Of a DNA stretch of 64,000 nt, positions 1 through 64,000 are shown piece after piece (within the stretch, counting starts at the first letter, position 1; each line of letters begins with the position of its first letter). The position numbers and the translations under genes are program-made. This stretch comes from Pycnococcus provasolii (lineage: Eukaryota > Chlorophyta > Pseudoscourfieldiophyceae > Pseudoscourfieldiales > Pycnococcaceae). The notes below the pieces were generated by a model. The model saw only the letters and a program-made list of their open reading frames with translations, was not told where the DNA came from and ran no database searches. The DNA lies in the NCBI GenBank assembly GCA_938743325.2, contig OW568864.1:62001-126000 (forward strand), given 5' to 3'.

Positions 1-2
1 CC

Positions 3-1448
3 GCGAGGATCTTTGCGCGATGGAGAGAGTCCACGGACGTCGTCGCCAAACTCGCTGACCGCCTCTCCACCGAAACAAACTTAAGGAACCTCAGAAGACC
101 ACTTCCAGTCAACCTCGCGCTGCTCGGAGCCGTGCAGCGGAAACTCGCAAAGGAAGACTTGGTTGAGTCCCAAGACGCCGGGTCGTCGCTGCTCAGCGCA
201 GTCTTCGCGCCGTCGCCACCGACGACTTCGGAACTGCACGAAGCAAACAGATTCATGAAGTTTGCCACAGCAGCGTACGGACACGCGCTCATGATGGCGT
301 TTGGAACGGCTTCCGTCAACCCGAGCATGCTGCGAAAGTTTGGTGGCGTTGCATTGGACAGGCACGCCATATGCAACCACACGGGCGTTGGCGAAAAGGA
401 CGTCGCGCTGACGAACCTTGGCTTGGACGAGGACCCGAACTGCCCACGCCACTTCGTTGCTGTGGACCGCTCGACGCGAAGCGTGGTACTTGCGATACGC
501 GGGACGGCGTCTATCTCAGACGCTCTGTGCCACGACCTCGTCGCCGTTGCCGAGCCCTTCTGTGGCGGGAGGGCGCACCACGGAATGGCGCTCGCCGCGC
601 GCGAGCTGCACAGACAGGCGATGCCTGCCGTCGTCGATGCTCTCGAGGCACACCCAGGCTACGGGCTGGTCGTCACTGGCCATAGCATGGGCGGTGGAGC
701 GGCGGCACTCTTGACGACGCTCATCCTTCACGACGCGCGTGCGACGAAACGTGGCTTTGGCTGGCCATTTGGCCTAGGCGCGAAATCCAAGCCATCTGCC
801 GAGGATGGTGACGCGAAGGCGTCGTCGTCGTCGTCGATGACGACGACGACGATGACGAACGCGGATCCGCCGCCGTGTGTGCCGCAAGGTACATCCGTGC
901 GCTGCTTCGCATTTGCTCCACCTCCTGTCTTTGCAGGCGACGCGTTGGGTGCGTCGGTGACGCAGGCATACTGCTGCGGCGACGACGTCGTCCCACACCT
1001 CAGCGTGAATGCCGTCCGCGACGTGCTCGAGGCGCTGTCTCGCGTGGATGCGTTTGAAATGCCCGTTCGCACGACGCTCGCCGTCGCCGTGGGGGCGAAG
1101 CCACCCCCACAGGGTCTGGTTGACGTGGTGACGGACCGTTCCAACGCACCGCGTCGCACGCGAAGCAGCGTGGCTGTGGCACCCAAGCTACGCATACCCG
1201 CGTCGCGTGTCGTGCTGTTGCATCGCGCGGACAACAGATCCGCCGCGGCGCGCATGCGCCGGCGTCGTCTGAGCGCGCGCCATGACGCGTCGTATGCGGA
1301 GACGAGCGGCGTGACGGCTTGTAGTCCCGAGGCACTTGCTGACGTGCTGACTTATTTCTCACCGGACATGGTGAGCGACCACTTTTTCAGCTCGTACGAA
1401 AGGGCACTCGCGCAAGCTGCTGGCAGCAGTTCGGCTGAGAATGTGTAA
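3..1448 (+). CDS. Class 3 (sn1-DAG lipase-like) alpha/beta hydrolase, 5' end off the window
   Basis: The frame is open from base 3 to the TAA at 1446-1448 with no stop, so the start lies left of the window; 481 residues are visible. The nucleophile elbow GHSMGGG lies at about visible residue 226, preceded by a hydrophobic strand (GLVV). An earlier IRGTAS block matches the oxyanion region of lipase_3 proteins, and a later GDDVVPHLS block matches the Asp-containing segment seen in diacylglycerol-lipase-like enzymes. A low-complexity Ser/Thr/Met insert from GAC/GTC triplet repeats (about 820-860) interrupts the domain after the elbow, as regulatory loops often do in sn1-DAG lipases. The predicted role is hydrolysis of acyl chains from glycerolipids; substrate and location are inferred only. 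The gene converges on the KEN-box gene with 46 bases between stops. Confidence 0.85.
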   Translation, partial: ARIFARWRESTDVVAKLADRLSTETNLRNLRRPLPVNLALLGAVQRKLAKEDLVESQDAGSSLLSAVFAPSPPTTSELHEANRFMKFATAAYGHALMMAFGTASVNPSMLRKFGGVALDRHAICNHTGVGEKDVALTNLGLDEDPNCPRHFVAVDRSTRSVVLAIRGTASISDALCHDLVAVAEPFCGGRAHHGMALAARELHRQAMPAVVDALEAHPGYGLVVTGHSMGGGAAALLTTLILHDARATKRGFGWPFGLGAKSKPSAEDGDAKASSSSSMTTTTMTNADPPPCVPQGTSVRCFAFAPPPVFAGDALGASVTQAYCCGDDVVPHLSVNAVRDVLEALSRVDAFEMPVRTTLAVAVGAKPPPQGLVDVVTDRSNAPRRTRSSVAVAPKLRIPASRVVLLHRADNRSAAARMRRRRLSARHDASYAETSGVTACSPEALADVLTYFSPDMVSDHFFSSYERALAQAAGSSSAENV

Positions 1449-1494
1449 AGAAGTTTTTTTTGTTGTTGTTGTACGAGAGAAATGTTTTTTTTAC

Positions 1495-2007
1495 TTAACG
1501 CAACATGCGCGCGGAGACGACAGGTTTGTACTTCGACGCGATTCTCTTCGCCGCTGCCGCTCCCGCGGCGTGCGCTTGTTTTTTCGTCGCCGCAGCGACG
1601 GGCGTATCGTCGAAGACGTCAATGCCGTGCTTTCGTTCGTCGTCGTCGTCGTCGTCGTCGTCGTGGTGCTCCGGCGTTGCTGTGGGTCGGTCTGGGATGT
1701 GCCTCCTGTATGCCTCCGGCGTGATATCTTTGAGCGGTTTCCTCGCCGCCGCCGCCGCCGCGGCCGCTGTGTTCGCTTGACTTTTGTACAGAGACGCGCC
1801 GAGTGCCGTGGCCGTCGCCCCGTTAAGGTTCACCCTCCGCGTACTCGCCGCGTGCGTGGGCGTGACGAATGCTGAGGCGGCTGCTGAAGACGGTGAATGA
1901 GCACACTGCACCACCCCACTATTCTGACTTCGAGCCCGCCCACGCACGTTCGGGTCTCTGTTTTCCTTGTCGTCGAGCACGTGAAAGGAAGGAGGAAGTC
2001 CCGCCAT
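1495..2007 (-). CDS. Small KEN-box/D-box protein, candidate securin/Patronus-like APC/C substrate
   Basis: A 170-residue ORF starting at the ATG at 2005-2007. Residues 12-20 read DDKENRDPN, a KEN degron close to the N terminus. Residues 89-96 read RKPLKDIT, which fits the destruction-box pattern RxxLxxI. An alanine run precedes the D-box, a run of eight Asp from a triplet repeat follows, and the C terminus is basic. No globular domain is visible, so most of the protein is probably disordered. An N-terminal KEN followed by RKxLxDIT is the layout of animal securin and of plant Patronus proteins, which are destroyed by APC/C at anaphase. Homology outside these motifs is not evident, so securin identity is inference. 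That this is a real gene is supported by its position between a converging lipase and a promoter-like region. Confidence 0.6.
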   Translation of the reverse strand: MAGLPPSFHVLDDKENRDPNVRGRARSQNSGVVQCAHSPSSAAASAFVTPTHAASTRRVNLNGATATALGASLYKSQANTAAAAAAAARKPLKDITPEAYRRHIPDRPTATPEHHDDDDDDDDERKHGIDVFDDTPVAAATKKQAHAAGAAAAKRIASKYKPVVSARMLR

Positions 2008-2369
2008 GGTCGAGGTGGATGAGGCAGACGCGCGTGTGCTAAGAGTAGTACTCGGAGTGGAAGATTTAGAAATGGGGGGAAGAGCAAAAGGAAAGGAAAG
2101 GAAAGAACAGGGCGGCGTTTTTCGACACCTGTCGAAATTCCAATTCCCGCGGCCTCTGGCAAAATCAAACCCCGCAGATGCCGGATGCCAGGGGTGCCAC
2201 CTAGGTTTGCCAGGGAGGGAGAAGGACGTCCTGGGAGTTCGAATCCATTAGGGTTAGGGTTAGCACGTTAGGGTTAGGGTTAGGGTGGTGAGTTGCTCTC
2301 AAGGGCTCGGCCCCTCCCCCAGCTGCCCGTGCTGGGCTCAGGCATCAGGCTTAAGCTTAAGATCGTCCG
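2008..2369. promoter_or_regulatory. Divergent intergenic region with TTAGGG array and CTTAAGCTTAAG palindrome
   Basis: 362 bases separate two divergent starts. The stretch holds purine-rich AAGGAAAGG repeats (about 2085-2108), telomere-like TTAGGG units (2248-2286) and a CTTAAGCTTAAG palindrome (about 2351-2362) just before the ATG at 2370. No gene or RNA is seen here. Confidence 0.5.
2248..2286 (+). repeat. Interstitial telomere-like array (TTAGGG)
   Basis: Five TTAGGG-type units in two blocks, split by a short GCACG interruption, end 83 bases before the sialidase-like ATG. The array is interstitial because genes lie on both sides. Confidence 0.85.
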
Positions 2370-4946
2370 ATGACGCCGATGTGCAAGGTACAGGTGTGGC
2401 AGCCAAGGCGCTCCGCCACTTCACCTTCGCGATATCACTCCTCGCGATCCGACATCGCCCGCATTTTCGTCGTCGTTCTCGCTTCTCTGGGGGCGGCGGC
2501 CGCGGACCCGTCGCCTTTCGGGGTCACGTACGAAGATGCCATGGCGCTCGAAGCGACGGCGTCAGAGGCGGCCAGACAACACTCGGTCGAACACTACGAC
2601 CCGGGAGGACACCACCACACGTTCAGGCACGCGAGAGCACACGAAGGCGCTTACCCGCTTGACCCGTCCATGCCGTCACGCCAGCCGAGAAGACACCCCA
2701 GGAGAACCGCACATAGGGGGGCAAAGACGCAGGCGTACCACGGACCAGAGTACGAGTTCGCCACGCCGCCGACGCCGCCGAAACAAGCGCACCAGCCACT
2801 CACGTCAATGATCGAGGAAGACGCTGACGAGCACGACGAAGATGAGCAGATGCAACTGCACCACCACGGCCGTAACCACGGCCGCCACCACGGAGCAGCA
2901 GCCACGCATGTTCCGTACGGCACGCCGCGCAAGCTCGTGCGGCCAACCACGGAACTCGGTTTCGACGGGCAGCGGGAGAACGCTCTGCACGCCAGCGAAC
3001 AACACGACGATGAGGAGGATGGCCTGCAAGAGCAGGAGACGCACGCACACGACGAAGTAGAGGAAGAGGAGCACGAGGAGCACGAGGAGCAAGAGATAGA
3101 AGCGGCGGCAGCAAGTCACACGGATAACGGAGATGAAGATCAGGAGGCTTCTGACGACCATATCTGCCCAAACGTGAATGCGCGGTGCAACGGCGAAGAC
3201 AGGTGTGGCAATCGCCTTGCGCCCGCCCTTCACGCAGGTGCGCCCGTGGTAGTGCGTGGCGAGGAGGTGGAAATGGACGTCTCTGGATGGGCGACGCTTG
3301 AGCGTGCTCGCAAGGAGGATACCGCCGCGGGAATTCCCACCGCACGTGCAGGCTGCGTGTCAAAGCGCATGATCTTCGTCAACACGGACGGTGCAAGGAA
3401 CACGCACATGGCGACGATTGCAGCGACTTTTCGCGGAGGCCTGCTAACCGCGTGGCAGACGGCGGCCCACGACGAGGGAGATGGTGGACAGGACATCGTC
3501 TTTTCGAAATCAATCGATGGTGGATGTCAGTGGACGAGGCCCATCTCCGTAGGCATGCGAACGTCACCACCTCCACCTCCGTCTTTCGATAACTCGCACG
3601 TCGCATCCGCGGGCGCTGCGAGGCAGTGGGACGATGTTAATGCAAGGGGGATGCAAGCTAAGAACAAGCACGAGCTCACGGGAGGGCCTCTCTGGGGCCC
3701 GACGTTCGCTCGCGCGCCGGGCAGCAAGACCGTGCACATGATCTACTCGCAGAGCATAAGCTGCCGCTACCTCAAGAACCCGAATGTGTGGCGCCCTGGA
3801 GGAGATGTGAAGATGACGTGGACGGACACGGAAGGAGACACGTGGCACTACCCACCCGTTACGCTCCTCGGAGAGGAGCAGCAGGTACACGTGCCTAAGG
3901 TCACGGCGAATCCTCCCGCGTTCGTGAAGGTGCCTCAGGCTGCTAACTCGCGAATGTGGCTTCTACCTTACTGGGGCGAGTGTCCCCGTGGGAATAAGAC
4001 GGAGTGCTTTGGAATGTGCGAGGCTCCGAAAGACGAGTACGCGGGTGTGCTACAGAGCGGCGATGACTTGTACACTTGGCGTGCGCCAGGCGGAGCACAG
4101 CTGAATGATGAGCGCACGTGGCTGATCGAGGGTTCTCTTTCGTCCGTTCCAGCCTCTGCCGCACATATGGGACATGCGCACGGCGGCGGCCGTCGACTGC
4201 TTCGAGCGTGGGTGGAATCTGACGAGCCGTCGTCAGGAAGCGATGATGGCGATCAGGAGGATGAGCATGAGGATGAGCATGAGGATGAGCATGAGCACGA
4301 GCATGTGCACCAACATCGCCACTACCGCCACCACGCCGCGACTTCAGCTGCCAGCTCATCTCACCATTCCCACCATGTACGTGGCGCCGCTGGCGCAGCT
4401 CATCCACGCGGCGTGCGCCGCTCGAGCTCATCCGAGGAACCCGCGCCACTTCACCGAAGCAGACAGCCACCTCAACCCGATCCGGTCGTGCAGGTGTTCC
4501 GCACGTCAGTCAACCAGCTGTACCGCTCCGTTTCAGTTGACGCGGGGCGCAGTTGGAGCACACCGGAGGCGACATCGCTGCCCAATCCCAACAGCAAGGT
4601 GCACCTAACAACGCTCCCAAATGGGCTTCTCCTGCTGGCGTACAATCACCACAAGTCCCGAGCAAATACAGATGGTGTGCGCAGCTACCTCAGCCTCGCC
4701 ACGAGCTCGGACCTCGGCAAGACGTGGAACACGCTCGCACATCTCGAGACCGAGACAGACCCAGGATTCCGCTTTCACTACCCGACTTGCATGGTCGGTG
4801 GTGAAATGATGGGAGAGGAGGACGTGCCGTCCGGCTGTGAGGTGTTGTGCGTGTATACCGTGTCGTACCGCGGATACAAGGGTGGACATCCACCAGGTCG
4901 CGAGCCGGGCATACGAATCGCTCAGGTGACGTTGTCGTTGACGTAA
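2370..4946 (+). CDS. BNR/sialidase-like beta-propeller protein, secreted or membrane-anchored
   Basis: 858 residues. A basic N terminus is followed by a hydrophobic run (ARIFVVVLASLGAAAA), a likely signal peptide or signal anchor ending near residue 45. Residues about 50-270 are low complexity, rich in His, Glu and Asp. The propeller begins near residue 320 and carries Asp-box (SxDxGxxW) motifs: SIDGGCQW near 381, TDTEGDTW near 485, SVDAGRSW near 722 and SSDLGKTW near 778. A second acidic/His-rich insert (about 630-690, from GATGAGCAT repeats) splits the propeller. The family includes bacterial and plant BNR proteins annotated as exo-alpha-sialidases, but Asp boxes mark the fold rather than the substrate. 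Whether it cleaves sialic acid, Kdo or nothing cannot be told. His/acid-rich tracts might bind metal (inference). Confidence 0.75.
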   Translation: MTPMCKVQVWQPRRSATSPSRYHSSRSDIARIFVVVLASLGAAAADPSPFGVTYEDAMALEATASEAARQHSVEHYDPGGHHHTFRHARAHEGAYPLDPSMPSRQPRRHPRRTAHRGAKTQAYHGPEYEFATPPTPPKQAHQPLTSMIEEDADEHDEDEQMQLHHHGRNHGRHHGAAATHVPYGTPRKLVRPTTELGFDGQRENALHASEQHDDEEDGLQEQETHAHDEVEEEEHEEHEEQEIEAAAASHTDNGDEDQEASDDHICPNVNARCNGEDRCGNRLAPALHAGAPVVVRGEEVEMDVSGWATLERARKEDTAAGIPTARAGCVSKRMIFVNTDGARNTHMATIAATFRGGLLTAWQTAAHDEGDGGQDIVFSKSIDGGCQWTRPISVGMRTSPPPPPSFDNSHVASAGAARQWDDVNARGMQAKNKHELTGGPLWGPTFARAPGSKTVHMIYSQSISCRYLKNPNVWRPGGDVKMTWTDTEGDTWHYPPVTLLGEEQQVHVPKVTANPPAFVKVPQAANSRMWLLPYWGECPRGNKTECFGMCEAPKDEYAGVLQSGDDLYTWRAPGGAQLNDERTWLIEGSLSSVPASAAHMGHAHGGGRRLLRAWVESDEPSSGSDDGDQEDEHEDEHEDEHEHEHVHQHRHYRHHAATSAASSSHHSHHVRGAAGAAHPRGVRRSSSSEEPAPLHRSRQPPQPDPVVQVFRTSVNQLYRSVSVDAGRSWSTPEATSLPNPNSKVHLTTLPNGLLLLAYNHHKSRANTDGVRSYLSLATSSDLGKTWNTLAHLETETDPGFRFHYPTCMVGGEMMGEEDVPSGCEVLCVYTVSYRGYKGGHPPGREPGIRIAQVTLSLT

Positions 4947-5005
4947 AAAGAGGGTGTTTAAATTGTGTTTTCATAACATTTTGATTCCAAACACATGTTT
5001 CTCGC

Positions 5006-6733
5006 TCAATTTGCTTTTTGATCACTCATGCGAAGGCGTAAGCTGCCGTTGCGAGTTCCCTTGTCACGTCTTGCCCATGCCTCGACGAGATCTGCATCAT
5101 CGCTCAAAAGCAGCCACTCGCCATCAGCATCCTGGTATTTGAGCCGCATGCGAACATCGCTGGGTAATTGGAAGCGCTGCTTTGCCGCAGAAAGGAGCGC
5201 GCGGCAAGACAGCGCGTCATCCTGCTTGATGCGCAGCTTCACAACGTCATCGCCGTACTCCACCTTCACTATGCTCATCGTATCATCGTGAACCCCCGCC
5301 TTGGCCAACATCATCGACTTGCCGTCGCGGATCGCGCCGTTGCTGTCGTAGATAGGATTGGCATACTCCGTCGTCGCTAATTTATTTCCGTTGTCGCCAT
5401 CAGTCGGCTGATTCTGCTCAGTTGTTCCCTCGTCAGCCTCGCTTGGCGGCGTCGCTTCCCTCCTACGAGGATTGCTGTCCTGCTGAGGCTCAGGCCCGGA
5501 AGCGTTGCCGTCGTCGGCGGCTTGAGGCTGGTTGGCGTTCATTGCGCGGCCTTCTGCGACGAGATTCTGGTATAGTGTCTCGCCTCGCATGCTCATGTCT
5601 ACGGCATTCGGCCCCATCGCCACCGCGGCGTTCACCTGAGTTGGCAAAGCACGCACGTTAGGCACCATTTCCTGTTTCTCCTTGTGGCGGCACACCGCCG
5701 CCATCGTGAGAACCGCGGCGTTCGCTTGCGTTGCACATCCCGTCGCTGTCCGAAGCTGCTCTACGCTTTTTGCGACGGAGAACACCTTGCGGTGCGGCCA
5801 GCGCTTGATTCCATGCGCTCGGCAGATGCGCTTTAGGCTAGTCGTTCCTACCCCGAGCCGAGCTGCAGCCTCCTTGAGACGATACACGAATAGGCTTTGC
5901 AGAGCCTGAAGTTGCTTCGCGCGATCCTCCTTGTTGATTGGCAAACGCGCGATGTCTGCAGCCGCAGAGTCTTCTGGGCCGATGTCGTCGTCCCCTCCTC
6001 TTGAGGTGTCGAGCGTCTCGCCAGTTTGATTGGACAGCATGGTGAAGTAGCTGCCTCCACGTGTGCTGTCACCCGCGGCATACGCGACGTTTCCGGCGTT
6101 CGGCCCATAGACGTGGTGAGCTCCGTGCACGCTCCCTTCGGGATGGTGGGCGTGCGCGCTGTGCGTCTGCGTCGTCGCCTGCTGCAGGGACGTCGTTGCT
6201 GTCGCTGCCGCGGCTGCTGCCGCGTGGAGGTTGACGCCGTGCGCGAGCGCCAGATCGAACGAGTTTGGCGCATATGTGTTGAGCGAGTTGAGGACCGCCC
6301 CTGGCCTGAATCCCCCCGCTCCGGCGACTTCTTTTGCCTGTTGGTGCGCGTGCGCCAAGCCGGCCATGACCTGTTCGTTCGCGTTCGCGAGTTTTTGCTG
6401 CTGCGCCTGAAATAATTGTTGCTGTACGTTTGCCACCGCCGCGGTTGCGTTTTCCCCGACGGTGCTGTACCCGCGGTGATGTGCGTTGTTTTGGTTGGCA
6501 AAGGCTGCTGCGAGCACCCCACTTAATCCGTGTTGTTCCGCGACAGCGTCCTGCGCGGTCTGAGGAGGCGCCCCGTGAAGCGAGGCGTCTTCTGCGAGAG
6601 CAGCAGCCTGCGCCTTTTCCTGCGCGTCTTGCGCGGTTTCGACGGGCAGGAGGATCCTGTGCAGGTACTCGAGCGACGAGGCTGGGTGCTGTGACGTTGG
6701 CACTGGAGGACCCACAGGCGGTGTTGTACCCAT
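5006..6733 (-). CDS. RWP-RK + PB1 transcription factor (NIN-like protein family)
   Basis: 575 residues from the first ATG (6731-6733); an upstream in-frame TTG is not a likely start. Residues about 260-315 form the RWP-RK domain: a helical stretch with LKEAAARLGVGTTSLKRICR followed by the hallmark RWPHRK. The last 90 residues are a PB1 domain, starting with SIVKVEYGDD, containing MRLKYQDADGEW and an acidic OPCA-like segment (LSDDADLVEAW). The order RWP-RK then C-terminal PB1 is that of NIN-like proteins, which in plants and algae (Chlamydomonas NIT2) control nitrate-responsive genes. The long N-terminal part is Ala/Gln/His-rich; no clear GAF-like domain is recognisable, unlike land-plant NLPs. 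It converges with the sialidase-like gene (59 bases between stops). Confidence 0.9.
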   Translation of the reverse strand: MGTTPPVGPPVPTSQHPASSLEYLHRILLPVETAQDAQEKAQAAALAEDASLHGAPPQTAQDAVAEQHGLSGVLAAAFANQNNAHHRGYSTVGENATAAVANVQQQLFQAQQQKLANANEQVMAGLAHAHQQAKEVAGAGGFRPGAVLNSLNTYAPNSFDLALAHGVNLHAAAAAAATATTSLQQATTQTHSAHAHHPEGSVHGAHHVYGPNAGNVAYAAGDSTRGGSYFTMLSNQTGETLDTSRGGDDDIGPEDSAAADIARLPINKEDRAKQLQALQSLFVYRLKEAAARLGVGTTSLKRICRAHGIKRWPHRKVFSVAKSVEQLRTATGCATQANAAVLTMAAVCRHKEKQEMVPNVRALPTQVNAAVAMGPNAVDMSMRGETLYQNLVAEGRAMNANQPQAADDGNASGPEPQQDSNPRRREATPPSEADEGTTEQNQPTDGDNGNKLATTEYANPIYDSNGAIRDGKSMMLAKAGVHDDTMSIVKVEYGDDVVKLRIKQDDALSCRALLSAAKQRFQLPSDVRMRLKYQDADGEWLLLSDDADLVEAWARRDKGTRNGSLRLRMSDQKAN

Positions 6734-6788
6734 AGCTGTGTTGTATTTGATAGGCAAGGAGCAAGAGAGAGGGAGAGAGAGAGGCCGG

Positions 6789-6992
6789 CCTTAAGCAAGC
6801 ACCAAAAAAAAGCCTTAAGCAAGCAATAAGGGAGGCACTACTTAAGCTTAAGGGTGGAAAAAGAAACGGGAGACTGTGAGGTTCCGTTGGAGTAGTACTG
6901 GGCACACTGTAGTACTACAGGACTGGACTGGACTGGGCACACTCCCCTACCTTTAGTCCCCTGTGGAAAGTGCAAAATGCCTTAAGCAAGCA
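6789..6992. repeat. Three spaced copies of GCCTTAAGCAAGCA upstream of the RWP-RK gene
   Basis: Copies at 6789-6801, 6812-6825 and 6979-6992, all on the same strand and within 260 bases of the start codon. The regular motif suggests a cis-element (inference). Confidence 0.6.
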
Positions 6993-7271
6993 AAGGGAAG
7001 GGGAGACTCTCCGGTTTTGGCAAGTGGTCTCTAGGTTAGGGACAAAGTCAAGGGGACCGAGTGCAAGGGAAGCCTGTGTATGTAGTTTGCCGTGTTCCCG
7101 TTCCCCTGTGTCTCGGCTAGGAAGTGCCGTACGTTGCCCGGCGGCCGGGAGGTGAGCGGTAAGTACGGGTAGGGCAGCCCCTCTCGCGTAACGCGTCGTC
7201 TTTTGCTCTTTTGATCACGTGACGTCCCGTGAACCAACGAAAAAGATCCCACTCCTTTGGGGGAGGCGAAG

Positions 7272-7313
7272 CTAACCCTAACACGAGCCCGAACACCAAC
7301 CCTAAACCCTAAC
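7272..7313 (-). repeat. Degenerate telomere-like units (CCCTAA on plus strand)
   Basis: CTAACCCTAAC at 7272-7282 and AACCCTAAACCCTAACG at about 7298-7314 flank a GC-rich spacer, abutting the distal end of the shared 3'-flank element. Confidence 0.6.
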
Positions 7314-7434
7314 GCGCAGGGAATGGCACCGGGGAATGAACGGGCAGAACGGGGAAAGTGAGTGGTGTGAATGGACAACCGCTGGACAGACAGAGTAAAG
7401 TACACTTCATTACTGAACGAGGGATGCTCAGGTT
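7311..7434 (-). other. Shared 3'-flank element, copy 1 (downstream of YceD-like gene)
   Basis: Read on the gene strand it begins a few bases after the stop codon and includes CTCGTTCAGTAATGAA, GTCCATTCACACCACTCACT and GGTGCCATTCCCTGCGCGTT. The same order of blocks recurs at 42315-42427, again immediately 3' of a minus-strand gene. It is either a common 3'-UTR signal or a short dispersed repeat. Confidence 0.65.
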
Positions 7435-7438
7435 GTCG

Positions 7439-8482
7439 TCATCTTCGCCTCGCAGGCTGCGGTTGGTCGTCTGTGGAGGAGGTCACCCACTCCTTCGGCG
7501 TGTCCGCGTCGTCAGGATCCGTGCACTCCGGGCAGAGGAGCCTGAGAGGCAGGCTGGACATGAACGCGTTCGCGAGGATGGGAGTGAGGTCGGCGCGATT
7601 GGACGTATCCACCGGCACGAACGTCTCGTCGTTGCGCGACGTGAGCCCAGTCAGGCCGCGCTGTCCTCGGCTGAGGTATGCGCGCACGGGCGTCGAGTGC
7701 ACATATCTGAACTTCTTCGCGCAGCGGTCGCAGCGGCACGGCAGGCTGGAGACGGCACGTCCGTCGAGTAGCCAGTCAGCCTCGCGTCCGAGCGCGTTAG
7801 CTTTCATGGCGACGGCGACTGGCGCGTCGGACTTGGGAATGTCCGTGTCCATAGACGCGGGTATTACGCCTAGGTCCTGCATGGTCGTGTTTGTCTGGTA
7901 CAGGCTATCTTCGTACGCGACGCACCTCTTGAGCTCGCCAACGGTCACGGCGACGGATCCGGCAAGGTTCGCGCCGCTGTCATCCCAGTAGACACTTCCG
8001 GCGTTTCTCTGCCTGGCTCTTCTCGCGGCGGCCTTTCCGTTTCCCGCGTTTTTCGGTCGCGCGTCGTCCGCGTCGGATATTCTGCTTTCTGAATCCTTGT
8101 CGTTCGTCGTCCCCGAGCCCGAAGAAGAAGGCGAACTGGGGAACTGCTTATACTCGCGTGACGGGTGTGGCGCGAACGATTCCCCCGCGGCGTGGTTGGG
8201 GAATGACTCCGACGAGATTCCAGATGACGACGCAAAGACGAACGACGTCTGACGTCGACGCAAACCACAAAACCCAGGACGACAAAACAGAGGGGGAGGA
8301 AGAGAGTTCACAGAAGAAGGGCGAGAAAAGCGGAGTGAGGCAGGCGAAGTCCCTAAAGGGAAGGCCATGGGAAGATGAAACAGAGACGGTTGAACAGAAG
8401 CGACGGATGGAGATGAAGGTGAAGATGAAGGCGAAGATGGAGATGAAGACGGAAGATTGCGAGAGAGAAAGGGCAACGTCAT
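7439..8482 (-). CDS. YceD/DUF177-family plastid protein (rRNA accumulation factor homologue)
   Basis: 347 residues from the ATG at 8480-8482; a second ATG at residue 38 (8371) begins a cleaner transit-peptide-like sequence (MAFPLGTSPASLRFSR). The first ~90 residues are Ser/Arg-rich, consistent with plastid import. The C-terminal half contains a VTVGELKRCV segment and two paired cysteine motifs, CRCDRC near residue 248 and LLCPEC near 320, as in DUF177/YceD proteins. Plant and bacterial family members are needed for 23S rRNA accumulation and large-subunit assembly; the same job in this plastid is inference from family. The 3' flank carries an element shared with the gene at 42438-43196, which also encodes a predicted organelle protein. 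Confidence 0.8.
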   Translation of the reverse strand: MTLPFLSRNLPSSSPSSPSSSPSSPSVASVQPSLFHLPMAFPLGTSPASLRFSRPSSVNSLPPPLFCRPGFCGLRRRQTSFVFASSSGISSESFPNHAAGESFAPHPSREYKQFPSSPSSSGSGTTNDKDSESRISDADDARPKNAGNGKAAARRARQRNAGSVYWDDSGANLAGSVAVTVGELKRCVAYEDSLYQTNTTMQDLGVIPASMDTDIPKSDAPVAVAMKANALGREADWLLDGRAVSSLPCRCDRCAKKFRYVHSTPVRAYLSRGQRGLTGLTSRNDETFVPVDTSNRADLTPILANAFMSSLPLRLLCPECTDPDDADTPKEWVTSSTDDQPQPARRR

Positions 8483-8688
8483 CAGAAGAAGCAGACACCA
8501 GACACCAGTCCCAAAACCAAAACCAAACGCAAACGCAAACGGGTTCCCAGGGAGTGTAACATCTCCGTAATAATGGGGATCCCTCCTAGCACCAATATCC
8601 TCTCCCTCTTCCCTTTCCCATTTTCAAATCCCTCCCCAACAGCTTTTCAACCCACAGACTGACAGACGGACAGCTTCCCTATTGACCC

Positions 8689-9747
8689 ATGCATCCTTGG
8701 GAACTTTATTCCAAAGCAAACCAAACCAACACCTGTGTAGCCATGGGCCGTTTACCATGCCATATGCTCCTAGCCACCACACACGCGTCCCACTTAGTCG
8801 CACTCACGCATATCATCGACCTGCTCAAACAACTCGACGCCGTGCCTGTCATCGACGCACGCGTGGCAAAACTCATGAGCGACATTTGTATGAGCGACAA
8901 GTGTGCAGAATCCTCGCCAGCCTCAGCTGCTCTCGAGAAAAGCAGGCTCGTAGGCAAGCAACCTTCTTTCTTTTCAGAGAAGGAGGACGACGCGTCAACG
9001 GCAGCCACGGAGCTTGTCGCACGACTCGTGGCGGAACAAATCGTTAACGGAAATGCAAACAACAACGCAGCTACGACTTCCACAAACACAAACACAAACA
9101 AAAACACAAATACAGAAGATGGTGAAGAAGAAATGGAAATGTCCGAACTCACGAAACAAGTCACGCGGGCGATACCAAGCCTCACACCAGCTATGCGAAC
9201 ACAAACAAACCACTCGGCAGCTGTGCTTGACCTAGGCGCTCGCGACGCAAAACGAGCGCAGCAACTTCTACAGGAACTTCTCGTGCGCGCCATGGACGAA
9301 CGACTCCTGCACGCCATGCGCGCGTATGCACTCGCTTGGAAGGCAGGTATGCCGCACATGCGCTCGCGCGCTCGCGACGAAATGCTGGTTGAGGTGAACT
9401 GGCCTTGGATCGGACCGCTCGAAGACGGCGCAGATGCACTGCGCAGTCTTCCCGAACGTGCTCTCCGCGAGTTCACAGACTGCGCTCGCAAGCGCACTCA
9501 GCACGTGCATGCCGATGAAGTACGCCTCCTTCACTGCTGGCTTACATGGGCATCAGGCGACGACGGCGACGCACGTGTTCAGGTCGTCGCGCAGATGCTC
9601 GACGACGACATCGACGGTTTCGACGTCGCATCCGGCGCGTGGTCGTACGCAGAGCTCGAAACACTGGACGCTCACACGGTCGTCGCGAATTCAGAGGAGT
9701 GCAGTCGTGTCATCGCACGTGCGATTCTCGGGCATTTCCTCATATAA
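8689..9747 (+). CDS. Unknown protein with possible BACK-like helical domain
   Basis: 352 residues from the ATG at 8689. The middle (about residues 130-155) is an Asn/Thr/Glu-rich microsatellite-encoded linker. The C-terminal ~150 residues are helical with an AYALAWKAGMPHMRSRA segment, then a stretch with HADEVRLLHCWLTWASGD and VAQMLDDDIDGFDV, reminiscent of the BACK domain that follows BTB in Cul3 adaptors. The N-terminal ~100 residues have no clear BTB signature, so a degenerate BTB is only possible. The start could also be an internal Met. It shares a 206-base divergent region with the YceD-like gene and converges with the RPAP1-like gene at 32 bases. Confidence 0.5.
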   Translation: MHPWELYSKANQTNTCVAMGRLPCHMLLATTHASHLVALTHIIDLLKQLDAVPVIDARVAKLMSDICMSDKCAESSPASAALEKSRLVGKQPSFFSEKEDDASTAATELVARLVAEQIVNGNANNNAATTSTNTNTNKNTNTEDGEEEMEMSELTKQVTRAIPSLTPAMRTQTNHSAAVLDLGARDAKRAQQLLQELLVRAMDERLLHAMRAYALAWKAGMPHMRSRARDEMLVEVNWPWIGPLEDGADALRSLPERALREFTDCARKRTQHVHADEVRLLHCWLTWASGDDGDARVQVVAQMLDDDIDGFDVASGAWSYAELETLDAHTVVANSEECSRVIARAILGHFLI

Positions 9748-9779
9748 AATAAAATGAAATTTAGAGTAAAATTTACATT

Positions 9780-12700
9780 TCACAAACAAAACAGAGTCAT
9801 AGCCTCGTTAAACCTCTCACGCAAGTCGTTGTCTTCGAATCCATCATCAATCGCGTCAGCCAAGGCATCCTGGCCATCTTCACTTTGTCTGTTAAGGGAA
9901 GTCAGGTGCAGCACGACGGCGACGAGACGAATCGGCGCGCTCATAAGAAGTTTTCGCGCCGTGCGTCTCTGCGTCGCAGAATCCAGCAGCGAGCGTGCTA
10001 AAGCACCAGCCATCACCGCTGCGACAACGCCACATGGGAGCCTCATCTCACGTCGAATCAAATCGAGGCTTGCGCTTGGTAGCTCCGTCCCCTTTGCCTC
10101 CATCGTGTGCGACGAAATGCCCATGCAAGCTGGAGAAGTCACAAACGCTTCCGCCCACGATGATTCTGCACTCTTCCACGATGATCTGGGGACGTCAAGC
10201 GCAGGCAGCAGCACAAAGCCTTCTGCAGCGGCCAGCGTCCTGAGAATGCTAGCCTGCGTCGCGTCATCTTCTTCGCCTTCGCGAGGGAGCAACGCGCGAG
10301 AAAGCAGCCACGACAGCGATTGTGCTCGTCCAAACGCCGCATCCGTCAAACGTGCAACGAGCGGTTCCCAGAGGCTTGGGTCACGTCCAAGTGGATGTGG
10401 TCCGCTGGAGTCGCGAAATGCGGCATCCGCAGCATCGTCGAGCAGCGCCGACATGCACCCTTCGTGATCATCCGTAGTCGTCGTAGTCGCCTCGACGTCG
10501 TCAACCTGCCACGGCATCATTTCGCCATCCCACGGCACGACGCCGGCTGACGCCAGCAACGATGCCGCGGTACCACCCGGATGACCTACGGCGCGGCAGA
10601 GCGACCACAGGCGTTCGTGCCGCGACATGCCATCGTCCGATCTCGACGTGAAGTGAAGGCGGTAGCACAGCGATGCAAGCACCTCAAAGACGGGAGCACA
10701 CGATTCCGACGACTCAGGCGGTGCAATTCCCGTGGGGTCCCCCTGAACCTGCTCCAGGCTTTGCAGAGCCCACGCCTTACCCAGCGGCGCGCGTGAGCCC
10801 TCACGGCTACGCCATGGCAGGATCATGCGTAGCATGCACGCACTCACGCCCCAATCCGCATCCTCCTGCTCATCGTCGTGCACGACATTGTGCGGCTGCT
10901 GCGGCTGCTGCTCCCCGTCTTCCTGCGACTGATCGTCCTTGTCGCCGTCATTCAGCCTCACGAGCGGAATCACGCACCGCCTCAGCGCCGCGGAAGCACC
11001 CTGCGACGTGCCCGTATTGCCGCTCATGTGGGCAGCCACGTCGCCGAGTGCTGACGCCGCGGACGCCGCGAGGCGGTCGTGGCCAGGCGGAACGACGAAG
11101 GCCACCGCGGACGCCAGCGCGTCACAAAGCGCATTACCCATCGCGGGCAGCTCGCGCGCGAGCAAGGGCGCCAGCAGGCGAGATGCCGTCACCATGAGAT
11201 GAACGCAAGTCGCCGCGGGTGCCTCGTCACTTGGACTTGATTCTGACCAAGTTGCCGTATTGTCTCTGCAGGACCATCGGGATGCACACTCACGCGCGAA
11301 CGCCAAGCTGTCAAGCACCAGAGAGCGAGCATCCATCTCGTCAGATGGTACGGTGGTGCCCGAAGTGCCGTCGTCGGCAATGCCGCCAGAAGCGTCGAGC
11401 GCAAGCAGCACCGCCGTACACCGCCTGAGAGCGCGAAATACGGCGGCCGACACCGACGTCGCCGCTAAAGTTGCCGCTAGCAGCGAACGTGCGCGAGGCA
11501 CGGCATGCATAAGCGTTGCATGACGCAAGGCCTGAGGACTGATGCCAGGCGTCGCACCTGGCGCCGTCGCTGCGCCGCCCGCGGCGCCGAGACGAACGTG
11601 CTCGGCGAGGTAGACAAGAGCGGCAACGTCGGTATCGTCAACGTCCTCGGTGGGTGCGCCCGTTACCGGGACAGCGATCCATCCCAGAGCAAGGCGCGCT
11701 AGTGCCGCGTTGCACTGTGCCGTCAGCAGAACGAGCCGAGTTGCCGTCGAAAAGGTGGCGGCGGCGTCAAAAGCCGCCGCTACCACGCCATCGTTCGCTT
11801 GCGTGCTCGCCGGTGGCTGCAGTCGGCGTGCAATGCGTGGGAAGTACTCGTCGAGTGTTGGCATGCGCCCAAGCGCCGTGGCAGCCTCGGGGTTGCCATG
11901 TACATCAGGTCGGTCCGCCACGGCTACGAGAGCGGCCCAAAGATGCAGTGCCATCCTCCACGCCGCATCGTTCTCATCGTCGTCCTGCTCCAGATCGGGC
12001 AGAGTTTGAAGAGCGTGTCGATGCAATGCCACGGCAAACCGCACCGAAGGACCTGTCGCACCCGCGACGATGAGATCGCATGCGAATTGGATGGTTTCAT
12101 GTCGTGGGGGGACGCCGGCATTTAGACCAAGAGCAGCAAGTCGAGGGGCTCCCCGAGTCGATGCGGGGAGCAACGGTCCGAAAAGTTGTGCGGCAAGCGT
12201 CTCGCGAGCCTTGGCTGGTGCAACGGCGATTGTCGCCACGAGAATGCGCAGCACGCGCGGGTCGCTGGAGTCACAATTGCTGTCGTCCCCTCGTACTTCT
12301 CCTCCTTCTCCTCCTTCGCCACCGCCACCGCCGCCGCCGCGTTGTGCAAAGGCAAAGGCACCTAGTGCCTTCCAGTGCTCTAGTGGCCACTGCCAGGATG
12401 ACGCATCGTCGACAGTCGGATCAAGCAGAAAGCCGTACGTGCAAGGCGCCGCCACCCAGTCGCTTGCCCACCCGCCTCTCTCGCGGCGCAGTGGTGTACA
12501 CAGCACATGCCTTGATGGCAATTCTTCGCACGAGGATGGATTTGCAATTCGATGCGCGCACGCCACCCACGCCTCAATCAGCGCAAGCACGCGTGACGCC
12601 TCAGCGATGGCAGCGGTGGTAGCGAGGCAGTCAGTGCCGCCATTCGCTAACGCGCTTCGCGACACTGATGCCGCCGCCGCCAGCGGTACCCCGGCACCGC

Positions 12701-13772
12701 CATGCCGAGTGTCGGTTGCCGCATATCGAAGCATGTCCGCGTCGCCATCTCTCACATGCGCGAGCGTGCGCGATAGTGCACGGAGTGCAGCGCAGCGCTG
12801 AGGCAGCGCAGCGGAGCCGCAGAGGCTTACCCACTCTCGCAGCGGCCTCGCTTCGTCCGCTGCGACGTCCCCCGAGCCCGCGACGTACGCGGGGGAGGCG
12901 GCGTCCGCCGCTGCAGCTTGGCGTGCGACGGCTTCGCTAAGCCTTGGACCAGGTTTCCCATCAAGCGTGTAGCGAAGTAGCGCCGATTCATCCGTCGGGT
13001 GGTACAGCTGCTGATTTGTCGTTGTCGTTTCCGTCGTCGTCGTCGTCGTCGTGGTCATGGAGACGGGTGCTGCTGGTGGTGCTGGCGCTGGTGATGAGGG
13101 TGGTGAGGGAGAGTGTTTTGGCGCGCTGGTGCTAGAAGTCGGTCTGACAGCTCCTCGTTTTCTCAGAAAGTCCAGCTTAGCCTTGGGCAGGATTTCCGCG
13201 AGCTCAGAGACAGCTGCCGCCACGCCGTCGTCACCCATACGTGCAATAGCCCTTCGGTTTTCACCATCAATGTCGTTATCGTTCACGTTGTCCTCACCAC
13301 CTCGGGTGGCAGTCTTTGTTGTTGGCAGCGGTGGCGGCGGCTCCACCGCGCGTCTCGTTGCGACTGGGAACGGCGCGTGCTTGAGTGCCCACGCCGCTTG
13401 AGTTCCTCCATTACGTTTCTGCCCCGGTTCTGGAGGTTCCCCTTCATCGGAGCCGGAGTCGGAGTCGGAGTCGGAGTCGTGCTCGACAATGTCTCCGATG
13501 ATGCCTGACAGAAGAGGCTTCAGCGAAGCCCCTGCTGCGCCTTGGCTGGTTGAAGAAGGCTGCGCCGCCGCCGCCTCCGCCGCCGCTCCCGCCGCCGCCG
13601 CCGCCGCCTTGACTGCTGGCTGCTGGTTCGCGTCGTCTTTTTTGTGTCTCACGAGAGTTGCCGCAGGTGCCGCCTCCGCCACATTTGTTGCGTTCCTTTG
13701 CCTTTGCGCGCGCATGAACTGCGCCTGCTCGGCGAGCAGCGCGTCGAGCTCGGGATCCAGGTCGTCGGACAT
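9780..13772 (-). CDS. RPAP1/IYO-like RNA polymerase II-associated protein
   Basis: 1330 residues. Residues about 5-25 (LDPELDALLAEQAQFMRAQR) resemble the N terminus of RPAP1. A block near 180-205 (ARMGDDGVAAAVSELAEIL then KLDFLRKRG) matches the RPAP1_N pattern of a short helix followed by LxFLRKRG. Near 265 comes LLRYTLDGKPG followed by PLREWVSLCGSAALPQRCAA, matching the start of RPAP1_C. The remaining ~1000 residues are Ala-rich and helical, as expected of the family's HEAT-like body. RPAP1 (MINIYO/IYO in plants) links RNA polymerase II to Mediator and drives differentiation-related transcription; it shuttles to the nucleus. A telomere-like array lies 47-84 bases upstream of the start. Confidence 0.85.
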   Translation of the reverse strand: MSDDLDPELDALLAEQAQFMRAQRQRNATNVAEAAPAATLVRHKKDDANQQPAVKAAAAAAGAAAEAAAAQPSSTSQGAAGASLKPLLSGIIGDIVEHDSDSDSDSGSDEGEPPEPGQKRNGGTQAAWALKHAPFPVATRRAVEPPPPLPTTKTATRGGEDNVNDNDIDGENRRAIARMGDDGVAAAVSELAEILPKAKLDFLRKRGAVRPTSSTSAPKHSPSPPSSPAPAPPAAPVSMTTTTTTTTETTTTNQQLYHPTDESALLRYTLDGKPGPRLSEAVARQAAAADAASPAYVAGSGDVAADEARPLREWVSLCGSAALPQRCAALRALSRTLAHVRDGDADMLRYAATDTRHGGAGVPLAAAASVSRSALANGGTDCLATTAAIAEASRVLALIEAWVACAHRIANPSSCEELPSRHVLCTPLRRERGGWASDWVAAPCTYGFLLDPTVDDASSWQWPLEHWKALGAFAFAQRGGGGGGGEGGEGGEVRGDDSNCDSSDPRVLRILVATIAVAPAKARETLAAQLFGPLLPASTRGAPRLAALGLNAGVPPRHETIQFACDLIVAGATGPSVRFAVALHRHALQTLPDLEQDDDENDAAWRMALHLWAALVAVADRPDVHGNPEAATALGRMPTLDEYFPRIARRLQPPASTQANDGVVAAAFDAAATFSTATRLVLLTAQCNAALARLALGWIAVPVTGAPTEDVDDTDVAALVYLAEHVRLGAAGGAATAPGATPGISPQALRHATLMHAVPRARSLLAATLAATSVSAAVFRALRRCTAVLLALDASGGIADDGTSGTTVPSDEMDARSLVLDSLAFARECASRWSCRDNTATWSESSPSDEAPAATCVHLMVTASRLLAPLLARELPAMGNALCDALASAVAFVVPPGHDRLAASAASALGDVAAHMSGNTGTSQGASAALRRCVIPLVRLNDGDKDDQSQEDGEQQPQQPHNVVHDDEQEDADWGVSACMLRMILPWRSREGSRAPLGKAWALQSLEQVQGDPTGIAPPESSESCAPVFEVLASLCYRLHFTSRSDDGMSRHERLWSLCRAVGHPGGTAASLLASAGVVPWDGEMMPWQVDDVEATTTTTDDHEGCMSALLDDAADAAFRDSSGPHPLGRDPSLWEPLVARLTDAAFGRAQSLSWLLSRALLPREGEEDDATQASILRTLAAAEGFVLLPALDVPRSSWKSAESSWAEAFVTSPACMGISSHTMEAKGTELPSASLDLIRREMRLPCGVVAAVMAGALARSLLDSATQRRTARKLLMSAPIRLVAVVLHLTSLNRQSEDGQDALADAIDDGFEDNDLRERFNEAMTLFCL

Positions 13773-13818
13773 GTCAAGACTTCAGAATGTGATTTGTGAC
13801 CCGTTTAGGAAGCAGGAG

Positions 13819-13856
13819 CTAACCCTAACCCTAGCCCTAACCCTAACCCTAACCCT
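13819..13856 (-). repeat. Interstitial telomere-like array (CCCTAA)
   Basis: Six CCCTAA-type units with one variant (CCCTAG), located between the divergent RPAP1-like and GOT1 starts. Confidence 0.85.
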
Positions 13857-14009
13857 CCCAGTCCTGATGCCTTTTCAAACTGTTTTTTTCCTCCTTCGAG
13901 GCGCGGGAGGGGTTCAATCCTTCCATTTCCGCTTCTCCTCTTTCATTTGTCGTCGCTTTGCGTCTCTTCTCTCTCGCTTTGGTCTTTGAAGTCCAACTAT
14001 AGAGCAGTC

Positions 14010-14423
14010 ATGGACGACAGCAAGAAGATCGGCATCGGACTCACCGGCTTCGGCCTGCTCTTCTTCATGCTCGGCGTCATGCTCTTCTTCGACCGAGGAC
14101 TGCTCGCCATGGGAAACATACTCTTCCTCAGCGGAGTCGCGCTCACAATCGGACCATCCGCGACGCTCAAGTTCTTCACCTCAGCAAGAAACGCAAAGGG
14201 CGCGCTTCTGTTCGGGTTCGGGTTCTTCCTCGTTGTCATCAAGTGGCCGCTGTTCGGCTTCCTCATACAGAGCTACGGATTCCTCCTGCTCTTCCGCGGA
14301 TTTCTGCCCACCGTCGTCATGTTCCTGCGACAACTCCCCGTCGTGGGCACTGCACTCAATATGCCTGGTGTCAAGACGGTCATCAACAAAATCGCCCCGG
14401 CAAGTACGCCGCTACCCGTGTAA
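14010..14423 (+). CDS. GOT1: GOT1-like Golgi vesicle transport membrane protein
   Basis: 137 residues starting at MDDSKKIGIGLTGFG (ATG 14010); an in-frame upstream ATG at 13947 would add an unlikely leader. Four hydrophobic segments fill the protein (GLLFFMLGVMLFF, AMGNILFLSGVAL, ALLFGFGFFLVVI, then the FLLLFRGFLPTVVMFL region), with the family signatures KIGIGLTGFG and LLFRGFLPTV. Got1 is a tetraspanning protein of ER-Golgi traffic that helps vesicle fusion and COPII regulation. Length and topology match the yeast and plant proteins. The 3' flank carries a weak copy of the CTCGTTCAGTAA element seen after two other genes. Confidence 0.95.
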   Translation: MDDSKKIGIGLTGFGLLFFMLGVMLFFDRGLLAMGNILFLSGVALTIGPSATLKFFTSARNAKGALLFGFGFFLVVIKWPLFGFLIQSYGFLLLFRGFLPTVVMFLRQLPVVGTALNMPGVKTVINKIAPASTPLPV

Positions 14424-14442
14424 CTCTACATAAGCAAAGATC

Positions 14443-14500
14443 GCTCGTTCAGTAAAAGAATGCAGTCCACCTTCGTCATTCACGGCCGTCCACCCACACC
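14443..14500 (+). other. Shared 3'-flank element, weak third copy (downstream of GOT1)
   Basis: CTCGTTCAGTAA at 14443-14454 followed by GAATG and, further on, GTCATTCACGGCCGTCCACCC gives the same order of blocks as the copies at 7311-7434 and 42315-42427, on the sense strand of the preceding gene. Similarity is partial. Confidence 0.4.
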
Positions 14501-14627
14501 ATCTCCTGAGGCACGGGTGTTCCCCGCGCCCTTCGTGCAGCTTGTTTTTGACAGAAGGGGTTTGGTTAGAAAAAAAAGAGTTCGGGGATTAATCACCAAA
14601 CTCTGCGATCAGAAAGTTTTGCGTTTG

Positions 14628-15368
14628 ATGCGCCTGTGCGCCGCCGCCTCACTGTCACGCACGCGCACACTCCTATCGTCAGCCACTGCAAGACAACCTC
14701 GTAACACAGCAGCCATGGCCTCAGCTACACCGAGCAACCTCGTCACCAGCACATTCTTCCTCGACGCATTTGCGCAGCGGCAGTGGGAACCCGAGTACAA
14801 GGGAACCGTGCGCATCACGTGCGAGCAGAGCGAGCTCGTGTCGCGCGTCGACGAGGCGTACACCGCAAATTCAACGCTCGTGGACGGGTATGCGCCGTTC
14901 TGCAAGCACGTGTTCATCAAAAATTTCTTGCCAGACGTGCGCGTCGGCGCGCTTGCCATCACCGATGAAAACCGACACCTGCTGAGGAGTGCGTACGAGA
15001 AGCGCCGACCTGAGGAGCTTGCGGTGCTCAATCGCTGGTTCGACGTCGCGGACGTTGGCATAGAGTCCGTTCCTGTCGCCGAGTACCTCGACATCATCCT
15101 TTACTCTCGTGAGCAGCTCGTGAAAGAGTACGAGGCGATTCCCGGCAAAAACGAAGGCGCGGGCGCGAACGGCTTACCTGATGCTCCGTGGGGCATTATA
15201 TCGATCAAAGCGCAGAACGAGTCGTACGAGACGCCCATGGAGCCAATCACCGCTATGCGCAATGCGCTTGGCAGGGAGGAGGGTGGCAGTGGCGTCCCCA
15301 TCGACCGCGCGGCGTACGACGCATCTGTGGAGTACTGGAATGCGCACGCGCCCATTCGAGGCTTGTGA
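14628..15368 (+). CDS. DUF3228-like conserved protein, possibly organelle-targeted
   Basis: The frame is open from 14460, but that start lies only 37 bases after GOT1's stop, so ATG 14628 (MRLCAAASLSRTRTLLSS, a targeting-like leader, 246 residues) or ATG 14715 (MASATPSN) is more likely. Features recalled for DUF3228 proteins are present in order: GYAPFCKHVFIKNFLPD, ITDENRHLLRSAYEKR, ELAVLNRWF, YLDIILYSREQLVKEYE, PWGIISIKAQ and MRNALGREEGGSGVPIDRAAY. The molecular function of this family is unknown to me. The blocks are long and well conserved, so this is a genuine single-domain protein. Confidence 0.75.
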   Translation: MRLCAAASLSRTRTLLSSATARQPRNTAAMASATPSNLVTSTFFLDAFAQRQWEPEYKGTVRITCEQSELVSRVDEAYTANSTLVDGYAPFCKHVFIKNFLPDVRVGALAITDENRHLLRSAYEKRRPEELAVLNRWFDVADVGIESVPVAEYLDIILYSREQLVKEYEAIPGKNEGAGANGLPDAPWGIISIKAQNESYETPMEPITAMRNALGREEGGSGVPIDRAAYDASVEYWNAHAPIRGL

Positions 15369-15483
15369 TGTGTGTGTGTGACCAGTAAGAAAAGAAAAAA
15401 AACGCGATTTTTTTTTTCTAAAACCTTACTTTTCTTACTTTAGACTAAAGATAGCTACTCGACGGACCGTGCACGCTTTCGTT

Positions 15484-16418
15484 CTATGGTTGCGGCATCG
15501 CCGGCGGCTTTGGCGGAGGATTCTGAACCGGCACGGTGTAGTTGAGCGCGAGCCGTCCGCCGTCGGCGTAGATTGTTTCCCCGACGATGTAGCTTGCACT
15601 GTCACTGGCGAGGAACGCGGCAATTTCGCCAACCTCCTCTGGCTCGCCAACACGCCCAAGAGGCACGCGGCTTAGCACCTTGTTCATCTCCTCCGGGTTA
15701 TCCGCAACCTTGCGCAGCACGTCCGTCATGATGGATCCGGGAGCGATGGCGTTGACTCGTATTCCATGTGGCGCAAGCGCGAGTGCCATGGACCGCGTGA
15801 GGTTGTGCACGCCGCCTTTGGACGCGTTGTACCCCGCGATGGTGGGTATGGCAGTCACTCCGTTGACACTTCCCATGTTAATGATGGCGCCACCTCGCCC
15901 TTGCTTGACCATCTGTCGTTCGGTGTGCACGTTGTTTGTTTGTTTGTTTGTTTGTTTTTGGTGAGTGAGTAGGTCGGTCGTGTAACGGCTTCTTATGTAT
16001 TTTGTCACCAACGTACCTGTCTCGCGGCGTGCTGCCCTGTTAGAAACACGCCCTTGAGGTTGACGTTGATGACGTCGTCAAAGTCCTTTTCCGTCATTTC
16101 CAGGAACGGCGCCGCTCTGACGATGCCTGCGTTGGAGATGACGATGTCCACGCCGCCTAGTTTCTCGACGGTGAACTGCACGAGCTTCTCGACTTCCGCT
16201 GTGCTCGAGACGTCGCACGCGAACGCGAGCACCTTGTTTTGCTGCGTGTTCATTTCCATCGCGGCTTTCGACGCGGTTTCCAAGTCGGCGTCTGCAAGCA
16301 CGACGCTCGCCCCTCGGTTGCAGAGTGCTCGCGCGCATGCTAGTCCGATGCCGCGCGCTCCCCCCGTGACGATGGCGACTTTCGACGCGAACGAGACGCT
16401 GAACGGCACCGCCGCCAT
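15484..16418 (-). CDS. Two-exon short-chain dehydrogenase/reductase (SDR)
   Basis: Exon 1 is 16017-16418 (134 codons) and exon 2 is 15484-15912. The intron 15913-16016 (104 bases) begins GTACGT and ends CAG, phase 0, giving 276 residues, the usual SDR length. TGGARGIG (residues 18-25) is the NAD(P)-binding motif, SNAG lies near 98, and the catalytic Ser149, Tyr162 and Lys166 lie in exon 2 (NMGSVNG and YNASK). The C terminus has GRVGEPEEVGEIAAFLASD and an IVGETIYADGG segment, as in 3-oxoacyl-ACP reductase-like and glucose dehydrogenase-like SDRs. The substrate is unknown. The intron contains a (GTTT)n tract. Read as separate ORFs the two exons would look like two broken genes. Confidence 0.9.
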
Positions 16419-17002
16419 GACAGAACGAAGTAATTTCGATTAGAGGGAGGCTGAGGTGGCAGGAAAAAAGGAGGGAGAACCAACCTCAATGGGAATTCAA
16501 AAAGGAACCCCCAAAAAGGAAACAAAAACCCCAAACCAAAAACCCCAAACAAAAACCCCAAACAAAAAACCCCAAACAAACAAACATCAGTTTAGGGGTT
16601 TGGGAAAAGAAGAGAGGAAAAAAATAAAAAAATCCCTAACCCTAACCCCGAACCCCCAACTAACCCCCAGAACTCCTTCCCAAGAGCAACCTGATCGCCA
16701 ACCTGAGGTTTCTTTCCCCCACCATAAGGTTATGGCCCATGGGAGAGGAGGGAGGATTTTTCAAGGTCCCTGCACCGATCAAACGCTGAAGTGAAGGAGA
16801 TCTTCGGATAGTCCAGAAGATCGAGAGGCTCACAGAGGTTGAGACCTGAGGGGCCGTGGAATAGATTTCAATGGGTCCCCCCTCCCCTCTCCCCTCCCTT
16901 TGGGTTATCTCAAACACAACACTTCAGCGACTCCAACTCCAGCGATCCGACTCCCCCCCGTCCCTTACCGTGTATCTTCTCTGTGTATCTTTCAGCTTCA
17001 CG
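16419..17002. promoter_or_regulatory. Divergent SDR/FBPase intergenic region
   Basis: 584 bases holding a CCCCAAA/CCAAAAA-rich tract (about 16500-16585), a short telomere-like stretch (16633-16651) and a pyrimidine-rich leader before the FBPase ATG. A TTTCAG at 16990-16995 could be a 5'-UTR intron acceptor (inference). No gene was seen. Confidence 0.45.
16633..16651 (-). repeat. Short telomere-like stretch (CCCTAA)
   Basis: Two CCCTAA units plus a degenerate continuation (ACCCCGAACCCCC), between the divergent SDR and FBPase genes. Confidence 0.6.
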
Positions 17003-18253
17003 ATGTCCATGGCGATGAAGACTCTCAAAAATACCACGACTCAGAAGTGCCAGGTGCGCTCGGTGGCTTCTAATGTCCGTGCGTCCTCGTCTTCTATGCG
17101 TGTCTCTGCGGTCTCTCCGTTCAACTCGGCGGCATCCCCACTCTCTGCCAAGGCGGCGATGGCGACTGCTTCCGCATCCGTCGCGTGCAAGGCCACCACG
17201 ACGCAGGAGGCGGCCACAACCACCACCACAGAGTACGGAATGAACACGCTCAACGTGTGGCTGCTCAAGCAGGAGGCGGCGGGAACCATCGACTCCGAGA
17301 TGGCTATCATGCTCAGCTCCATCGCCACCGCCTGCAAGCAGATTAGCTCCATGGTGACGCGCGCCGCTATCGCGGATATGACCGGACTCGCCGGCGCCGA
17401 AAACGTGCAGGGAGAGGACCAGAAGAAGCTCGACGTCATCTCCAACGAGGTGTTCTGCAACTGCCTCCGCGCATCGGGACGCACGTCCGTCATCGCCTCC
17501 GAGGAGGAGGACACCCCCGTTGGTGTGGAGGAGACGTACGCCGGAAACTACATCTGCGTCTTCGACCCGCTCGACGGATCGTCCAACATCGACGCGGGCG
17601 TGTCCGTCGGATCCATCTTCGGAATCTACTCCGAGACGGAGCAGTGCCTCGTCGACGACGACGACGAGGAGAAGCTCGCCAAGTGCGTCACCAACGTCTG
17701 CCAGCCCGGCAACAACCTGCTCGCCTCCGGATACTGCATGTACAGCAGCTCGTGCGTTCTCGTGCTCACTGTCGGAGACGGCGTGTACGGCTTCACGCTC
17801 GACCCGTCGATGGGCGAGTTCGTCCTGTCGCACAACAACATGAAGATTCCGGGTCCCGAGGGACAGAAGATCTACTCCTTCAACGAGGGCAACTACGCCA
17901 TGTGGGAGGAAGGCCTGCAGAACTACATGACGTCGCTCAAGACGGGCGGCGCCGAGCAGGGAAGCAAGCCGTACAGCGCACGCTACATTGGCTCGCTCGT
18001 CGGCGACTTCCACCGAACGCTGCTCTACGGAGGAATCTACGGATACCCCGGTGACAGCAAGAACCCGAACGGAAAGCTGCGCCTGCTGTACGAGTGCGCG
18101 CCGATGTCCATGATCATCGAGCAGGCTGGCGGCAAGGGATCCACCGGCCGCGAGCGTATTCTCGACATTGACCCGACAGAGGTGCACCAGCGTGTGCCGT
18201 ACTTCGTCGGATCTAAACACGAGATTGACTACCTTGAGAGCTTCCTTAAGTAA
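17003..18253 (+). CDS. FBP1: Chloroplast fructose-1,6-bisphosphatase (redox-regulated type)
   Basis: 416 residues from MSMAMKTLKN (ATG 17003); the longer open frame has no better start. The first ~70 residues are Ser/Ala/Lys-rich, fitting a plastid transit peptide. The active-site motif FDPLDGSSNIDAG lies near residue 187. Just after it, a loop carries three cysteines (about 214, 227 and 233, the last in CQPG), the insertion that lets thioredoxin f switch the plastid enzyme. GYCMYSSSCVLVLT and the C-terminal CAPMSMIIEQAGGKG metal/substrate segments are intact. The enzyme converts fructose-1,6-bisphosphate to fructose-6-phosphate in the Calvin-Benson cycle. Codon use is strongly GC3-biased, suggesting high expression. 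Confidence 0.97.
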   Translation: MSMAMKTLKNTTTQKCQVRSVASNVRASSSSMRVSAVSPFNSAASPLSAKAAMATASASVACKATTTQEAATTTTTEYGMNTLNVWLLKQEAAGTIDSEMAIMLSSIATACKQISSMVTRAAIADMTGLAGAENVQGEDQKKLDVISNEVFCNCLRASGRTSVIASEEEDTPVGVEETYAGNYICVFDPLDGSSNIDAGVSVGSIFGIYSETEQCLVDDDDEEKLAKCVTNVCQPGNNLLASGYCMYSSSCVLVLTVGDGVYGFTLDPSMGEFVLSHNNMKIPGPEGQKIYSFNEGNYAMWEEGLQNYMTSLKTGGAEQGSKPYSARYIGSLVGDFHRTLLYGGIYGYPGDSKNPNGKLRLLYECAPMSMIIEQAGGKGSTGRERILDIDPTEVHQRVPYFVGSKHEIDYLESFLK

Positions 18254-18509
18254 ACGTTGCGGCGGTGTGTGGGAATTGGTTTCGATAAAATGCAGACGGC
18301 GGCAACCTTAGAGAGAAAAGAGAAATGGCGTTTTGAATAGCGACGGAGTTGTTTCGTGTAAACTGACAACTCAGAACCTTTTCTTCGTTTTCTTTCTTTC
18401 TAGCGTGTTACCACCACAACGACAGATGCGCGGCGAGTTGTTGTGACGGGTTTTGTTTTTAGCAAACACAGTGAAGTTATGGTTAAAGAAGAAATGCGGC
18501 GCCTCTCCA

Positions 18510-19381
18510 TTATCCATCCTTGCGCGTGAACGGCGTGACGCCTGACATTTCGAAGTACTTATCTGCATACCTGGTGATATCGCAGCTTCCTCGGCGGTAG
18601 ACGAACATGGGGTTTGGCTTGCTTAGAGGTTTTGCGTGCCAGCCATACGCCTGCGCTGCAGTCTGTGGCGACTCGTACTTCTCCGGAGGTACGATGTCTG
18701 CATCCTTAACGCTGCACCTTTCCTTCAGCGTCGTCATAGCCTGGTCCCTCACTTCGGCCGACACGCGGTCGTTGGGGAGCACGTAGTTCGGCTTTTCCGG
18801 GAGGATGACCATTTTCGTCGGGTCGCGGATGCTGAAGTTGGTATTCAAGCTCAGGTAGCGCAGCTGCTTCTCGCAGTGCTCCCTCCAGATGGCGTTACGC
18901 GCCACTGGCTCGAGCTTTGCGGAAATCATGTCCGCGCGGGAACCTGTGTACGTGTTATTGTTTGGCGTGTAACGTGTTTCGTTTGTGAGATGTTTGTTTG
19001 TTTCTTTTATCGTGCCGGCGTGTTGTGCGTGAAAGTCATAGGTTGCCCGCGCACTCCATTCCCTCCTTCCTTGGCCATAACAGCGTGTGAGCGCAGAAAG
19101 GCGGGACGGCCTTAACAGCAACAATTAATTGCACGGCGCAAACAAAAGGCCAACAGCCAACAGCCAACAGCCAACAGCAGAGAGAGAAGTTGGTAAGGCG
19201 TTTGTTTCAAGGCCAGGCGCAGGAGGAGCGCACCAACCACCACCACCAACAATAACAACACCAACAACACCACCATACAAAGACCCTGACCCAATCCCAA
19301 GACCAGAACAGAGCGGCCATGACAAAAGCATCATCCCAAAAGGCGCACACTTAAAAGAGACGTACCGAACTCCTTCGCCAT
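18510..19381 (-). CDS. CFAP144: CFAP144/FAM183-like ciliary microtubule-associated protein, two exons
   Basis: Exon 1 is a 16-base micro-exon (19366-19381: ATG GCG AAG GAG TTC G) followed by GTACGT. Exon 2 is 18510-18943 after an ACAG acceptor. The intron 18944-19365 (422 bases) lets the G join GT to make Gly; the product is 149 residues starting MAKEFGSRADMISAK. The middle and C terminus (an SPQTAAQAYGWHAKPL-type segment, then VYRRGSCDITRYADKYFEM) align by eye with the TxxSQExGWDxxPL...VYKDITLYKAKMW region of human CFAP144, a doublet-microtubule inner protein. The ORF alone would start with an artificial Arg-rich leader read from the intron. The intron carries CAACAGC repeats and purine-rich tracts. 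Confidence 0.75.
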
Positions 19382-20482
19382 GGCTGCGAGCAGAAAACGA
19401 CAGGGCTACAAGCACAGTACAGGGCAAAGGGGCAACGTGCAAGGCCGATCCCTTAGAACGATTGTTAGGGGGGAATATTCGGCCTTACATACACGATGGT
19501 CAGACCGGTCTTACCCACCCTTAGACTAAGAACTAAGCTTATGATTCCACATACGACACGCTTTCCCGGTTCCATCAAAGGGGGAGGCAAGTCCCCGGCG
19601 GGCGGGCGGGTGAAAAGGAAAGCGGTCCCGTCCCGATGATGGTCCCGACTGTCGTCTTTCTCTCTCCAAATCCATGCCCACAGGTGACAGCCCACAGGCT
19701 CATCCCAGTTCACTTTCCGGAGAACACAGAACAGTCAACACGGAACGCTCAACAGTGGGTCAGGGGGGGGCAACGTTCAGTCAATCACTCAGCCACAGGT
19801 GAATCCCCAATCATTTGGAGTGGTCTCAGCTACCCTAACCTCCAACTCAAGGCAGAGGACTTGAGCGAAGTGGTTGCCTTAACAGCACCAGCACAGCAGT
19901 GGGTCCGGATCCCACCTGACCAACAGCGCAACAACCAGCCTGCCAGCTGCGAGTCTGGCGTCTGGTGTCTGGTCGGCGAGAGTGCATCAGGACTGTAGTG
20001 CAAGGCGAAGAACGAGCAATCAAGGAGTCTATCCTCTTCTTTGAGGAGGGCAGAAGAGGCGTGTGCTCCTGAATCAGAAATCCTCGCATTGTTGCCGCCA
20101 AGGCGCGAAGCCATGGGCCAATGCACCAATCCCTCGTCCTCGTCCTTGCAAGCCTCGGTCCTATCGTAGTCTATGATAGACTAGGGTAGCCGCCTCGGAT
20201 CGTCAAGTTGTTGATTGATGAGAGAAAGATCTAAGTGGCGGCGAGCGGCATCCAAACCGGTTGGATGCGCACCCAACAGCAGTGGATCGAAGCACGACGC
20301 CACGTCCTTCGAGCAGAGCCAACAACGTCATAGGGCTCGGCTTGTCATACCGTAGTGCACTTGCCCGCCCTTCGTCTCCCCCCCCCCCCCCCACCCCCCC
20401 CAGTCCGACTGTGTGCTGTGGCGGCGCGCGTCACAACTATACACGCAAACCCTCTTGGCTAGTTTTTTCAGCAACCTTAACA
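19382..20482. promoter_or_regulatory. 1.1-kb divergent region between CFAP144-like and H+-PPase genes
   Basis: No credible gene was found. It contains the hairpin TAGTCTA-TGA-TAGACTA (20167-20183), a GTGGG/CCCAC hairpin near 19902-19918, and a C-rich tract (20378-20402) ending in CAG just before the leader of the pyrophosphatase, which could be the acceptor of a 5'-UTR intron (inference). Confidence 0.4.
20167..20183. repeat. Perfect 7-bp inverted repeat (TAGTCTA/TAGACTA)
   Basis: Seven-base stem with a three-base TGA loop. The core TAGTCTATGAT is identical to that inside another hairpin at 31926-31940; TAGTCTA recurs at 43851-43857. Confidence 0.6.
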
Positions 20483-22843
20483 ATGATCGAGGACGATATC
20501 TCGCCGCTCATTGTCGCGTCCGTGCCGTTCCTCGGCGGAGTGATCGGGTGCGTGCTCATCGCGTACCTGTTCAACTCGCTCGGGGCGCAGCCCACCGGCT
20601 CGGGAACGCAGGTGTTCATCGCCGAGCAAATCAAGGGAGGTGCGAGGTCTTTCCTCGTCACCGAGTACTCTTACCTCGTGCCGTTCGTCATCGGGGTCGG
20701 CGCGTTCATCGTGGCCGTGCTTGAGGTGCAGCCCAACGCCCCGGAGGGTTTCAAGGAGAAGGGAGGATGGCAGACGCTCATCTGCTTCCTTTCCGGAGCT
20801 CTGCTCAGTGCCGCCGCCGGATGGAGCGGCATGTCCGTGGCCACCGACGCCAACGTCAAGACGATGGAGGCGGCCAAGAAGGCGCTCAACCCCGCGCTGC
20901 GCGTTGCCTTCTCCGGAGGTGCCATCATGGGATTCACCGTTGTCAGCAGCGGTATCCTTGGCATCACCGTGCTCTTCTACGCCTTCGCCGTCGGTGAGAA
21001 GGGCGCTGACGCGCCCTTCAACGACTGGTGGCGCACCAGCCTCGAGGCCATCCGCTTCCTCACCGGATTTGCGTTCGGCGCCAGCTCGATCGCGCTCTTC
21101 GCGCGCGTGGCTGGTGGCATCTACACCAAGGCTGCTGACGTCGGTGCTGACCTCGTCGGCAAGGTTGAGAGCGACATCCCCGAGGACGACCCGCGCAACC
21201 CGGCGACCATCGCGGACAACGTCGGAGACAACGTCGGCGACGTCGCCGGCATGGGCGCTGACCTGTTCGAGTCCTTCGTGGGATCCATCATCGCCGCCGC
21301 GACGCTTGCAGACACGCCGCGTGAGCTCGCGCTTCCGTTCTGGATTGCAGGCTTCGGCATCCTCGCGGCTGCCATCGGCTTCTTCATCGTGCAGACGAAG
21401 GACGACGCGACGCAGAGCGAGCTCCTGCACGCCATCCACAGCGGCATGTACCTTGCATCGGTTCTCGTCGTCGGCCTGTCCGCCGTCGCGGTTCACGTTC
21501 TCTTCTCGGACGACGATGGCAAGATGAGCGACAACATGATCAGCTTCAGGGCGATGCGCAAGGGCTCCATGTGCGAGGCGCGCAAGGCTGTCGCCGGATG
21601 CGTCACGCCGAACAAGGCGTGGAAGTACTTCGGATGCATCATCATTGGACTGTTCGCGGGCATTGCCATCGGCTCCGCGACGGAGTTCTTCACGAGCTAC
21701 GCCTTCTCCCCCACGCAGTCCATCACCAAGGCTGGATCCCGCGGTGGAGCGGCTACTGTCATCATCCAGGGTCTCGGCGTTGGCATGCTCTCGTGCGTGC
21801 CACCGACGCTGATCATCGCCGCCGCCACGATCGCCTGCTACGAGCTCGGCGACGTGTACGGAATCTCCGTCGCCGCGGTGGGCATGCTGTCCACGCTCGG
21901 CGTGACGCTCGCCACGGACGCGTACGGCCCCGTTGCGGACAACGCCGGCGGCATCGCCGAGATGACGCCCGGCGTGGACGAGGAGGTTCGCGAGCGCACG
22001 GACAAGCTCGACGCTCTCGGCAACACGACGGCGGCGACGGGCAAGGGCTTCGCCATCGGCTCTGCTGTGCTCACGGCGCTCGCGCTCATGAGCGCGTTCG
22101 TCGAGAACACGCCTGTGGACAACCTCGCGACGAAGCTGTCGATCACGCACCCGCTCGTGCTCTCCGGCATCATCGTCGGCGCGATGCTTCCGTTCCTCTT
22201 CGGCGCGCTCACGATGCTGAGCGTGCGCAAGGCGGCGGGCACCATCATCACGGAGGTGCAGCGCCAGTTCCGCACGATCGACGGCCTTCTCGAGGGCAAG
22301 GAGGGCGTGGTGTGCGATCACATGGCGTGCGTGCGCATGTGCACGGAGTCGAGCGTGAAGGAGATGCTCCTTCCTGGCGCGATCGCGGTGCTCGCACCTG
22401 TCAGCGTCGGCCTGATGATTGGCGCCAAGGCGCTTGCGGGCCTGCTCATCGGCGCCATCTCCTCCGGGTTCATGCTCGGCGTGATGATGTCCAACGCCGG
22501 CGGCGCGTGGGATAACTCGAAGAAGTACATCGAGAACGAGAAGGTTTTCGGCGGAAAGAAGAGCGAGACGCACAAGGCTTGCGTTGTGGGTGACACTGTT
22601 GGCGATCCGTTCAAGGACACGAGCGGCCCGAGCCTTAACATTCTCATCAAGCTGATGAGCGTTTTCAGCCTCACGCTCGCGCCCATCTTCCGGGATGACT
22701 GGGTGACGTGGTGGGAGGGCCTGATCGTCGTCGGTGTGAGCATCCTCACGTTCGCCGGAATTTACATGTACACGTGGGCGCAGGAGGAGGAGGAGATTGC
22801 TCCGACGAAGCCGAACCCGTCGGGCGAGGGCTCGCCCGCGTAA
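20483..22843 (+). CDS. AVP1: Membrane H+-translocating pyrophosphatase, K+-dependent (type I) class
   Basis: 786 residues from [11 protein letters not shown] (ATG 20483), the normal family length with about 16 hydrophobic spans. The catalytic loop includes [31 protein letters not shown] and [10 protein letters not shown] near residues 215-260. The C-terminal [14 protein letters not shown] and [19 protein letters not shown] segments supply the other conserved acidic residues. [10 protein letters not shown] near residue 512 has Ala where K+-independent enzymes carry Lys, pointing to the K+-dependent class, like plant vacuolar AVP1. The enzyme couples PPi hydrolysis to proton pumping into vacuoles or acidocalcisomes. 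An extended in-frame leader upstream is probably untranslated. Confidence 0.97.
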
Positions 22844-23130
22844 AAAAAATGCGTTGAACATGCGCATTTTTGATGGAAAACTGATTGGGTGGGACAATTG
22901 TGGGACGTTGAAATTGAAGAAGGGCTGGATGTCGCCGAGACAAAAATTGGAAGACTTAGTAGAACAAGGGTGATGACTTTTTTAACCTTTATCTATGCTG
23001 CGCGAAAAGGCTTTGTTTCTTTTTTCGCTGCACTCGTAAACAAGACCAATCATACCTAGTTTTATATTGAATCAAAAGAAAAAATAAGCAAAGTCCACAA
23101 TTTCCGGGAGACGAGGTTACACACAGATGC

Positions 23131-23616
23131 TTAGCGCTTGGAGAACTGCGGCGCGCGACGCGCACCCTTGAGACCAGCCTTCTTCCTCTCCACCTCTCGT
23201 GCATCGCGCGTGAGCAGTCCCTCCTGCTTGAGCGGCGTGCGCGCGGTTTCGTTGATTTTCAGAATAGCGCGCGCGACACCGAGTTTCGCGGCGTCGGACT
23301 GCGCGGAGATGCCTCCTCCCTCCGCCTTGATGACAATGTCGTACTCCTCCTGCAGACCGAGCACCTCGAGCGGCTGGTAGACGCGGTTCATGTACAGCGT
23401 CGACATGTTGAAGTACTCGAGTCCCGGTCGTCCGTTCACCTCGCACTGTCCCGAGCCTGGAACGAGCTCGACGGATGCGATGGCCGCCTTGCGTCGTCCG
23501 GTGGCGCGGTACTGTGCCCCTCCGGCACAGCTTACAACAGCACCACGCCGGGTGACAGCAGAACAACGAGGCAACGAGGACGAGGAGCGCAGCTGAGGAG
23601 CCGAACGAGCGAGCAT
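23131..23616 (-). CDS. RPS9: Plastid ribosomal protein uS9
   Basis: 161 residues from MLARSAPQLRSSSSLPR (ATG 23614-23616), an Arg/Ser-rich transit-like leader of ~30 residues. The mature part starts YRATGRRKAAIASVELVPG, the bacterial-type S9 N terminus, and continues with VNGRPGLEYF, an IKAEGGGISAQSDAAKLGVARA-type block, LLTRDAREVERKKAGLKGAR and ends QFSKR. The C-terminal Lys/Arg tail reaches the P-site tRNA in bacterial ribosomes. Length and motifs match uS9c. The frame is open upstream to 23793, but that leader is not typical of a transit peptide. It converges with the pyrophosphatase gene (287 bases). Confidence 0.93.
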   Translation of the reverse strand: MLARSAPQLRSSSSLPRCSAVTRRGAVVSCAGGAQYRATGRRKAAIASVELVPGSGQCEVNGRPGLEYFNMSTLYMNRVYQPLEVLGLQEEYDIVIKAEGGGISAQSDAAKLGVARAILKINETARTPLKQEGLLTRDAREVERKKAGLKGARRAPQFSKR

Positions 23617-24073
23617 CTTCGGAGTCTCGAGGCAAGAAACGAAACGAAATGGAGGCGCAGAGGGAGGGAGTTTATGGCCACAGGGGAAGGGAAGTGGATA
23701 GAACCAAGTCCAGGGCGTCGGCCCCCCCTCCCCTCCCCGGTCGGAGGTCGGAGTCCAGGGGATGTTTTTTGGGGATACCGGTTCTGGATCCACGGGTTTT
23801 ACTTTTATACAGGTTTTAGGAATTTAGAAAAGGCACTTTATTAGGAGTTTGTAGCGGGAGCGGTTCGGGGTTTGGTTTTGGTTTTGGTTTTGTTTTTGGG
23901 GGGTTGGGAGACCTGGTACATAGGTATTCCTGGCCGCTTTTTGTGTGACAAACACAAAACATACAATTATATAGTACTAGGTAGGTAAGCCTTACAGCGT
24001 TATTATACAGTATGTAGGCATTAGACTACGCGTATTTACGTGTACAGTAAAGTACACAAGTACACAAGTAGCA
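23617..24073. other. Intergenic, upstream of uS9c and downstream of the 24074-26734 gene
   Basis: Contains a GGTTTT-repeat tract (about 23870-23905, CCAAAA on the gene strand) and an AT-rich stretch. No gene was seen. Confidence 0.4.
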
Positions 24074-26734
24074 CTAATCATCGCCATGATTCACAATCTC
24101 CGTCAGCAGTTCTCGCAACCGTTCGCCGCTCGCACCTGCGCGTGCAACATGATTCGCATCAGCCGAAGCAAAATCCTTACCTTCCACCGCGCTGTAGCCG
24201 CCGCCTCGGTGATAAGAACGGCTCAGGTACTCGTCATCCGCACGAGCGAACACCACGGGACCGAACCCGAGGCGACGGAGCATCGACGCACAAAGCTCAG
24301 TCTCCGCCGTCGGGTGCCACGAACGCAACGGATGGCACACGTCCGACGGGGCAAGAGGGAGCACAAGGCCGCCGCGTGGGCCGTACCTGCTCTCGTCCGC
24401 GAGCTCAGGCAAACTCGCGCGAGGGATGTGAACAGCCGCCCGCCCGAGTGTCCAGAACGAGGCATCTTTCGGAGTCTTCGTCTCATTCGGCAACTGCGTG
24501 TTAGCCGCGGGGCTCCACACAAAAACTTCCGCGGCGAGCGTCAGAGCCAGCTCCGTCGCAAGCTCGCGCGCAAACGCGCGGCTCTCCCACATCTCCGTCG
24601 CGTCTTTCTCGGGAATCCAGCGGCGCTTGCCGTGCACGCGGCGCGGCGCACGCGAGGGCGACTCTAGCGCCTTCTCCGCGGGTGCGACTGCCGATTTTAC
24701 GCGCTCCTCGTACGCCTTGCGCGCCTCGTATGCGAGACTCTCTCCCAGGCGCTGCGTGGAACGCGATGTCTTCTCAAGGTACGACGCAGTCATGTAAAGC
24801 AGAACGAGATCTTTCGGTGAAGCCTTCACGAACGACCCTCTCTCGCCGATACCACGCTTGCCGAGCCCACGGCACAGGCTTGTCAGCACCGCCTCCGATC
24901 GTTGGCGACCATCCTGCATGCCAATGAGCGCGTACCCGACGATGCCATCCACAAGCATGCGCACTGGTACGAAGGCCCACTCCGCTGGACTGACCCTGAC
25001 GCCGCCCTCAGCCTCCTCCTTCTCATCCATCCCTTCTTCTTTCGCTTGCTTTGCCAATGTGCGAAGCCTGAAGGCGAGATTTTCAAAGTGCTCCTGCGCT
25101 TGTATCGTCGGCGGTGAACCCGTGCGAGACTGAAACGCGAATGCCGCGAGTGCGTCGTAGGTCTCTCGCTCGAGCGACGTCATCCTCGACCCAGTCCTAT
25201 TGGCCTTCGCCGCTCGGCGCGATGCCGTGTCCAGCGTACCAAGCTGGTCGTCGTTCGGGCGCCAGTTGAGTGATCGAAGGTGCGTCAAGACACGAGAAAT
25301 GTCCGGCCGCTCCGGCACATGCTTCAGATTTTCCATCATATCATCCCTTCGCTTGTGCCGGCGCTTGCCAACGGTGTACCGCAACGACTTGACGACATCT
25401 TCGACAATGCGTGCGATGGACTCCTCGGCAGATTGTGGCATGTTGCTCAAGCCGTGAAGGTCGCACAGGTGCGCAGCAGCGCGAAGCGTGGCGAAGGCAT
25501 CTCGTGGCAATGTCGTCTTCTCAACGTCACGCTTGCTGCGACTCTTGTCTTCAACAACGATGTCGTCGTTCGGTTCTCCATAAAACATTTCACCCTCCTC
25601 ACCGTCGGTGTCGTCGCCGTTCTGCTCTTCTTCTCGCTCCACGCGAAGCCCGGACATGATTTCGAGTAGCTGCACCGTCTCGCGAGTTGAGGGCAGGTGA
25701 TGAAGCGTGCAAAGATCCAAAATCACATTCGCCGCCTCCCACGGCTTAGCTGACGGTGATGCCACAAAGGATCGCGTCAAGCTCCTTAACGCCGCACGAG
25801 ACGGGAGGAGGTCCTCCATTCGCACATTCGTTGCGGTAGCACGCTGGGAACGCGGGCTCATCTTCTTGTTATTGAATGCCTTTATTTTGTAGTTGGTCTT
25901 CACGACGATGAACTTGTTCGATGCGAGCAGGTGTATGCGAGCGAACGACCAGAGCAGTGAGGCGACATTCCTTGGTGCGATGGCAGCTGCTTCCACCACC
26001 CCTGACGCATCATGTGGCGATGCGCTTGCACGTGCGACGGCGCTCTCCGCACCACGCACCATCCGTTCGAACGCATTGGCGTGCAGTCCCATCGTCCTGT
26101 CCTCGGTGATGTATCGCATGGACACCGGGAGTGCTGCATAGGTACGAACAATTGGCTGCAGCGCGCGCGCCGCGTCGCTTGGCGTTTCCGGCTGCGTGGC
26201 GACGGCGATGCCGTGTCTGATGAGGTCGTGCCACTCGTCCCCACTTCTCAGCAGCGTCGACCTGAGTTCGGGTCTCAGTGCGTTGAGGTGGTGTCCAAAC
26301 TTGTTGAGCATGGCGCCGAGCGCCAACGGCAGGCTCATCGTCCTCGTTGCGTCTCCAGGTAGATGGTCTTCGGCACGCAAGGGCGTGATGTTCGTATCTT
26401 TTCTCCATAGGTGGTAGATGGCGACGACGTCTTGCGCAGTCTCGCACTTGAGCGTGAGTGCGTGTGCGCGTCGGTGGACGGCTTCGATTTCGTCGGGCTG
26501 TGCTTGTGCTTGAGACTGGACAGCGGAAACGGCACTGGATTCTGATGACGACGACGACGACGACGACGACGACCACTGACGTGCCACCCCTCTGTGCCTC
26601 ACACCGCACGCAAGAGAACCAGCAAGGGGAAAAAGAAACATGCCAGAGCCCCTGCAGGAAGGGTGACGTGCTACTGTCGACCATGGTATATGCGTAAGAG
26701 TGCTGCTCATGATGGAAGTGTACGAGAACGCCAT
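24074..26734 (-). CDS. Large organelle-targeted helical protein, possible OPR/FASTK-RAP-like RNA factor
   Basis: The first ATG is at 26734 (886 residues); an internal ATG at 26641 starts MFLFPLAGSLACGVRHRG followed by a Ser run, a good mitochondrial-type leader, and may be the true start. The body is Ala/Leu/Arg-rich and helical. NVASLLWSFARIHLL resembles the NxxxLWAFA repeats of OPR/FAST-kinase-like organellar RNA proteins. Near the C terminus SWHPTAETELCASMLRRLGFGPVVF resembles the end of a RAP domain (T..K...L...G..VV). Neither match is strong. A short AT-rich patch (about 25855-25915) reads as KFIVVKTNYKIKAFNNKKM and differs in composition from its surroundings. Function is therefore a cautious inference. 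Confidence 0.55.
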   Translation of the reverse strand: MAFSYTSIMSSTLTHIPWSTVARHPSCRGSGMFLFPLAGSLACGVRHRGVARQWSSSSSSSSSSESSAVSAVQSQAQAQPDEIEAVHRRAHALTLKCETAQDVVAIYHLWRKDTNITPLRAEDHLPGDATRTMSLPLALGAMLNKFGHHLNALRPELRSTLLRSGDEWHDLIRHGIAVATQPETPSDAARALQPIVRTYAALPVSMRYITEDRTMGLHANAFERMVRGAESAVARASASPHDASGVVEAAAIAPRNVASLLWSFARIHLLASNKFIVVKTNYKIKAFNNKKMSPRSQRATATNVRMEDLLPSRAALRSLTRSFVASPSAKPWEAANVILDLCTLHHLPSTRETVQLLEIMSGLRVEREEEQNGDDTDGEEGEMFYGEPNDDIVVEDKSRSKRDVEKTTLPRDAFATLRAAAHLCDLHGLSNMPQSAEESIARIVEDVVKSLRYTVGKRRHKRRDDMMENLKHVPERPDISRVLTHLRSLNWRPNDDQLGTLDTASRRAAKANRTGSRMTSLERETYDALAAFAFQSRTGSPPTIQAQEHFENLAFRLRTLAKQAKEEGMDEKEEAEGGVRVSPAEWAFVPVRMLVDGIVGYALIGMQDGRQRSEAVLTSLCRGLGKRGIGERGSFVKASPKDLVLLYMTASYLEKTSRSTQRLGESLAYEARKAYEERVKSAVAPAEKALESPSRAPRRVHGKRRWIPEKDATEMWESRAFARELATELALTLAAEVFVWSPAANTQLPNETKTPKDASFWTLGRAAVHIPRASLPELADESRYGPRGGLVLPLAPSDVCHPLRSWHPTAETELCASMLRRLGFGPVVFARADDEYLSRSYHRGGGYSAVEGKDFASADANHVARAGASGERLRELLTEIVNHGDD

Positions 26735-26844
26735 GGAAAGGAGACTCACTCCTGTAGGCTGATAGGGGAGCCGCCACAGATGAAGATGATATGGCGGACG
26801 AATGACATAAGGTCTTGGAGGCAGGGAGGCTCCCCCGCCCCCGG

Positions 26845-26861
26845 GGTTAGGGTTAGGGTTA
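26845..26861 (+). repeat. Short telomere-like stretch (TTAGGG)
   Basis: GGTTAGGGTTAGGGTTA ends 76 bases before the ATG at 26938. Confidence 0.75.
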
Positions 26862-26937
26862 CCTTGGGGATCTCCCCCGGGGGAGAAGAAAGCAGAGGCT
26901 ACATTTATCTTGTCACAAAAGTAAGTAGTCCTTACAG

Positions 26938-27522
26938 ATGGCGACGGACTCCGCCGCCTTGGCGACGGACTTGGCCGACGACGACAACGTCGACGACACG
27001 TCCTTGCTGCGAATCCTCGGGCACACGCACGCGAAGGCGCGCGACGCAGCGCGGAGGTACCTCCACATGTCCGCCGCTGACGTCACCTCGGCGTTCAACA
27101 AGACGGCACACGCACAAACACAACCGCTCAAACCGCGTGCAGGACTCGGACTCCAGGCGGCTTCCTCTGGGCTAGAGAGCGGGTTGGGGCCGTCGCTTTC
27201 TCTCGCGCAAAAGCCAACTGTCGCACACGCGCTCGCAAAACGCGTCGGGAAAATGAACAAGAGGATGAATGGACAGGAAGAGGCGGGCGGCGCGCCAAGA
27301 CTAGCAGCTGTGCCTCCCGCGTCCAAGCCAAGGAAGAGATTTGTGCGTGACCACGATGAAAGCGACGACGAAGACGACGACGACGAGAACGACGGAGGAC
27401 GCGGGGGTGGCGGACGCCGCGATGCATTCGGAGCAAGCAAGCTGAGCAGACAGCCGTTGTGGAGCCAGCTCGTTCCGAAGAAAAAGAACAAAAAATCTAA
27501 AAAGAAAAAGACGGCGCTGTAA
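26938..27522 (+). CDS. Small basic protein of unknown function, nuclear/nucleolar-like
   Basis: 194 residues from the ATG at 26938, directly after a CTTACAG. The N-terminal third is helical and acidic (LADDDNVDDTSLLRILG). A PLKPRAGLGLQAA motif follows near residue 63. An acidic DDED run comes near 145, then Gly/Arg-rich sequence and a C-terminal tail of almost pure lysine (PKKKNKKSKKKK), a strong nuclear or nucleolar signal. I recognise no family. Composition resembles ribosome-biogenesis accessory proteins, but that is only a resemblance. The stop lies 85 bases from the ArgRS stop on the other strand. Confidence 0.6.
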   Translation: MATDSAALATDLADDDNVDDTSLLRILGHTHAKARDAARRYLHMSAADVTSAFNKTAHAQTQPLKPRAGLGLQAASSGLESGLGPSLSLAQKPTVAHALAKRVGKMNKRMNGQEEAGGAPRLAAVPPASKPRKRFVRDHDESDDEDDDDENDGGRGGGGRRDAFGASKLSRQPLWSQLVPKKKNKKSKKKKTAL

Positions 27523-27607
27523 ACTATACCTTTGTATCACATTTTTTTTGGTCACAATAAGGTGTCGTGTTGTGTTACCCGCGGCGCGAAGTATGTAATT
27601 AGAATGT

Positions 27608-29725
27608 CTACAGCCTATACAGCGCTTCGATGCCGAGTAGGTCGAGGCACTTGCGCATGACACGCGCCGTCGACTCGCAGAGCAGCAGGCGGCTCTTCTG
27701 CTGGTCGGAGCCAACTACCCTGCACTCCGTGTAGAAGCTGCTGTAGAAGTTGGCAAGCTCGTACAGGTACTCGCAGATGCGGTGTGGATTCAAGCCGTCC
27801 ATCGTGTCGTCGAGCATCTCGGGAAGGCGCGCGATGTGCAACGCAAGCGCACGCTCCTGCGGCGCGGTGATGTGCACCACCGCCTTGCCGTCCTCCAAGA
27901 TTTTATCCATGTTCAGCGGGATGTTCCCATCCGCGGACTCGAGCGCTACTTTCATGCCAGCCTCGTCTGCCACACCAGCCTTGACGAGGATCTGTGCAAC
28001 GCGCGCGTGCGCGTAGAGCAGGTACACCGCCGTGTTGCCCTTCAGCTCAAGCATGCGGTCGTACGAAAATACGTAGTTCGACGTGCGGTTGTTCTTCAGA
28101 TCCGCGTACTTGCACGCGCCGTATCCCATGATGCGCGCCGCTTCGGACACCTCATCCTTGCTCATCTTGCCGCCGTACGCCTCCTCGTTGCGCTGAGAAA
28201 TGTTGTCGTGGCAACGCGACACAGCCTCGTCAAGCAGCGAAGCAAGCTTCACCGTGTCACCGGATCGCGTGCGGAAGCGCTTGCCGTCCTCGCCGAGCAC
28301 GAGGCCGAAGCCAACGTGCTCGACGCGCGTCTTCTCCGGATCCCACCACTTGGCACGCTTCGCCGCGTCGAAAAATCCCTGGAAGTGCAGACTCTGACCC
28401 ACGTCCGTCACGTAGACGAGCTCGTCACCCTTCTCGACGTCGATGCGGTGTCGAATTGACGCTAGGTCCGTGGTGGCGTATCCAAACCCTCCGTCGCTCT
28501 TGCGGACGATGAGCGGCGCGACGTTCTCGTCGTCGGGACCCTTTCCTTCCGGGAAGACGCAAACGGCGCCATCCGATTCGATCGCGACGCCGATACTCAG
28601 GAGCTCTTTGACCGTTTCAGGCAGGAACGGGTTGTAGAACGACTCGCCGCGCTCCTCGAGGCGGTTCACGTCAAGCCGATCGTACACCTTGCTGAACTCC
28701 TTGCGCGACACGTCGCAGATCTCCTGCCACATGCGAAGACTCTCCTTGTCTCCACCCTGCAGCGTCGTGACGCGCTTTCGCGCTCGCTCCTTGAACTCGT
28801 CCTCCTCGTCGAAGCGAGCCTTCGCCTGCTTGTAGAAGACGGTGAGGTCGCTCACCGACTCGTCGTCCGTCGCCTTGCCGGCAGCCTTCTGATCGTTCAG
28901 GTGTTCGATGAGCATGCCAAACTGCGTACCCCAGTCGCCGACGTGGTTGAGCGCAAGCACGGACGCACCGCAGAAAGTGTACGTTCGTGCGAGCGACTCG
29001 CCGATGATGGTGCTTCGCAGGTGACCGACGTGCATTTCCTTGGCAACGTTCGGGCTGCTGTAGTCGATGATGACCTTCTTTCCCTTTCGCGACGTTGGCG
29101 CGAGCCATGCAACTCCGTCGGTGACGATGCGCGCCGCCGTGGTCGCGAGCAGGCTGTCGTTCAGTGTGACGTTGATGAACCCAGGACCCGCGATGTCTGT
29201 TTTTTTGATGAGCTCGTTCTCCGGCAGCGCCGCCAGGATTGCCTCCGCGACGGCACGCGGCGACTTGAACGGGTTGTCTGCGCCAAGCTTCTTGCACATT
29301 CCGAAGAGCGCCATGGCGTTGTTGCACTGGTAGTCTCCAAGCTGCGCGTTCTTCTGGTCGGTGGGAGCGACCATAGCAAGCTGCGTGGGTATTCCAGCGG
29401 GAACGACGGCGGCGAGAGCTTCCTCGAAGAGTTCTTTGACAGCTGAGATGAGCGCGGGTGAGTCCATGGCTGACGCCGCCGCCGACGCCGCGACGGACGC
29501 GGCTGCTGCAGGCGATCCCCGGAACGGCGCCATGGCGCACGCCGGCGGTCCCGCGCGTCCCCAGCATCCGAGCGGGCCGACGGGTCCTACGCCCGTCAGC
29601 AGCGAGGGCGCGAAGTGCGTTTTCATTCCCCGAGCAAGGGTCCGAGTGGGTACAAAGGCGGCAGAGGTCGGCAGAGGTCGGCAAGGGCGGCGCACAAACG
29701 AGGCAGAGAAGTGCACCGTGCGCAT
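27608..29725 (-). CDS. Arginyl-tRNA synthetase, probably organelle- or multi-targeted
   Basis: 705 residues. An Arg/Ala/Pro-rich N-terminal ~90 residues with several in-frame Mets (MRTVHF, MKTHFAP, MAPFRG, MDSPAL) suggests a targeting peptide, and leaky starts could serve two compartments. The core has SSPNVAKEMHVGHLRSTIIG (HIGH motif as HVGH, near residue 232), NHVGDWGTQFGMLIEHL, a GYATTDLASI block, and the degenerate KMSKS as KRFRTRSGDTVKL, typical of eukaryotic/bacterial class I ArgRS. The C-terminal anticodon-binding domain (DALR-type) ends in LLGIEALYRL rather than the commonly seen LLGxxxxxxM. It charges tRNA-Arg. It converges with the small basic gene. Confidence 0.95.
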   Translation of the reverse strand: MRTVHFSASFVRRPCRPLPTSAAFVPTRTLARGMKTHFAPSLLTGVGPVGPLGCWGRAGPPACAMAPFRGSPAAAASVAASAAASAMDSPALISAVKELFEEALAAVVPAGIPTQLAMVAPTDQKNAQLGDYQCNNAMALFGMCKKLGADNPFKSPRAVAEAILAALPENELIKKTDIAGPGFINVTLNDSLLATTAARIVTDGVAWLAPTSRKGKKVIIDYSSPNVAKEMHVGHLRSTIIGESLARTYTFCGASVLALNHVGDWGTQFGMLIEHLNDQKAAGKATDDESVSDLTVFYKQAKARFDEEDEFKERARKRVTTLQGGDKESLRMWQEICDVSRKEFSKVYDRLDVNRLEERGESFYNPFLPETVKELLSIGVAIESDGAVCVFPEGKGPDDENVAPLIVRKSDGGFGYATTDLASIRHRIDVEKGDELVYVTDVGQSLHFQGFFDAAKRAKWWDPEKTRVEHVGFGLVLGEDGKRFRTRSGDTVKLASLLDEAVSRCHDNISQRNEEAYGGKMSKDEVSEAARIMGYGACKYADLKNNRTSNYVFSYDRMLELKGNTAVYLLYAHARVAQILVKAGVADEAGMKVALESADGNIPLNMDKILEDGKAVVHITAPQERALALHIARLPEMLDDTMDGLNPHRICEYLYELANFYSSFYTECRVVGSDQQKSRLLLCESTARVMRKCLDLLGIEALYRL

Positions 29726-30158
29726 ACAAACGACGACGACGTGCGAGCGTTGTGGCGATCGCTTTGCGGCGATCGAACAGGTATGCGACCCCTCCCCCGT
29801 CGTCAGGTTAGGTTCTGTGGGGCGAGAACTGGAGGGAACTGGGAAGAAGTGGCGGCGCTAGGCATGCTGTTAGGGTTAGGGTTAGGGTTAGGGTACAGTG
29901 TTGTACACCGGGTAGGGTACCTTTAAGGGCCAGTGGTTCGTTCGGGCGGGCGGGCAGGCATGATCTTGTGGGTGACGTGCAAGGTGCGTAGCGTTCGGCG
30001 TTCGGCGTTCGGCGTTCGGCGTTTGCGAACCTTTTTATCGTGAAACGCGCAATTTTGTCTTTTTTACCAAATAGGAGTAAATTTGAAAGCTTTCTTGGTT
30101 ATTTACTACTGCTGCTGATTTGAAACAAAAGAAAAACGGTTTTTCATTCAAGAGAATT
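29726..30158. other. Intergenic region with TTAGGG array and GGCGTTC repeats
   Basis: Holds the telomere-like array 29870-29894 and a direct tandem GGCGTTC heptamer run (about 29994-30021). No gene was found. It is upstream of ArgRS and downstream of the type I membrane protein gene. Confidence 0.45.
29870..29894 (+). repeat. Interstitial telomere-like array (TTAGGG)
   Basis: Four consecutive perfect TTAGGG units, 145 bases upstream of the ArgRS start (minus strand). Confidence 0.9.
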
Positions 30159-30792
30159 CTACTCCTTCGTCTGCGCCGGAACGGCGTAAGAGGCCGCGGC
30201 CGGATTCGACGGACTCGCGGTGATCAGGCGGTCGCCGCGAACGGCGATGGCGACGGGGCCGTCGGGATTCACCACGGCAAGCGCCGGCATGTCACAAGAA
30301 GTCGAATCGCCAAGCGGCGCCATCTCGCTCGAGTACGCGCCATTCTGCTCAAGCGACGCGAAGGCGTCACTCGAACCGGCATCGGCATTCAGGGGCAGGC
30401 GAAGCATTTGCTCGAAGCGGCGTGTTCGCACACGACGAACCGCCAAAACTGACGCGATCGCAATGCCCACCGCCGCCACCGCGGCGCACACTCCTCCAGC
30501 TACCGCGGCGACGTTCACTTCGCCGCCATCGTCCTCATCCGCCTCGACCGTGAGTTCCACGGTCACGTCCGACTCGCCGTCGTTGAAGCGCGACGAAACC
30601 GTCGACGATCCTGTTCCGCCAACGACATTGTTCGATGACGGGTCGGGCGAGTAAAAGCTGCCAGTTCCCACGAAAAATGTAATCGTGCCCATGCTGGATG
30701 TCGGCTCGTCGCTACCGAAATCAATGGTCGTGCCACCAGGCGGCACCGGCGGTGAGAGCCTTCCACTTCCAAACCCACTTCCACTTCCTGAA

Positions 30793-30831
<39 letters not shown>

Positions 30832-31418
30832 CCACCACCAAGGAGGAAGATAAGTAATTGCGTGAGAAAGTCGCCGCCGGACGTGTTGTCCTCCACCATA
30901 GGCGTCAAATCTTCAGCCTTGTCAGGCATTATAGCCTCCGAGACCAGCCAAGACTGGACGTCGTTGAAAAGCAGCGTGTAGTCGTTGTTTCCCTTACTAG
31001 CAGTCGTCCACACGGTACAGTTGACCAACGTCCCCGCCGGCAGCTTGGACGCCTTTCGAGGATTCAGGTGATACTCGGCCGCACCGTCCTCGGTGTCAAC
31101 GTCGACGAAAGACACGTGCTTCGTTCCGTTCGGCAGGGTGTCGAGGCAGCTTAGCACGTACTTTCCGCAATCTTTGCGCTCACCCTTCTCCTTTTCGGGC
31201 GTGCTAAGCGCGGCGTCTGTTGAGTTGCAGGAGATGTTCGAGACGCCCAAGTTGTAGTCTCTGTCCTGCTTGTTTCCGTCCGTACAGAATGAGCTAGGCA
31301 ACCAGCTACCGCACGCCGACTTATTTTTTTTTTCTTTCGCCTCGACAAGCACCGTGGGCGTGAGGGTGAGGAGCGTGCATAAGGCGGCGGCCGCGAGTGA
31401 GTAGCGAGTGGCGAGCAT
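30159..31418 (-). CDS. Type I single-pass membrane protein with Gly-Ser stalk, unknown
   Basis: 419 residues. A clean signal peptide (YSLAAAALCTLLTLTPTVLVEA) is followed by a Cys-containing ectodomain with N-glycosylation sequons (NIS, NST, NGT, NCT). A (GS)n stretch of about 20 residues, from a CCTGAG hexamer repeat (about 30789-30832), forms a linker. A transmembrane helix (AAVAGGVCAAVAAVGIAIASV) comes near residue 310, then RRVRTRR as the stop-transfer signal and a ~90-residue cytoplasmic tail. I recognise no domain family. The ectodomain Cys pattern suggests a small folded unit; a surface receptor or wall protein is possible, without further support. The hexamer repeat is likely to vary in length among strains. 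Confidence 0.65.
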
Positions 31419-31925
31419 TGTGTTGGAAAGGTAAGTTCACACCTGAGAAGACGTGCTTCCTTAAGGTGAAGAATGAAGGGAGTCGACGACGATGGACGCG
31501 TCGCGCGGGGAGTGGTGGGCCTCCTGGAGCCTGGGTGATGACGAGTGGCTTACATATTTGTATGAGCCTGTTCTGAGCGGCGGAAACATGCAGGGTTGGC
31601 AGGACAGGCGGAAAGTATAAATGAATTAATTGCTGTCGCGACTGTAGAGCATCATTTGTGGAACATTGTGGAACATTGATTGTGGAACATTTCACGAGTG
31701 ATATCAGCCACTCCACTGTTGTTGTTCTCGTATCAAAACCTGATCAATTTCCTGAAAACTACCCGGTAAGGTTAGGTAAAATTGGAGTTCGACCACTCCA
31801 ATCTCTCCTAGTTTATGACGAGCCCTTCTTGTACCGAACGCGGTAAGAATACAGTAAATTTCACGGACGAAACCATCCTGGAAAGACACGTGGCGTGTTC
31901 CTAAAGGAGGCTAATATTATTACCA

Positions 31926-31940
31926 ATCATAGTCTATGAT
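31926..31940. repeat. Perfect 7-bp inverted repeat (ATCATAG/CTATGAT)
   Basis: Seven-base stem with a one-base loop, containing TAGTCTATGAT, identical to the core of the hairpin at 20167-20183. Confidence 0.55.
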
Positions 31941-32157
31941 ACCAACCGGCAACCACGGAACCAACCACTTACTTGAAGAAGAAAAACGGAACCTGCTCAT
32001 CAGATGTCAGACATCATCAGAGATGGGAACAAACAGGTGGGAACAAACAGGTGGGACAAAGGTCAGACATCAGAGGACAACCAAAACCAAAACCAGAACC
32101 AAAACAAAAACACAAAACAAAACACCACCACAAAAGTCACTACGGGTAACCCCCGTG

Positions 32158-32203
32158 CTAACCCTAACCCTAACCCTAACCCCTAACCCCTAACCCGAAC
32201 CCG
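32158..32203 (-). repeat. Interstitial telomere-like array (CCCTAA, degenerating)
   Basis: Three perfect CCCTAA units pass into CCCCTAA and CCCGAA variants; about 320 bases upstream of the AP2 gene. Confidence 0.85.
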
Positions 32204-32519
32204 TACCCCTCCCCACAAGAAAAATCTTTCTGAAATCTCAAATCTGAACTCAACACTTTTTCAAGGCCTTTTTCTTTCGCCTTCCTTTTTTGTCTTCCCT
32301 CTCCCACCAATCAAAGTTGTTTGAAACATCCACTTGCCATCACAAAACTACTGATGGCGTCTCGTTCCCTTTGTGCGGATGCTTCGGCTTCCTCTTTTCT
32401 TTTGTCTTTACAGTGGCTTTACAGTGTTATTAATGCACACGTCAGTAGTAGCATCCTCTTCTTCTTCTTCCACAAGTGACTATTTGCACCAATCAGTCAA
32501 GGCATAGTTCAGTTTGCTC

Positions 32520-34472
32520 ATGACGACGCCTGGAAGGACTCCTCTGGGCGTTGGCGTTGGCGTTGACGATGCCACCGTGACGTTGCCTCGTCTTGACCTT
32601 TGCCCTGAAGAAGACAAAAAGGTTCAAAGCGCTTTGCCTCTGAAGGATCCTGCTCAAGAAGAATGTCATGTGCATGAAGACGACGACGACGACGACGACG
32701 AGCACTTCTTTCGATCCATCGCGGAAGAACCCGACGAAAATATGGAAAACTTTCACGAAGGAGGAGAAACGAAACAAACAACAAACAACAAACTACAGCA
32801 CACGCCTCCACCACCACCTCCACAAACGTCGCCGCGTCGGAAAAACAGCACAAATAACAACAGCACAAACAGCAACAGCGCAAGCACATCCTCGGGCTCG
32901 AACTATCGCGGAGTCACCGCGCACCGCATGTCCGGCCGATGGGAAAGCCACGTGTCGGAAAATGGAAGGCAGGTCTATTTAGGAACGTTCGAATCCGAAG
33001 AACACGCCGCGAGGGCGCACGATCGCATGGCGATACACCTCAAAATGCACCAACAAACAGTCAGCTCGACGAGCGATCACGACGCCTCGGAAGACGCCGG
33101 CGTAAATGACCTCGCCAACAACACAGATGTTCCAGCTCTCAACTTTCCCATCGCCGACTACGCAGATGAACTGCACAGCCTCAGATCGAGCACGCGCGAA
33201 GACCTCGTCGCGCGCCTGCGCCGCGAGTCTTCGGGCTTCTCTCGCGGAACCAGCACGTACCGTGGCGTTTCGTACCGCGAGTCGACGAACCGGTGGGAAG
33301 CGCGGATCGGGCGGCTGCTGGGGCGCAAGTACAGCTACCTTGGCACGTTTGCAACGGGAGAGGCTGCAGCGCGCGCGTACGATCGCGCGGCGATCGTGTG
33401 CCGCGGCCGAGACGCAATCACCAACTTTCACCTGAGCGAGTACGAGGAGGAGCTCGCGAAGGTGGAGGCTGCAACGCCGGAGGAACGCACGGAGATGGAG
33501 CGTGCGATTGTCTCGCGCACGGAGGTGGCTGATGCACTTTGCCGACGCAAGCGTGTGGACGGCGTTGCAGAGACGGCGAAAGGCCTTGCTGCGGCGGAAC
33601 CGCCCGCCACTGCCGCCACAGCCTCTGCCACAGCTGTCGCTGCCGCAAGCACGACGACGACGGTTGCGACTGCCGGCGCCGGCGACGAATCGCCAACCAA
33701 CTGTGGCGGGAAGGCGACAGAGATGGCTGATCCAGCATCGAGCATCGTCAACCGCACGAAGCACTTCAGCGCGACGATTGCGGCAATTCCGCCCGGACCT
33801 CTGCTGATGGCGCTTAGCAATCAGCAGAATGTTGCAGCGGGAGGAAGTGGTGCGCAAGCCAGCGAACGAGGTGGTCATGTCGTGCAGGGCGTGATGGGCG
33901 CTCAGAAGCGCCGCTTCAAGCGCGTGCGCAGTGCACCAGCACCGCCTCTACAATATCTAGCTTCGGCGATAGGCGCCGTGAAGGGAACGGTGGCAACGTT
34001 GGTTCCTACCTTGTCACTTCCTGCCACCGCTGCTGCTCCTCCTGCTGTCGGTGGAGGCGCATCGTTCTACTCGGTGCAGCGTTCGGTAAGTGCTGTACAT
34101 CCGAACACGTCGCCGTTGCCAACCGCACGGCACGAGCCTGCCTACAACATGTGTAACAGCGCGATGGAAGTGAACGTCGACGAGCTCCGTCGTCGCGCGG
34201 CTGAACTTGCACGGGAGCAGGAACTGGTGCATCGCGCGCTCGCCGAGCAGGAGCGTCGCGTGTTTGCGAGGATGCTAGATGAGTCGCGTCAAAAGAATAT
34301 TGTTGACGTTGACGACATTGACATTTTGCCAGATCTCGAGAGTCTTCTGCTGCCTAGCCCGAGAGGAGTTGCGGGTACGAAGCGTCGTGCTGAGAAGGAG
34401 GAGGTGGAGGTGGAGGAGGAGAATCTTCCTAGTTCTATGGAATGGCTTCTCGACGAAAACATTCAAACATAA
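32520..34472 (+). CDS. Double AP2-domain transcription factor
   Basis: 650 residues from MTTPGRTPLGVGV (ATG 32520; an upstream TTG is not a likely start). The first AP2 domain (about residues 128-180) opens NYRGVTAHRMSGRWESHV and contains QVYLGTFESEEHAARAHDR. The second (about 246-310) has TYRGVSYRESTNRWEARI, YLGTFATGEAAARAYDRAA and a NFHLSEYEEEL end. Two AP2 domains with RGV and YLGTF elements place it in the AP2/ANT-like branch rather than single-domain ERFs. The rest is Ala/Thr-rich, with an acidic stretch at the N terminus (HEDDDDDDDEH) and a short coiled coil around residues 550-590. Nuclear DNA binding is expected; targets are unknown. Confidence 0.92.
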   Translation: MTTPGRTPLGVGVGVDDATVTLPRLDLCPEEDKKVQSALPLKDPAQEECHVHEDDDDDDDEHFFRSIAEEPDENMENFHEGGETKQTTNNKLQHTPPPPPPQTSPRRKNSTNNNSTNSNSASTSSGSNYRGVTAHRMSGRWESHVSENGRQVYLGTFESEEHAARAHDRMAIHLKMHQQTVSSTSDHDASEDAGVNDLANNTDVPALNFPIADYADELHSLRSSTREDLVARLRRESSGFSRGTSTYRGVSYRESTNRWEARIGRLLGRKYSYLGTFATGEAAARAYDRAAIVCRGRDAITNFHLSEYEEELAKVEAATPEERTEMERAIVSRTEVADALCRRKRVDGVAETAKGLAAAEPPATAATASATAVAAASTTTTVATAGAGDESPTNCGGKATEMADPASSIVNRTKHFSATIAAIPPGPLLMALSNQQNVAAGGSGAQASERGGHVVQGVMGAQKRRFKRVRSAPAPPLQYLASAIGAVKGTVATLVPTLSLPATAAAPPAVGGGASFYSVQRSVSAVHPNTSPLPTARHEPAYNMCNSAMEVNVDELRRRAAELAREQELVHRALAEQERRVFARMLDESRQKNIVDVDDIDILPDLESLLLPSPRGVAGTKRRAEKEEVEVEEENLPSSMEWLLDENIQT

Positions 34473-34627
34473 AAACAAGTGAGTGGGTACCCTACGAAAG
34501 ATTTTGCGCCATTTTTGTTTCGTTTTCTCAAATTTGTGTGGGGGGGGGATAGCAATAATCGCGTCATCATACTTTTGACTGGCTTGTTACATCACCAAAC
34601 AAAACCGTTTTTGTTCATTTTCAATTT

Positions 34628-35530
34628 TCAATTCCAATGCTTAATTGCATACGCCTTCACCTGCTCCAGAGTCAGGAACATGGCAACATTCCAAGCGCCA
34701 AGACGTGCAAAGTTGAGCCAGAATCCGCTGTAGAAGGCTAATGGCCCATCATTTGCAAACGTTTTCACGAAGCAGTCTACCGTTCCGTTGTACAGTCCCG
34801 TCTTGTCCGCCATGACGCGGCTCTTCACAACATCGACGGGCGAGCCGACGCAGACGGCGGCAAATCCAGCGCCGAGACCTGCGCCGAGGTGCACGGCAAC
34901 GCCGTCCTCGAGTCCGGCGGCTAGCATCATCTGTTTGATTTGGTCGTAGCTCGCAAGTTCGGTGGCGTTGATGACAGCATTTCGCATGACGTTCGGCCCG
35001 AGTCCCGTCCACAGTCCTGCGATTCCCTCTTCCCTGGCGATGATGCCGTACGCGGCGAAGGCGTTCGGATACTTGCGCGGCGCGCCCGGCGGCAGTTTTC
35101 CCTCACCCTGCATGCGCACCTTGACGAGGTCTGTGGGACAGGCGATGGTGATTGCGACACCTCCCGTGAGCAGACCTGCTGCGATCTTCTGAAGGAGCGG
35201 CACGTCTCCAACGTGGTCCTTTCCGACGATCATCTGCTTGACCGGGTCGTAGAGTCCAATGCGCAGTCCCCCGAAGAGGCACTGTCGGTGCAGTCCCGGT
35301 TCGATTCCCTTCCAGAGCGCGCCGACACCCTCTTCCTTTGCGACTGTTGCCATGGTCCCGACGAGTCCCGCGTACTTGGGCGTCGCTCCCGCCGCGGTAG
35401 TTTGCACTTGCAGTCGCACCTTGGCGGTGTCGAGTGGGATGGTGAGGAACTCGGCCCAGCACGTGGCGACGGCTGAGCACGCGAACGACTTGTGTATGGG
35501 CAGCGTGGGTCCTGACGACGGCGGCGACAT
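34628..35530 (-). CDS. UCP: Mitochondrial carrier, uncoupling-protein (PUMP/UCP) type
   Basis: 300 residues with three ~100-residue repeats, each with a carrier signature: PLDTAKVRLQ near residue 33, PTDLVKVRMQ near 137 and PVDVVKSRVM near 230. Blocks such as GKLPPGAPRKYPNAFAAYG, LWTGLGPNVMRNAVINATEL and DGPLAFYSGFWLNFARLGAW closely match plant UCP/PUMP proteins. Six transmembrane helices in the inner mitochondrial membrane are expected. Plant family members dissipate the proton gradient or exchange aspartate, glutamate and dicarboxylates; which applies here is not visible. Length is normal. Confidence 0.92.
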   Translation of the reverse strand: MSPPSSGPTLPIHKSFACSAVATCWAEFLTIPLDTAKVRLQVQTTAAGATPKYAGLVGTMATVAKEEGVGALWKGIEPGLHRQCLFGGLRIGLYDPVKQMIVGKDHVGDVPLLQKIAAGLLTGGVAITIACPTDLVKVRMQGEGKLPPGAPRKYPNAFAAYGIIAREEGIAGLWTGLGPNVMRNAVINATELASYDQIKQMMLAAGLEDGVAVHLGAGLGAGFAAVCVGSPVDVVKSRVMADKTGLYNGTVDCFVKTFANDGPLAFYSGFWLNFARLGAWNVAMFLTLEQVKAYAIKHWN

Positions 35531-35830
35531 GGCTGACCAAACTTGTGATATATAAGATAAAAGATACGGATGGATGTGAATCGGATAGGGACGGATAAAG
35601 GTAACTTAGAACGAACCGGAACTTTTTTTTCAAAGGTAGGGCTGAGGAGAGCCGTCAAATCTCACGCCTGGATCCCTCCTCTGCGGTGGATCCCCCGGGG
35701 CCCCGGTTTCTGCGGGGGGTCCTGGGCTGCCGGGAGGGAGGTTGGCAACGAACGAACTGACAGCTCTTTTTTGCTTTGACCTGCCCCGTTTCGTTATTCG
35801 TTTTTTGTTTGAAATTTTGTCCTAGCAACG

Positions 35831-36856
35831 ATGGCGCCCTCGTCGTCGTCGTCGTCGGCATCTGCATCTGCGTCTGCGTCTGCATCTGCGTCGTCGTTCA
35901 TGAGACACCTGCGCAGCAAAGCGCTCTCGTCGTCGTTTGCGTTTGAGGACCTTGGGGACGACGACAACCACTCCTCAGACGCAAGACACGCCATTCAGAC
36001 AGACGAAGCAGAAGCTCAAGACGCAAACGCGGCTCAGGAGATCATTCGGCAGTGGAACCTCGTCATGGAGTCCGCCAACACGTACGCAGCGACGCCAGCA
36101 TTCAGCGTCGCGGAACGAGCGGCGGGAATTGCGCTCGTGCGTGCGCTCGAAGGGGCGACGGGATCTGTAGGACCACCCGTGGAAGTTCCGAACCGCACGC
36201 CGCCAACGTGGGCAAAAACATACTACAAGGCGGTCGCCGCGGTCGACAACGGAAAGAGGTACGTCAGCGTGTACGACGGAATGACGGAGTACGCCGTCGG
36301 AAGTACCGTCTTCCAGCCGCACGGGCCGAACCACACGGGGGGACTGTACGTGTACCGCACCGCGGAGGCGTGCCTGCGTGCGGACGAGGAAACCTTCCCG
36401 AGCGCAAGCGCGATGCTCAACCAGCCGAGGGCACTCGCGCGCGTCAAGGCGTGGAATGAGACGCGCGATATGGAGCCCATTAGGTATGGAGACAAGCTCG
36501 CGTACGCGTTTGTGCAAGTGGAGGCGATCTTGCCTTACCCAGTGAGCTGGAAAAGAGGCGGCGGAGGCTCCGCCAAGGACAGAGAGGCGCGTCAACAAAC
36601 AACAGCGACGGCGCCCACAACGCCTGATCAGACGACGACGACGACGACGCGACGGGCTCCGACAGCCGCCGCGGCAGCGGCGGCAGCTGCGACGACGGCA
36701 GACGTCACGCTGCTTCCTCTGGAGGAGCGACACGAACGTCGTCGCGTGGAACTTAGGCGCAGGCAAGCTGCCACCATACGACTCGAGGAGGAGGTTCGCG
36801 CGATGGAACGAAGACTTGGCGAGTTTCGGACAACAACGGAAGGCCTGTCGTTGTGA
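35831..36856 (+). CDS. Unknown protein with Ala-Ser repeat and small beta-rich domain
   Basis: 341 residues from the ATG at 35831. The N terminus is an (AS)n run encoded by a GCATCT/GCGTCT microsatellite. Residues about 135-195 read as a compact beta domain: YYKAVAAVDNGKRYVSVYDG, TEYAVGSTVFQP and GGLYVYRTAEACLRADE, a pattern (value, strand, DG, xEYxxG, GGxYVY, A-rich helix) that I recall in short uncharacterised algal and large-DNA-virus proteins. After a Thr/Ala-rich linker the C-terminal ~60 residues are a charged coiled coil (ERHERRRVELRRRQAATIR). Function is unknown. The gene shares a 300-base divergent region with the carrier. Confidence 0.6.
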   Translation: MAPSSSSSSASASASASASASSFMRHLRSKALSSSFAFEDLGDDDNHSSDARHAIQTDEAEAQDANAAQEIIRQWNLVMESANTYAATPAFSVAERAAGIALVRALEGATGSVGPPVEVPNRTPPTWAKTYYKAVAAVDNGKRYVSVYDGMTEYAVGSTVFQPHGPNHTGGLYVYRTAEACLRADEETFPSASAMLNQPRALARVKAWNETRDMEPIRYGDKLAYAFVQVEAILPYPVSWKRGGGGSAKDREARQQTTATAPTTPDQTTTTTTRRAPTAAAAAAAAATTADVTLLPLEERHERRRVELRRRQAATIRLEEEVRAMERRLGEFRTTTEGLSL

Positions 36857-36946
36857 CCATACACGTTCTGTAATTTAAAAAAAAAATCACTTTGTTGATC
36901 AGAAGATGAAAAAGGTGGTTATGGTATCTGAGATTGCGACGATGAA

Positions 36947-37669
36947 TCACAGCTTGCTAGCTGCCAAGCGCGCCTGCGCCTGCTTCGCCGCAACCTTGTG
37001 GACGTGCTTGGTAACCTCGAGCCACGGTGCGCCTACGGTTTCACGTACGAGCTTCATGAAAGCATTCACTTTTGGATAAGCTGGCCTGTCGTGGAACTTT
37101 GTACGTTCTTCTCCCTCTGGAAGGAGGCAGAGCTGTTCAATTTCGCACGCGATTATGAGGTCTGCGATGCTGATTTGCTCGCCAGCGACGAAATGTCCGT
37201 CTCTGAGCCAGTACGTTTCGAGTTCGTTGAGGCTTCTCGTGAGCCTCAGTGCCGCCTCCTCTGCCACCTGGGGCAACGTTTTCGCTCCCATGTTCGGCGC
37301 AAGTGCCCTGTGCCAGACGAGTCGCGCTTCCCCCGCGCGGATTGCAGAGTGGTGCCAGTCGAGCGCGGCATCCACTCTCTCGATGACGCTCGGATCACGA
37401 TACCAGTGTGCTGGCACGACGTGCATTCGCGCGAGTTTCCGCATAATTGTGCACGACTCGGGTTGTCCTTTTCGTGTGTTTTTGTCGTAGAGCGTGGGCA
37501 CGGTTGCCATGGGGTTCATGGCGAGGAACGCCGGCGTTCGGTTTTGCTTTTTGTGTATGAATATGGGCTTGACTTCGACTTGCAGTTTGGGGTGCAAGGT
37601 GGCCATGAGGGCGCACGCGCGCGAAGGCTGCGACATGAAGTCCACGTACAGCTCGAAGGCTTCCGTCAT
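36947..37669 (-). CDS. Theta-like glutathione S-transferase
   Basis: 240 residues. The N-terminal thioredoxin-like domain starts ELYVDFMSQPSRACALMATL, where the Ser of SQPSRA is the expected catalytic residue in theta-class enzymes, and includes NPMATVPTLYD with the cis-Pro. The C-terminal helical domain has LETYWLRDGHFVAGEQISIADLI (the N-capping/hydrophobic staple SIADLI region) and ends with a Lys/Ala-rich helix. It probably conjugates or reduces with glutathione in the cytosol. The usual ES motif that binds the gamma-glutamyl group reads PESCTIMRKLAR here, so ES is present. Confidence 0.88.
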   Translation of the reverse strand: MTEAFELYVDFMSQPSRACALMATLHPKLQVEVKPIFIHKKQNRTPAFLAMNPMATVPTLYDKNTRKGQPESCTIMRKLARMHVVPAHWYRDPSVIERVDAALDWHHSAIRAGEARLVWHRALAPNMGAKTLPQVAEEAALRLTRSLNELETYWLRDGHFVAGEQISIADLIIACEIEQLCLLPEGEERTKFHDRPAYPKVNAFMKLVRETVGAPWLEVTKHVHKVAAKQAQARLAASKL

Positions 37670-37810
37670 GTCGAAACGAAACGTGAAAATGAAAATCCAA
37701 CCAACCGAAATGAAGAAAAAAAGAGGGGGGACGACGACGACGACTCGAAATCAATCACACGTGGAAAAAGAAATGCTGAGAGGGAAAAAAGGGAAGGGAA
37801 ACGCCCGCGC

Positions 37811-37845
37811 CTAACCCTAACCCTAACTGTAACCCTAACCCTAAC
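37811..37845 (-). repeat. Interstitial telomere-like array (CCCTAA)
   Basis: Two blocks of CCCTAA units separated by CTGTAA, 142 bases upstream of the GST start. Confidence 0.85.
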
Positions 37846-38046
37846 GTGTTGACCACCGCATTACTGTAAAAAAACTACAGTATGGGTTGCTTGTGACCCA
37901 CCCCTTGAGTGACCCCTCCCGAACTTCATTCCACTTGCGCAACCCTGAATTCACCCTTGCAAGGCCATACAGACCTGCCACACAGTATGTGATGTGATCG
38001 AGAAAGCGATAATCCTCATCTTTACCACTGGAAATTCCGTCGATCG

Positions 38047-38078
38047 ATGCGATGCGATGCGATGCGATGCGATGCGAT
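38047..38078. repeat. (GATGC)n microsatellite
   Basis: About six tandem GATGC pentamers, intergenic. Confidence 0.75.
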
Positions 38079-38381
38079 TACCCGGTAAAACTTAAGGTAG
38101 TCCGGTAAAATACCACTATACAGTAAGTCTAGAACTATGCGAGGGATTGCTTGCTTTTGATCAGGATACTTATTACCACTACCACTACGATAGGAGGGAG
38201 GAAGGAGGGAATGGCTTGCCAGTTGCCAAAAAGTACTGGTTTTGTGGTTTCCATTCCGTAGTTCTTACATACTCGACGCCAGTTTCTTGCATTCTTGCAA
38301 GCGCAGTCTGCTCCAGTCAACGACCCCCTACCCTAGGGCCCTTGCTTTCTCGTTCCTCGGAGGAGAGAGAGAGCTCGAGCC

Positions 38382-41300
38382 ATGGAGCTGTCGCGTCCAT
38401 GCGCGCGCACAGTGCAGCTCCTGCTGGGCGTGAAACTTACCAGTAGTGCGTCGAACACGGACGAATCCTCCCTCGACGAACTCGACGAAGATGAGTACGG
38501 TCTCAATAACTTCAGCGAAAGAAGAAGAGGAAGAAGAAACGGAAGAAGAAGAAGTCTCGTCTCTGTGCCGGATGCGCTGTGCGAAAAGTTCGAGTGCGGC
38601 GTGCTCGTCGCAGAGCTCGTTGGCGCAATTGCCGCACGCAAGCACGGAACGAACGCGCGCGCACCGCTCGACGCATTCGTCAGAAAGTGCAACGCCGTAT
38701 CTAAGGCGCACAACTGGAACCTGCTCACGCCAGCGCTCGCGACGTGCGGAGTCAGCCTGGACCCGGACATGCGCGCTCTCATCGTCGCCGGAGACGTAGA
38801 CGTCGTCGCAGACGTCGTCGAGGCGCTCGTCAGGAACGCGAACGACGGCGACAGTAACGGAAAAGGCGGCCAAGGGAAACAGGAGGTGCGCCAAAAGAAG
38901 AAGCGGCAACAAACGCGGAACGACGACGACGTGGCGCAGCCACCAGCTGCGGAAACGCCAACACCACAGCCGTCAGCTTCGCCGTCAAAGCTGCCACCAA
39001 TCAAGGCTGGTGGCAACAACGAGCGTGGCGCAGCAAGTGCCGTCACGCTCCCGGGGAAGCAGTCGTTCACTTCGTGCCAGGAGTACCTCGCACACGCGCT
39101 GCAACTGCACTTTGGAATCTCGCGCGAACGTGCCCGAGAGCTGCTCACGACGGACGTCGAGCTGCTTGCAGACTGGCTCAGCTGCGGCACACCGCCTGGA
39201 CAATTCCGATCCATACGGGCGTGGCTAGGCCAGCTGACGGACGACGTGATGACGGTCGCCGCATTATTTGACGGCCTGTGCGTCGGCGGCGCAAGTGGAG
39301 CACCCGTGCTTCTGTCCCTGCTCGCAACCGGACTTGCGGCGGACGATCGCAAGGTGAACGCAGACACGCTTCACCTTCTTGCATCGCTCGGCGGCGCACT
39401 CGCGAAGCTGAACGGAGGCGCTCACACCGCCTTCAGAAGATGGTTCGACGCCACGAGCGTCGCAGAGGGTGCGCGTTCGCCCTACTCCGTCGTCGTCTCG
39501 CTGTTTAGCGAAGTCGAGGAAAGCGACGGTGATCGAGATGCCATGGCGCTCGCAGGCGCCGCTCTCGAGGCGCTCGAGGCGGCAGGAGGTGGTGGTGGAT
39601 CTGCAGCTCTCGTCGGGCGACGTGCGCTCGCAGAGTGCGCCAACTTTGATGCGTATGCGCGCTACTTTCGTGCCATGCATGCGGCGATGACTCGTTCATC
39701 CGTGGATCCGCGAGTGCCGGCGAGACGTCTGGCGGGCGAGGCTGTGACAATCCTGACTGCCGCGCATGGCCACGTAAGCTCGGCGATGGGCAACGCAGAA
39801 CGCGACCAGGAGTCCGCAAGAAATGCCATCGCGACTTTCGTTGACGTCTGGATCGCGCTGATTCCAGAGGGCGAGGCGTCCGCGGCGGCGATTCTGCACG
39901 AAAGCCTTTCCCTTCTTCGAAGCCTGCCAGTCGACTCGCTCGGCGCGCACGGTGTTTACGATCCGCTCTTTGCATTGCTCCGCGCGCAGTGGCAGAAGGG
40001 TGGACGATTTGCCACGCTCGTGTTCCGTGCTGTGCTGTACCGCTTCGCCACAGCGAGCTACGACGAGGATGCGCCGCGAGACGTGGATGCCGAGGTTCGC
40101 GACGTCGCTCTCGCGCACTGGCGCAACCTCGTCGTCCAGGGTGCAGGGTCCGCGGGATCTGCGACAGCACTTGGCGAGCGAGCTCGCGCGATTGCGCGAT
40201 GTGTGAACGAGTTGGCTGTTGCCTTTGCGCGCCTCTTGATTCCTCGCGTCGAGGCATCGACGGGTGACAGCGACCCACTCGCTCGTGGCGAGTACATGCT
40301 TCTGGCGGAGCTTGCGTCGCACAAGTACCTCGACGCCGAGGGTGCCGCGGCGGTCGCACGTGTGCTCGCGTACTACGCCCTTCTCGCACCAGAGGATGTC
40401 ATTACAGCCGCAGCCTGCGACCGTCTCGCGGTGCTTGTAGACCGCCACGGTACGGACGACGGCGTTTCGAGCACTTGCCATTCGCTTGCGGCTTCTGCAA
40501 GGAGTGGCGGCGGCGGCGGCATCTCTCTTGCTGCGGCGCGCGTACTAGCTTCCGTGTGCCGGCCAAGCGCGAAGCCGCATGCCGCCGAGCTACGCGCGCA
40601 CGTCGTCGCGGCACTGGAGGAGAAACAGCGTGGCGGAGGAGGTGCGGCGGAGCGCGTGCTACGCGTCGCGCTACGTCGCTTCGACTCGGGAGAGGACGAG
40701 CCGGCGAGTTCGCCACCGCCGCCACTTTTTGAGAACGTTGCCGGGGACTTTTCTGCCCGCGATGCGGATGTACGCGCAATGCGTCGCGGTCCTCCGCCGA
40801 AGCGCGAGCCTGCGCCGAGTGCCACGAGCTCGAATCAGACGATCATGCTGGAGCACGACTTCTTGCCTGCGCTCGACGAAAAGAAGGTGACGCCCGTGCA
40901 GAGGCGAGCTCAAAATCATCAGCAGCAGCGCGAGCACGCGCCAGGGTACGCGACCAGCCTCGCGCGGCGTCGCGACGAAATTGCGGCAATTGCGGAGCGT
41001 CGCGCGTCGCGCCTCGCGGCGGTTCAGCAAGAGAAGCTGCAAGATGCTGATCGCGAGCGACGTCTGAAGGAGAAGCTAAGGCGAAAGCGTGAGGTGGCTG
41101 CGGAGGCTGCAGCAATGAGAAGAAAGCGTGTTGTGGATGCCGTGTTAGCTGCGGACGCGGAGGATCGGCAGGAGGCACGCAAGCGAGCGCCGCAGCCGAA
41201 GCCCGCCAATCAGAAAAATCGGGAAGATGGCAAGGTGGTCGACGGCATTTTGGACGAGCTCGTCGCGCAGCTCGCGAACGAAGAGCTTGGGCCAGGGCGG

Positions 41301-42110
41301 CGTGCGGCTGGTCGAAGGAGACCAGCCGCTGTTGCACGCAGATCGCCACCACCTCCTGCTCTGCCGAAACGTGCGAAGCTGGGTGGAGGTAAGAAACCTC
41401 CTCCGTTCGTCTCGCAAATTGGCGCCGCGATACTTGCCGATGCGCTCGAGGCTTCGAAGGGGCTTGCTGCGAAAAAATCAGGTGCGAAGGCAGCGGCTAT
41501 TGGAGGCATTGCTGCTGAGGCATCTCCGTCGCGCCATGCACTTCGTGCAAGAGAGGCACGCGCGAAGCGCGAGGCGAAAGCCAAGGAGGTGGCGGAGAAG
41601 GCGGAGGCGGAGAAGGCGGCAGAGAAGAAGGTGGAGGCGGAGAAACGACAGGCTGATGCAGCACGTCGCAAGCGTGACAAGGCTAAGCTGAGTGCATGGC
41701 GAGCGGAGCGTGAGAAGGAGAAGGCCGAGAAAGACAAGGTGGCGAAGGCTGCTGAGGCTGCGGCGAAGGAAGAGGAGACGAAAGCCTTTGAGAAGCGTTC
41801 GCTCAAGGCGAAGGAAAGGCTGCAGCGCAAGGGTGGCAAGGCTGCGGTGGATGCTTCGTTGGAGGAGATTGAGAAGGCGATGGAGAATTTGGCGGAGCCG
41901 CCAAAGGAGGAGCCGGTGGTGGCGGCGGCAGCTGCTGCTCCCGCCGCAGTTCCCGAGGAGCAGGAGCAGGAGCCGGTGGTGGCGGCGGCTGCTGAGGAGA
42001 AGGAGCAGGAGCAAAAGGCGGAAGAGGAGGCTGACGAGGCTGCTGGAGGTGTCGATGTAGCTGCAGCTGTTGCCGAATTCGCAGCCGCCGCGGAGGAGGA
42101 GCAACTGTAG
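38382..42110 (+). CDS. Large protein with CH-like N terminus, helical-repeat middle and coiled-coil tail; possible cytoskeletal/ciliary protein
   Basis: 1242 residues from ATG 38382. Residues about 60-150 (VPDALCEKFECGVLVAELVG, then KCNAVSKAHNWNLLTPALAT) have the spacing of a calponin-homology-like domain (FxxGVLxAEL then NWxxL). Residues ~220-800 are Ala/Leu-rich helices in repeating pairs, consistent with ARM/HEAT. From ~850 on, long Lys/Glu/Ala-rich coiled coils (AKREAKAKEVAEKAEAEK and similar) dominate. CH-like plus coiled-coil architecture is common in microtubule and axoneme proteins. With a CFAP144-like and an Sfi1-like gene in the same window, a ciliary or basal-body role is plausible but unproven. 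I cannot name the family. Confidence 0.7.
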   Translation: MELSRPCARTVQLLLGVKLTSSASNTDESSLDELDEDEYGLNNFSERRRGRRNGRRRSLVSVPDALCEKFECGVLVAELVGAIAARKHGTNARAPLDAFVRKCNAVSKAHNWNLLTPALATCGVSLDPDMRALIVAGDVDVVADVVEALVRNANDGDSNGKGGQGKQEVRQKKKRQQTRNDDDVAQPPAAETPTPQPSASPSKLPPIKAGGNNERGAASAVTLPGKQSFTSCQEYLAHALQLHFGISRERARELLTTDVELLADWLSCGTPPGQFRSIRAWLGQLTDDVMTVAALFDGLCVGGASGAPVLLSLLATGLAADDRKVNADTLHLLASLGGALAKLNGGAHTAFRRWFDATSVAEGARSPYSVVVSLFSEVEESDGDRDAMALAGAALEALEAAGGGGGSAALVGRRALAECANFDAYARYFRAMHAAMTRSSVDPRVPARRLAGEAVTILTAAHGHVSSAMGNAERDQESARNAIATFVDVWIALIPEGEASAAAILHESLSLLRSLPVDSLGAHGVYDPLFALLRAQWQKGGRFATLVFRAVLYRFATASYDEDAPRDVDAEVRDVALAHWRNLVVQGAGSAGSATALGERARAIARCVNELAVAFARLLIPRVEASTGDSDPLARGEYMLLAELASHKYLDAEGAAAVARVLAYYALLAPEDVITAAACDRLAVLVDRHGTDDGVSSTCHSLAASARSGGGGGISLAAARVLASVCRPSAKPHAAELRAHVVAALEEKQRGGGGAAERVLRVALRRFDSGEDEPASSPPPPLFENVAGDFSARDADVRAMRRGPPPKREPAPSATSSNQTIMLEHDFLPALDEKKVTPVQRRAQNHQQQREHAPGYATSLARRRDEIAAIAERRASRLAAVQQEKLQDADRERRLKEKLRRKREVAAEAAAMRRKRVVDAVLAADAEDRQEARKRAPQPKPANQKNREDGKVVDGILDELVAQLANEELGPGRRAAGRRRPAAVARRSPPPPALPKRAKLGGGKKPPPFVSQIGAAILADALEASKGLAAKKSGAKAAAIGGIAAEASPSRHALRAREARAKREAKAKEVAEKAEAEKAAEKKVEAEKRQADAARRKRDKAKLSAWRAEREKEKAEKDKVAKAAEAAAKEEETKAFEKRSLKAKERLQRKGGKAAVDASLEEIEKAMENLAEPPKEEPVVAAAAAAPAAVPEEQEQEPVVAAAAEEKEQEQKAEEEADEAAGGVDVAAAVAEFAAAAEEEQL

Positions 42111-42437
42111 AAGCCAAAACAAACCTTGTATTGTACTCTTGAAATTTATTTGCTTTTTTTTATTCAGTCTCACGTTGGTGATAGGGGTTTGCATGGTTGG
42201 TGGCGCTGGCGACGACATCAACGAAAACAAGTCGCAACCGGAGCCCTCACTACGCTTACGAGAGCGCCCTGATAGAGCGATACAACCTTCGAAATCACCT
42301 GCGCCATGAACAAAAACGCGCAGTGAATGGCACCTGTGAATGGGCTGAATGGTGAAAGTGAATGATGTGAATGGACGACCGTTGGACAAGCTAATGTGCA
42401 AATTCATTACTGAATGAGGCATCTCAGCTTTGTGTGT
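42111..42437. other. Convergent 3' region containing shared element copy 2
   Basis: 327 bases between two stops on opposite strands. Most of the right part is the element 42315-42427; nothing else was recognised. Confidence 0.5.
42315..42427 (-). other. Shared 3'-flank element, copy 2 (downstream of two-exon organelle protein gene)
   Basis: On the gene strand, starting about ten bases after the TAA: CTCATTCAGTAATGAA, GTCCAACGGTCGTCCATTCA, CACTTTCACCATTCAGCCC-like and GGTGCCATTCACTGCGCGTT, collinear with the copy at 7311-7434. Confidence 0.65.
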
Positions 42438-43196
42438 TTAGTCGTCTTTCATGACCACCTCGATGCCTTCCGTCTCTTCCGATCCGGTGGCGGCGATGGT
42501 CCAAGTGTTCGTCGACGGGTCGAGTGTCCACTTCCTCTGCTCCTTCACGGGAAGAAAGTTTCCGTTCTCGTCGGTGAGGAACGGGCTTTCCCAGTCGTCG
42601 TTCTTCGCCTCGGTTACGTCGTTATTCCGGCGTGCGAATCGCGGCGGCGGCTTCTTTTTGTACTTCATGGAGTTGATGCGGTTGCGCGTGCGCTTTTCCT
42701 TCTTCAGGTTGCGCTTGCACGCCATGTTCTCGACATTCTGTGTGTGTTTTTATTTAAGGGAAGGTTTTGGGGGAGAGAAGGTGGTATCGTTAGAGCTTAG
42801 CTTGTTGGTTGGAAGTGCTCTGATGTGGACACACCAGACCAGATTATTTTCTCTCTCCAAGACAAGACAAGACAAAATGAAGAAGCAAGAAACACAGCAC
42901 ACACACTCTCTCTCTCCAGCTTACACACCGCAAAGAATCTGCCAAAGAATCCCTCCCTCCCTAAATCCCTACACACACAACACACACACACACACACACA
43001 CAAGATACAGGCAAAACACCGCACCGCAAAGATACCCCCTGAAATCACACCCAAAACCAAAACCAAAACCACCACAAAGACCAAGAGAACTTACCACAAG
43101 GAATCGCCCCGAGGATGGCGAGACGGGCGGCGCGAGGGAGCGAGGGGCAGCCCTGGGAGCGAGACGGACGAGACGGGCGGCGGCGAGCGACGGCAT
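42438..43196 (-). CDS. Small organelle-targeted basic protein, two exons
   Basis: Exon 1 is 43095-43196 (34 codons) and exon 2 is 42438-42737; the intron 42738-43094 begins GTAAGT and ends CACACAG, phase 0. Exon 1 encodes MPSLAAARLVRLAPRAAPRS..., rich in Ala/Arg/Pro/Ser with no acidic residue, a textbook plastid or mitochondrial leader. Exon 2 adds NVENMACKRNLKKEKR, TRNRINSMKYKKKPPPRF and an acidic C terminus, for 133 residues in all. The dense basic stretch and size suggest an organellar ribosomal or nucleic-acid-binding protein, but I do not recognise the family. A leaderless 95-residue reading starting in exon 2 is possible but less likely. The intron carries a (CA)n tract and CCAAAA repeats. 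Confidence 0.65.
42977..43002. repeat. (CA)n microsatellite inside an intron
   Basis: Alternating CA/AC run within the 42738-43094 intron. Confidence 0.7.
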
Positions 43197-44193
43197 GGCG
43201 ATGGCGAGGGAGGGCGGGGGGGGGAACCTCTCGAGAGGCTTATCCACCCCCCACTGGAGGGCCTTGGAGCTGCTCGGAGCTGAGCCACACGGAGCACAGG
43301 GAGAGTTTGAGAGACCTCGGAGGGATCCCCCTGTCGGATTTCTCTCGCCTCTTCGAACCGGTATCCCCTCCTGCCCTCCTGACTGATGGGGTTTATTACA
43401 GTAGGGCAGGCGTCGTACCCTTACATAACCCTTGTAACTTAGTCTACCGTTCAGCGTGCTCGTGGTCGTGCTCGTGGTCGTGCTCGTGGTCGTGCTCGTG
43501 GTCGTACTCGTGGTAAACTTTACTACTGTATGTGGTGGTCCCTGCCAGAACCTGCCAGACCTGCCAGATGCAGATGCCCAGACCAATATTAGAGACCAGA
43601 CCAGACCACCCTGCCTTAACCTTATTCTCGACTCTGGTGTCAGGTTCACTGGTGGCCTTGATCACTCCTCAAACGCGGCCGCACGGACGGAACCTAATTA
43701 AGAACGGGCAACTTGCAAGAAGGCGAGAAGAACTTCACTCAGGGCAAGACAAAAGGGTGTACAAGGCCGTGCAAAAGACCACTTCACGTGGTTTAGGGCG
43801 CCCGTGCGTACACCGGGTGGGTCCCACAACGGACGTGTGTAGTACTACGATAGTCTACTGTGAAGTGGTCTCCTCCTCTTTTGCTCCATACCTGTACGCG
43901 TCCGTCTCTGTCAGTCTGTCGTCGTCTCTGCGGCTTAAGCTTGCCTTAAGTCTTTCTCAGTAGTCGTTAAGTTAAGTTAGTTACCTACAGCCGTATCGTA
44001 TCGTATCGTATCGTATCGTGTGTTCGCCTCACCGCAACACACTAGTACTAGTACTGCTGTCTCAAGAAAACGCGTGGGTCTCTCGCTTCACCATATCGAG
44101 TGGAGTGGAGTCAACGTCAACGCCAAGCCTTGGAAGCCAAACCTAGACGAAAGAGACAGAGAGAGACCCACAGGAACCATAAAAACAACTGTG
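43197..44193. promoter_or_regulatory. 1-kb divergent region upstream of the proline-rich protein gene
   Basis: Contains a 12-mer minisatellite (43457-43514), CTTAAG palindromes (about 43930-43950), TAGTCTA (43851-43857) and a CGTAT pentamer run (about 43993-44018). No credible gene. Confidence 0.45.
43457..43514. repeat. 12-mer minisatellite (GTGCTCGTGGTC)n
   Basis: About five tandem copies of GTGCTCGTGGTC, the last a variant with GTAC. Confidence 0.8.
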
Positions 44194-44715
44194 ATGGCGT
44201 ATCTATCCGGGAGAAGAAGAAGTCGGCGCCTGCTCGCAGGGGGCGACTTCCTCGTCGTCATCGCCGCCGTCGTCACCATGTCGGTGCTCATGACGACGAC
44301 CCTAACCAGAGCACAGCAGCCTTCGGCAACCTTCTGCAAGTTCAGTGAAAACGCAGACTGCAGCCCGCCACCGCCGCCACCACCCCTGCCGCCTCCACCG
44401 CTAAGGCCGCCGCCGCCAGTCGCTCCGCTCTGCGTCGATCGGCAGGAGGTTGAGAGGTGCTCGCCACCTCCGCCTCCACCGCCGAGCCCGCCGCCGCCGT
44501 ACCCGCCGTGCGGATACAAAATCGAGGAACTGGAGGTGCGGTGCTCGCCACCGCCACCGCCGAACCCGCCGTCTCCACCACCACCTTCCCCTCCTCCTTT
44601 GCCACCGCCACCGCCGCCCAATCCTCCACCACCTCCTCCGCCGATATCGCCGCCACCTCCTCCTCCTAACCCTCCCCCGCCTCCACCTCCGCCGCCGCCG
44701 CCGTCGCCACCGCCA

Positions 44716-44747
<32 letters not shown>

Positions 44748-46743
44748 GTCGCCACCGCCACCGATTTGCATACACACGGACTGGGAAAGGCCTGAGCAGT
44801 GGGTACCGCCACACCTCCTTCCGAGGGCGAACGATAGCTCGCTCGAAATCGAGGTGCCTTGCCCACCTCCGCCAAGTCCGCCGCCGAATCCGCCGAATCC
44901 ACCGCCGCCACCGAGTCCGCCGCCGCCGCCGAGTCCGCCACCACCACCCGTTCCCGTTTGCGTGTTCGCAAAAGAGCAGGAACGGCCGTGCCAACCTCCT
45001 CCACCTCCGCCGCCGCCGCCGCCATCGCCTCCACCCTCCCCGCCACCGCCGCCGTCTCCACCACCAAATCCACCAAATCCGCCCAGGCCTCCGCCTTCAC
45101 CTCCGCCGCCTCCAAGTCCTCCACCAAGTCCGCCGCCGCCTCCTCCACCGCCGCCAACGCCGCCGCCGCCAACGCCGCCAGGCCCACCCCCAAGCCCGCC
45201 GCCGATGCCCCCACCTCCCAGCCCACCGCCGCCGCTGCCGCCGCCACCCTCGCCGCCTCCGCCGCCCGTACCCTCGCCACCCCAAAGCCCACCACCGCCA
45301 TCGCCGCCGCCGCCGCCGTCGCCGCCGCCGCCACCTCTGCCCCCCTCACCTCCGCCAGATGCACCACCCTCGCATCCGCCCCTGCCGCCACTTCCCGGCC
45401 TCGCGCCGCTCGAAAATGCACTGGTGGCAACGGTAGCCGTGAGCGGCGTGCGCTCCGTCGGAAGCCTCGGCTTCTCGGTCGTCTTCCGATCTGCGGTGGC
45501 AAATGTGACTGGCACGAAAATCACGGATGTGCACATCCTGCGTATCGCGCCGGCGCGCGTGTTCCTAGGCAAGCACCGGAGAACGCTGCTTGACGAGCCC
45601 GAGCGCCGTGCATTGGATGTGGTGCAGATCGCCGCGGCGGCGGTGACATTCATGATCAACGTTGGCGTTGACACTGGGCTAGGATGGCTGGAGCAGGTGG
45701 CAGCTTTGGTGGACAATAAGCTAGTGCGATCGATCGAGGATGGAACCATGCAGGTGATCCTGCGCGAGAAAGGAATGCCGAGCGTAGTCGTCACCTACGT
45801 TTCTATGCCGAAGCTAGAAGCTGCGCCCGTGGCAAGTCCTCCGCCGTCTCTGCCGCCACCGCCGTCTCCGCCACCGCCGCCACCTCGCGACACCACGTGG
45901 TGGAAGCAGGTGGGGTTCAAGTCGAGGAATGAGCTTTATACCGTTGGCGTCTCTATTCTCATCGGAATCTTCGTCCTTTGTCTTGTGCTTTACTTGTACA
46001 ACCAGCGCGCTCGTCGTTCTCGAGTGATTTCCGTTGACGAGCGTGCTCGTGCAATGGTTGGCGGGACGACTGACAAGGCGATGATAAGCGTGGACATGCA
46101 GAAAAAGCTAGCAGGAGTTTCGAAGCGCTTACAGCTGAAAGCAAAGGCCCATCGTGATGAACCAACGACGGAAGATGGTGCGATAGTTGCCGCGCCGCCG
46201 CCCGCGATCGAAGATCCCTTGCCGCTGGCATTCAAGAAGGAAGAGGATGGCGACGAGGAAAATCTGGCTGAAGACGACGACAGGGATATTGATACCCCGC
46301 CCATTGACCCTCAGGCGCGTGCACGGGACAGCTTGCTCAACCTCAACCCTTACTCGCTTAAGGACCCGCGTGCCACCGCTCTCTTGGCAGCTCTTGACGG
46401 CCCAAGCACGGCACCAGCCCCAACTGCCTCAGCTGCTCAAGCACCAGCTCGAACGAAGCTCTGGAATCTGTTCGGAACGAAGTCTGAAGATCCATCGTCC
46501 CAGGAGCAGGGAAATCAACCTCCTCCGCCTGCGCCGAGCGTGCCATTCGTTTCTCTTGCTGATGTGCACGGCCCTCCGAGGGACTCGGTGGAGGATGGCG
46601 GAAAGCCGAAGGCGAAGAAAAAGGGTCGATTTTTCTCTCGTTTTTCGCGAGGTAAGAATAAGGAGGAGGCTGCGCCAACTGCTGAAGAGGATAAGGATGA
46701 GGATACGTCTGCTGCGACAACAACAACGTCGACCGCCAGCTAA
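44194..46743 (+). CDS. Membrane-anchored hydroxyproline-rich glycoprotein (pherophorin/extensin-like)
   Basis: 849 residues from MAYLSGRRRSRRLL (ATG 44194; the longer frame to 44020 is leader). A hydrophobic segment (FLVVIAAVVTMSVLM) acts as signal peptide or anchor. Residues ~60-400 are PPPPSPPPP-type runs, substrates for prolyl hydroxylation and arabinosylation, interrupted by five short cysteine-bracketed inserts (first CKFSENADC; others C...ERC or C...VPC/RPC). A non-repetitive domain (~400-540) follows, starting PLENALVATVAVSGVRS. A second Pro run, then a transmembrane helix (YTVGVSILIGIFVLCLVLYLY) near residue 590 and a ~240-residue acidic/Lys-rich cytoplasmic tail. It probably links the wall to the cell interior; partners are unknown. 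Confidence 0.8.
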
Positions 46744-46820
46744 GATACAAATGTAACGTAGTTGAATGAAAACAATTCATAATTCAATTGACTCGTGGTC
46801 ATTTCAAGTCTTTTCGTACA

Positions 46821-49800
46821 CTAGTCAGTATGAAGCATAGTCAGCAGAGCCTCCTCGCCCGCCTTTTCACCACCCTTGAGCTGTCGATTTTGCACACGCA
46901 AATTCTCCAATTCGTGCTGAAGCTGACTCCAAACCTTGTGCTCTCGCGTCATAATCTCCAGTTCATGCCTGAGTTTCTTCTCGGAAAGCACCAAATTATC
47001 GCGCTCCCCGGTGACATTCTTGAGCTTCCCGCGCAGTTCAGTCTCCACCGCGGAGGCATTGCGCACCTTGTCAACCTCCGCGCGGCGCGTCTCCTCCAAT
47101 GCACGCATCGACTTCTCCGCTTCCTCAGCCCTCCCGGTAGCATGGGAAAGCTCTTTGGCGCGTTCGTCGAGCTTCGATTGCAGCGCCGCCTGCGACTCCG
47201 CTGCTGCTTTCGACTCGCGCTCAATTTGGTGCTTCGTATTGCTACGCATCAGCTCGATTTCCTGCCTCGCCGCAGCCTCCGCGTTCTTCTGCCGTTCAAT
47301 CGCGGTGGATACCTGCTCGTCAGCCTCCCGACGCAATACCTTACGCTGTTCCTCCATAGACTCACGCATCTCCTCGAACTGCGCATTCAGCTGGCGCTCA
47401 CGCTCGCGCTGACGTACTGATGCCTCCTCCATCTCTTTCTTGTGCGCCGCGCGAGCACGCTCGAGATCCGCGTCTCGATCTTCGATCTTCGCTTGCATGT
47501 CCTGGCGCAGCTGGTCAATCTTCGCACTGTGCGCCGACTGATCTCCAGCCCTAGCCTGCCGCGCCTGCTCGGCAGCCTTCTGCGTCTCCTCCTGAGCACG
47601 CGCCTTCGCCTGAGACGCATCTTCGCGAATTCGAGCCTCAAGGTTGCGGAGATCAGCATACATCACCTCGCGCCTTGCGGTGAGCTCCGCGCGCAGCTGC
47701 TCTGCGGCAGCAGCAGCGTCCGCACGTTCCTGCTCCACCCTCTGCTTCATCGCCTCAACCTCTCGCTCAGCCGCTCTCCTCGCTTCGCGCAAAGCGTCCA
47801 TGTCTCCCTGCAGCGCAGTTGCGAAAGATTCGTGGTGAGCCTTCATCTGCTCGCTCGCCTCGCTCGTCTCCTCTATCGCGGCGTCGCGTGCAGCAAGTTC
47901 CGTCCGTAGGCGCATAATCTCGTCATTCAGAGCCTGCTGGAGTGCGTGCAATTCTGACGCAGCCTCCGTTCGAATGCACTGCAGCTCGGATGCATATCGG
48001 CTTTCGCGCGTCGCTCCTTGCTTTTCCGCCGCCGTTCGCGCGTGAGCGAGCTCACGCTTCCATCCAGCGGCAGCCTCCGCGAGCTTCTTCGCAGTCTCCG
48101 CCTCTCGGGAAGCTGCAGCCTTGCTCGAGCGGCGGCGCTCATCAGCCACGGCGGTCTCGACGCGTTCGTCCGCCTCCGCGGCGCGCGCCTTAGCTGCGCG
48201 CACCTCGTCCTCAGTCTCCTCGATGCGCCGATTGGCGGCATCAATCTTGCCCTCGGCAATGCGCATAATTGCGTCCGACTCCTCCCTGACTTTTTGCATC
48301 GATTGCTGTGTTTCCTCCTCCACCCTCGCCACGTGAGCTTCACAAGCCTGCTGCGTTCGAGTAAGCTCCGCAGACATCGCGGCATGGTCGTCGCGCAGCC
48401 GTGTCGACAGCGATCCATTAGCCACTCGAAACCACGCCCACAGGAAAGTGCGATCGCGGAATCGTGCATAGCGCCACAATATCATCGAATGTCGGCTCCT
48501 CAATCGAATTTCGTCGCGCACGGCAAATTGCCATCTCAGCATGACGCGCCGCACCTCGCTCTTATTGAGTTTGCGACGACGCCGAGCAACAATCCCAAGA
48601 ATATCCTCAAACTCTAGCCACTGGTAGAATGCATGCGCCATGCATCTTTCTGAGAATCGACGCATGAGCCTAATGACTCGACTCGTGGCAAGGAATGCAG
48701 CCCGAGTTGCGTCGTGCCACGCCCACAGAATGGAACTTTTGTTGAAACCGACGTGAAATTGCAGTGAGCGGAGCTCAATGTTTCGTGCTGCGTTGACGAA
48801 CGATAGGTAAGCGTGCCATCCGTCAAGTCCGACGCGTAGCACACGACGGCGCATGCGACTCTTCGCCTGATTGAGTATAACGTCGAATGTCTTCGGCTCT
48901 GGGATGACGCTGTCTCGCCAGGCGATGAGGACGTCAGCGAGCAGTCTTTCCATCACATTCTGAAGACCCTTAAAGCAATTACGCCACAGAAGAGCTTGGC
49001 GCTCCACGTGCTCGTGCCAGCAGGCTAGGATACCGCGCATTCGGAAATGTGCGATACGCCGAACGGCGCCTTTTTGCCGCGCACGCAATGACTGCTCAGC
49101 AGCCACGAGGTTGTGCCACGCATCGAGCACGCGACGTCTCGTGCGTCGCATGCAGACGGACAATGCCATGCTAGGAAGCACGCGAGGCGGTTGCTGCCCA
49201 ACGTCTTCGCCGCGCACAACACGCCGCCAAGCGATGAACACTCCGCGGAATCGCAACTTGTGGTATGCGTCTATGATTCTCTGCGTGCGTCTTCTTCGCC
49301 GCACGGTTGCTTGCCATGCAATGACGACGCGGCGGTCGCGAAACTGGTCGAACATATTCATCGTCTTCTCTGCGTAAGCATTGCGTCGAACGTGATTCCT
49401 CCACGACTGGAATGCCGTTCTTCGGCTGTTGCGAGTGGTGCGATTAATCAGCAGCTGCGCGAAGCCGTTGATGCGATCAACGAGCATTTCAACGCCTTGA
49501 GCTTTTTCTTCGCTGACGCCCTGCCAACGTCTCACTTCCGCAAGAGCAGTCTCGAGATCGCCCTCCACTGCGCGCGTCTTACCCTTCGCCTCGCGAGCCC
49601 GACCCACAGTATTCCCGAGCTCCTTCATCATCATGTGCCTCTCTTTCTCCGCCTTTGCCTGCGCAGCTCGTGCACTCTCGACCAGAGCACGCTCGTTGTC
49701 CGCCGCCTTGGCGGCGCGTTGCAGGGCGACAAGCGCGGCTCTTAGTGCTTCCGTAGGCAATGCGCGCGTGCTGACATCCGATGCCGCAAAAACCGCAGGT

Positions 49801-51479
49801 GGCAGCGGCGTGCTTGCCGCCGCCGCTGACGACGAGGGGGTGAAAGGGGTTGCAGCCGGCAAGCCACCTCGCGGTGCGGTGCCTGGATCCGTGTCTCGCC
49901 TGCCAATCGATGGAGGTGCAAATGCCGGTGTTGCGGCCGCATCATCGAAGGTCTCACCGATCGATTCTGCCGCATCGACCATGCAAGCCTTTTCTACTGC
50001 CATCGCCACGCTCTCGTTGAAGTTCGACTCGCCGGAGAGAGCGCTTGCCAACGTATCTGCGCCTGCCGCTGCCGCGCGCGCACTGCTCGCGAGGTTGTCT
50101 GCCTGGCCATGCAAGTCCGCAAGTTCGCCCTCCAATGTCGCAATCCTATCGCAAAGTCGCCCCACATCGTCGTCAACGCCCGCGCGCACAGCCGCTGCCG
50201 CTTCCTCGGCTGACGCCGCCCTCGAAGCAGCCATCGCCACCTCGCGTGCGGCGGCAATTTTGGTCACGGTTAGTCGCCACACGCGCATCACAGCGCGCGC
50301 GTCGCGCATGAGGCTGCGGAGCTGTATGCGCGCAATCACCTTCTTCGCCGTAGTTCGTCGTAAGGCAAATCGTGACCACCGCGAGATGGCTAGCTCAAGG
50401 CGCGTGACCCGCATTATGCGCGCGGCGCGTACAAGCCGTCCGCGGAACGCCTTTTCCCCTTCAACGAAATGCGACCACGCCACCCACGCAGCCTTCGCCG
50501 ATCTCCTGAGGACGCGCAGCAGCACTTCGTAGGCCCGCTCGACGGCACGCTGGCGGTGCCAGGTTGAGTCCGTGCAGCTGAGCCATCGTGCAAAGGAGCG
50601 TCGAAGCAGGCTTCGCGCAATGACTGTCGTGCAAGCACGCACGGCTTGCACGTGCGCACGCGCGCGCACGGCGTTTGCTCTGCAGAGACGCAGGAAGAGC
50701 AGAGGGAGAACCCGTTGGTGTGCCTCCTGCGCGCGCATCACGCGGCTTGCCACGGCTTCCAGAACCATGCGTCGCCATGCTCTCACAGTCTCTCTCACGA
50801 CGTACTCGTTCCGCGCGTCGACGAAGCGCCTTACGCGTCCGGCAACGCGCACGCGCTGTTTCCAGCCCGCGACGCACCTCCTTGCGCGTTTCCTTGCCAA
50901 CCCGTACCTCGCCCGTCTTGCCGCCAGGCTGCGCAGCATGCGTTGGTGCCACGCGATGAAGGCGGAGTGCAGGTGCGTGCCGAGCAGCCAGTCGACGCTT
51001 GGCCTTAGGCTACTTGCATCGTACCGCCTAAGCCCTCTTTCTGGCTTAAATCGTCCAGGCGTGGTGACCGGAGCGAGGAAGTGGTGGTGCTGGTGGTGCT
51101 GGTGGTGCATCATCGTCGTCGTCGTCGTCGGCAGCGGCAGCGGCAGCTTAATCGCCTGCGTGGACGCCGCCATCCGCGCGAGCGGCCCTTGCGTCTGAAA
51201 GGCTGGAGTCGCAAGCTGCGCGAGTTCGTCGAGGTCGCCTTTTAGGAAGGTCATGGGTGCCGGCGTCTCCATGTCGTGTCGGAAGGATAGGAGTCTTAGG
51301 TCCGCGACGGCCGAGCGCGCGGCTGAGGTGGCTGAGCGGTGTCTGGTAGTCGTCTGCGTCGTTCTGATCGTGGGCGTGGTGTACCCTTGAGGAGCAAAGT
51401 TGAGATGCTTTGCTACCGGCATGGCGGACGACTTAAGACCTCCTGGACCTGGACGAACGAAGTCGCCGTCCATGCCCAT
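46821..51479 (-). CDS. Giant Sfi1-like centrin-binding repeat protein with C-terminal coiled coil
   Basis: 1552 residues from MGMDGDFVRPG (ATG 51477-51479; an upstream TTG frame start is unlikely). Residues ~150-1000 carry repeated helices with conserved Trp at the end of ~23-35-residue units (AFIAWHQRML, CVAGWKQRV, ETVRAWRRMV, SFARWLSC, AAWVAWSHF, AISRWSRFA, AVMRVWRLT, VVIAWQATV, GVFIAWRRVV, GILACWHEH and others), the pattern of Sfi1 centrin-binding repeats. From ~1010 to 1540 it is a nearly unbroken coiled coil. Sfi1 proteins form centrin-coated filaments at spindle pole bodies and basal bodies. Size and architecture suggest a contractile or linker fibre. It converges with the wall-protein gene (77 bases). 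Confidence 0.85.
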   Translation of the reverse strand: MGMDGDFVRPGPGGLKSSAMPVAKHLNFAPQGYTTPTIRTTQTTTRHRSATSAARSAVADLRLLSFRHDMETPAPMTFLKGDLDELAQLATPAFQTQGPLARMAASTQAIKLPLPLPTTTTTMMHHQHHQHHHFLAPVTTPGRFKPERGLRRYDASSLRPSVDWLLGTHLHSAFIAWHQRMLRSLAARRARYGLARKRARRCVAGWKQRVRVAGRVRRFVDARNEYVVRETVRAWRRMVLEAVASRVMRAQEAHQRVLPLLFLRLCRANAVRARAHVQAVRACTTVIARSLLRRSFARWLSCTDSTWHRQRAVERAYEVLLRVLRRSAKAAWVAWSHFVEGEKAFRGRLVRAARIMRVTRLELAISRWSRFALRRTTAKKVIARIQLRSLMRDARAVMRVWRLTVTKIAAAREVAMAASRAASAEEAAAAVRAGVDDDVGRLCDRIATLEGELADLHGQADNLASSARAAAAGADTLASALSGESNFNESVAMAVEKACMVDAAESIGETFDDAAATPAFAPPSIGRRDTDPGTAPRGGLPAATPFTPSSSAAAASTPLPPAVFAASDVSTRALPTEALRAALVALQRAAKAADNERALVESARAAQAKAEKERHMMMKELGNTVGRAREAKGKTRAVEGDLETALAEVRRWQGVSEEKAQGVEMLVDRINGFAQLLINRTTRNSRRTAFQSWRNHVRRNAYAEKTMNMFDQFRDRRVVIAWQATVRRRRRTQRIIDAYHKLRFRGVFIAWRRVVRGEDVGQQPPRVLPSMALSVCMRRTRRRVLDAWHNLVAAEQSLRARQKGAVRRIAHFRMRGILACWHEHVERQALLWRNCFKGLQNVMERLLADVLIAWRDSVIPEPKTFDVILNQAKSRMRRRVLRVGLDGWHAYLSFVNAARNIELRSLQFHVGFNKSSILWAWHDATRAAFLATSRVIRLMRRFSERCMAHAFYQWLEFEDILGIVARRRRKLNKSEVRRVMLRWQFAVRDEIRLRSRHSMILWRYARFRDRTFLWAWFRVANGSLSTRLRDDHAAMSAELTRTQQACEAHVARVEEETQQSMQKVREESDAIMRIAEGKIDAANRRIEETEDEVRAAKARAAEADERVETAVADERRRSSKAAASREAETAKKLAEAAAGWKRELAHARTAAEKQGATRESRYASELQCIRTEAASELHALQQALNDEIMRLRTELAARDAAIEETSEASEQMKAHHESFATALQGDMDALREARRAAEREVEAMKQRVEQERADAAAAAEQLRAELTARREVMYADLRNLEARIREDASQAKARAQEETQKAAEQARQARAGDQSAHSAKIDQLRQDMQAKIEDRDADLERARAAHKKEMEEASVRQRERERQLNAQFEEMRESMEEQRKVLRREADEQVSTAIERQKNAEAAARQEIELMRSNTKHQIERESKAAAESQAALQSKLDERAKELSHATGRAEEAEKSMRALEETRRAEVDKVRNASAVETELRGKLKNVTGERDNLVLSEKKLRHELEIMTREHKVWSQLQHELENLRVQNRQLKGGEKAGEEALLTMLHTD

Positions 51480-52000
51480 CACCGGAGAACGCAGACTTGT
51501 CAAACGTTGGAACCCCGAAGTCAAGGGTTTGAACCCCGAAGTTGGAACCCCGACTAACTTTCTCGCCCTCGCCCTCGAGCTCAGACCTCGAGCTCGGATG
51601 GAGAGGCATCAAGGCATCCTGAGGAACTCCAGTCAGTCAGTCTAATGCGCGCGCTCTGCCATATCCCCTACTACAGGGTGATCCACGGTGGTCCATGCAA
51701 AGGCAACTCAGCAGGGGGAGTAGGAAGTATGTAGCCGGCCGATGCTTAATCTCCTCTTGCGATTTCGCCCTCTCAGATTGCCTCCCGCATCATCCTCATC
51801 ATCTTCATCATCACTAGCGCACCAAGCTCCGTGTTGGTTTGGTTGGGTTTGGCAGTTGCAGTTGGCGGCCGGCTTTATTGCCTTAAGACTTCTTGGTATT
51901 AGGTACTGTGTTAGTACCTGCCTCGGCTACCTCAATAGGCAGATTGCTTTGGTCGCCCCTTGAGGTCCCACATCCCTCGGCTTACCTTTAGTAAAGGATA
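51480..52000. promoter_or_regulatory. 521-base divergent region
   Basis: Between the Sfi1-like and single-pass membrane protein genes. Shows a repeated GAACCCCGAAGT (about 51510-51550), TCATCATCTTCATCATC (about 51793-51811) and CCTTAAGAC (about 51881). No gene was seen. Confidence 0.4.
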
Positions 52001-53125
52001 ATGTCTGCACCTGATGGAGGCAAGTGGCTCACGTCCGGCTCGCGACGCAACAACAACCCAATGTTGCTCGCAGCAAGCTGGGCGGAGGCGGCGAATATGC
52101 TCGCACCCGCACCCGCAGGAGAGGACTATGCCGCGTACGCGGGAAGCGCGGAACACGCGCTGCCGCCACAGACGCCGAACGCGAGACGGCACGGCGGATT
52201 CCGCCAGGCGCTCTTCGCCGCCGCCGTGCTGTGCGCAGTGGGCGTGACGGCGTGGGCCGTGCTCATCGTCAGACACCTGCACAAGAGACCACACCCAGAG
52301 TGGATTGAGGCGGCGGCGGAGGCGAGCAGGGAACAACTCAGAATCAACGAGCTAGAACGAATGGGCGCTGCGGGAGGCGCCGTCGGCATGGAAAGTGACC
52401 ACGGAATCAACTGGGCATCGGACCCGACGTGGCAGAGCGATACGGAGATTCAGAACCGCGTGACGGAGGAGTGGATGAGAAAGCACAGCTTGCACAACCG
52501 AAACGACAGGGAAGACGAGGCGGAAGGCGAGAACCGGCGCGTTTTCGTAGACTTCCGGCCTGAGGATCCGAAGATTAAGGACCACGTCGTGCCTGGCCAC
52601 GGCACCACGGGCAAAACAGGAACGCGAGCGGGCCACGACATTCGCGACATCCTGCGAAATCGCGGCGATGGCATACACGGCTCGAAGTCTGGTGTGCCGA
52701 AGCGCGTGGCTGGGCAGTACGTAAGCTGGATGAACCATGCGCACGAGGCTGCCACTGGGATCCGCACGGAGCCGACGGATCCAACGATGTCGCGCGTGCG
52801 TGCCAACCCACAGCTTGGCGATGAGGGGAGAACGTCGAATTTGCCTGAAGCTAAGCACGAGACGGTTTCGCACGATCACCACCACGCGCAAACCCACATC
52901 CACGAAGCTTGGCTCGGAAAGGGCGGTGGGAAGAAGAGCGGCAGCAGCGGCGGCGGCATCGAAACCGTCAAGAACGAGCACATCAGTTCCTTGGGTTTTG
53001 GCGAGGTGACGGGCCACGCCCACAAGCGTTCGTTCGGTACGCCGCTCACGCGCAAGCACGCGATCGCCGAGATGATTGCGCCGCACAAGTGGAAGGTGCG
53101 CGGCCAGGGCGGCGGGCGGCGATGA
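52001..53125 (+). CDS. Single-pass membrane protein of unknown function
   Basis: 374 residues from ATG 52001. An ~80-residue N-terminal segment without signal peptide is followed by one transmembrane helix (ALFAAAVLCAVGVTAWAVLIV, near residues 72-92) and then RHLHKRPHPEW, so a type II or signal-anchor topology is plausible. The rest is charged, low in hydrophobics and rich in His/Gly/Lys, with basic stretches (HAIAEMIAPHKWKV at the end). No domain family is recognised. The retroelement at 53324 sits 199 bases after the stop, in its 3' flank. Confidence 0.6.
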   Translation: MSAPDGGKWLTSGSRRNNNPMLLAASWAEAANMLAPAPAGEDYAAYAGSAEHALPPQTPNARRHGGFRQALFAAAVLCAVGVTAWAVLIVRHLHKRPHPEWIEAAAEASREQLRINELERMGAAGGAVGMESDHGINWASDPTWQSDTEIQNRVTEEWMRKHSLHNRNDREDEAEGENRRVFVDFRPEDPKIKDHVVPGHGTTGKTGTRAGHDIRDILRNRGDGIHGSKSGVPKRVAGQYVSWMNHAHEAATGIRTEPTDPTMSRVRANPQLGDEGRTSNLPEAKHETVSHDHHHAQTHIHEAWLGKGGGKKSGSSGGGIETVKNEHISSLGFGEVTGHAHKRSFGTPLTRKHAIAEMIAPHKWKVRGQGGGRR

Positions 53126-53323
53126 CGACGGCGAATGCGGCCATAACGTTATCGTCGTAGACGAGGACTCGCCTGCTATTATGGTAGCTGTTAGCTATCC
53201 ACCACCACCACCACCACCAGTGACCTACATACTACGGTAGTACTACTTTCGTTTCCATCTTCCTGTAACCCCTGCTTATTTTGATCAGTTGATTCTACCA
53301 CTATCCCGATTGAGGAAATGGAT

Positions 53324-53492
53324 AATCTTCAGTTCTACTTGTTTAATTGGGGTTTTTGATTAGGGGGAGTCGCTCGCGCAGCTGGTTCTGGGCGGCCGCC
53401 CGGCGGGTCTCGAGACCCTCCGGCGGCCTCTCCCTTAAGGCTGCTCGCGCGTATCCACTCTTGCTGTTGGTTGCTTGCTTCGCAAACAACCT
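53324..53492 (+). repeat. Split direct repeat A1 (left end of retroelement)
   Basis: 169 bases, starting AATCTTCAGTTCTACTTG; identical by eye to 57815-57983. Confidence 0.93.
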
Positions 53493-53655
53493 AACAGCCG
53501 CACTACACGCGAGTAGTGGGAGGTCGAACACACGCCGAACGCGTCTTCGAGGGACGTAGTTCGTGTACCGAAACGGTCTGAATACCTACGTTTAGATCGA
53601 AACATCAGCAACCTTCGATTGGAAGTTTACTGTTGGATTCTTAATCGATTGATTA

Positions 53656-54474
53656 ATGGGTGACGCGCCGAACGAACTCGAGGTTCTGGAAGCTCGTCGC
53701 GAAATATTGCAGCTGGAGATTGCGCTAGCGCAGGAGCGCCGTGCAGCTGCAGAAGCAGAGCAGAAGGGCAAGAAAGCGGCCGAAGAAGGAGGCGAGCCTA
53801 CGTTAGATTACGTGGTGCCGGCCAGCTATCCGGACGCTCGCCACGCGGAGTCGCTACCTACGACTGGGATTCCGCGTCGTGGCAAGCCAACACTGCTTTC
53901 CTTGCCGTCGAACCCTGTTCTTCAGCACCTAGAGGCTGAATCGGTGAAACAGGGACACGCGTCTTCGCATAACGCGTGGATTTTCCGATCGATTGTGAGT
54001 GTCAGCGCATATCTGGAACTCGGAGTGCTGAGTCTTCAGCAGGAGACTGACGACCGAGTGGAGGAACTAGCGACTTACGTCGAAGAGAACCTGGACGTCG
54101 AGCGCGGAGACGACGGGAAACCGTTAGATCCAGAAGGAGACGAAGAGAAGCTGGCGCGCTTCAACGAGCTGAACAAGAAGATCGCGAGGATTGACTCCGT
54201 TCTGGAGCGCACGCGCAACACGCTCACAGGCGTCCTGGAGCTCGCCGCGGAGTTGGAAGACTTCTTCGTAGCGAACAAGGGACCGCGTACCGTCATTACG
54301 AAGGAGACGGCCGACGCCACACTGGCACAGCTGCTGGAGGAGACGACCGCCTACCCACCGCGCTCGAAGCGAACCACCCGCATCCAGAAAGAGATCCGCT
54401 CTAACAGGGCGACTCAGATTGCCAAGCAAGCGGCTGTTAAGTCGGTGGCAACCAACAAAAAGGATAAACCTTAG
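53656..54474 (+). CDS. Gag-like ORF of the retroelement
   Basis: 272 residues with an N-terminal charged helix (VLEARREILQLEIALAQERR), a central helical region and a basic C terminus. No zinc knuckle is seen. Position before the RT ORF and the 76-base gap fit the Gag-like ORF of DIRS-order elements. Confidence 0.7.
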   Translation: MGDAPNELEVLEARREILQLEIALAQERRAAAEAEQKGKKAAEEGGEPTLDYVVPASYPDARHAESLPTTGIPRRGKPTLLSLPSNPVLQHLEAESVKQGHASSHNAWIFRSIVSVSAYLELGVLSLQQETDDRVEELATYVEENLDVERGDDGKPLDPEGDEEKLARFNELNKKIARIDSVLERTRNTLTGVLELAAELEDFFVANKGPRTVITKETADATLAQLLEETTAYPPRSKRTTRIQKEIRSNRATQIAKQAAVKSVATNKKDKP

Positions 54475-54550
54475 CGGCGCATGCTGCGCAGCTGGGGGAG
54501 GGTTGGAGGGCGGTTGGCGAGAACGGAAGGAACGGAAGGAATAACAACGG

Positions 54551-56572
54551 ATGTGCCTGGGGAAGCGCATACTGAGGACGAGCGATCGCGTGGGCAGTCG
54601 CTTGGCCGCTCAGGTCAGGGAACAGCTGGAGGAGTGGCGCCGGATCGGCGCGGGCCCGCAGCTGTTGCACTGGATTGCCAAGGGAGTGGCGATCACATTC
54701 ACGAACGGTCCTCCCCCGTCGTACGACTTGGGCGCGAGCCTAACGTCGATGACGGAGGAGGAAAACAGCTTCATGGAGGCGGAGACGTCACGCCTCCTGA
54801 AGCTGGGAGCATGGGAGGAGATCGACGGCGGAGCGGCGCACTGCGTCAACCGCGTTCATCTGGTCCCGAAGGTGGGATCGAAGAAATTCAGGCTGGTCAT
54901 CGATCTAAGGCCGCTGAATCTATTCTGCGGGGAAGCTACCTGCAACGTCGAAGGGTTGCGAGAGCTGAACCATATCCTGCAGCCTCAGGATTTCATGGTG
55001 GCGCTGGATCTTACAGACGGATATTTCCACCTGGATATGGCGGAGGAGTCGAGGACGTACATGGCCTTCCGCATCGGAAAACGGCTGTTCAGAATGGCGG
55101 CGGTTCCCTTCGGGTGGAATCACGCCCCGAGCGCCTTCACGAAACTGCTGGAGCCAGTGGTGGCGCATCTGAGGCAGCCGCAACGCGCCGAGCAGCGCGA
55201 GGTAAGCCGTACGCAGAAGCACATCCCGCTACGTCAGCGAGCCGGGCACCGCCACGCCCGCCTCCTGTGGTACATGGACGACTTCCTGCTCGCAGGTCGA
55301 ACGGCGAAGGAGACAGCAGCATTGAGAGACGAAGCCGCTGGTCTGTTCGCAAAGCTGGGCTTGACGCTGCAGCAGGAGAAGTGCGTGTGGGAACCTACGC
55401 AGAGACTCAAGCACTTGGGTCTGATCGTGGACACGAAGCTGGGGATCTTCCAAGTCGACGAGGGCAAGGCGGACAAGCTCCGTCGCCTCGCACGGGACCT
55501 GCTGTGCGAGGCTCAGCGCTCGCAGAGGAAGGTGCGGAAGCGCGAGCTGGCAGCCTTCGCTGGCTTGGGGCAGTTCGTACACCTGGCGCTGCGGCCGGCG
55601 AGGTTCCACTTACGCGAGATCTACGACGTGATCGGCACGCTGCAAGGATGGAACGGACGCGTCTCACTCACGAAGCAGGCGCTCCGAGATCTGAGATGGT
55701 GGGCACGCCTCCGGGCCGAGGATACGGGCTGTCCGATCTGGCGCCCGATCGAAACGGCCACGCTGCACACCGACAGCTCTGGATTCGCCTGGGGAGCCGT
55801 GCTCGACGGCAAGCTGGAAGCACGCGGCTACTGGACGTCGGAGGAAGCGGAGGATCACATCACGCTCAACGAGTTGCGCGCAGTGACGCGAGCAGTGACA
55901 ACATTCAGATCGCAACTCGAAGGCAAAACAGTACAGCACTTCGAGGACAACATGGGCGTGGTACATATCATAAACGGATTGACCACCCGCTCCCCGGCGA
56001 TCATGACGGAGCTGCGTCTGCTGTGGAGGGTGCTCGATCTGAACGGCATCAACCTCCTCACCGAGTACATAAACACGAAGGAGAATGTGCAGGCGGACGC
56101 TCTCAGTCGCCTCGACGACGAGGAAGACTGGCAGCTGAACCCGAAGGTGTTCCGGATGATAGACGCCGTCGAGCAGCATTCAGTGGACAGGTTCGCGACG
56201 GCATTGAACGCGTTGCTACCGCGGTTCAATTCGCGCTGGGAGCAACCGGGCGCAGAGGCGGTCAACTCGCTCGCGCTGAGCGACGAGCAGTGGCGCAGCG
56301 AGAAGAATTGGTGCAACCCGCCGTGGAGTCTGCTGCCAACATTGGCGGACAAGTTGGAGCAGTCGGGCGCCGCAGCTACCGTCGTGGCACCGGATTGGCC
56401 GAGGGAGAACTGGGCAGCGAAGCTCGACGCCCTGGCGATCGAGGTCACGCGGATCCCGGCTCACACCGGACTGTTCATCCCGGGCCGACGGCGGACAGCA
56501 CACGGGGCAGGCGCGCCTCGCTGGGACGTCGTGGTATATCACATACCACGGCGACCGCCCCGGCATTCGTGA
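54551..56572 (+). CDS. Reverse transcriptase-RNase H ORF of the retroelement
   Basis: 673 residues. RT motifs include RLVIDLRPLN, a FMVALDLTDGYFHL block, VPFGWNHAPSAFTKL and the catalytic LLWYMDDFLLAG. RNase H follows with TLHTDSSGFAWGAVL, TLNELRAVTRAV and a DNMGVVHIIN segment. This RT-RNase H style is that of DIRS-order elements rather than Ty1 or Ty3 LTR elements. The ORF end overlaps the start of the recombinase region in another frame, as is usual in the order. Confidence 0.92.
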   Translation: MCLGKRILRTSDRVGSRLAAQVREQLEEWRRIGAGPQLLHWIAKGVAITFTNGPPPSYDLGASLTSMTEEENSFMEAETSRLLKLGAWEEIDGGAAHCVNRVHLVPKVGSKKFRLVIDLRPLNLFCGEATCNVEGLRELNHILQPQDFMVALDLTDGYFHLDMAEESRTYMAFRIGKRLFRMAAVPFGWNHAPSAFTKLLEPVVAHLRQPQRAEQREVSRTQKHIPLRQRAGHRHARLLWYMDDFLLAGRTAKETAALRDEAAGLFAKLGLTLQQEKCVWEPTQRLKHLGLIVDTKLGIFQVDEGKADKLRRLARDLLCEAQRSQRKVRKRELAAFAGLGQFVHLALRPARFHLREIYDVIGTLQGWNGRVSLTKQALRDLRWWARLRAEDTGCPIWRPIETATLHTDSSGFAWGAVLDGKLEARGYWTSEEAEDHITLNELRAVTRAVTTFRSQLEGKTVQHFEDNMGVVHIINGLTTRSPAIMTELRLLWRVLDLNGINLLTEYINTKENVQADALSRLDDEEDWQLNPKVFRMIDAVEQHSVDRFATALNALLPRFNSRWEQPGAEAVNSLALSDEQWRSEKNWCNPPWSLLPTLADKLEQSGAAATVVAPDWPRENWAAKLDALAIEVTRIPAHTGLFIPGRRRTAHGAGAPRWDVVVYHIPRRPPRHS

Positions 56573-57786
56573 TTCCGCGCAAGCGCGTGGCGCCGCGCGT
56601 CCAGCGTCAGTACAAGGTGCAGCAGGGGGCGATCGCACCGTGGGCTAGCGCGATTCGCAAACGCATGGAGCGCATTGCGCCGGGCGACCCTGACGGCTTA
56701 ACCGATTGGGTTGCCCAGTCCTTGTCAGCTGGATCGTACCGCACGTACGGAGGAACATGGCGTATGTTCCAGAAATACTGCGATGGAGCTGGCGTCTGCT
56801 CGCTGCCGGCTACGTCATACACGGTCGCATGCTACCTCAAGTGGCTGGGCGAGCGTGGCACGGTCCAGAAAAAATCACTGAAACCGTATCTATCGGTGAT
56901 CAATACCGTGCACAAAGACTTGGGGTACCGTCAGCGACCCGCGATTGGCGCTCTCGTTAAGTCCATGAAGCGGGCCTACGGGCGCAAGGTAGTCCGCATC
57001 AGACCGGCACCGCGCATCCTGGTGATGCCCGCACGCATCATCCTGGACATGTGGCACCGCGTTGAGAAGCTCACAGCTCTACCTGATCTCGAGTACATTA
57101 CCAAGCTCCCCGAGATTCGGGCACTCCTCGCGTGCATTGTCTGCTACATTACCGGGTCGCGCCCGAGTTCCATTGCGTTACTGCCGCTGACGGGTGTCTC
57201 GTTCGCACTGGGCTCGGAGCTTGGCATCCAGCGCTCTTACGTCAAGACTGCTCCGGATGCTTGCGACTTCGACGTTCCCGGCCGCAGAACGGTCAGCTGG
57301 CCAGTGACTGCCACGTGGCAGACGCTGGGCCGAATGCTCATGCGCTACGACCGGATGCGCCGGCGGGTGTGCTCGCGGGCGACGCACTTCTTCAACCTTG
57401 GGGAGAAGGCGCGTGGCGACGCGTTTGCGCGCTGGCTGCCGGTAGCGCTGCGAGCTGTTGGAGCTGCAGCCCCGCCCAACGGACACTACGCGCCCAAGAG
57501 CTTTCGCTCTGGGTTCGCGTCCGCGGTGACCGCGATGAACGTCTCACCCGACAGACGTAACTACATCGCGGGCTGGGCTGCTAATTCGCATGCGGTCGGC
57601 ACTCACTACGTCGACAACAGTGTCGTCGTTGATGACGCCGCCCGCTTCCTTTTTGGCCACCTCATCGGCTTGCCGCCGCCTCCTGTGGAGGTGCCTGTCG
57701 CGCCTGTCGCGCCTTGGAGCTCGCCGCTGGCCAATTTGGCGTCACGATTGGTGACACTCGTCTCTCCTCTTCGTGGAGATACGTGA
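56569..57786 (+). CDS. Tyrosine recombinase ORF of the retroelement
   Basis: About 405 residues; the start is uncertain because the frame is open far upstream across the RT ORF. An N-terminal SAM-like domain (SLSAGSYRTYGGTWRMFQKY) is followed by the catalytic domain: Arg in ITGSRPSSIALL, KSFRSGF as the (H/K)xxR box and a Tyr in GTHYVDNS. This enzyme replaces integrase in DIRS-order elements. Confidence 0.88.
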   Translation: MIPRKRVAPRVQRQYKVQQGAIAPWASAIRKRMERIAPGDPDGLTDWVAQSLSAGSYRTYGGTWRMFQKYCDGAGVCSLPATSYTVACYLKWLGERGTVQKKSLKPYLSVINTVHKDLGYRQRPAIGALVKSMKRAYGRKVVRIRPAPRILVMPARIILDMWHRVEKLTALPDLEYITKLPEIRALLACIVCYITGSRPSSIALLPLTGVSFALGSELGIQRSYVKTAPDACDFDVPGRRTVSWPVTATWQTLGRMLMRYDRMRRRVCSRATHFFNLGEKARGDAFARWLPVALRAVGAAAPPNGHYAPKSFRSGFASAVTAMNVSPDRRNYIAGWAANSHAVGTHYVDNSVVVDDAARFLFGHLIGLPPPPVEVPVAPVAPWSSPLANLASRLVTLVSPLRGDT

Positions 57787-57792
57787 CTATGA

Positions 57793-57816
57793 TGGCAATA
57801 CTGGCCCCCCCTAAAA
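57793..57816 (+). repeat. Split direct repeat B1
   Basis: 24 bases (TGGCAATACTGGCCCCCC then CTAAAA) immediately before A2, repeated at 58077-58100. Confidence 0.85.
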
Positions 57817-57983
57817 TCTTCAGTTCTACTTGTTTAATTGGGGTTTTTGATTAGGGGGAGTCGCTCGCGCAGCTGGTTCTGGGCGGCCGCCCGGCGGGTC
57901 TCGAGACCCTCCGGCGGCCTCTCCCTTAAGGCTGCTCGCGCGTATCCACTCTTGCTGTTGGTTGCTTGCTTCGCAAACAACCT
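57815..57983 (+). repeat. Split direct repeat A2
   Basis: Second 169-base copy of A1, overlapping B1 by the two bases AA. Confidence 0.93.
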
Positions 57984-58076
57984 CCCACCCTCCCTCCCTG
58001 TTGACTATAGTTGGTTACTGGAGCAGGAGACCTACTTTTGGTTTTAATTTCGGTTTGTGTAAAAGATGACCTTCAT

Positions 58077-58100
58077 TGGCAATACTGGCCCCCCCTAAAA
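58077..58100 (+). repeat. Split direct repeat B2 (right end of retroelement)
   Basis: Second copy of the 24-base B repeat; marks the probable right end of the element. Confidence 0.85.
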
Positions 58101-58517
58101 CCCCCAATCACCCCGGAATTCTTCCCGCCACTTCTCGTTTGAGATTTTGAGCACCACCAGCATCGGGCGACGGCATCGCACAAATCTGTCCGTTTGGAGG
58201 GGGGAGAGATTTCAAAGGGCGGTGGAATTTGAGGTGGATTTCAATTTCAAACTTGGGGCGAAGCAGCTCGCGCGCACTCCCCCAGTTCCAAGTTCCCACT
58301 CACCGCAAACTTGTCCGCACATTCTATTCTGCTCTTTGTTACTCGTTCACTCCCGCGCCAGCAGTAGTAGTTAGTAGTTGCCTGCTTCGTTGACACGTGC
58401 GTACGTGCGTGCGTGGGATTGGTGTGAAGTGTCGTCGTGCGTGCGGTCGTGCCTGCTGCCGTCGCTACTACATCTACTTCAACGAGTGAGTGACAGCGAA
58501 TTAGCACGAGAGTCGTG
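58101..58517. promoter_or_regulatory. Upstream region of the PAN-GH26 gene
   Basis: 417 bases from the retroelement end to the ATG at 58518. Shows GTGCGTGCGT repeats (about 58396-58413) and an in-frame TGA at 58491 that fixes the 5' limit of the reading frame. No other gene. Confidence 0.45.
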
Positions 58518-61500
58518 ATGATGACGAGAACAAGGAGGAATCGGCAACGCATCAACAGTGGTGGTCGTCGATGCTGCAGTTCTGCGTCTGTGGTGACAAT
58601 GATGATGATCGTCGTCGAATTGCTCATTGTTGTGTCGATTGGTGGTTTAGCAGCAGCACAACAACAACAACGTCGAGAGCTGCAGCAGCAGAAATGCGAG
58701 ATGGAACAGAACGCGAACTACAGAGGCGTTATCCTCGTAGATGGAGTGACAAATCTAAAGGACACGGCGGATGAGTGCTGCCAAGCATGTCGGGATCTTT
58801 TCGGATGCAACACTTGGGCGTACTGCGGTACTGCTGGTGGTTGTTACGGTCCGTACGTTCACAAAGCGTGCTTTCTCAAAGCTTTATCTCCGGAAGAGCT
58901 TGTGCTCGACGAAGTGCCGGCGTGGAGTCGAGGACCGTACACGCCATGGACCAGTGGCATTTTGAAAGATGCACCTGTGATTGCTGCGGAGATCCGAGCA
59001 GGGCAAGAAGATGCGAACCAACAGTGGAACGGAACAAATTGGCCAGCCAAATCTAACACAGGTACAGTCTCCTCCGGCGGGTTTTCTCTCGAAGCCAATG
59101 CCAACTACGCGGGTGAGGTGCTCGTCGACGGTCGCCAGAATCTGAAATCGTCCGTCGAAGAGTGCGGCGAAGCGTGTCTCGCGAACCCATCGTGCACCAC
59201 ATTCTCGTACTGCGGCAAACCGGAGGGATGCTACGGAGACTTCGTGTACCAGTCGTGTTTCCTCAAGCGGCATGATAACCCGTCAGCTCGCGAGGCGTAC
59301 GAGCGTGAGTCGTGGACGCCTTGGACGAGTGGAATTGTCGAGCGTGGGGGCGGCACCGGATCATCGCCGCCGCCGCCGTCATCGACTACGTCTACGCCTA
59401 CGCCCAGCACAGGAACTGCCTCTGGCGGCTTTAGTCTCGAGACGAATGCCAACTACGCGGGTGAGGTGCTCGTCGACGGTCGCCAGAATCTGAAATCGTC
59501 CGTCGAGGAGTGCGGCGAAGCGTGTCTCGCGAACCCATCGTGCACCACATTCTCGTACTGTGCAAAGCCCGAAGGGTGCTACGAGGACTTCGTCTTCATG
59601 AGCTGTTTCCTCAAGCGGCATGACAACCCGCAGGCGCGTGAGGCGTACTCGCGCGACGAGTGGACGCCTTGGACGAGTGGCGTCGTCGAGCGTGGGGGCG
59701 GCACCGGATCATCGCCGCCGCCGCCGTCATCGCCTTCGCCTACGCCCAGCACAGGAACTGCCTCTGGCGGCTTTAGTCTCGAGACGAATGCCAACTACGC
59801 GGGTGAGGTGCTCGTCGACGGTCGCCAGAATCTGAAATCGTCCGTCGAGGAGTGCGGCGAGGCGTGTCTCGCGAACCCATCGTGCACCACATTCTCGTAC
59901 TGTGCAAAGCCCGAAGGGTGCTACGAGGACTTCGTCTTCATGAGCTGTTTCCTCAAGCGGCATGACAACCCGCAGGCGCGCGAAGCCTATTCGCGCGACG
60001 AGTGGACGCCTTGGACGAGTGGAATTGTCGAGCGTGGGGGCGGCACCGGATCATCGCCGCCGCCGCCGTCGTCTCCTATGCCTGCGCCTACGCCCAGCAC
60101 AGGAACTGCCTCTGGCGGCTTTAGTCTCGAGACGAATGCCAACTACGCGGGTGAGGTGCTAGTCGACGGTCGCCAGAATCTGAAATCGTCCGTCGAGGAG
60201 TGCGGCGAAGCGTGTCTCGCGAACCCATCGTGCACCACATTCTCGTACTGTGCAAAGCCCGAAGGGTGCTACGAGGACTTCGTCTTCATGAGCTGTTTCC
60301 TCAAGCGGCATGACAACCCGCAGGCGCGCGAAGCCTATTCGCGCGACGAGTGGACGCCTTGGACGAGTGGCGTCGTCGAGCGTGGGGGCGGCACCGGATC
60401 ATCGCCGCCGCCGCCGTCGTCTCCTATGCCTACGCCGAGTGCGGGCACCAGCGCTGGCGGCTTCTCTCTCGAAGCCAATGCCAACTACGCGGGTGAGGTG
60501 CTCGTCGATGGTCGCCAGAATCTGAAATCATCCGTCGAAGAGTGCGGCGAAGCGTGTCTCGCGAACCCATCGTGCACCACATTCTCGTACTGCGGCAAAC
60601 CGGAGGGATGCTACGGAGACTTCGTGTACCAGTCGTGTTTCCTCAAGCGTCACGACAACCCGTCAGCTCGCGAGGCGTACGAGCGTGAGTCGTGGACGCC
60701 TTGGACGAGTGGAATTGTCGAGCGTGGGGGCGGCACCGGATCATCGCCGCCGCCGCCGTCATCGACTACGTCTACGCCTACGCCCAGCACAGGTTCTTCC
60801 TCTGGCGGCTTTAGTCTCGAGACGAATGCCAACTACGCGGGTGAGGTGCTAGTCGACGGTCGCCAGAATCTGAAATCGTCCGTCGAGGAGTGCGGCGAAG
60901 CGTGTCTCGCGAACCCATCGTGCACCACATTCTCGTACTGTGCAAAGCCCGAAGGGTGCTACGAGGACTTCGTCTTCATGAGCTGTTTCCTCAAGCGGCA
61001 TGACAACCCGCAGGCGCGCGAAGCCTATTCGCGCGACGAGTGGACGCCTTGGACGAGTGGAATTGTCGAGCGTGGGGGCGGCACCGGATCATCGCCGCCG
61101 CCGCCGTCGTCTCCTATGCCTGCGCCTACGCCCAGCACAGGAACTGCCTCTGGCGGCTTTAGTCTCGAGACGAATGCCAACTACGCGGGAGAGGTGCTCG
61201 TCGACGGTCGCCAGAATCTGAAATCGTCCGTCGAGGAGTGCGGCGAAGCGTGTCTCGCGAACCCATCGTGCACCACATTCTCGTACTGTGCAAAGCCCGA
61301 AGGGTGCTACGAGGACTTCGTCTTCATGAGCTGTTTCCTCAAGCGGCATGACAACCCGCAGGCGCGTGAGGCGTACTCGCGCGACGAGTGGACGCCTTGG
61401 ACGAGTGGCGTCGTCGAGCGTGGGGGCGGCACCGGATCATCGCCGCCGCCGCCGTCATCGCCTTCGCCTACGCCCAGCACAGGAACTGCCTCTGGCGGCT

Positions 61501-64000
61501 TTAGTCTCGAGACGAATGCCAACTACGCGGGTGAGGTGCTCGTCGACGGTCGCCAGAATCTGAAATCGTCCGTCGAGGAGTGCGGCGAAGCGTGTCTCGC
61601 GAACCCATCGTGCACCACATTCTCGTACTGTGCAAAGCCCGAAGGGTGCTACGAGGACTTCGTCTTCATGAGCTGTTTCCTCAAGCGGCATGACAACCCG
61701 CAGGCGCGTGAGGCGTACTCGCGCGACGAGTGGACGCCTTGGACGAGTGGCGTCGTCGAGCGTGGGGGCGGCACCGGATCATCGCCGCCGCCGCCGTCGT
61801 CTCCTATGCCTACGCCTACGCCCAGCACAGGTTCTGCCTCTGGCGGCTTTAGTCTCGAGACGAATGCCAACTACGCGGGAGAGGTGCTCGTCGACGGTCG
61901 CCAGAATCTGAAATCGTCCGTCGAGGAGTGCGGCGAAGCGTGTCTCGCGAACCCATCGTGCACCACATTCTCGTACTGTGCAAAGCCCGAAGGGTGCTAC
62001 GAGGACTTCGTCTTCATGAGCTGTTTCCTCAAGCGGCATGACAACCCGCAGGCGCGTGAGGCGTACTCGCGCGACGAGTGGACGCCGTGGACGGGTGGCA
62101 TCGTCGAGCGTGGGGGCGACAGCGGATCGTCACCACCGCCGCCGTCGTCATCGCCTGCGCCTACGCCGAGCACAGGTTCTTCTGCCTCTGGCGGCTTTAG
62201 TCTCGAAGCCAATGCCAACTATGCTGGAAGGGTGCTTGTCGACGGTCGTCAGAATCTGAAATCGTCCGTCGAAGCGTGCGGCGAATCTTGCCTTGCCAAT
62301 CCACAGTGCACCACGTTCTCGTACTGCCCGAAGCCGGAGGGATGCTACGAGGACTTCGTCTTCCAGAGCTGTTTCCTGAAAGTTCACGACAACCCGCAGG
62401 CGCGTGAGGCGTACTCGCGCGACGAGTGGACGCCGTGGACGGGTGGCATCGTCGAGCGTGGGGGCGGCACCGCCGGAGGAGTATCAACGTACGCATCTGC
62501 GCCATCATCGGCGCCTGCACCTGCGCCTGCGCCGAGCAGCCCAACTCTGTCATCCCAACTCGCAGAGGCAGGAATTGCCTCTGGCGGCTTCTCTCTCGAA
62601 GCCAATGCCAACTATGCTGGAAGGGTGCTTGTCGACGGCCGTCAGAATCTGAAATCGTCCGTCGAAGAGTGCGGCGAATCTTGCCTTGCCAATCCACAGT
62701 GCACCACATTCGCATACTGCCCGAAGCCGGAGGGATGCTACGAGGACTTCGTCTTCCAGAGCTGTTTCCTGAAAGTTCACGACAACCCGCAGGCGCGTGA
62801 GGCGTACTCGCGCGACGAGTGGACGCCGTGGACGGGTGGCATTGTCGAGCGTGGGGGCGGCACCGCCGGAGGAGTATCACCGTACGCATCTGCGCCATCA
62901 TCGTCGCCTGCGCCTGCACCTAAGCCGAGCACAGGTTCTTCTGCCTCTGGCGGCTTTAGTCTCGAGACGAATGCCAACTACGCGGGAGAGGTACTCGTCG
63001 ACGGTCGCCAGAATCTGAAATCGTCTGTCGAAGCGTGCGGTGAATCTTGCCTTGCCAATCCACAGTGCACCACATTCGCGTACTGCGGCAAGCCGGAGGG
63101 GTGCTTCCAGGACTTCGTCTTTCAGAGCTGTTTCCTCAAGCGTCACAGCTCTCCTGAATTGCGCGAAGCCTATTCACGAGACGAGTGGACGCCGTGGACA
63201 TCAGGTGTCGTCGAACGAAAAGGAACCTCGAGCAGTGTTGGTGTGAATCCGGCAACTGGGTCGGGTACATCACCGCCAGCTGTGCAGCAAGGAGGTGGAG
63301 CAGCATCCGTGTATAGCAATGTGCCGTATGTGCCACCTACCGCGGACATTCGGATGCAGGATGGGAAGCCTATCGGGTACCCGAATCCGCTTGAGCCACC
63401 ACGCGGAGTCTATCTTGGCGTGTCACCGCAGGAGGTGAATGGAACGGCAGATTTGCAAAGGTACCTGACAGCATTTGGAGGTTTCGTTCCCGTGAATTAC
63501 AACATCTTTGTGCACATTCCGATTCTGGACTATCAACTTCGTTATCTGGACCAGTTTCTAGCCCAGGTGGCTGGACTTGGCGGCGTCGCCACAGTCACCG
63601 TGGAACCCTTCGACGGGCTGGATCTTGTGACACCATCGACGATTGCGCCCATTGTGGAGAGGTGCGCATTCTTCGAGCGCATGCGCGCAAGCTGCATCAT
63701 TCGCTTCGCGCACGAAATGAATGGTGGCTGGTATCCTTGGAGTCGTCAGCCCACCAAGTACGTGGAGAAATTCCGACTCGTCAGTGATGCCGTGCGCAGG
63801 GGTACGAAGCGAGGCGCCGTCATGTGGAGCCCAAACAGCGCGGCAAGGGACTACCCATTCGCTGCCCCGTCTGATTTGGCGGGCAATCCAGAATTCGCTC
63901 GACTGGACACGAATCGTGATGGCATCGTCAACAATCGCGACGACCCGTTTGGACCCTACTGGCCCGGCGACTCGTACGTCGATTGGGTTGGACTCAGTGT
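58518..64000 (+). CDS. Very large secreted protein: 13 PAN/Apple-like modules plus GH26 glycosidase domain, 3' end off the window
   Basis: One uninterrupted frame of 1827 codons from ATG 58518 (in-frame TGA at 58491) to the window edge. A basic N terminus and hydrophobic run (MMMIVVELLIVVSIGGLAAA) form a signal peptide or anchor, then Gln-rich sequence. Thirteen modules follow, each with cysteines spaced C-x3-C-x5-C-x5-C-x5-C-x8-C and ending WTPWTSG or similar, joined by Pro/Ser linkers. From ~63390 a GH26-type domain begins (LGVSPQEVNG), with the acid/base block IIRFAHEMNGGWYPW near 63695-63740, an EF-hand-like DTNRDGIVNNRDD loop (63906-63944) and YVDWVGLS at the edge; the second catalytic Glu is beyond the window. 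GH26 enzymes cleave beta-mannans or related beta-glycans. It probably acts outside the cell or on the wall, the PAN-like modules binding glycan or protein (inference). Confidence 0.85.
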   Translation, partial: MMTRTRRNRQRINSGGRRCCSSASVVTMMMIVVELLIVVSIGGLAAAQQQQRRELQQQKCEMEQNANYRGVILVDGVTNLKDTADECCQACRDLFGCNTWAYCGTAGGCYGPYVHKACFLKALSPEELVLDEVPAWSRGPYTPWTSGILKDAPVIAAEIRAGQEDANQQWNGTNWPAKSNTGTVSSGGFSLEANANYAGEVLVDGRQNLKSSVEECGEACLANPSCTTFSYCGKPEGCYGDFVYQSCFLKRHDNPSAREAYERESWTPWTSGIVERGGGTGSSPPPPSSTTSTPTPSTGTASGGFSLETNANYAGEVLVDGRQNLKSSVEECGEACLANPSCTTFSYCAKPEGCYEDFVFMSCFLKRHDNPQAREAYSRDEWTPWTSGVVERGGGTGSSPPPPSSPSPTPSTGTASGGFSLETNANYAGEVLVDGRQNLKSSVEECGEACLANPSCTTFSYCAKPEGCYEDFVFMSCFLKRHDNPQAREAYSRDEWTPWTSGIVERGGGTGSSPPPPSSPMPAPTPSTGTASGGFSLETNANYAGEVLVDGRQNLKSSVEECGEACLANPSCTTFSYCAKPEGCYEDFVFMSCFLKRHDNPQAREAYSRDEWTPWTSGVVERGGGTGSSPPPPSSPMPTPSAGTSAGGFSLEANANYAGEVLVDGRQNLKSSVEECGEACLANPSCTTFSYCGKPEGCYGDFVYQSCFLKRHDNPSAREAYERESWTPWTSGIVERGGGTGSSPPPPSSTTSTPTPSTGSSSGGFSLETNANYAGEVLVDGRQNLKSSVEECGEACLANPSCTTFSYCAKPEGCYEDFVFMSCFLKRHDNPQAREAYSRDEWTPWTSGIVERGGGTGSSPPPPSSPMPAPTPSTGTASGGFSLETNANYAGEVLVDGRQNLKSSVEECGEACLANPSCTTFSYCAKPEGCYEDFVFMSCFLKRHDNPQAREAYSRDEWTPWTSGVVERGGGTGSSPPPPSSPSPTPSTGTASGGFSLETNANYAGEVLVDGRQNLKSSVEECGEACLANPSCTTFSYCAKPEGCYEDFVFMSCFLKRHDNPQAREAYSRDEWTPWTSGVVERGGGTGSSPPPPSSPMPTPTPSTGSASGGFSLETNANYAGEVLVDGRQNLKSSVEECGEACLANPSCTTFSYCAKPEGCYEDFVFMSCFLKRHDNPQAREAYSRDEWTPWTGGIVERGGDSGSSPPPPSSSPAPTPSTGSSASGGFSLEANANYAGRVLVDGRQNLKSSVEACGESCLANPQCTTFSYCPKPEGCYEDFVFQSCFLKVHDNPQAREAYSRDEWTPWTGGIVERGGGTAGGVSTYASAPSSAPAPAPAPSSPTLSSQLAEAGIASGGFSLEANANYAGRVLVDGRQNLKSSVEECGESCLANPQCTTFAYCPKPEGCYEDFVFQSCFLKVHDNPQAREAYSRDEWTPWTGGIVERGGGTAGGVSPYASAPSSSPAPAPKPSTGSSASGGFSLETNANYAGEVLVDGRQNLKSSVEACGESCLANPQCTTFAYCGKPEGCFQDFVFQSCFLKRHSSPELREAYSRDEWTPWTSGVVERKGTSSSVGVNPATGSGTSPPAVQQGGGAASVYSNVPYVPPTADIRMQDGKPIGYPNPLEPPRGVYLGVSPQEVNGTADLQRYLTAFGGFVPVNYNIFVHIPILDYQLRYLDQFLAQVAGLGGVATVTVEPFDGLDLVTPSTIAPIVERCAFFERMRASCIIRFAHEMNGGWYPWSRQPTKYVEKFRLVSDAVRRGTKRGAVMWSPNSAARDYPFAAPSDLAGNPEFARLDTNRDGIVNNRDDPFGPYWPGDSYVDWVGLS
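58710..63222 (+). repeat. Tandem array of 13 in-frame six-cysteine modules
   Basis: Modules begin (codon for the first Asn of NANY) at 58710, 59097, 59445, 59787, 60135, 60477, 60825, 61173, 61515, 61863, 62211, 62604 and 62970; every spacing is a multiple of three, mostly 342 or 348 bases. Modules 3-10 are nearly identical at DNA level; module 1 is diverged, and 11-13 form a separate subgroup (CPKPEG in 11 and 12, QSCFLKV). Confidence 0.93.
63390..64000 (+). other. GH26-like catalytic domain (partial)
   Basis: Within the PAN-GH26 frame. GVYLGVSPQEVNG opens the barrel, VTVEPFDGLD and CIIRFAHEMNGGWYPWSRQP follow (His-Glu-Met-Asn is the acid/base motif of the family), then MWSPNSA and SYVDWVGLSV. 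Cut by the right edge. Confidence 0.85.

Follow-up and report, generated by a model that had tools for sequence, protein, structure and literature searches.

A putatively secreted protein with thirteen PAN/Apple modules and a partial GH26 domain

The open frame and its genomic surroundings

The window, i.e. the whole stretch of 64,000 nucleotides of DNA that was analysed, ends within one stop-free frame, which starts with an ATG, is still open at the window edge and gives 1827 visible amino acids (Table 1). The 1827 open codons, together with the low dN/dS of the modules described below, showed that this PAN-GH26 frame is more than a chance one. At the N terminus, a basic stretch is followed by a hydrophobic core with a peak mean hydropathy of 2.89 over 15 residues in a hydropathy scan, in agreement with the signal-type N terminus that an earlier note on this DNA had claimed; beyond residue 60, the highest 19-residue hydropathy of the visible protein was 1.29. 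From these features, the PAN-GH26 protein would putatively be secreted.

The window contains also a FBPase gene, for which four entries matched at 504-523 bits compared to at most 296 for the other 35 matches listed; we take these four entries to be plant plastid enzymes. Genes for RWP-RK+PB1, AP2 and H+-PPase proteins are present as well. The chloroplast-type FBPase, these three genes and the SPPPP-rich proteins suggest by their sequences a green alga, and the long uninterrupted frames of the window genes suggest few introns. A CH_2 (flagellar-type) match, under its cut-off, was found at 38382-42107.

Directly upstream of the PAN-GH26 gene, positions 53324-58100 are probably occupied by a tyrosine-recombinase retrotransposon, presumably of the order named DIRS. 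Its reverse transcriptase ORF (54551-56572) matched RVT_1 above cut-off and RNase H below it, and an overlapping ORF (54481-57786) gave a sub-threshold phage-integrase match. Two pairs of direct repeats were found, 53324-53504/57815-57995 (97% identical) and 57793-57816/58077-58100 (100%). Some 418 bp separate the right end of the element from the ATG of the PAN-GH26 gene, and the element may affect the promoter of this gene.

Table 1 Features of the PAN-GH26 gene in window coordinates
Feature	Position	Strand	Evidence
Whole-protein ORF, 3' end beyond the window	58518-63998	+	Reading frame
Putative signal peptide core (or signal anchor), about residues 25-48, after the basic N-terminal stretch	58590-58661	+	Hydropathy only
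PAN module 1, diverged (40-44% amino acid identity to the others), 8 Cys	58686-58970	+	PAN_4, 33.2 bits
PAN module 2	59073-59345	+	PAN_4, 34.4 bits
Nine Pro/Ser/Thr linkers, one behind each of modules 2-10 and alternating with modules 3-10, one SPPPP each	59346-62186	+	Motif scan
PAN module 3	59421-59693	+	PAN_4 and Cys spacing
PAN module 4	59763-60035	+	PAN_4 and Cys spacing
PAN module 5	60111-60383	+	PAN_4 and Cys spacing
PAN module 6, 99% amino acid identity to module 2	60453-60725	+	PAN_4 and Cys spacing
PAN module 7	60801-61073	+	PAN_4 and Cys spacing
PAN module 8	61149-61421	+	PAN_4 and Cys spacing
PAN module 9, dN = dS = 0 versus module 3	61491-61763	+	PAN_4 and Cys spacing
PAN module 10	61839-62111	+	PAN_4 and Cys spacing
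PAN module 11	62187-62459	+	PAN_4 and Cys spacing
PAN module 12	62580-62852	+	PAN_4 and Cys spacing
PAN module 13	62946-63218	+	PAN_4, 28.7 bits
Ser/Gly/Pro-rich linker from array to catalytic domain, end approximate (by eye)	63219-63404	+	Sequence reading
Partial GH26 domain, 223 aa, first 17 residues with pLDDT <50	63330-63998	+	Pfam, profile, fold, tree
Predicted acid/base Glu of HEMNG, residue 1733	63714-63716	+	Invariant in 23/23 rows; aligns with HE of CtLic26A
EF-hand-like loop DTNRDGIVNNRDD in clade-specific insert	63906-63944	+	Alignment, motif pattern

The PAN/Apple array and its linkers

The array consists of 13 modules, twelve of which exhibit exactly six cysteine residues with the spacing C-x3-C-x5-C-x5-C-x5-C-x8-C. 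The earlier description as thirteen six-cysteine modules was therefore right for the count and for the spacing in 12 of 13, and has to be amended for module 1, which carries the same six cysteines plus two additional ones. The Pfam family PAN_4 (PF14295) matched the whole protein in 13 stretches with 251.2 bits (cut-off 27), and modules 1, 2 and 13, each scanned alone, all passed the same cut-off. The PAN/Apple name already proposed for the modules was thus borne out, and the suggested comparison of single modules with the PAN, Apple and WSC families came out for PAN_4, with no WSC family model among the nine Pfam matches obtained up to E 10 with the whole protein. According to PMC9024836, the Wsc1 domain itself adopts a PAN/Apple fold.

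A profile built from seven of the 13 modules and compared with the PDB gave Toxoplasma MIC4, plasma kallikrein and Factor XI as top matches (E 0.004-0.011), a weaker match of the same profile being nuclear receptor coactivator 4 (E 0.044), which is not a PAN protein. The predicted structure of one module had a pLDDT of 84.2 and agreed with the Apple fold, in which a helix packs on an antiparallel sheet. In a Foldseek search with this model, ranks 1, 3 and 5-10 were apple domains of Factor XI or kallikrein (TMq 0.58-0.67, E 0.02-0.075), with no match at E<=0.001 and a best E of 0.02; a copper oxidase from Colletotrichum graminicola (PDB 6ryx, 6ryw, 6stx, 6ryv) was matched by fold with a TMq of 0.58-0.60. 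The identity of the modules as PAN/Apple is firm.

Modules 2-13 are 81-100% identical to each other in protein and 75-100% in DNA, with a dN/dS of 0.00-0.28 among the listed pairs for which it was computable, i.e. leaving out the pairs with module 1 (dS saturated) and the pair 3 and 9 (no differences). The modules fall into the subtypes {2,6}, {3,8,9,10}, {4,5,7} and {11,12}, and module 13, with 81-87% protein identity to modules 2-12, is a near copy of none. Since the subtypes are partly interleaved along the array, it probably grew by block duplication or conversion and not by copying of modules one by one. Tandem Repeats Finder reported a 348-bp repeat with 9.8 copies and 91% matches.

The Pro/Ser/Thr linkers that follow modules 2-10 carry SPPPP at residues 283, 399, 513, 629, 743, 859, 975, 1089 and 1205. 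SPPPP is the extensin motif, which belongs to wall glycoproteins of plants and green algae. By this repeated Ser-Pro4 motif, the linkers are of the extensin type and might be hydroxylated and O-glycosylated. Among nine other large ORFs of the window, picked by hand, SPPPP occurred zero to two times in eight and 20 times in one (44020-46740). The latter ORF, which gave no match in a Pfam scan, encodes a second Ser-Pro-rich protein, putatively a glycoprotein of the wall or membrane, in which a transmembrane stretch is apparent by eye.

The GH26 domain and its bacterial relatives

We assigned the C-terminal part of the visible protein to family GH26. Pfam GH26 recognized the domain alone by a narrow pass (21.1 bits, cut-off 20.2) and fell under the cut-off when the whole protein was scanned (11.8 bits); NCBIfam gave no match for the PAN or the GH26 query. 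A 23-row profile compared with solved structures matched 46 distinct sequences at E<=0.01, the best being CtLic26A with an E of 1.1e-62; ten of the 46 were CtLic26A constructs or fusions, and most others went by the name of mannanase, xylanase or GH26, a few having different names. The model of the partial (beta/alpha)8 barrel reached a pLDDT of 78.8, the best of five (67.6-78.8), and a fold search with it returned 12 structures at E<=0.001 (TMq 0.47-0.57), 11 of them GH26 and one a beta-glucosidase, led by the xylanase AlXyn26A and by CtLic26A. Profile, fold search and tree settle the family, and the assignment to GH26 is firm. The earlier note had placed a GH26 domain with HEMNG in the same frame as the array, and this is what we found; it had also named a placement outside GH26 by HMM search as the outcome that would count against it, and the best profile match is itself a GH26 enzyme.

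CtLic26A (endoglucanase H; PDB 2bv9, 2cip and others) is the best sequence match and a near-best fold match among solved structures, and shares with the window domain an HE-NG-WYPW and a PGD-YVD motif. It differs from it by an identity of only 20-21% in fold alignments, by the EF-hand-like loop, which was not seen in the alignment, and by the composition of its chains, in which no PAN modules are named. The HEMNG motif of the window domain lies at 63711-63725. The histidine before the acid/base Glu is replaced in L025, one of the 23 rows, and in L037. In its visible part, the domain keeps the remaining invariant columns of GH26. The nucleophile column has Glu in 21 of 22 bacterial rows and Gln in L010, and in four bacterial members of the clade described below the nucleophile Glu lies, in an ET context, 58-63 residues past the point where the window ends.

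A search of bacterial genomes for relatives of the GH26 domain yielded 28 loci, of which 22 are from Actinomycetota. In viral collections, the GH26 query gave six pattern-matching stretches and from these one related locus (L029), one PAN module as query gave no matching stretch, and the module alignment gave 68 stretches, none of them a relative; these scans with GH26 and PAN queries showed no sign of a viral origin. Ten plasmids of Arthrobacter/Paenarthrobacter carry a GH26 relative that is 43.5-45.5% identical across about 59% of the query. Nine of these plasmid records are typed as conjugative and one as mobilizable, and plasmids are a possible vehicle for the spread of the GH26 relatives.

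In a tree computed after removal of the insert columns, the window domain formed one clade (100/99) with relatives from Nitriliruptoraceae (L001), Cellulomonas marina (L002 and L032) and a Paenarthrobacter plasmid (L030, 3563-4843), which are 34-39% identical to it over the domain, although the end branch of the window row is long (1.63) and the joining of long branches may be false. All five rows of the clade, L030 being the sole plasmid relative examined for this character, have in common an insert that contains the loop D-T-x-x-D-G-x5-D-D, in which six positions are invariant in 5/5; the remaining 20 bacterial rows in the first alignment lack the loop pattern. The first 12 positions of this loop are spaced as in the calcium loop of an EF-hand or dockerin, and by this likeness the loop might bind calcium. 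A further relative, L037 (E 4.4e-26), which stands outside the tree, has the same loop with PEMNG instead of HEMNG, so that the insert-bearing relatives vary in the histidine that precedes the acid/base Glu. Among 396 genomes of the same phylum, 16 gave a match at E<=0.001, three of them strong (E<1e-20), and two of these three were already known relatives; with strong matches in 3 of 396 genomes, the insert-bearing clade looks uncommon.

The Pfam GH26 scores of the clade members are 31.7-43.2 bits for L001, L030 and L032 and 21.1 for L002. The earlier note had set the array against the carbohydrate-binding modules (CBMs) that GH26 enzymes usually carry; this contrast does not hold for the ten bacterial relatives scanned here, which showed at Pfam E<=0.01 the GH26 domain only, bar one sub-threshold TOBE_3 match in L002. 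A search for PAN_4, of a kind that cannot show absence, gave no match in 14 control genomes or in those three genomes or records whose GH26 is closest. On the Nitriliruptoraceae contig, three GH26-type ORFs are adjacent at L001:5515-9804, namely 5515-6966 (+), 7101-8753 (+) and 8767-9804 (-). An acquisition of the GH26 domain from Actinobacteria by the alga is plausible from the sequence comparisons.

Possible function and alternatives

Both parts of the protein are of known kinds and their combination is unusual; for PAN joined to GH26, no published description was found in the open-licence PMC literature. The window module resembles in profile and fold the apicomplexan PAN/Apple lectins TgMIC4 and SML-2. 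We know of no PAN lectin of this type that is joined to an enzyme. The matched part of the copper oxidase from Colletotrichum graminicola is presumably its PAN domain; the oxidase belongs to another enzyme class than GH26 and is not known to carry a long array. By analogy, this secreted oxidase with its neighbouring PAN-like domain may serve as a precedent. The actinobacterial GH26 sub-clade shares the insert and the loop with the window domain, and differs from it by the lack of PAN modules. Binding to the wall or to galactose by PAN/Apple proteins is documented in passages of PMC3532174 and PMC4055764. The oomycete CBEL, as described in part of PMC3532174, is a polysaccharide-linked wall glycoprotein which combines PAN/Apple with CBM1 and binds galactose/GalNAc; it has two PAN and two CBM1 and is non-enzymatic, whereas 13 PAN modules are here joined to a glycosidase domain.

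We favour, with moderate confidence, a secreted GH26 beta-glycanase tethered to the matrix by a multivalent PAN rod with extensin-like linkers. This reading builds on the observed frame, module family and fold, GH26 family, clade and loop motif. The protein would be secreted and work as an enzyme in the extracellular matrix of a photosynthetic eukaryote (most likely a green alga), and its catalytic end would act as a retaining beta-glycanase of a GH26 sub-clade otherwise seen here in Actinobacteria, with a calcium-type loop that would hold the ion. The thirteen PAN/Apple modules would form a multivalent lectin- or protein-binding rod, and the Ser-Pro linkers between them would be hydroxylated on proline and glycosylated. 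The array may reasonably be read as a tether, and this is strengthened by the extensin type of the linkers. The rod might anchor the enzyme in the wall or matrix of the cell itself, or on a neighbour that bears a polymer, and lead to a local trimming of beta-linked glycans. A more specific version, which we put forward only tentatively, is that a bacterial-derived GH26 beta-glucanase was captured by the alga and given, instead of a CBM, a self-amplified rod of 13 PAN lectin modules on extensin linkers, which would build the enzyme into the algal wall and let it remodel the own or a partner's wall in place.

The first alternative concerns the substrate. The earlier note had proposed wall mannan, on which the array would dock a beta-mannanase. 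Mannanases are numerous in GH26 and several are among the profile and fold matches, but this mannan idea rests on the family name and the best solved match is a lichenase, with 215 bits compared to at most 84 for mannanases in a broad profile dominated by bacterial rows, a gap that became small (42.1 versus 36.8 bits) with a narrow five-row profile. The fold search placed xylanase and lichenases ahead of mannanases. Sequence and fold matches weakly point to a beta-glucan, with mixed-linkage glucan slightly over mannan, and we consider a mannanase rather unlikely.

An enzyme aimed outward, which would digest lichenan-like beta-glucan of fungal or microbial neighbours with the PAN rod as an adhesin for the partner, is suggested by analogy with the role proposed for the GH8 of lichen algae and appears still less likely to us. 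A table of the review PMC9434271 reports an expansion of GH26 in the genomes of lichen photobionts, part of PMC11126685 describes a horizontally acquired GH8 of lichen algae that cuts mixed-linkage glucan, and the lichenase as best solved GH26 sequence match would suit such a role; the term GH26 is however absent from the main text of PMC11126685, and the window carries no sign of a lichen or terrestrial host. It is improbable that the protein is mainly a structural PAN/extensin matrix rod in which the GH26 fold is a binding domain that does not cut: most of the visible length is taken up by the array with its linkers and the second catalytic residue lies beyond the window, but the visible part retains HEMNG and the rest of the invariant columns. 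An assembly artefact of the 348-bp tandem repeat, giving the 13 copies or the fusion itself, would fit the repeat statistics and the zero dN and dS between modules 3 and 9 and is nevertheless the most doubtful explanation, given that the linkers and outer modules differ, that the frame is kept throughout and that the GH26 joint follows module 13, which is a near copy of none of the others; the copy number may be wrong.

Returning to the matrix-tethered beta-glycanase, the array is a clear case of module amplification within a coding gene, and the extensin-type linkers mark a likely wall component. The annotation of CAZymes looks for CBMs. If PAN arrays dock enzymes in algae, annotation may wrongly class some wall enzymes of these organisms as adhesins or as unknowns. 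With the GH26 part, a glycanase of bacterial type from an alga would join the GH8 of lichen algae reported in part of PMC11126685.
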